Shown here: in pieces, positions 1 to 22,446 of the stretch
How positions within the stretch are numbered: position 1 is the stretch's first letter
Layout: every line of letters starts with the position of its first letter
From: a virus
DNA: 22,446 nucleotides
Virus record (IMG/VR): IMGVR_UViG_3300010371_000117
Span: 1 to 22,446 of that record
Reading direction: 5' to 3' (one strand)
Program-made: the position numbers and the translations under genes
The notes under the pieces: model-generated
The model's input: the letters and a program-made list of their open reading frames with translations, nothing else
Told to the model about the DNA's origin: nothing
The model's database searches: none

Positions 1-61
1 AGGCGCAATCTCTCCCCGCCCTTTTTTCCCAAATCGACGTTGCCGAAAGGTGGTGGTTTTG

Positions 62-361
62 ATGACCACGAAGTCGCATTTGCGGGCCGTTGGGGCCAAT
101 GAAAAGCCTGCCGCCCCGGTGAAGTCGAAGTCGGTTACCGAAGCGGCCAAGGGTGGGACGACCCGGGAGCTGTTGGCGGCGACGCGGGATCGTATCGCAG
201 TCGCAGTGGAGGATCCGAACACGCCGGCCCGTGATTTGGCGGCCTTGTCGAAGCGGTTGATGGAGACGGTGCGGGACATCGAGGCGATTGACGCCCGCAG
301 TCAGGAGTCCGAGTCTCATGCCGAAGTCAGCGACGGTAAGTTCGACGCCGCGGCTATCTGA
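62..361 (+). CDS. terS: Putative terminase small subunit
   Basis: This 99-residue protein probably recognises phage DNA and hands it to the large terminase for packaging. It has a basic, Pro/Ala/Lys-rich start (about residues 1-30) followed by a helical segment with T-R-E-L-L, then D-P-N-T-P-A-R-D-L-A-A-L and R-D-I-E-A-I-D-A. As I recall, that pattern is common in small terminase proteins of actinobacterial phages. The reading frame opens at a GTG at 50, but the ATG at 62 sits about 8 bases after AGGTGG (48-53), so I chose 62. It lies directly before the large terminase and overlaps it by 44 bases, which is the usual place for this gene. No helix-turn-helix is obvious by eye, so the function rests on the sequence style and position. 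Confidence 0.7.
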   Translation: MTTKSHLRAVGANEKPAAPVKSKSVTEAAKGGTTRELLAATRDRIAVAVEDPNTPARDLAALSKRLMETVRDIEAIDARSQESESHAEVSDGKFDAAAI

Positions 362-1796
362 GGTTGCCCGCGAGCTGGTGATTCCCGAGGGGATCGTGAC
401 GACTGCTTGGCCGCGGATTGTGGCGAAGTGCGCGGAGATGGGCGTTTCGTTCGATTCGTGGCAGAACGGTCTTGGCGCGATTGCGTTGGGCAAGCGGAAG
501 AACGGCAAGTACGCGGCGACGGTGGGCGGCATTGTGATGTCGATTCCACGACAGGTCGGAAAGACGTTCCTGGTGGGCATGATCATCATTGCCCTGTGCG
601 TTATTTTCCCGGGCTTTACGGCGTTGTGGACTGCGCACCGTACTAGGACTACCTCGATGACTTTCTCATCCATGCAGGCCATGGTGAAGAAGAAGAAGAT
701 TTGGCCGCACGTGAAGGCCATTCGCACGGCCAATGGCGAGCAGGAGATCTTGTTCACCAATGGTTCCGTGATCATGTTTGGAGCCCGCGAGCAGGGGTTC
801 GGGCGAGGCTTTGACAAGGTTGATGCCGAGATTTTCGATGAGGCGCAGATCCTTAGCGAGAAGGCGCTTGAGGATATGGTGCCTGCCGCGAACCAGTCCA
901 CGCAGGAGTCCGGCGCGCTGTTGTTTTTCATGGGTACACCGCCGCGTCCTACGGATCCTGGTGAGGAGTTCAGCAACCGTCGCGCCAAGGCGATGTCGGG
1001 CAAGGCGAAGAACATTGTCTATGTCGAGTTCTCTGCCGATGCGGAAGCCGACCCTGATGATCGAGAGCAGTGGGCGAAGGCCAATCCGTCTTTCCCGCAC
1101 AGGACGCCTGTCGAGTCGATGGAGCGGATGCGGGAGAACCTGACGGATGACGACTCGTTCAAGCGTGAGGCGTTGGGGATCTGGGATGCCGAGGATTCTG
1201 CCCGCGTTATCGATGAGGATTCGTGGAATGCAGTGGCGGATCCCGCGTCGATGGCTATTGATCGCCTGTCGCTCGCCATTGATGTCCCCCCGAATCGCGG
1301 CATTGCGTCCGTGGCTCTTGCTGGTCAGCGGCCGGATGGTCGGTGGCATGTGGAGCTTGACGATTCCCGGAAGGGCGTCGATTGGGTGGTGCCTTGGGTT
1401 GTCGCCCGAGCTGAGAAGAACCGGCTTCATGCGGTGGTGGTCGATGAGATGTCGGGTCTTGTGGAGAAGCGGCGTGACCGTCACTACCTGATTGGGACCG
1501 ATCTTCTGGTGACGTTGGCGGCTGCTGAGGGGCGGGACATGGCTATTGCGTGCGCGAAGTTCTACGACGGCATTATAGACGGCTCGGTGCTGCACACGGA
1601 TCAGCCGCAGGTGAATGTGGCTCTGTCCCTTGCCCGAAAGCGCCCTCTTGCTGGCGGCTGGGCGTGGAACCGCAAGGATGCCGCGTCTGACATCACGCCA
1701 ATTGTGGCCGAAACCCTTGCCCTGTGGGGCTCACAAAACGACAACGTGAAGCGTCCTGCGAGGCGTTCAGGATCCAGGACGGCGGTGGTGCTTTGA
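318..1796 (+). CDS. terL: Terminase large subunit
   Basis: This is the packaging ATPase and nuclease (492 residues) that cuts concatemeric DNA and drives it through the portal. The Walker A motif S-I-P-R-Q-V-G-K-T is at residues 75-83 and the Walker B motif A-E-I-F-D-E-A is at 170-176, with D174 and E175. An F-F-M-G-T-P-P-R coupling motif is at about 204-211. The C-terminal RNase H-like nuclease has candidate metal-binding Asp residues at D322 (A-I-D-V-P), D376 (V-V-D-E-M) and D458 (S-D-I-T-P). The frame is open from 288, but the ATG at 318 follows AGGAG (303-307) by 10 bases and is the better start. Its stop codon overlaps the portal start. Motifs, order and length all agree, so I am very sure. 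Confidence 0.97.
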   Translation: MPKSATVSSTPRLSEVARELVIPEGIVTTAWPRIVAKCAEMGVSFDSWQNGLGAIALGKRKNGKYAATVGGIVMSIPRQVGKTFLVGMIIIALCVIFPGFTALWTAHRTRTTSMTFSSMQAMVKKKKIWPHVKAIRTANGEQEILFTNGSVIMFGAREQGFGRGFDKVDAEIFDEAQILSEKALEDMVPAANQSTQESGALLFFMGTPPRPTDPGEEFSNRRAKAMSGKAKNIVYVEFSADAEADPDDREQWAKANPSFPHRTPVESMERMRENLTDDDSFKREALGIWDAEDSARVIDEDSWNAVADPASMAIDRLSLAIDVPPNRGIASVALAGQRPDGRWHVELDDSRKGVDWVVPWVVARAEKNRLHAVVVDEMSGLVEKRRDRHYLIGTDLLVTLAAAEGRDMAIACAKFYDGIIDGSVLHTDQPQVNVALSLARKRPLAGGWAWNRKDAASDITPIVAETLALWGSQNDNVKRPARRSGSRTAVVL

Positions 1797-3220
1797 GTTT
1801 CGAGAAGCTGAACGTTCCCGGACTGACGGATGACGAGCTGCTGACGCTGAACCTGTGCGCCGAGGAGTTGTCGCGGAAGTCGCGTCGGAACTTCTTGCGC
1901 TCGTCGTATTACGACGGGAAGCGTGCGGTTCGGCAGGTTGGCACGGTTATTCCGCCGCAGTACGCGAACATCGGGATTGCGTTGGGGTGGGCGGCAAAGG
2001 GCGTTGATGGGCTTGCCCGTCGCTGCAACTTGGAGAAGTTCATCTGGAATGGCGGCGATCTCGATTCGCTGGGCATGGATGAGCTTGAAGAGAGCAACTT
2101 TCTTCTGTCCGAACTGTCGCAGGGCCGCACGGATTCCCTGATCCATGGTGTCTCGTATCTGATCACCACGAGGGGTGACGAGTCGGAGGGCGAGCCGGCG
2201 GCGCTGGTGCACACGAAGGATGCACTGAATGCCTATGGCGAGTGGAATGCTCGCCGCCGTTCACTGGATAACCTTCTGTCGGTCACGTCGTGGGATGAAG
2301 GCAGGATCACGGGCTTCGTCCTGTATATGGATGGCGTGACGGTCAATGCCGATAAGGCGGATGGCAAGTGGTCGGTTGATCGCTCGGACCATCCATGGGG
2401 GGTTCCGGCGGATCCGCTGGTATACCGCCCGCGGGGTTCGCGGCGCATGGGCAAGTCCCGTATCACCCGTCCGGTCATGTCGCATCAGGATTCGGCACTG
2501 CGGGCCCTTATGCGGCTCGAAGCGCACATGGATGTCTACACGATCCCGAAGCTGATCCTGTTGGGCGCGGACGAGTCGATCTTCAAGAATCCGGATGGAT
2601 CCACGAAGGCTTCTTGGCAGATTGCGCTCGGGCGCACGTTCGGCATCCCTGACGACGATGACTCGTCGGCCGCAAATCCCCGTGCCGACGTGAAGCAGTT
2701 TGACGCGCAGTCCCCGGAATCCCATCTGGCGGACTTGAACGCGCTGGCGAAGCTGATGGCGCGTGAGACGGATCTGCCGGATTCCGATTTTGCTTTGACG
2801 GATATGGCGAACCCGACGAGCGAGGGTTCTTATTCGGCGTCGCGGGAGAACCTGATTTCCGAGGCCGAGGGGGCAATGGACGATTGGGCTGTTCCGATTC
2901 GCCGCACGGTGACGCGGGCTCTGGCGATCCAGGGTGGCCTTAGTGCAATTCCGGATTCGTGGCGGTCCATTGAGTCGAAGTGGCGTTCTCCGATCTACCT
3001 GTCTCGGGCTGCTGCTGCGGATGCCGGTGCTAAGCAGATTGGCGCGGTTCCGTGGCTTGCCGACACCGAAGTGGGACTCGAATTGCTGGGGCTTGATGAG
3101 CAGCAGATCAGTCGTGCGATGGCGGATAAGCGGCGCGCTGCTGGCCGTGCTGTGATTGCCGCATTGGCTCCACGGGCGACGACTGCCGCTCCGGTGGTTG
3201 ACGATGGCGACGGCGCGTGA
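1793..3220 (+). CDS. Portal protein
   Basis: This protein forms the dodecameric ring at one capsid vertex through which DNA enters and leaves, and to which terminase and connectors bind. It is 475 residues long, the usual size for SPP1 gp6-like (Phage_prot_Gp6) portals of actinobacterial siphoviruses. Typical stretches are the N-terminal R-S-S-Y-Y-D-G-K, the central P-L-V-Y-R-P-R-G followed by R-I-T-R-P-V-M, and a clip/stem region with R-L-E-A-H-M-D-V-Y and P-T-S-E-G-S-Y-S-A-S-R-E-N-L. The frame opens with a GTG at 1724 inside terL with no visible ribosome site. The TTG at 1793, which shares a TTGA with the terL stop and follows a G-rich GGCGGTGG stretch, is preferred. The end overlaps the next gene. 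Identity is firm and the exact start is less so. Confidence 0.93.
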   Translation: MSFEKLNVPGLTDDELLTLNLCAEELSRKSRRNFLRSSYYDGKRAVRQVGTVIPPQYANIGIALGWAAKGVDGLARRCNLEKFIWNGGDLDSLGMDELEESNFLLSELSQGRTDSLIHGVSYLITTRGDESEGEPAALVHTKDALNAYGEWNARRRSLDNLLSVTSWDEGRITGFVLYMDGVTVNADKADGKWSVDRSDHPWGVPADPLVYRPRGSRRMGKSRITRPVMSHQDSALRALMRLEAHMDVYTIPKLILLGADESIFKNPDGSTKASWQIALGRTFGIPDDDDSSAANPRADVKQFDAQSPESHLADLNALAKLMARETDLPDSDFALTDMANPTSEGSYSASRENLISEAEGAMDDWAVPIRRTVTRALAIQGGLSAIPDSWRSIESKWRSPIYLSRAAAADAGAKQIGAVPWLADTEVGLELLGLDEQQISRAMADKRRAAGRAVIAALAPRATTAAPVVDDGDGA

Positions 3221-3881
3221 GTCCAAGGCCGCCTTGCAGTTGGTCATGGGGGCTGCTGTCGAGTCCGCTACGACCCTATTAGGCGGCCTGTCGGGTACAC
3301 CGGAGCAGAAGCGGGCGTTGCTGTTGGATGCGACGCCGGAGCTTGTGGCCTACTACGCGGACGGCACGTCTGCACTGGCTGCCGACTTCTATGACGATGC
3401 ACGGGAGGCCGCAGCGGCCCCGAAGTTGTATGTCGCGGAGCCGATTGTCGTTGACCGTACCGAGAAGATCCGGCGTGCCGTTGCATGGGCGTCCGAGCCG
3501 TTGTTCGGCGACGACCCGCGGGATGCTTCGAGCCGCTTGAGTGAAGTTGTGAACCTGGAAACGGCTCGGCCGTACCGGGACACGATACTTACGAACCGAC
3601 GCCGGGATCCTTCGGCGGTCGGGTGGCGACGCATCAATAGCGGCGGTTGCAAGATGTGCAGGATGCTTGCCGACCGTGGCGCGGTCTACACCGAGAAGTC
3701 GGTCCGCTTTGCCGCGCACCCGAACTGCAAGTGCTCGGCCCAGCCAGTGTTCTCGTCCGAGGACTACGGGGAGGAGGCAAGCGTCATGCAGTACATGGCG
3801 AGCAAGAAGCGCCGCACTCCGGAGCAGCAGGCGAACCTCCGCGACTACCTGAACGCCTACTACGAAGACTTCCACGGCTGA
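3204..3881 (+). CDS. MuF-like minor head protein
   Basis: This 225-residue protein belongs to the MuF-like minor head protein group, a few copies of which sit near the portal inside the capsid and can be ejected with DNA. In actinobacterial phages it is often labelled capsid maturation protease, but I see no protease catalytic motif. The diagnostic C-terminal metal-binding-like pattern is clear: C149-x2-C152 in G-C-K-M-C, then H172-P-N-C175-K-C177. The N-terminal two thirds is helical. I chose the ATG at 3204, which overlaps the portal end by 17 bases, because the first 16 codons of the longer frame from 3156 lie inside the portal and look like shadow sequence. Its position between portal and scaffold is standard. 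Confidence 0.87.
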   Translation: MATARESKAALQLVMGAAVESATTLLGGLSGTPEQKRALLLDATPELVAYYADGTSALAADFYDDAREAAAAPKLYVAEPIVVDRTEKIRRAVAWASEPLFGDDPRDASSRLSEVVNLETARPYRDTILTNRRRDPSAVGWRRINSGGCKMCRMLADRGAVYTEKSVRFAAHPNCKCSAQPVFSSEDYGEEASVMQYMASKKRRTPEQQANLRDYLNAYYEDFHG

Positions 3882-3919
3882 CCGTGGGAAAGCGCAACGG
3901 TCGCGCTTCAAGACCGGTC
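3880..3919 (+). other. Alternative hairpins before the scaffold gene
   Basis: The gap between the MuF-like gene and the scaffold gene holds two overlapping 6-bp stems that cannot form together: GACCGT (3880-3885) with ACGGTC (3897-3902), and AAGCGC (3890-3895) with GCGCTT (3903-3908). The palindrome GACCGGTC follows at 3912-3919. No T tract follows, so this is not a classical terminator. It could be an RNA processing or attenuation site tuning expression of the scaffold and capsid genes. That function is inference. Confidence 0.25.
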
Positions 3920-3951
3920 AACGTTCGACGGAACAGAAACGGGGCAATCCG

Positions 3952-4464
3952 ATGAGTAACGAACCAAACGCAGGCGAGCAGCAGAAGGCCGGAGGCGAAA
4001 GCCAGGGCCAGGGTGCCGGCGAATCGCAGGGCAAGTCCTTCACGCAGGCCGATGTTGACCGCATCGTCCGGGAGCGGCTGGCCCAGCAGGCGAAGAACCA
4101 GTTCGGCGACTATGACGATCTGAAGACGAAGGCCGAGGGCGCAAAAACGCTTGAGGAACGTCTCGGGACGCTGGAAACCGACCTTGCTTCTGCCCGCACC
4201 GAAGCGCTCCGGGCGAGTGTTGCCGCACGGTTCGGGGTCAGTACGGAGAAGGGGCCGAAAGGCGAACCCTCAGATGCAGACCTGTTTCTCACCGGAACCG
4301 ACGACGCCACTCTCGTCGCCCAGGCACAGCGCTTGGCGGCCCGGGAGGCTGACCGCAAGAAGCAAGGCAACGTCGCACGACGGGAAGGCAACAACCCTGG
4401 CGGCGGCGCCGAAGATCCACTGCGGGAGTTCACCCGCAACCTCTTTAAAAACGACCCTGAATAG
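3952..4464 (+). CDS. Scaffolding protein
   Basis: This 170-residue protein probably guides assembly of the procapsid shell and is then removed. It has the composition expected of scaffolds. A Gly/Gln/Glu-rich disordered N-terminus (about 1-28) is followed by F-T-Q-A-D-V-D-R-I-V-R-E-R-L-A (about 30-44), a hallmark of phage scaffold proteins. A charged coiled coil spans about 45-95, and the C-terminal tail ends in F-T-R-N-L-F-K-N-D-P-E, likely the capsid-binding part. It ends 11 bases before the major capsid gene, the normal partner order. The ribosome site is weak (ACGGGG upstream of the ATG). No protease domain is visible. Confidence 0.9.
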   Translation: MSNEPNAGEQQKAGGESQGQGAGESQGKSFTQADVDRIVRERLAQQAKNQFGDYDDLKTKAEGAKTLEERLGTLETDLASARTEALRASVAARFGVSTEKGPKGEPSDADLFLTGTDDATLVAQAQRLAAREADRKKQGNVARREGNNPGGGAEDPLREFTRNLFKNDPE

Positions 4465-4475
4465 GAGGCCATCAA

Positions 4476-5372
4476 ATGGCCGTTTTGACCACTGGGGATC
4501 TGACGATCCCGAAGCAACTCCTTGACCCGTGGGTCAAGAACATCCACGACGGTTCCGCCATTTCCCAGCTCTCGGGCTCGATCCCGATGAAGTTCGGCAA
4601 GGGCGAGGCGTTCATCTTCGACTCGGGTGAAGCCGAGTACGTCGGTGAGGGCCAGAACAAGTCCTCGAACGACATCACGTCGGACGTGCAGACCACCGAA
4701 CCCTTCAAGTTCCAGAAGACGATCCGTACCACGGATGAAGTCCTCTGGGCCGATGAGGATCATCAGATGGACGTGGTTCGGCAGATCCTTGACCAGATCC
4801 AGCCGGCGCTTTCCCGCGCTCTGGACTTCGGCATCGTGCATGGCATCAACCCGAAGACGGGTGCCGCCGTGGCAGCGATGACGCAGAAGCTGGTTGCTGC
4901 CACGACTTCCATCGAGTACGACGCGACGAAGGCCCCGTATGTGGCTACGGACGCGGCCGTGGCCGCGCTGATGGCCGCCAATGGTGTCCCGAATGGCGTG
5001 GCGCTGGATCCGAAGCTGGCCGCTACGATCTCGGGCACCCGCACCACGGAGGGCGTGAAGCTCTACCCGGACTTCTCGTTCGCGAACGACACGTCCACCT
5101 TCGAGTCGCTGCGTGCCGCGACTTCGCGCACCATCGGCGCCACCGGCGTCGCTGCAACCGCGTCGAACCTGCTGGCCGTCGTGGGCGACTTCTCGGCTGT
5201 CCGTTGGGGCATCCAGAAGACGCTTGGCCTTGAGGTCATCCGGTTCGGTGACCCGGACGGCAACGGCGACCTGAAGCGTAACAACCAGGTTGCGTTCCGC
5301 GCTGAGGTTGTCTACGGCTGGGGCATTGCCGAGCTGGATCGCAACTTCGCCAAGATCGTTGACGCGGTCTGA
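4476..5372 (+). CDS. Major capsid protein (HK97 fold)
   Basis: This 298-residue protein is the shell subunit. It shows the pattern of HK97-fold capsid proteins from actinobacterial siphoviruses: an N-terminal arm beginning A-V-L-T-T-G-D-L-T-I-P, an E-loop region with E-Y-V-G-E-G-Q-N-K, a spine helix with L-S-R-A-L-D-F-G-I-V-H-G (about 110-125), and a C-terminal A-domain with V-V-G-D-F and N-Q-V-A-F-R-A-E-V-V-Y-G-W-G-I. It has no long N-terminal delta domain, consistent with the separate scaffold gene just upstream. A strong TAGGAGG (4463-4469) precedes the ATG, fitting a protein needed in hundreds of copies. The stop TGA shares a base with the ATG of the next small gene. Confidence 0.95.
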   Translation: MAVLTTGDLTIPKQLLDPWVKNIHDGSAISQLSGSIPMKFGKGEAFIFDSGEAEYVGEGQNKSSNDITSDVQTTEPFKFQKTIRTTDEVLWADEDHQMDVVRQILDQIQPALSRALDFGIVHGINPKTGAAVAAMTQKLVAATTSIEYDATKAPYVATDAAVAALMAANGVPNGVALDPKLAATISGTRTTEGVKLYPDFSFANDTSTFESLRAATSRTIGATGVAATASNLLAVVGDFSAVRWGIQKTLGLEVIRFGDPDGNGDLKRNNQVAFRAEVVYGWGIAELDRNFAKIVDAV

Positions 5373-5524
5373 TGCCTCGTTTGCGTAACGAGGTGACTGG
5401 CGCGGTGTTGTCGGTTTCGGATTCCATCGCCGCCCGGCTGGGCGGCGTGTGGGTTCCGGCCGATGACGCCAAGCCGGAGCCGAAGCGGGCCTCGAAGTCC
5501 CGCAAGGCCGACGAGGACAAGTAG
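5372..5524 (+). CDS. Small conserved protein after major capsid
   Basis: This 50-residue protein starts M-P-R-L-R-N-E-V-T-G and ends in a very basic tail K-S-R-K-A-D-E-D-K. The body reads A-V-L-S-V-S-D-S-I-A-A-R-L-G-G-V-W-V-P-A, a compact pattern I have seen in small proteins encoded right after the capsid gene in actinobacterial phages (DUF7302-like, from memory). Its ATG shares one base with the capsid stop (TGATG), so it is probably translated by coupling. The role is not known. A head-associated or connector-associated peptide is possible because of its place. The short length and charged tail argue against an enzyme. Confidence 0.75.
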   Translation: MPRLRNEVTGAVLSVSDSIAARLGGVWVPADDAKPEPKRASKSRKADEDK

Positions 5525-5539
5525 CAAGAGGGGGCGGTC

Positions 5540-6013
5540 ATGCCGACATCAGTGACACCAGTGAAGCTTGCGGTCGCGCTGGGCAAAGCCGCCCCCGAAG
5601 CCGGGTCGGTCACGGAGCAGCAGTGGCAGATGTGGATTGATGACGCGGAAATGCTCATTGATTCACGGCAAGCCGATCTTGGGCTCGATGCCCCGGATCA
5701 GGCGAAGGTTGACTACGTGATCCGCGAAGCCGTCGTCGCGCACATCAAGCGGCCCGACGATGCCACGCAGGTGACGGTCGCGGTCGATGACGGTTCCACG
5801 TCGCGGTCCTACAAGTCTGGCAAGGGTCGGATTGTGATTCTTGATGAGTGGTGGGCGCTGCTCGGGCTGGTTGAGCCCAGCGGGGCTTTCTCGCTGGACA
5901 TGGTTGGTCGCGCTGCGGTGGTGCACCAGCCGTGGTGTGCGGCGATGCTGGGCGCGAACTACTGCTCGTGCGGGGCTGACATTGCGGGCTACCCGATCTA
6001 TGAGTTGGGGTGA
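5540..6013 (+). CDS. Head-to-tail adaptor / connector
   Basis: This 157-residue protein is the likely first connector ring under the portal. It matches the helical connector type (HK97 gp6 / SPP1 gp15-like): a helical bundle with Q-W-Q-M-W-I-D-D-A-E-M-L-I and Y-V-I-R-E-A-V-V-A-H-I-K at about 28-70, then the loop S-T-S-R-S-Y-K-S-G and R-I-V-I-L-D-E-W-W-A-L-L-G. The ATG follows AGAGGGGGCGG (5526-5536). An odd extra C-terminus carries H129, C133, C142 and C144 in H-Q-P-W-C and Y-C-S-C-G-A-D-I, a possible small zinc-binding tail. Position after the capsid gene and before the stopper supports the call. Confidence 0.82.
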   Translation: MPTSVTPVKLAVALGKAAPEAGSVTEQQWQMWIDDAEMLIDSRQADLGLDAPDQAKVDYVIREAVVAHIKRPDDATQVTVAVDDGSTSRSYKSGKGRIVILDEWWALLGLVEPSGAFSLDMVGRAAVVHQPWCAAMLGANYCSCGADIAGYPIYELG

Positions 6014-6019
6014 CCGGTC

Positions 6020-6421
6020 ATGAGCATTGCGGAAGACATCTCCTCGATGCTGCCGGAATTGCAGACAGCGGCAGAATCGCTAATGATCGACCAGTGCGCC
6101 GCAGCCCGCGCTACGGGTGGTTTCGTCACGGATCCGGTGACCGGCGTTGATACCCCGGCTACGGAGCCTGTTTATGCGGGTCGGTGCAAGGTGCAGACGA
6201 CGGTGGCGCAGGCAGCGTCTCCGGAGGCTGGCGAGCACACGTTCACGGTTGCGAACCTGCAGTTGCATTTCCCGGTGTCGGCGCCGTTCCAGACTGGGGA
6301 TCAGGTGACGGTTACCGAGTCGTGGGATCCGCAGAACTTGGGCGTATATCGGCTGGTGGAGTTGGCTCGCGGCACGTTTCGGACGGCGCAGCGCTGGAAT
6401 GTGGAGCGGGTGACCGCATGA
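6020..6421 (+). CDS. Head-tail stopper-like connector (DUF6093-like)
   Basis: This 133-residue protein probably forms the second neck ring that closes the DNA channel. It begins with a helix (M-S-I-A-E-D-I-S-S-M-L-P-E-L). A beta-rich domain follows with Y-A-G-R-C-K-V-Q, H-F-P-V-S-A-P-F-Q-T-G-D-Q-V-T-V and the ending F-R-T-A-Q-R-W-N-V-E-R-V. This layout matches the phage stopper proteins listed as DUF6093 or Gp16-like. It follows the adaptor by 6 bases, and its stop overlaps the start of the next gene (ATGA at 6418), so it is translationally coupled. The exact family name is from memory, while the connector role follows from order and fold style. Confidence 0.72.
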   Translation: MSIAEDISSMLPELQTAAESLMIDQCAAARATGGFVTDPVTGVDTPATEPVYAGRCKVQTTVAQAASPEAGEHTFTVANLQLHFPVSAPFQTGDQVTVTESWDPQNLGVYRLVELARGTFRTAQRWNVERVTA

Positions 6422-6813
6422 GCGTTGATTCTTCGGATCTTACCGAACTTGTACATGACTTCGGCGAGGTTCCCGGGAGGCTTGCCGGCAAGGTCAAGCC
6501 GATCATGGCGAAGACCGGTCTGGCGACGAAGAAGCGGATGCAGGCTGACGCGAGAGCTTCCAAGCACTTCAAGGGGCTCGCCCAGTCCATCGACTATGAC
6601 GTGCGGACCTTCGGGTTTGATGGCATCGGGGTCATCCAGGTCGAGGTTGGCGCGAACCCTGATCGCTCGCCGGCATTCGCACTGAATGACATCGCCTACT
6701 TTGGCGGGTCGAATGGCGGTGGCGGGACAGTCGCGGATCCTGTTGTGGCGATGCGGCAGGAGGAACCGATTCTGCTGGGTTTCCTGCAGATGGCCGTGGA
6801 GGATCTGCTGTGA
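6418..6813 (+). CDS. Neck / tail-completion protein (HK97 gp10-like)
   Basis: This 131-residue protein is of the HK97 gp10-like type that joins head and tail. An early helix (about 3-40, with V-K-P-I-M-A-K-T-G-L-A-T-K-K-R-M) is followed by strands with I-D-Y-D-V and V-I-Q-V-E-V-G-A. A Gly-rich loop F-G-G-S-N-G-G-G-G sits near 95, and the final helix ends F-L-Q-M-A-V-E-D-L-L. The ATG at 6418 is in an ATGA with the preceding stop; longer versions of the frame from 6184 lie wholly inside the previous gene and are shadow. Its stop overlaps the GTG of the next gene. Confidence 0.75.
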   Translation: MSVDSSDLTELVHDFGEVPGRLAGKVKPIMAKTGLATKKRMQADARASKHFKGLAQSIDYDVRTFGFDGIGVIQVEVGANPDRSPAFALNDIAYFGGSNGGGGTVADPVVAMRQEEPILLGFLQMAVEDLL

Positions 6814-7256
6814 TCGAGTTTTACGAAGCCGTGAAGGCATTGCTTCCGGAGTCGGTGAAGGTACACCTGTTTGCGCCGCGATTCATGGACTCGACGGGCA
6901 AGACGCGTGTTCCATCCTTGGCTGATTATCCGTACCTGATTCTGTGGGGAACGCCAGGGACTGAGTTTTCTGGCGATGGCCCACAGTTTCCGTCGTCGTG
7001 TGATGACCCGGACTCGGTGCAGTTGGATGTGCGTGTCACGTATGTGGCGACGTCGTCCACTTCCCTGCAATGGCTGCTCGAACGTGCCCGCCCTGCATTG
7101 AACCGGCACTCCCCAATCGTGGCGGGCTACAGCGTGAGCCGAATCCGGTTGGAGTCGCTGACGAACATAACCACCGACGATGACGTGACTGTTGGGTCGC
7201 TGCACCCGCTGTTCACGGTGGACGAGTTCACCCTTACCGCGCACAAGACCACTTAG
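6810..7256 (+). CDS. Tail terminator protein
   Basis: This 148-residue protein probably caps the tail tube at the end that joins the head. It fits the tail-terminator class: an N-terminal helix (I-E-F-Y-E-A-V-K-A-L-L-P), strand K-V-H-L-F-A-P, then P-Y-L-I-L-W-G, a strand with V-Q-L-D-V-R-V-T-Y-V-A and the helix S-L-Q-W-L-L-E-R-A-R-P-A-L. It ends with a beta strand before the stop. The start is GTG, overlapping the previous stop (GTGA at 6810-6813). Neighbours are the gp10-like neck protein and the tail-tube pair, the standard position. Family members diverge strongly, so position carries much of the weight. Confidence 0.75.
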   Translation: MIEFYEAVKALLPESVKVHLFAPRFMDSTGKTRVPSLADYPYLILWGTPGTEFSGDGPQFPSSCDDPDSVQLDVRVTYVATSSTSLQWLLERARPALNRHSPIVAGYSVSRIRLESLTNITTDDDVTVGSLHPLFTVDEFTLTAHKTT

Positions 7257-7264
7257 GAGCCGTG

Positions 7265-7450
7265 ATGGCTGACAACAACTTCATCGAGGCTGTGGACCGC
7301 AACGGAAACAAGCGAATGGTCCCGCCTCACTACTTGGACGCACCGTTCAATTTCAAGCTCCCGCCCTCGCGGCGTGGGAAGGCCGATCCGGCCACCGTGA
7401 AAGCAACCGAACCGGCACGGCCGGAGAAGAAGGAGGAGGCCAAGGGATGA
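7265..7450 (+). CDS. Small protein before tail tube, function unknown
   Basis: This 61-residue protein starts with an ordered part, N-N-F-I-E-A-V-D-R-N-G-N-K-R-M-V-P, then H-Y-L-D-A-P-F. It finishes in a Pro/Lys/Glu-rich, probably disordered tail (about residues 32-61). Two starts are possible, GTG 7262 and ATG 7265. TAGGAG (7254-7259) is five bases from the ATG, so I chose 7265. The end overlaps the tail-tube start (ATGA). Short proteins of this sort are often found between terminator and tube genes in actinobacterial phages, and no function is established to my knowledge. A tail assembly accessory role is inference from place only. Confidence 0.7.
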   Translation: MADNNFIEAVDRNGNKRMVPPHYLDAPFNFKLPPSRRGKADPATVKATEPARPEKKEEAKG

Positions 7451-7974
7451 AGACCTCGGCTGATGGAAAGAAGAAGTGGGCGCTGCTCACCACGAAGCCG
7501 GCGAATGGCTGGCTGGACCCCAGCGCGACCGAGCTGAATGCCGGCATCGACCCTTCGTGCAACATTCTCGAATCGGACATCACGTGGGGTGCCACGGCTT
7601 CCGACCGGGTGAACGAGAAGACTTCGTGCCAGGTCGGCAACTCCGAGGGGCTGGGTGCGGCGAATTACGACACCGCGCTCACGTTCCTGCGCCAGTACCT
7701 CGCCGATCCTGCTGGCGGCGTGGACGTCGAGGGCGAGGATGCCGGCTACCAGGCTGTGCGCGTCCGCGGGTCCGAGGTGGGTATCTACCTGCGCGAGTCG
7801 GACAAGTTCTCCACCGAGCCGTGGGCGGCCGGGGACATCATCGAGCTTGGCGGCCGGGTCGTTTCCGATGCCCCTCAGCGTGTGGACAACGAGGGCAGTA
7901 TCAAGCGCCGCATCCCGTTCCTGCCGCAGGAGATGGTTGTCGAGCATCCGGTGGCAGCCGGGGTTGGCGGCTAG
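7447..7974 (+). CDS. Major tail (tube) protein
   Basis: This 175-residue protein is the likely tail-tube subunit. Its beta-rich sequence includes W-A-L-L-T-T-K-P at the start, I-T-W-G-A-T-A-S-D-R-V-N-E-K-T, A-L-T-F-L-R-Q-Y and E-V-G-I-Y-L-R-E-S, ending near R-R-I-P-F-L-P-Q-E-M. That layout is typical of short tail-tube proteins lacking a C-terminal Ig domain. A very strong ribosome site, AAGGAGGAGG, lies within the end of the previous gene, which suits a protein needed in large amounts. It is followed by a hairpin (7984-8021) and then the tail assembly chaperone, the order seen in most siphoviruses. Confidence 0.88.
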   Translation: MKTSADGKKKWALLTTKPANGWLDPSATELNAGIDPSCNILESDITWGATASDRVNEKTSCQVGNSEGLGAANYDTALTFLRQYLADPAGGVDVEGEDAGYQAVRVRGSEVGIYLRESDKFSTEPWAAGDIIELGGRVVSDAPQRVDNEGSIKRRIPFLPQEMVVEHPVAAGVGG

Positions 7975-7983
7975 CAATAGATT

Positions 7984-8021
7984 CCGTGCGGGCGGGTTGG
8001 TCAGGCTCCCTGCCCGCACGG
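7984..8021 (+). terminator. Hairpin after the tail-tube gene
   Basis: A perfect 10-bp stem, CCGTGCGGGC (7984-7993) with GCCCGCACGG (8012-8021), encloses an 18-base loop that can add a GGG/CCC extension. Only a weak T-containing stretch (ATTCTTTG) follows some 10 bases later. It may be a partial terminator that lowers expression of the downstream chaperone and tape-measure genes compared with the tube, or an RNA-stabilising 3' end. This is the longest gap in the left half of the cluster. Confidence 0.6.
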
Positions 8022-8068
8022 TCGCCGTCAACATTCTTTGAGCCTGCGAATACTCCTAGGAGCCTGAT

Positions 8069-8617
8069 ATGACCCCCGAAGATTTTGATGTTGAAGCGTG
8101 GTTGACGGATGCGCATTTGCCGGAGGATTCGGTGGACGTGTTCAAGCGTGGCGATGTGATCGCCGAGCTTTCGGAGTTGGAGCGCAAGATCGATGCCGAG
8201 CGTGCAGCCGGCTCCAAGGAACAGACGTCTGCGGACAAGTCACGGCTGGCGGCACTTGAGAAGAAGCACCAGGAACTCGTGGACACGTTCGGGGAGTCGG
8301 CGCTGACGATCTACGTCAAGGCACTGTCTCCGGCCGAGCAGAAGGCCCTCCGCGAGGATCTGGGCGAGGGCGCGACCCAATCGGATCTACAGTATGCGAC
8401 CCTGCTTGCGTCGATCACCGCGGTCAAACCGTATGGCAAGAACCGGCAGCCGGTGAAGATGACCCGGAAGCTGTTGCAGGGCATGGAGAACGCCATTGGT
8501 GCGGTTCAGGTCCGGCAGTTGGTGTTCGCGCAGAATCAGGTGCAGAACAGCTTGCCGGTGGTGGACGCGGATTTTTTGCACAGGCACTCTGGCACCAGCG
8601 ACGGTACGCCGGAGTAG
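8069..8617 (+). CDS. Tail assembly chaperone, short form (gpG-like)
   Basis: This 182-residue protein is the zero-frame product of the tail assembly chaperone pair that binds the tape measure and tube subunits during assembly. It has an acidic N-terminus (D-F-D-V-E-A-W-L-T-D-A-H-L-P), a charged coiled coil at about 30-75, and a helical end with R-K-L-L-Q-G-M-E-N-A-I-G-A-V-Q-V-R-Q-L. CTAGGAG lies just before the ATG. Near the end the ribosome meets T_TTT_TTG (8572-8578); those that do not slip add 12 more residues and stop at 8617. Position directly before the tape measure and the frameshift make the identity firm despite low sequence conservation in this class. Confidence 0.88.
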   Translation: MTPEDFDVEAWLTDAHLPEDSVDVFKRGDVIAELSELERKIDAERAAGSKEQTSADKSRLAALEKKHQELVDTFGESALTIYVKALSPAEQKALREDLGEGATQSDLQYATLLASITAVKPYGKNRQPVKMTRKLLQGMENAIGAVQVRQLVFAQNQVQNSLPVVDADFLHRHSGTSDGTPE

Positions 8618-8952
8618 TCCAAGTTTTGCGGACGGCGGCCCGCAACCAAAAGCCGCCGATGCACTGGTTCTCCAACGTGCGGGGCGAGTGGACAGATAAG
8701 GATTATCTTCTGTCCCTCGCCCTCACCATTTACGAGGACGGCCTGTGTGCTTGCGGGCAGCCGATAGTGCTGGCCCACCATCCGGATAACGACGGCTGGT
8801 ATGAGGCCCACAAGAAGACCTGTCAGTCCTGCGCAGCCCGTGAACGTGCCACGCAGGGCAACGGGAAGAATGCCTACGAGGCTGCCCCCGGGGAGAAGGT
8901 CTACACGACCTATGACAGGCCCGCAGGCAAGCCTCTACCGCCCATGCCGTAA
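8069..8952 (+). CDS. Tail assembly chaperone, -1 frameshift product (gpGT-like)
   Basis: This is the extended product made when ribosomes slip back one base at 8572-8578; it reads 8069-8578, then 8578-8952, giving 294 residues. The second part (124 residues) is open in the -1 frame from the slip site to the TAA at 8950. It has no good start of its own: the first candidate is a TTG at 8626 without a ribosome site. That part carries a Cys pattern, C-A-C-G-Q-P and C-Q-S-C-A-A-R-E, around D-N-D-G-W-Y-E, a form I recall from actinobacterial chaperone extensions. In lambda the T part contacts the tube protein. A fused 294-residue protein followed after 39 bases by the tape measure fits the family well. 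Confidence 0.85.
8572..8578 (+). other. Programmed -1 frameshift slippery site
   Basis: The heptamer T_TTT_TTG fits the X_XXY_YYZ rule in the frame of the upstream gene: the zero-frame codons are GAT, TTT, TTG. Slipping back one base re-pairs both tRNAs on TTT TTT, and the next codon starts at 8578. The zero frame stops 39 bases after the heptamer (8617), while the -1 frame stays open for 124 codons. A possible 7-bp stem (8633-8639 with 8652-8658) lies rather far downstream to be the stimulator. Confidence 0.85.
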
Positions 8953-8991
8953 ACCCCCAGCCGGTGCGCTGGTCGTACTGTAGGAGGCTTC

Positions 8992-11895
8992 ATGGCTGAT
9001 CGCCGCGTCAAGGTTTTGTTCGAGGCCCAGATCGGCCAGTACAAGGCCGCTATGAAAGAAGCGGCCAGCTCCACGAAGGATCTTGACGAGAAGATCAAGG
9101 AGACGGGCAATTCCGAGGAGAAGGCGGCCGCCAAGCGGGGCAAGGCGCTAAAGACCCTCGCCCCTGCTGTTACGGCCGCTGGTGTTGCAACCCTGGCCGG
9201 TGTCGCCATTGCCACGAAGGCATTCGCGGACTTCGACAAGCAGATGGCTTCCGTGCAGGCGGCAACGCATGAGACCGCCGACAACATGGATCTGCTGCGT
9301 GAGGCGGCCATCCGGACTGGTGCGGACACGGCGTTCAGTGCTGGCGAGGCGGCGCAGGGCATCGAGGAGATGGCCAAGGCCGGTGTCTCCACGGCCGACA
9401 TCCTGGCAGGCGGTCTTGACGGGTCGCTGGCGTTGGCTGCGGCTGGTGCTATTGGCGTCGGGGATGCCGCCGAGCTTGCGGCGACTGCACTCACCCAGTT
9501 CAAGCTTGAGGGCTCTGACGTCGGCCATGTTGCCGATCTCTTGGCCGCTGGTGCTGGCAAGGCGCAGGGCTCGGTCGGGGATCTCGGGGCGGCACTGAAG
9601 CAGTCGGGTCTCGTGGCGGCCTCTACCGGCTTGACCATTGAGGAGACCACGGGCGGGCTTGCGGCTTTCGCATCTGCGGGCCTTGTGGGTTCGGATGCTG
9701 GCACGTCGTTCAAGTCGATGCTGCAGCGTCTCACTCCGCAGTCCGAGAAGGCTTCCAAGCTTATGGATGAGCTTGGACTGTCGGCCTATGATGCTAACGG
9801 CAACTTTGTGGGCCTGTCCGAGTACGCGGGGATCCTCCAAGAGGGTTTGAAGGACATGACCGTAGAGCAGCGTAATGCCACGATGGCAACGCTGTTCGGT
9901 TCGGATGCCGTGCGTGCCGCGAACGTTCTCTACGAACAGGGCGCCGATGGCATCAACAAGTGGGAAGATGCGGTCAATGACGCCGGATATGCGGCAGAAA
10001 CCGCGGCCATCATGCAGGACAACCTAGCCGGAGATATCGAGAAGCTGGGTGGAGCATTCGATACCGTCTTCATCAAGTCCGGATCCGGCGCGAATGACGT
10101 ACTGCGGGGGCTCGTGCAGGGCCTCGAAGGGGTTGTCGATGTAATCGGCCAGATCCCCACGCCCGTCCTCACTGTGGGAACAATCCTTGCTGGTGTTGCC
10201 GGAGGTGCTGCCGTTCTTGCCGGGGGGCTGGTAACGGTTCTTCCGAAGATCAAGGACACCCGAGAAGCGTTACGGGTCTTGGCCCCGGAGGGTGGGCGCG
10301 TCGACAAGGCGATGCGCGGCCTGGGCAAGGGAGCGCGACTTGCTGCGAGCGGCGTAGCGGCACTTGCGGTGGTTGGCCCGAGCGTGGGTGCGCTGGTTTC
10401 GTCGGGAACGACGGCCGACGCGATGGAACTGGCGGACGCTTTGTTCAAGGTCGGCGCGGGCGGTAATGCAGCATCCGGTGGCCTGAACGATCTTGACGCC
10501 ATGTTCACTTCGGGCGGCGGGTTTGGCAGTTGGTTTGCCGGACTTGACGTAAACGGGATTGACGAAGCGTTCCGCGTCATGGGCAACCCGTCCGTGTCCG
10601 ACAACATCGACAACGTCCTGTCCAAGGTTCTAACGCTCGGCACTCGCGGGTCGTCCAACATCGAGTTTGCCAAGAAGAATTTCGCGGCACTCGATAGCCA
10701 ACTGGTCAGCATGGTTTCCAACGGCGCGACCGAACAGGCGGCGGCTTCCTACGAGGAAATGGCGAAGAAGGCCGAAGCGGCTGGCGTGCCGGTGGAGATG
10801 CTCTCGCAGATCTTCCCCCAGTATAACGGGGCGCTGGCCGATGCTTCCACGAAGTCGCAAGCTGCCGCTTCCGGCACCGACACCCTGGACACCGCGCTCG
10901 CCGAGGTGGGGGTGACGACCGAGGGCGTCGTGGACGACATGGAGACGTTCCTCGACCAGCTGTTCGCTGCTGGTATCGCGACCCGTGACCAACGGGGCGC
11001 GATGCGGGATTACGAGGAGTCCATCGACGCTGTTGCCGACTCCATCAAGGAGAACGGCAAGTCGTTGGACATCACGACGGAGAAGGGCCGTGCCAATCAG
11101 GCTGCGCTCGACAACATCGCTTCCTCGGGGCAGGCCGTGGTCGAGGCAATGGCCGCCAATGGCGCCTCGCAGGAGCAGCTGCAGGGCCATCTGACGGGAA
11201 CCTACGACTCTCTGATCGCCGCAGCCGGGCAGTTCGGGATCGCCGGGGACAAGGCCGACGCCCTGGCCCGCAAGGTGCTGGGGGTGCCGGATAACGTCGA
11301 CGTGAAGACGTGGATGTCTGATCAGGCGAAGAAGACCGCCGAGGCCACGAAGACGGCCGTCGACAACATTCCGAGCCAGAAGAACATCAACGTCACGATC
11401 ACCCGGAACATTCGGGAGCAGTTGGAGCCCCTGCATAACCCGAACCAGTTCTTCAAGAACGGCGGGAACAAGGCGGGCAAGGTGGCGCCGAAGGGGCAGG
11501 GCTGGGGCGTTTTGCGACGTGCGGCCGGCGGTGACCTGGACATGGCGCCGGGTCCGACCGGTGTGGACTCGATGCTGTTCTACGGGGCCAAGGGCGAGCA
11601 TGTCCTGACCGCCCTCGATGTCGCGGCTATGGGCGGCCAGGATGCGGTCTACCGATTCCGGCGCAACCTGCACGGCGCCAAGGGGTATGCGTCGGGAGGC
11701 GAGCTGGGGGCGGCGCGTTACGCGGTCCCCGCCGCCTCGTTGGCAGCACAGTCAGTGGCCGCGTCGGGCGGCGGGACGAATATCGACCTCGGCGGCATCC
11801 GGATCTACGGGGCCACGGACGTAAATGCAGTCCGCCGTGCAGTCCTGGACGAGATCTCGCACAAGTTCCAAACACAGGGGGTGCGGCTTGGCTGA
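8992..11895 (+). CDS. Tail tape measure protein
   Basis: This 967-residue protein spans the tail lumen and sets its length. It is by far the longest frame in the head-tail region and begins with the typical D-R-R-V-K-V-L-F-E-A-Q-I-G-Q-Y-K-A-A-M. A charged coiled coil follows (about 12-55), then the conserved F-D-K-Q-M-A-S-V-Q-A tape-measure core. Hydrophobic segments lie at about 56-76, 392-417 and 448-470 and could insert in the host membrane during DNA entry. The C-terminus has a Gly-rich stretch with the M-A-P-G-P-T-G-V-D-S-M-L region. No lytic transglycosylase or peptidase motif is visible. TAGGAGG precedes the ATG by 5 bases. By the usual rule of roughly 0.15 nm per residue, the tail would be near 145 nm (inference). 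Confidence 0.95.
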   Translation: MADRRVKVLFEAQIGQYKAAMKEAASSTKDLDEKIKETGNSEEKAAAKRGKALKTLAPAVTAAGVATLAGVAIATKAFADFDKQMASVQAATHETADNMDLLREAAIRTGADTAFSAGEAAQGIEEMAKAGVSTADILAGGLDGSLALAAAGAIGVGDAAELAATALTQFKLEGSDVGHVADLLAAGAGKAQGSVGDLGAALKQSGLVAASTGLTIEETTGGLAAFASAGLVGSDAGTSFKSMLQRLTPQSEKASKLMDELGLSAYDANGNFVGLSEYAGILQEGLKDMTVEQRNATMATLFGSDAVRAANVLYEQGADGINKWEDAVNDAGYAAETAAIMQDNLAGDIEKLGGAFDTVFIKSGSGANDVLRGLVQGLEGVVDVIGQIPTPVLTVGTILAGVAGGAAVLAGGLVTVLPKIKDTREALRVLAPEGGRVDKAMRGLGKGARLAASGVAALAVVGPSVGALVSSGTTADAMELADALFKVGAGGNAASGGLNDLDAMFTSGGGFGSWFAGLDVNGIDEAFRVMGNPSVSDNIDNVLSKVLTLGTRGSSNIEFAKKNFAALDSQLVSMVSNGATEQAAASYEEMAKKAEAAGVPVEMLSQIFPQYNGALADASTKSQAAASGTDTLDTALAEVGVTTEGVVDDMETFLDQLFAAGIATRDQRGAMRDYEESIDAVADSIKENGKSLDITTEKGRANQAALDNIASSGQAVVEAMAANGASQEQLQGHLTGTYDSLIAAAGQFGIAGDKADALARKVLGVPDNVDVKTWMSDQAKKTAEATKTAVDNIPSQKNINVTITRNIREQLEPLHNPNQFFKNGGNKAGKVAPKGQGWGVLRRAAGGDLDMAPGPTGVDSMLFYGAKGEHVLTALDVAAMGGQDAVYRFRRNLHGAKGYASGGELGAARYAVPAASLAAQSVAASGGGTNIDLGGIRIYGATDVNAVRRAVLDEISHKFQTQGVRLG

Positions 11896-12643
11896 ACTAA
11901 TCACCGTGGACGGCCGCTACCTCTCTGGCGAGGACAGGTTCGGCGACTGGAAGGTAACCAGCCTCGAAGGGTGGTGGGATACCCCGGACCGCAAGGGCCG
12001 GGACGTCGAAATAGAACTCGCTGATGGCAGCTATGACCTCGAAGAGGCCTATGAGCAGCGGCTCGTCACCATCGAAGGCCGGGTCAAGTCGAAGAACCAC
12101 GACATGCAGCACGAGGCAATGAACTGGCTGAATGGCGCGTTGTCCCGTAGCAGCGGGGAAATCGTTGTTGCGGGGCACGGCCAGACGCAGCACGCCCGCG
12201 TGAAGTTGGCGGGATCGACACGGTGGACCACCGTTACTGATCGGTACGCCAAGTTCCAGATGCGTCTGAAGTGCCCGGATCCCCGCAAGTTCGGTGAGGT
12301 CCGCACATTCGTGGCGCGGGTGAATGCGCCGGCTGGTATCCAGCACTTCGGGAACTATCCGGCGACCCCGTTCATGCGCGTCACGGGCAATGCGCCGGGC
12401 GGGTATCGGATCACGTTGGGCGGGTACAGCGTCCAGGTGAACCGGGAACTGGGGTCCTCTTATCCGCACGAGATCGACTACTGGACGGGCAGGTTGCGGG
12501 TCAACGACAAGTTCGTGACTGGTGACATGTCCTCGGCCGTGTTCGCCCCGGTGGACCCGGGGCAGCGCGACACGCTTTCCATCGTCGCCCTCACGTCTGG
12601 CAGCCCTGTGGTGACCATGACCCTGCCGGACACGTTCATCTGA
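11888..12643 (+). CDS. Distal tail protein
   Basis: This 251-residue protein is the likely distal tail (Dit-like) ring joining the tube to the tip. It starts A-E-L-I-T-V-D-G-R-Y-L-S-G and has W-K-V-T-S-L-E-G-W-W-D-T-P, R-L-V-T-I-E-G-R-V-K-S and Y-A-K-F-Q-M-R-L-K-C-P-D-P-R. The last motif is typical of the N-terminal half of Dit-like proteins. The second half is a beta domain with N-Y-P-A-T-P-F-M-R-V-T-G and the R-E-L-G-S-S-Y-P-H-E-I-D region. The TTG at 11888, six bases after AGGGGG (11876-11881) and overlapping the tape-measure stop, is the best start. The frame is open from 11825, but that part is shadow of the tape measure. Confidence 0.85.
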   Translation: MAELITVDGRYLSGEDRFGDWKVTSLEGWWDTPDRKGRDVEIELADGSYDLEEAYEQRLVTIEGRVKSKNHDMQHEAMNWLNGALSRSSGEIVVAGHGQTQHARVKLAGSTRWTTVTDRYAKFQMRLKCPDPRKFGEVRTFVARVNAPAGIQHFGNYPATPFMRVTGNAPGGYRITLGGYSVQVNRELGSSYPHEIDYWTGRLRVNDKFVTGDMSSAVFAPVDPGQRDTLSIVALTSGSPVVTMTLPDTFI

Positions 12644-12656
12644 TTGAGGAGGCTTG

Positions 12657-13739
12657 ATGGCCTACAGGGTCTACGCAGTCTCCGCGAACGTGTGGAATGA
12701 TCCGGTGCCGGTGAAGGCCGCGTCGTTCACGTGGGCGCGGTCGAAGAACCATGGGGAGCAGGGGCAGGCAACGTTCCAGCTCGGAGACCCGGTGATAGCC
12801 GAGGCCCTGGGGCTGTATGACCTGTATCCGGGGGACAAGTACCTGGTTCTCGACTGGGACGGCACGGCGCTCTACGCGGGCCGGATCTTCTCGGCCGACT
12901 ACAAGCGGGATGACCAGGTACTCACCGTCTCGCATAGTGATGTGTGGGCCGAGTGGGAGCGTCGGCTTGTCTTGACGGACAGGACCCCGGATGTCGCGAA
13001 GTCGAAGGTCACCTACTCGGGTGTCACGCTGGCGACGATCGCCAAGCGTGTTGTCCAGGCGGGGATCACCGGGCCGGCGGGCGAGAACTATTCGATGCCG
13101 ATCCGGTTCGAGGACGACGTCGCAGGCTCCTCCTCGAGGACCTATTACGGGTACGACATGATGAAGGTTTCCGAAGCTCTCACCGACATCATGGAATCGC
13201 AGACGGATCTCGACATCGACTTCTTCCCCCGCTGGGCCGACGGCGCCCTCGAGTGGCAGATGCGCGTCGGGGACCTCTCCTGGAACGAGCTGGAATACGA
13301 CCTCTCCGCGCCGGGTTCCGGGGCGAAGGGCCTATGGGTCAAGACGGACGCGACGCAACGTGTGAACCGGGTCTACGGGATCGGCGAGGGGACCGAGGTC
13401 GATACGCTGGTCCGGGTGTCGACCTCGGGAAACATCAAGCTGAACATGGCCTCCGAAACCGCGGAGTCCTACAAGGACGTCAAGGTCGGTTCGCAGCTCC
13501 AGGATCGGGCGCAAGAATCCATTGTTGCGAACAACGGGACCACCCGGCAGGCCGGGTTCGACGTACTCGCCGACGGCGCGCACAAGGTCTCCGAGTTCCG
13601 ACCCGGCATCCCCGTCTGGTGGAACGTCCGCAATGACCCCTACATCCTCGACGGGAAACGGGCCTGGGAGCTCATCAAGTACTCCGGCTCGCTCGATGAG
13701 TGGGTGACGCTGGAGTTCCAGCAGAAGGAGGGCGGCTGA
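12657..13739 (+). CDS. Tail-tip hub-like minor tail protein
   Basis: This 360-residue protein is probably the tail hub (Tal or gp27-like), found in actinobacterial phages as a ReqiPepy6 Gp37-like protein. The order of motifs fits: an N-terminal strand domain (Y-R-V-Y-A-V, F-T-W-A-R-S, Q-A-T-F-Q-L-G-D-P), then L-Y-A-G-R-I-F, V-S-H-S-D-V-W-A-E-W-E-R-R, and a C-terminal region with R-V-N-R-V-Y-G-I-G-E-G. It ends at W-V-T-L-E-F-Q-Q-K-E-G-G. No peptidase motif is seen. GAGGAGG (12646-12652) fits the ATG at 12657 better than the TTG at 12654. The stop overlaps the next ATG (TGATG). Confidence 0.82.
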   Translation: MAYRVYAVSANVWNDPVPVKAASFTWARSKNHGEQGQATFQLGDPVIAEALGLYDLYPGDKYLVLDWDGTALYAGRIFSADYKRDDQVLTVSHSDVWAEWERRLVLTDRTPDVAKSKVTYSGVTLATIAKRVVQAGITGPAGENYSMPIRFEDDVAGSSSRTYYGYDMMKVSEALTDIMESQTDLDIDFFPRWADGALEWQMRVGDLSWNELEYDLSAPGSGAKGLWVKTDATQRVNRVYGIGEGTEVDTLVRVSTSGNIKLNMASETAESYKDVKVGSQLQDRAQESIVANNGTTRQAGFDVLADGAHKVSEFRPGIPVWWNVRNDPYILDGKRAWELIKYSGSLDEWVTLEFQQKEGG

Positions 13740-14476
13740 TGGGAAAGCTGAATGACCTTACCGCGGGGAACATGCGGGACATCCTCCGCCGATTGTCCCG
13801 CCTAGAGAACGCATCCCCGCTCTCGTCCTCCTCCATTGGGCGGGGGCGGATGCGGTTCTACGACGGTTCCGTGCTTCTAATCGAGAATGGGGCCTTGCAG
13901 GTCACGGGCACGGCGACGATCTCAGGCGTGCTTGATGTATCGGGCAGAACAAATCTCAAGGGCCAAGTTTCCGTAACGGGTCCAATGACGATCTCCGGAA
14001 CGACAACGATTACCGGAAACACGTCGATAACTGGCGAGCTGGTGGTCACGGGCCCCACCACGCTGGACGGCATCACGGACATCGGTGGCGACACTACGAT
14101 CACTGGCGATCTTGATGTGAACGGGCCAGCGACAGTCAACGGAAAAATGGACATCAAGGGTCCCACCACCATCTCGGGGAAGCTCGACGTGACCGGCGCC
14201 ATGGCCACCAAGGGCACGCTCTCAGTTGAGGGTGTCACGACGCTAAAGAACGACCTGAACGTCACGACGGGCGGGAAGATCAAAGCCGGAAACCTGGAGA
14301 TCGAACCGGCAAACGGTGGTCAGATCAACTTCTCTGGCGGGTCCATCGCCGTGGGCTCGTTTGGGATGCTGATTACACACACTAATGGGGTGTCGCTATC
14401 TTCGGGAACCAAGCCTAGCGGCACACAACCCAATTGCTACATGGACATTTCAGGCAAGGTCTACCGCATCGAATGA
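13739..14476 (+). CDS. Hexapeptide-repeat minor tail protein
   Basis: This 245-residue protein starts with a helical segment, M-R-D-I-L-R-R-L-S-R-L-E-N, probably for trimer formation or attachment to the hub. Residues 57-170 are 19 consecutive six-residue units with Gly at the first position and I, V or L at the fifth in all but one (G-A-M-A-T-K). A degenerate unit follows. This spacing is what a beta-helix or bactofilin-like stacked-strand rod would need. The C-terminus (about 180-245) is a small beta domain ending C-Y-M-D-I-S-G-K-V-Y-R-I-E. Its ATG is in a TGATG with the hub stop. A shaft at the tail tip is the likely role. The next gene is convergent and abuts it without any gap. Confidence 0.8.
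   Translation: MGKLNDLTAGNMRDILRRLSRLENASPLSSSSIGRGRMRFYDGSVLLIENGALQVTGTATISGVLDVSGRTNLKGQVSVTGPMTISGTTTITGNTSITGELVVTGPTTLDGITDIGGDTTITGDLDVNGPATVNGKMDIKGPTTISGKLDVTGAMATKGTLSVEGVTTLKNDLNVTTGGKIKAGNLEIEPANGGQINFSGGSIAVGSFGMLITHTNGVSLSSGTKPSGTQPNCYMDISGKVYRIE
13907..14266 (+). repeat. Coding 18-bp-period repeat (hexapeptide units)
   Basis: Nineteen exact six-residue units plus one degenerate unit encode G-x-x-x-[IVL]-x, for example G-P-T-T-I-S, G-K-L-D-V-T, G-D-T-T-I-T and G-D-L-D-V-N. Units rich in Thr alternate irregularly with units containing L-D-V. The DNA is diverged, so the repeat is kept by protein structure rather than recent duplication. Confidence 0.85.
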
Positions 14477-14893
14477 CTAGCAGAGCGCCGATCTTGCCGA
14501 GTCTAGGATGATCATCTGTAGCGTGTAGTAGGGCATGCCGCCCTTCTCGATCATTGCATTGCGTTGAGTCATATTCGGGTACCCGCCCATGTCCATGCCA
14601 TGCTCAGCGGTTTCCTTGCAGTAGTTATGGCCGGACTTGACGAGCTGCGCGTCCGTTGGCCGCTTGATGTCGGGCCATTCAGGGGCGCCATCCACAAGGT
14701 CAAGGAACTTCTGCTCGGCGGCGGCGCGAGAAGGTACTGCAGCCATTTTGCGGGCTTGCGGGGCAGTTGCGGCCCGAGCGGATGACGCGGCGCTAGCGGT
14801 GACACTTGCGGGCTCTTGGGCCGCTTCCTGTGGCGCTGAACAACCAGCGAGCGCAATGGCAATTAGGAGTGCCGGGGCGGTAAGCTTCTTCAT
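14477..14893 (-). CDS. DUF732-like lipoprotein (moron candidate)
   Basis: This is the only reverse-strand gene in the window (138 residues). It has a lipoprotein signal: M-K-K, a hydrophobic stretch to residue 17 and the lipobox L15-A16-G17-C18. It should be exported and lipid-anchored on the host membrane. An Ala-rich linker (about 20-55) leads to a C-terminal domain with Q-K-F-L-D-L-V-D, D-A-Q-L-V-K-S-G-H-N-Y-C92 and a final C138, the shape of DUF732 (PF05305) proteins of actinobacteria. The two Cys may form a disulphide. The start is set by GGAAGG (14901-14906 on this strand), 7 bases from the ATG at 14893; longer frames have no support. It ends directly against the convergent tail gene with no room for its own terminator. 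A host-altering gene carried in the late region is likely; superinfection exclusion is one option (inference). Confidence 0.85.
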   Translation of the reverse strand: MKKLTAPALLIAIALAGCSAPQEAAQEPASVTASAASSARAATAPQARKMAAVPSRAAAEQKFLDLVDGAPEWPDIKRPTDAQLVKSGHNYCKETAEHGMDMGGYPNMTQRNAMIEKGGMPYYTLQMIILDSARSALC

Positions 14894-14919
14894 ATCGAAT
14901 CCTTCCCGATTCGGTCGCC

Positions 14920-14953
14920 GCCCCGGATGTTCACAGCATCGCGGGGCTTTTAT
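14920..14953 (+). terminator. Rho-independent terminator candidate
   Basis: GCCCCG (14920-14925) and GATG (14926-14929) pair with CATC (14937-14940) and CGGGGC (14942-14947). This is a 10-bp stem with one bulged G and a 7-base loop, followed by TTTTAT. On the + strand it would stop transcripts that have run antisense through the lipoprotein gene. On the reverse strand the hairpin lies in the leader of the lipoprotein gene, and the A-rich complement of TTTTAT falls near where its promoter would be. Confidence 0.6.
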
Positions 14954-14985
14954 GTGTCTCCGTAGTTTACACCCGAGGGGGACAA

Positions 14986-15141
14986 ATGGAAGACGACGAT
15001 AAGTTCCTACACGAGCAGACCATCGTGTCACTGCGGACCCAACTCGCAGAGGCGACATTCCTGCTCGCCCAATCTCAGGCGCAAACCGCACTCTTGCGGC
15101 AGATGATTCAGCAGGCCACCGAGCCCGCCACCAAAGACTAG
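14986..15141 (+). CDS. Small helical protein, function unknown
   Basis: This 51-residue protein begins M-E-D-D-D-K-F-L-H-E. It is almost entirely helical in appearance, with Q-T-I-V-S-L-R-T-Q-L-A-E-A-T-F-L-L-A and A-L-L-R-Q-M-I-Q-Q giving a likely short coiled coil. GAGGGGG (14975-14981) is four bases before the ATG, a strong ribosome site, which supports a real gene. It sits alone between two terminator-like hairpins, so it is either a separate transcription unit with a promoter in about 14954-14975 or it depends on readthrough. I do not recognise a family. A chaperone or trimerisation partner for the following spike is possible but not shown. Confidence 0.65.
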   Translation: MEDDDKFLHEQTIVSLRTQLAEATFLLAQSQAQTALLRQMIQQATEPATKD

Positions 15142-15155
15142 ACCTCGAACTTTCC

Positions 15156-15178
15156 AGCCCTTTGACCGGGGCTTTTTT
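15156..15178 (+). terminator. Rho-independent terminator
   Basis: AGCCC (15156-15160) pairs with GGGCT (15169-15173) around an 8-base loop and runs directly into a T6 tract (15173-15178). It follows the stop of the 51-residue gene by 14 bases. It would cut off or attenuate transcription before the spike gene, whose ribosome site starts at 15191, so the spike may need its own promoter or antitermination. Confidence 0.7.
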
Positions 15179-15203
15179 CATGCCCTCTTGAAAGGTGGCG
15201 TCC

Positions 15204-17240
15204 ATGCCTGTTGTGACCGGAAACCTGCGTGACATCACGAATGTTGCGATGGTCAGCGAGCAGCCCCAGATCGTGTTCACGCTGAACCAGACGAACATGG
15301 CAGGCGGCGTGGTCTACCCGAGCGAGCCGTCAGTGGTGACGCCCGCCTCGGATGGGTCGTTCACCGTGGATCTCGCGGCCACGCAGGACATGGTCGATAC
15401 CGGCTGGTACACGCTCAAGCTGCAGTGGTTGGGGCTGTCGACCGGGGCGGCGCTGATGGATTTCCCGGAGTGGCAGATCACCGTTCCCCGTTCCGGTGGC
15501 GTGATCTCGTCCCTGCTCGCGAAGCCAGGCACGAACCAGCGGATCGTGTGGGAGTCGACGACCCCGCCGTTGATGCCTCGCCCGTTCATGCTGTGGCTCG
15601 AGCAGGATCCGCTGCAGCCGGGCGAGAAGGACAAGGCCCGCCTGTATGAGTGGCGGCGCGGTGGCTGGTCCGAGCACGGCAACGGTTCCTGGGCGTACAT
15701 CGCGGATCTGAAGGGCGCGCCAGGTTACAGCGCCCTGGGTACCGGGCCGCAGCAGGACACCGTGGCCGCATGGATGGAGGGCGCAGCTGGCGCCAATGCC
15801 GTGTCACTGGCGTTGGCGGCCGTCATCGCGGAGAACATCCCCACCATCGACGTCCACTCGCTCGGCGCCGTCGGCGACGGTGTCGCCGATGACACCCTCC
15901 CGCTGCAGACCGCGTTCAACGTCGCGAAGACCTTCGACGGGGTCCACGTGACCCTCCGGGCCGGGAAGACCTACAAGACCACGGACGAACTGCACATCTA
16001 CCGCAACACGTCCGTCGAGGGCAACGGCGGCACGATCAAGCGCCACCACAACGGCTACCTGGTCATGAACGGTGACCGTGGGGCTTCCTACCCCGGTTAC
16101 ACCGGGCACGGGAACCTGCAGCTGCGCAACCTCGTCTTCGACCACAACGCGACGGCGTTCAACGACGGATACGGGTCCATTTTCACCCTGGGGCATGCGG
16201 AGAAGGTCCTGTTCGACCGGGTGCGGTTCCTGAACGCTAATTCCCATGCCGTGGACTGCAGCGCGAATAAGCAGGTCCGGTTCCGTGACTGCGAGTTCCT
16301 GGGCTACCGAAACACGGACGGCAACGACTACGTCGAGGCCATCCAGATCGACTATGCGGTCCAATCGGGCTTCCCGGCATTCGGTGCCTACGACGGGACA
16401 CCGTGCCGCGACATCCTCGTGGACGGTTGCCGGTTCGGCGCATCCGATGACCTGCCGGCACACCCGCGGTTCATCGGTTCCCACGGTGCCGCGGTCGGGT
16501 CGGCGGCCGAGAAGATCGTCATCACGAACAACACCTTCACCGACCCGACGAACCTTGCCGTTCGCCCGTTCAACTGGAACGACGTCGACGTGCACAACAA
16601 CTACATGGCCGGCAACGCCGGGTTCTTCCTGGCGAACACCCCGGACGGCGACCAGAACTGGGGCCTGCGGGTAACCCACAACACGGCCATCACGACGGGG
16701 GCCGTAGGAATCCGGTTCCTCGGCAAGGAGACAGGAACGTTCCAGAACTGCATCATCTCCCAGAACCGCCTCTTCGGCGGGGACTCGGGGGCGTGGGGCG
16801 GGATCCAGGTCGCCTACTTCCGGTCGATGGCGGTGACGGAGAACATGATCCGCCAGTACATGGGCGCCGGCATCACGTGCGTGGAAGGCACCGCAGACGT
16901 GGACCTGCTGGTGTCCGGGAACTCGATCCACTCGGTGGGGCAGAACGGTATCCAGCTGGCCGGGATCACAGACGTACGCGTGGTGAACAACGAGACGTGG
17001 TCCGTTGGCCGGGAAACGGCGGGCGTGTACGCGCATATTCGCCTGACGACGGCAATCACGAACGCCACGGTCTCGGGCAACCAGGCCCGGGCCTCGGGCA
17101 CTTCAACCGCCCTGCACGGCTTCTACGCGGGGTCGTCGTGCACGGGCGTCGTCCGGATCGGGAACAACTGGCGCGGCTCGGCAACCACGGCCGTCGCTGA
17201 TGGTTCCACGGGCGGATCGAATGCCGCCGAACTCGTCTAA
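15204..17240 (+). CDS. Tail spike with pectate-lyase-like beta-helix
   Basis: This 678-residue protein is probably a receptor-binding or glycan-degrading spike. Residues 1-110 form a beta domain (P-V-V-T-G-N-L-R-D-I, with I-V-F-T-L and G-S-F-T-V-D-L) that likely anchors it to the tail. Residues 130-210 are a linker with G-A-P-G-Y-S. The long right-handed beta-helix begins at about 215 with I-D-V-H-S-L-G-A-V-G-D-G-V-A-D-D, the signature opening of the Pectate_lyase_3 class. It runs to about 660 with repeated short strands such as I-V-I-T-N-N-T-F and V-R-V-V-N-N-E-T. Catalytic acids cannot be assigned by eye. AAAGGTGG (15191-15198) favours the ATG at 15204 over the GTG at 15195. It is flanked by a terminator and a perfect palindrome. 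Confidence 0.9.
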   Translation: MPVVTGNLRDITNVAMVSEQPQIVFTLNQTNMAGGVVYPSEPSVVTPASDGSFTVDLAATQDMVDTGWYTLKLQWLGLSTGAALMDFPEWQITVPRSGGVISSLLAKPGTNQRIVWESTTPPLMPRPFMLWLEQDPLQPGEKDKARLYEWRRGGWSEHGNGSWAYIADLKGAPGYSALGTGPQQDTVAAWMEGAAGANAVSLALAAVIAENIPTIDVHSLGAVGDGVADDTLPLQTAFNVAKTFDGVHVTLRAGKTYKTTDELHIYRNTSVEGNGGTIKRHHNGYLVMNGDRGASYPGYTGHGNLQLRNLVFDHNATAFNDGYGSIFTLGHAEKVLFDRVRFLNANSHAVDCSANKQVRFRDCEFLGYRNTDGNDYVEAIQIDYAVQSGFPAFGAYDGTPCRDILVDGCRFGASDDLPAHPRFIGSHGAAVGSAAEKIVITNNTFTDPTNLAVRPFNWNDVDVHNNYMAGNAGFFLANTPDGDQNWGLRVTHNTAITTGAVGIRFLGKETGTFQNCIISQNRLFGGDSGAWGGIQVAYFRSMAVTENMIRQYMGAGITCVEGTADVDLLVSGNSIHSVGQNGIQLAGITDVRVVNNETWSVGRETAGVYAHIRLTTAITNATVSGNQARASGTSTALHGFYAGSSCTGVVRIGNNWRGSATTAVADGSTGGSNAAELV

Positions 17241-17247
17241 CCACCCT

Positions 17248-17280
17248 CGGGAGTCCCAGCCGAAGCGGCTGGGACTCCCG
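17248..17280 (+). terminator. Perfect 15-bp palindrome after the spike gene
   Basis: CGGGAGTCCCAGCCG (17248-17262) pairs perfectly with CGGCTGGGACTCCCG (17266-17280) around the three-base loop AAG, 8 bases after the spike stop. No T tract follows, so it would act as a strong stem without the usual tail, a form often seen at gene ends in high-GC bacteria. It ends 11 bases before the ribosome site of the next fibre gene. An RNA stop or processing site is most likely. Confidence 0.65.
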
Positions 17281-17302
17281 TCGAATCCGCCAGGAGGCAC
17301 AC

Positions 17303-19750
17303 ATGGCATTCCCCAGCAACATTCCCACCGTGGAGATCCGCGGCCGCCTGCTGTCGCCAGGCATGGCTGCAGCGGACGCATCACGCGAGAAGACTGCCCG
17401 GCGGTCCCTGCTGCGCGTCGTGTTCACCCCGTCGGTGCAGAAGGTCACTGCGCCGGGTGCGGACCCGTCCCCGGTGACGTTCTACCATGCCGGGATGCCG
17501 GCGCCGGTGGAAGGCATCACGAGCACGGACGGATACCTGTGCACCCCGGACCCGCAGAACGACGAACTGGCGCTCTTCCCGGGCGTGCGGCTCATCGCAA
17601 CGGATGCCGAGCAGTACTCGGTTGTGGACTGGACCTGGACGGTGAAGGTCACCTCCTTGGACCGGAAGGCCGTCTACGAGACGTACAGCATCGCCGTTCC
17701 GCAGGCCGCCGCAGTGAATGGGCTCGACCTCACAAATCTGGCCCCGGTCCCTTCCACCCCCGGCTATGGCATCCCGCAGGCCGAGGCTGCCGCCGCCGCC
17801 GCGGCTCAGGACGCGCAGGCAGCCGGCGCCGCCGCGGTCACTGCCGGGGAACGTGCAACCTCTGCGGCGGCGAGCGCCGCGAAGGCCGAACAAGTCACGG
17901 TCACCACTGGCGAAGTCGTCGGCGATGACCTGATCCTCACCAAGGGCGACGGTTCCACCAAGAATGCGGGGAACGTGCGAGGCCCGGTAGGCCCAGCCGG
18001 CCCCAACACCATCCCGACCGATGAAGCCGTTGCACAGGTGCTCACCTCAAGCGGGGCCAGCGCGCAAGCGGCCGCGCTCGACCTGATCGACTCCAAGACG
18101 CAGGGCGTCTACGCGCCAATTGCGGAAAGCACCGTCAGGATTGGTGCAGAGGCCCTGGCTTCCCAGCCGGCCAGCTTTGACATCGGTTCCAGCGGCACCG
18201 TAGTGGCTCTCGGAACGAACGCGATGGCGAACATGGTGGACGTGACCAACGGCATCGCGATTGGCACGAACGCCCAGGGCGAAGGGACGCATAGCCGAGA
18301 GAATATCGCCATAGGCGACTCGGCGTTGCAGCACGTCCAGGCCACCAAGAGCAACTACGACCAGAACGCCCAGGAGGGTACCCGGAATATCGGGATCGGT
18401 GGGAACGCGCTTCGGTTCAACAAGGCGGGCCAGCGGCATATCGCCATCGGCCGCAATGCGGGGCACTGCATCGAGGATGGGATGGGTCTTGTTGCCATCG
18501 GCGTCGGAGCGAACGGCGGCGCAGCGCCGATTGGCCTCTCGGGGGAAGTGGAGAACTGGGCGAAGTGGGGGACGCCTGGGCAGCGCATCAGGGCAACCGC
18601 CGTAGGGTTGGAGGCTTCAGCCCGGTCGAGCGCACCCAACAGTGTTGCAGTCGGCGGCGATGCCCTGCACGAGAACAAGAAGTCGGACAACAATGTGGGG
18701 GTCGGGGCACGCGCCCTGTACACGCTGGACGTGGACACCGGGTACAACGGCGGAACGTACGTCGTCATCGGGAAGACGGGCACCTACTCCCAGTCGGGGA
18801 ACGTTCTGACCGTGACTGTCGCGGCGCATGGCCTAGCGGTCGGTGACATCGCGTACCTGCGAATGCCAGACGGCGGCAGCGCGACGTTTGCCAACGACGA
18901 GGCACTCGCCTATGTGGCCACGGTTCCCGACGCCAACACATTCACCATCACCCATCCGTTGTCGATCACCTCGACTGGCACGTTCGAGCTGAACGGCAAG
19001 GAAACTGCCGTCCAGAAACCGCGGAACGAAAACAACGTCGCCGTCGGTACGTCCGCGGGCGGGGCGCTAAAGACGTCTTCCAGCAGCACGGCGATTGGGG
19101 CCGCATCCCTGGCTGCTGCCACGGCTTCCGACAGGGTGACGGCTCTCGGATATCAGGCATTGGGTCAGATCCCGAGCGGGTCAAACAGTGTTGGTTGCGG
19201 CTACTACGCGGCCGGCAGCATGACGGGCAACGCCAACGCCGTCACCGCTGTCGGGGCATCGGCGCTTCGGAACAAGATCGACAACACCCCCCTGACTGAG
19301 GGGTGGTCGAACATCATCGGTATCGGGTTCGACTCCCGCGTATCTGGGGAGAATCAGGCACAGATCGGCAACTCCTCGGTTACGACCTACGTCTACGGGA
19401 CGGTGCAGAACCGCTCGGACGCCCGCGACAAGGCCGACATCCGGGATACGGAACTGGGCCTCGGGTTCATAGAGAAGCTGCGTCCCGTCGACTACAAGTG
19501 GGACATGCGCGAGGACTACGACGGGGCCGAGCGTGACGGCAGTAAGAAGCGCACCCGCTACCACCATGGGTTGATCGCCCAGGAAATTCAGCAGGTCATC
19601 GAGGAAACGGGGGCCGACTTCGGCGGCTTCCAAGACCACTCGGTGAACGGCGGATCCGACGTCCTGTCAATCGGCTACGACGAGCTGATCGCCCCGCTCA
19701 TCAAAGCCGTGCAGGAGCTCTCTGCACGCGTCCGGCAGCTCGAAAGCTAA
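17303..19750 (+). CDS. Tail fibre with YadA-like head and S74 chaperone domain
   Basis: This 815-residue trimeric adhesion protein has five parts. Residues 1-135 are a beta anchor domain (V-E-I-R-G-R-L, V-V-F-T-P-S). Residues 157-198 are an Ala-rich coiled coil, and 227-234 a short collagen-like G-P-V-G-P-A-G-P. About 290-700 is a head of YadA-type repeats (I-A-I-G-T-N-A, I-A-I-G-D-S-A-L, I-G-I-G-G-N-A-L, S-V-A-V-G-G-D-A-L, T-A-I-G-A-A-S-L), interrupted by a beta insert at about 490-560. The C-terminus (705-815) is an intramolecular chaperone of peptidase family S74: S705-D-A-R-D-K710 carries the Ser-Lys pair, then H-G-L-I-A-Q-E-I and a final coil. By the family mechanism it should cleave before S705 after trimer folding. 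AGGAGG lies six bases before the ATG. Confidence 0.93.
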   Translation: MAFPSNIPTVEIRGRLLSPGMAAADASREKTARRSLLRVVFTPSVQKVTAPGADPSPVTFYHAGMPAPVEGITSTDGYLCTPDPQNDELALFPGVRLIATDAEQYSVVDWTWTVKVTSLDRKAVYETYSIAVPQAAAVNGLDLTNLAPVPSTPGYGIPQAEAAAAAAAQDAQAAGAAAVTAGERATSAAASAAKAEQVTVTTGEVVGDDLILTKGDGSTKNAGNVRGPVGPAGPNTIPTDEAVAQVLTSSGASAQAAALDLIDSKTQGVYAPIAESTVRIGAEALASQPASFDIGSSGTVVALGTNAMANMVDVTNGIAIGTNAQGEGTHSRENIAIGDSALQHVQATKSNYDQNAQEGTRNIGIGGNALRFNKAGQRHIAIGRNAGHCIEDGMGLVAIGVGANGGAAPIGLSGEVENWAKWGTPGQRIRATAVGLEASARSSAPNSVAVGGDALHENKKSDNNVGVGARALYTLDVDTGYNGGTYVVIGKTGTYSQSGNVLTVTVAAHGLAVGDIAYLRMPDGGSATFANDEALAYVATVPDANTFTITHPLSITSTGTFELNGKETAVQKPRNENNVAVGTSAGGALKTSSSSTAIGAASLAAATASDRVTALGYQALGQIPSGSNSVGCGYYAAGSMTGNANAVTAVGASALRNKIDNTPLTEGWSNIIGIGFDSRVSGENQAQIGNSSVTTYVYGTVQNRSDARDKADIRDTELGLGFIEKLRPVDYKWDMREDYDGAERDGSKKRTRYHHGLIAQEIQQVIEETGADFGGFQDHSVNGGSDVLSIGYDELIAPLIKAVQELSARVRQLES

Positions 19751-19783
19751 CCCGCACCACAGTCTCAAGCCCGAGGGGGGCCG

Positions 19784-20077
19784 ATGTTTGAAGCAATACC
19801 TTGGGGGGTCGTCATCGGCAACCTGTCCGGCGCGACCATCGGCGGGCTCGCAGTGTTCATGGTCCTCACCGGCAGGCTGGGGACGGTCGGGCACATGAAG
19901 GTCCTACGCGACCAGATAGACGACAAGAACGCGACCATCCACGAGCAGGCCGTGACGATCCGTGAGCAGCGGGACATGTTGTTCACGTCCATCAAATCCG
20001 CGCAGACCATCGAGCATGTCGGGTCGGTCGTGGAACACACCATGAGCACCATCAGCGACCAGAAGGCCGGTGATTAG
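19784..20077 (+). CDS. Membrane protein with coiled coil, holin candidate
   Basis: This 97-residue protein has one membrane helix at about residues 8-29 (W-G-V-V-I-G-N-L-S-G-A-T-I-G-G-L-A-V-F). A charged coiled-coil stretch follows at about 38-75 with regularly spaced hydrophobics and a soluble tail. A GAGGGGGG ribosome site stands close to the ATG. It is followed three bases later by a small soluble protein and then a three-helix membrane protein, a grouping often seen beside lysis genes. It could be a holin partner, spanin-like or antiholin protein, or a membrane anchor. I cannot tell which from sequence. Confidence 0.72.
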   Translation: MFEAIPWGVVIGNLSGATIGGLAVFMVLTGRLGTVGHMKVLRDQIDDKNATIHEQAVTIREQRDMLFTSIKSAQTIEHVGSVVEHTMSTISDQKAGD

Positions 20078-20080
20078 CCA

Positions 20081-20284
20081 GTGTGGCGACTCCGAAAGAA
20101 GCCAACCACCCCCGACCCGGTTGACGTGAAGGCACGCGAGGAAGCACGCAAGGCACGGGCTGAGGTGGCGTCCGTGAGTGCAGAAGTACAAGCCCGTCAT
20201 GGCCGCCTGTTGCAGATCGGGTATGCGTGTGCCGAACTCCGCGCAGAGAACCATTTCAGCTACAAGATCTTTGGAGAATCATGA
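20081..20284 (+). CDS. Small DUF7620-like protein
   Basis: This 67-residue protein starts with a basic M-W-R-L-R-K-K-P, has a charged helix with R-E-E-A-R-K-A-R-A-E-V, and ends L-R-A-E-N-H-F-S-Y-K-I. The E-N-H-F ending after a helical body matches, from memory, a common short actinobacterial phage protein family listed as DUF7620. Its function is unknown. The start is GTG, three bases after the previous stop, with only a weak ribosome site, so it probably depends on translation of the gene before it. Its stop overlaps the ATG of the next membrane protein (ATGA). The lysis neighbourhood is only positional evidence. Confidence 0.7.
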   Translation: MWRLRKKPTTPDPVDVKAREEARKARAEVASVSAEVQARHGRLLQIGYACAELRAENHFSYKIFGES

Positions 20285-20607
20285 ACCCGGACCTTCTGAG
20301 CGCGATCCTGCTCATCACTGTTGCGGTCACCGGCACTGTCGGGTTGGGTATCTACATGGCGACCGTCCCGTGGTGGCGACGACCGGGCGGTGTTCCGAAT
20401 CGTGCGGGCCGTGCGTACTTCTCCATGTTCGGGTCGCTCATGCTGGTCGTCTGGCATTTCGTGTTCGAGGTGCTATTCGGCCAGTCGTCGGCGTGGCTTG
20501 AGGTCGGCCTGATCGGACTTGTGCAGGCCGCGATCCTGTTCAACATCTACACGTCGTTGTCCAAGCAGATCCGCGGCCGCAAGTCACGGCGCAAGGCCAC
20601 CCGCTAG
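20281..20607 (+). CDS. Three-helix membrane protein, putative holin
   Basis: This 108-residue protein has three likely membrane helices at about residues 5-28, 46-66 and 73-92, a P-W-W-R-R-P-G-G loop between the first two, and a strongly basic C-terminal tail (K-Q-I-R-G-R-K-S-R-R-K-A). Size, helix number and charged tail fit a class I-type holin, the protein that opens the inner membrane at lysis. Other phage membrane proteins share this build, and there is no endolysin gene within the window to confirm it. GGAG lies before the ATG at 20281; the longer frame from 20227 lies inside the previous gene and is not used. Confidence 0.72.
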   Translation: MNPDLLSAILLITVAVTGTVGLGIYMATVPWWRRPGGVPNRAGRAYFSMFGSLMLVVWHFVFEVLFGQSSAWLEVGLIGLVQAAILFNIYTSLSKQIRGRKSRRKATR

Positions 20608-20663
20608 CCCGTTCGCCTGGGGGCGACACAACCCCAACACCAGCACCACCCTAGGAGAATACT

Positions 20664-20993
20664 GTGGCAATCAAGACCGAAGCACAACGGAACACCCTTG
20701 CCAACGCGTATGGCGCGGCGGCAAAACAGGGGGCCCTCTACATCACGAGCCCGGGCGCAACCGCTGGCACCGAACCGGGGGGCAGCTACTCGAAGCAGCC
20801 GCTCACATGGTCGGCGGCATCGGGCGGCGTTATCGAAGCGACCGCGACGTTCACTGTCCCGGCAGGCGCAACCATCGTCGGCCAAGGTGTGCATGCGGCT
20901 GACGGGACATACCTTGACGGCGGCGACGTGACTTCCCAGAACTTCGCAACCGAAGGCACCACCACCGTCACGTTCATCTATACGCAAGCCTAG
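20664..20993 (+). CDS. Small tail-associated structural protein, putative
   Basis: This 109-residue protein starts A-I-K-T-E-A-Q-R-N-T-L-A-N-A-Y and continues with A-L-Y-I-T-S-P-G. The rest is rich in Thr, Ala and Gly with alternating strands (I-E-A-T-A-T-F-T-V-P-A-G-A-T-I-V-G and T-T-T-V-T-F-I-Y). I recall this form from short phage tail-fibre or decoration proteins that precede larger minor tail genes in actinobacterial phages, but I cannot name a family with certainty. CTAGGAG lies six bases before the GTG start. The next gene, a large repeat-bearing tail protein, starts 17 bases after its stop. Confidence 0.68.
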   Translation: MAIKTEAQRNTLANAYGAAAKQGALYITSPGATAGTEPGGSYSKQPLTWSAASGGVIEATATFTVPAGATIVGQGVHAADGTYLDGGDVTSQNFATEGTTTVTFIYTQA

Positions 20994-21010
20994 GCCGGGG
21001 GTGGTCCGGC

Positions 21011-22446
21011 GTGGCAACAGCACCCACACGCGCCTATACAGCCACGCCAACGGCAGGCTGGGCATCAACGGCAACCCCGAAAACGTCGCCCACGTTCGAC
21101 GTGCAGGCAGGGGATCTCATCGTCCTCATCGCGTTTAGCGAGGACTTCACTTCCCCGGTCGGCGCCCCCTCATGGACGGGCAGTGGGACGTGGACGCTGC
21201 GGCAGTCCGTGGTGGTGTCGGCGTACTGTACCGCCTACCTGTACACGTGCCTTGTCGGGGCTGCGGCTACGGGGCGGACGATCAGCATGTCCCGTACTGG
21301 TGGCGGCGGGCAATTCAGCTTCTACGCCACGGGTTGGCGGAACCACGGCGGGCTGGGCGTCACGGGGAAGGCCAACGTCGCCAGTGGTGCGCCCGCCCTC
21401 GCGCTGGCCACCTCGGCAAATTCGGCTGTCATCGTCGGCAACTCCGACTGGACGGCCAACGGGTCATCATGGTCATGGCGCACGGTCAACGGCGCGCAGA
21501 TCATCGAGACGTCACGTGGCGGGACCGCGGGCAACACGTACATGTGCTACTCCGGGTATTCCCCGGACACTGGGCCGGCGGGGACCATCACCTATGGGAT
21601 GCTCACCCCATCCACCCAGAAATACTCCATCGTCGGGGTGGAGGTATTGGGAACCGCCGCCGCCGAGCCGCCCGCCTATTCGTGGACGGCGAACCTTTCC
21701 GGGGCTGGCACGCTCACCGGCAACCCGAGGCCATCATTCGGCTGGGTCGCGGCACTCAACGGTGGCGGGCAAGTTTCCGCCACCATGGTACCGGCGCTCG
21801 CATGGTCGGCAACGCTCGACGGTATCGGGCAACTCACGGCAATCGTGGCACCCAGGCTGACGTGGGATGCCGAACTTGCCGGGGATGGGCTGCTCGACGC
21901 CACGGCAACACCGCACTTCGAGTGGACAGCCAACCTCGACGGGTCCGGCACGCTCGCCGTACAGGCCACCACGGAACGCTCGTGGACGGCCCCATTCGGC
22001 GGCACCGGCACACTGACCACCGCCGCCACCATTGCGTTTGGCTGGGAAGCACTGGCGGGCGCAGAAGGCACACTAACGGCCAACACCGCGCCCGCCTTTC
22101 AATGGGTCGCGCCACTCGACGGCGAAGGAACACTCACCGCCGACATCACCCGAGGCCGGGCATGGTATCTGATCCTCACCGGGTCCGGGAACCTAGCCGC
22201 GACCCACCGACCGCACTTCACATGGACGGCCAACCTGACAGGGGAAGGCACGCTATCGGATGAACCACAGGAGCCCATTGACATGAATCAACCATCACCG
22301 GATTGGAACCTGGTTCTCTGCAAGTGGGCCGGGGTCAAGATGGACGGCACCCCCTGCACCGGGCGGCTCAAGTTCAGCTACAACGGGACCGGGAAGTTCC
22401 TGCTGGACGACGACCCCGAAACCCCGCTGTCCATCTACACGGCGGA
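21011..22446 (+). CDS. Repeat-bearing minor tail protein (partial, runs off window)
   Basis: At least 478 residues are encoded before the window ends without a stop. Residues 1-217 are a beta-sandwich, lectin-like domain (F-D-V-Q-A-G-D-L-I-V-L-I, G-S-G-T-W-T-L-R-Q-S, the W-R-N-H-G-G turn and the final Y-S-I-V-G-V-E-V-L-G), a kind I recall from tail proteins of actinobacterial phages. Residues 225-422 are ten tandem 20-residue repeats. From 430 a new beta domain starts (W-N-L-V-L-C-K-W-A-G-V, T-G-R-L-K-F-S-Y), resembling the anchor domains of the two fibre genes. GTG 21011 follows GGGGGTGG by six bases. Two other + frames are also open here but have shadow-like composition. An adhesion role is likely. 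Confidence 0.82.
   Translation, partial: MATAPTRAYTATPTAGWASTATPKTSPTFDVQAGDLIVLIAFSEDFTSPVGAPSWTGSGTWTLRQSVVVSAYCTAYLYTCLVGAAATGRTISMSRTGGGGQFSFYATGWRNHGGLGVTGKANVASGAPALALATSANSAVIVGNSDWTANGSSWSWRTVNGAQIIETSRGGTAGNTYMCYSGYSPDTGPAGTITYGMLTPSTQKYSIVGVEVLGTAAAEPPAYSWTANLSGAGTLTGNPRPSFGWVAALNGGGQVSATMVPALAWSATLDGIGQLTAIVAPRLTWDAELAGDGLLDATATPHFEWTANLDGSGTLAVQATTERSWTAPFGGTGTLTTAATIAFGWEALAGAEGTLTANTAPAFQWVAPLDGEGTLTADITRGRAWYLILTGSGNLAATHRPHFTWTANLTGEGTLSDEPQEPIDMNQPSPDWNLVLCKWAGVKMDGTPCTGRLKFSYNGTGKFLLDDDPETPLSIYTA
21683..22276 (+). repeat. Ten tandem 20-residue Trp/Gly repeats (60-bp period)
   Basis: Each unit begins with Trp and is exactly 20 codons long. The pattern is W-x-A-x-L-x-G-x-G at positions 1-9, L at 11, and often P-x-F near 17-19. 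Nine full units cover 21683-22222; the tenth (22223-22276) is 18 residues long and breaks into a different sequence. Units 1, 5 and 10 all begin W-T-A-N-L. DNA identity between units is partial, so the array is old. Confidence 0.9.
22269..22285 (+). promoter_or_regulatory. Internal ribosome site and in-frame ATG
   Basis: AGGAG (22269-22273) stands nine bases before an ATG at 22283 that is in frame with the repeat-bearing protein, exactly where the repeat array stops and the new domain begins. It could yield a short form made of the C-terminal domains alone, or be the start of a once separate gene now fused. Use in vivo is not shown. Confidence 0.35.

What the first reader, a model, noticed from the sequence alone, without database searches (positions are those of the whole stretch)
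21683..22276. Exact 20-residue Trp/Gly repeat array
Nine complete units without a single insertion or deletion, plus a tenth of 18 residues, imply a strict structural repeat such as a beta-solenoid or a string of small beta-hairpins with a stacked Trp column. I do not recognise a named repeat family with this pattern. Copy number could vary between phages and set fibre length.
Basis: seen in the sequence. Interest (0 to 1): 0.55.

Follow-up and report, generated by a model that had tools for sequence, protein, structure and literature searches.

The report
Twenty-residue repeat in phage tail protein
The end of a tail protein from an Arthrobacter-phage-like virus is built from ten strict 20-residue repeats that most likely stack into a rigid beta-structured rod; the same unnamed repeat, usually without the tryptophan, occurs in many phage tail proteins with 4 to 38 copies, so phages may adjust a tail part by adding or dropping whole units.

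Summary
Residues 221-420 of the open-ended gene at 21011 are ten 20-residue units without indels: Trp 10/10, second Gly 10/10, first Gly, Ala and two Leu 8-9/10. No shuffle comes near this. It is not a window oddity. The core A-x-L-x-G-x-G-[TA]-L-x-A at a 20-residue period recurs in about 80 distinct carriers, nearly all IMG/VR contigs, with up to 38 units. Several carriers match PHROG minor-tail families. The Trp column is a local variant (about 1% of family units). No Pfam, NCBIfam or PHROG repeat model defines the unit. Pfam DUF2807 is the nearest match, but reversed arrays match it about as well, so that is shared periodicity, not shown homology. Copy number changes in whole units: 10 against 9 in the closest relative, and exactly 40 residues between two otherwise near-identical proteins. 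Strict polar/apolar alternation and AlphaFold2 (array pLDDT about 74) favour a beta-solenoid with one rung per unit. AlphaFold2 over-predicts solenoids for repeats (PMC11795689), so the fold and the spacer role remain inferences.

The parts
21011..22444 (+). Gene for the repeat-bearing protein; GTG start, no stop before the record ends (incomplete 3' end)
   Evidence: whole record is 22446 bases
21011..21670 (+). N-terminal domain, residues 1-220; no relative found; the closest relative (L004) carries a different sequence here
   Evidence: no match; DNA similarity to L005 (same contig as L004) breaks between 21017 and 21665
21671..22270 (+). Ten tandem units of exactly 20 residues, P-x-F-x-W-x-A-x-L-x-G-x-G-T-L-x-A-x-x-x
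22271..22444 (+). Start of a C-terminal segment (58 residues, cut by the record end); 57 of 58 residues identical in L004
   Evidence: no phage match
20664..20993 (+). Small gene directly upstream, also upstream of the array gene in L004 (PHROG 240, 'head protein', 5e-10)
15195..19750 (+). Two tail-spike genes of the same tail module (PHROG 2234; PHROG 4636 with a Peptidase_S74 chaperone end)

Best explanation
The array is the shaft (spacer) of a phage tail-tip or minor tail protein. Each 20-residue unit forms one rung of a stacked beta structure, most likely a flat parallel beta-solenoid. Odd-numbered residues (P1, F3, W5, A7, L9, G11, G13, L15, A17) form the core, the G-x-G is one bend, the stretch around the Pro is the other, and Ser/Thr/polar residues face out. 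In this phage a Trp at position 5 of every rung, where the family usually has Gly or Ala, would make a Trp ladder in the core. Gain or loss of whole units changes rod length without disturbing the ends, which are exchanged separately. SHOWN: the repeat, its spacing, the alternation, the wide phage family, whole-unit copy-number differences, an exchanged N-terminal domain, the tail-module setting. INFERRED: solenoid rather than an intertwined trimer, buried Trp, spacer role. Not tested: any effect on adsorption or host range.
For: Strict periodicity. Alternation: DEKRHNQ 5/100 odd against 32/100 even positions, S/T 3/100 against 37/100, LIVMFWY 43/100 against 9/100. The same alternation shows across 84 carriers. 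AlphaFold2 gives one strand of about 15 residues plus a short loop per unit in most of the window array (pLDDT 66-81 per ten-residue block) and in L123 with 19 motifs (mean 70). The models align to parallel beta-helices: 3.8 A over 205 residues, Z 13.8, and the 9NA tailspike, 4.0 A over 276, Z 14.7. Whole-unit indels: window/L004 20 residues; L030/L088 40 residues with near-identical flanks; L029/L136 and L035/L125 hold 20- and 40-residue gaps among others. Purifying selection between window and L004 arrays: dN 0.061, dS 0.270. Tail setting and minor-tail PHROG matches of carriers.
Against: AlphaFold2 builds confident false beta-solenoids for random perfect repeats, including a 20-residue unit repeated ten times (PMC11795689, passages read). 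Array confidence here is only moderate, pTM is 0.54, and no Foldseek match in the PDB is significant (best E 0.079; 4.6). The preference for even over odd spacing changes is weak (50 against 36 events; 28 against 14 carriers). No oligomer could be modelled. Two rungs place Arg at core positions (units 6 and 9). The gene is cut, so what sits at the far end is unknown.
Confidence: 0.55

Rival explanations
1. The units form an intertwined homotrimeric shaft (triple beta-spiral or triple beta-helix type), in which each unit is a strand pair around the G-x-G turn and the apolar face packs on the threefold axis.
For: Viral fibres are commonly trimeric, and beta-spirals pair antiparallel strands through a Gly/Pro turn (PMC7565637, passages read). 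The G-x-G and P positions fit two turns, and one apolar face per strand fits a shared core.
Against: The period is 20, whereas the adenovirus repeat is about 15 (recalled). Monomer predictions give one long strand per unit and align to single-chain parallel helices, but a monomer prediction cannot exclude this.
Confidence: 0.25
2. A row of small beta-hairpins with an exposed aromatic column that binds cell-wall sugars, working like choline-binding repeats (also about 20 residues with Trp; recalled).
For: Invariant Trp in 10/10 units. Tail-module location.
Against: Trp lies on the apolar face together with Phe, Leu and Ala. About 99% of family units lack Trp there. No cell-wall-binding repeat model matched the array even at E 5.
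Confidence: 0.12
3. A flexible, largely disordered linker of low complexity between domains.
For: Rich in Gly, Ala, Ser and Thr; three tblastn queries from other carriers found nothing in named phages, probably because the low-complexity filter masks them.
Against: Strict spacing and strict alternation under purifying selection; an invariant Trp.
Confidence: 0.06

Closest known systems
Pfam DUF2807 (PF10988, head GIN domain; solved matches 3jx8, 3lyc, 3ljy, 3pet, 4opw)
   Same: G-x-G at roughly 20-residue spacing; best Pfam match of the array. The array profile finds 3jx8 at 4.8e-6, and the model aligns to 3jx8 at 3.4 A over 177 residues, Z 11.9.
   Different: The window array is below the cut-off (13.4 against 24.2 bits). 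Reversed arrays match about as well or better, so common descent is not shown.
PHROG minor tail protein families 416, 356, 346 and 9784
   Same: Carrier L061 holds this repeat type and matches PHROG 416 over residues 1-377 (1.1e-64).
   Different: These models describe whole proteins; the window array matches only PHROG 28284 and 31951, both of unknown function (9.7e-5 and 2.5e-4). The window N- and C-terminal parts do not match them.
Single-chain parallel beta-helix tailspikes (9NA, Sf6, P22)
   Same: Predicted topology, tail location.
   Different: Those are irregular enzyme or receptor domains with larger rungs (recalled); here the rung is uniform, 20 residues, and variable in number.
Mycobacterium prophage prophiGD43A-5 gp100 and Microbacterium phage Magritte gp27
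   Same: Same G-x-G-[TA]-L repeat of about 20 residues; gp100 lies between the minor tail genes and lysin A.
   Different: Both annotated 'hypothetical protein'; no Trp column; Magritte spacing is less regular.
Orsay virus delta beta-bracelet
   Same: Repeat-built viral fibre shaft of beta-strands (PMC7565637, passages read).
   Different: Eight residues per repeat (five-residue strand, three-residue loop), pentamer, different consensus.

Membership tests
DUF2807 (PF10988) | Score above the curated gathering cut-off | tested here: not met
   Window array 13.4 bits against 24.2. One carrier, L098, passes with 25.5; 8 of 67 carriers match at E 1e-3.
DUF2807 (PF10988) | Sequence similarity beyond a shared G-x-G period | tested here: not met
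   Reversed arrays match: L123 6.1e-12 reversed against 8.1e-4 forward; window 0.012 against 0.066; L098 2.4e-4 against 7.9e-6. The two shuffled arrays gave none.
DUF2807 (PF10988) | Stacked beta-helix fold | tested here: inconclusive
   Model aligns to 3jx8, Z 11.9, 3.4 A over 177, but model confidence is moderate and AlphaFold2 has a known bias here.
Single-chain parallel beta-solenoid | Rungs of near-constant length with in/out alternation | tested here: met
Single-chain parallel beta-solenoid | Parallel rung-on-rung pairing within one chain | tested here: inconclusive
   AlphaFold2 models and structural alignments agree; not experimental
Choline/cell-wall-binding repeats (recalled comparator) | Match to a Pfam cell-wall-binding repeat model | tested here: not met
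   Only DUF2807 listed for the window array at E up to 5
Triple beta-spiral / triple beta-helix fibres | Intertwined homotrimer | not testable with these tools
   Only monomers can be predicted here
PHROG minor tail families (416 and others) | Profile match of the protein | tested here: not met
   Window protein matches none of them; other carriers do

The most novel reading that the evidence does not exclude
A large, unnamed, virus-enriched family of 20-residue beta-solenoid repeats (core A-x-L-x-G-x-G-[TA]-L-x-A) serves phages as a modular rod. Whole rungs are gained or lost by recombination to set the length of a tail part, while end domains and the core ladder residue (Gly/Ala or Trp) are exchanged independently.
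Probability: 0.4. Interest if true: 0.6.

Novelty: new variant of a known kind. Interest (0 to 1): 0.42.

Why it matters
A single repeat model would help annotate 'hypothetical' tail proteins such as the two in named phages. Because natural pairs differ by whole units, the question whether unit number sets the length of a tail part can be asked directly by electron microscopy.

Tried and rejected
DUF2807 membership looked attractive and was rejected as shown homology after the reversed-sequence control.

Unit palindromy as evidence for a two-sided coil: the best centre is the middle of G-x-G (0.872), but with the columns fixed by the search pattern removed it is not the best centre, so it was dropped.

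Even-number indels as evidence for strands: only weak (two-sided binomial p 0.16 for events, 0.04 for carriers).

A Trp-specific pattern found only the contig already known as L004 in virus contigs and nothing in the genome-contig collection. The 4-copy generic pattern gave 19 genome stretches. Read by eye, only 2 (L136, L145) look like this repeat; the rest are simple tandem repeats or out of frame. Of the 120 virus stretches held, 33 have the 4-copy pattern; the two collections were not scanned with the same pattern or completeness.

tblastn with three other arrays found nothing in named phages, probably because of the low-complexity filter. PhageMin_Tail was found in 13 of 46 carrier records (46 chosen of the carriers then held), many of them fragments. 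Foldseek against virus models gave no E below 0.001. Ten literature searches found no description of this repeat in the listings seen; two searches were aimed at DUF2807 and at the AlphaFold2 bias. Open-licence papers only.

Dropped before counts: one search started from all loci then held; 94 carriers with at least 4 motifs, 89 after removing duplicates, 85 with adjacent-unit identity below 0.75. One search also dropped the simple-repeat loci L132, L138 and L144, leaving 84. These include the window itself (L003) and two annotated phages (L001, L002); a few are close relatives of one another, and some of the shortest may be unrelated Gly/Ala-rich repeats. The search pattern fixes the two Gly, the residue classes at the two Leu sites and that at the Thr site, so those columns are not independent evidence. 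The family figure for Trp includes the window's own units.

Full report
OBSERVATION. The gene at 21011 (GTG, 478 residues, open at the record end) holds ten consecutive units of exactly 20 residues at 21671-22270. Invariant or nearly so are W5 and G13 (10/10), A7, G11 and L15 (9/10) and L9 (8/10). Lag-20 identity is 0.389, against at most 0.207 for any lag in 2,000 shuffles. Units are only 0.39 identical in protein and 0.50 in DNA, and Tandem Repeats Finder sees nothing, so the array is old and kept by selection on spacing and a few residues, not a fresh DNA duplication.

SETTING. The window is a whole IMG/VR record of 22,446 bases. It starts where Arthrobacter phage Pitbull starts and is collinear with it to about 11.3 kb (blastn pieces 72-84% identical; terminase 88.6% in protein). 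No blastn match to Pitbull was found beyond that point, so the tail-tip region differs. Upstream of the array gene lie a tape measure gene, a minor tail gene, two tail-spike genes and a holin-like gene (PF23778, above cut-off). The array gene is therefore at the end of the tail module.

CLOSEST RELATIVE. One virus contig, IMGVR_UViG_3300010371_000124 (L004/L005), carries the same array at 78% identity in the best segment with nine units instead of ten. Its third unit matches window unit 4 best (0.78) and none of its units matches window unit 3 best, so one whole unit is lost or gained in frame. The residues before the array are a different sequence: DNA similarity stops between 21017 and 21665. 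The residues after it are 57 of 58 identical. Between the aligned units dN is 0.061 and dS 0.270.

FAMILY. With at least four motifs and after removing duplicates and simple repeats, 84 carriers remain (the window and two annotated phages included). In them 547 of 670 spacings are exactly 20, 33 of 84 carriers have no other spacing, and copy numbers run from 4 to 38. Columns not fixed by the search pattern show the same design: Ala at 59% and 52% two places outside the two Leu, Ser/Thr enriched at every second position. Trp in the window's Trp column is at 1.1% of the 753 family units, the window's own units included. Of 67 carriers scanned, the commonest PHROG matches are minor tail families (356 in 5; 416, 346 and 9784 in 4 each). 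Of the same 67, no Pfam model except DUF2807 (8 of 67), Gly_rich_2 and Laminin_G_3 (4 each) matches more than one, and NCBIfam has none that matches more than one.

COPY NUMBER. L030 and L088 are complete frames of 387 and 347 residues that differ by one gap of exactly 40 residues, two units, inside the array; apart from it the aligned sequences printed look identical. L029/L136 and L035/L125 contain 20- and 40-residue gaps among gaps of other sizes. Not all related pairs differ: the prophage proteins L002, L015 and L061 have the same length. Short-read assembly can collapse near-identical units, so L030/L088 needs long reads; the window/L004 case is safer because its units are diverged.

FOLD. 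In the window array polar, Ser or Thr residues occupy 8 of 100 odd and 69 of 100 even positions, and LIVMFWY 43 and 9. This argues, independently of any model, for extended strands with one apolar face, and puts Trp on that face. AlphaFold2 predicts one long strand per unit in most of the window array and in L123 with 19 motifs. VIA alignments are mostly to parallel beta-helices (the fold label is recalled for most entries), though Foldseek itself finds nothing significant in the PDB. PMC11795689 (passages read) shows AlphaFold2 giving confident false solenoids for random perfect repeats, 20-residue units included. These arrays are not perfect repeats, but the models must be read as weak support.

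DUF2807. The array's best Pfam match is DUF2807 and the array profile finds its solved members. Reversed arrays match DUF2807 comparably (L123 6.1e-12 reversed, 8.1e-4 forward), and the two shuffled ones do not. The match thus reflects G-x-G at a 20-residue period; it is an analogy, not membership.

CONCLUSION. Ordinary in role (a repeat-built part of a phage tail protein), unusual in regularity, and representative of a broad repeat family for which no curated model was found. The most likely mechanism is a rigid rod whose length is set by the number of rungs; the length and spacer parts are inference.

Noticed in passing
window 22324-22446 and L004/L005 end: The window and contig IMGVR_UViG_3300010371_000124 end at the same base and share an identical 123-base suffix; this suggests an assembly fork or a variable stretch just downstream.
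   Followed up: partly
window 14480-15298, minus strand: A minus-strand frame inside the tail cluster contains a lipoprotein-like signal (LPAM_1 at E 0.08, below cut-off); possibly a cargo gene.
   Followed up: partly
window 13700-14476: A second repeat protein, of Thr/Gly-rich short units, with a sub-threshold Bactofilin match (3.1e-5) and tail-fibre PHROG matches.
   Followed up: no
window 17303-19750: Tail-spike with a Peptidase_S74 end and internal A-x-G-type repeats that resemble trimeric autotransporter heads (resemblance recalled; Pfam found nothing in the N-terminal 399 residues).
   Followed up: partly
L052, frame 10659-14687: A relative in which Trp replaces the conserved Leu just before the G-x-G, so aromatic ladders may have arisen in more than one column.
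   Followed up: no
L067, frame 3343-6087: A relative with a dominant 18-residue period (21 of 28 spacings) in place of 20.
   Followed up: no
window 21671-22270, unit positions 14-16: Many units show T-x-T on the outward face, as in ice-binding solenoids (recalled); probably coincidence.
   Followed up: no
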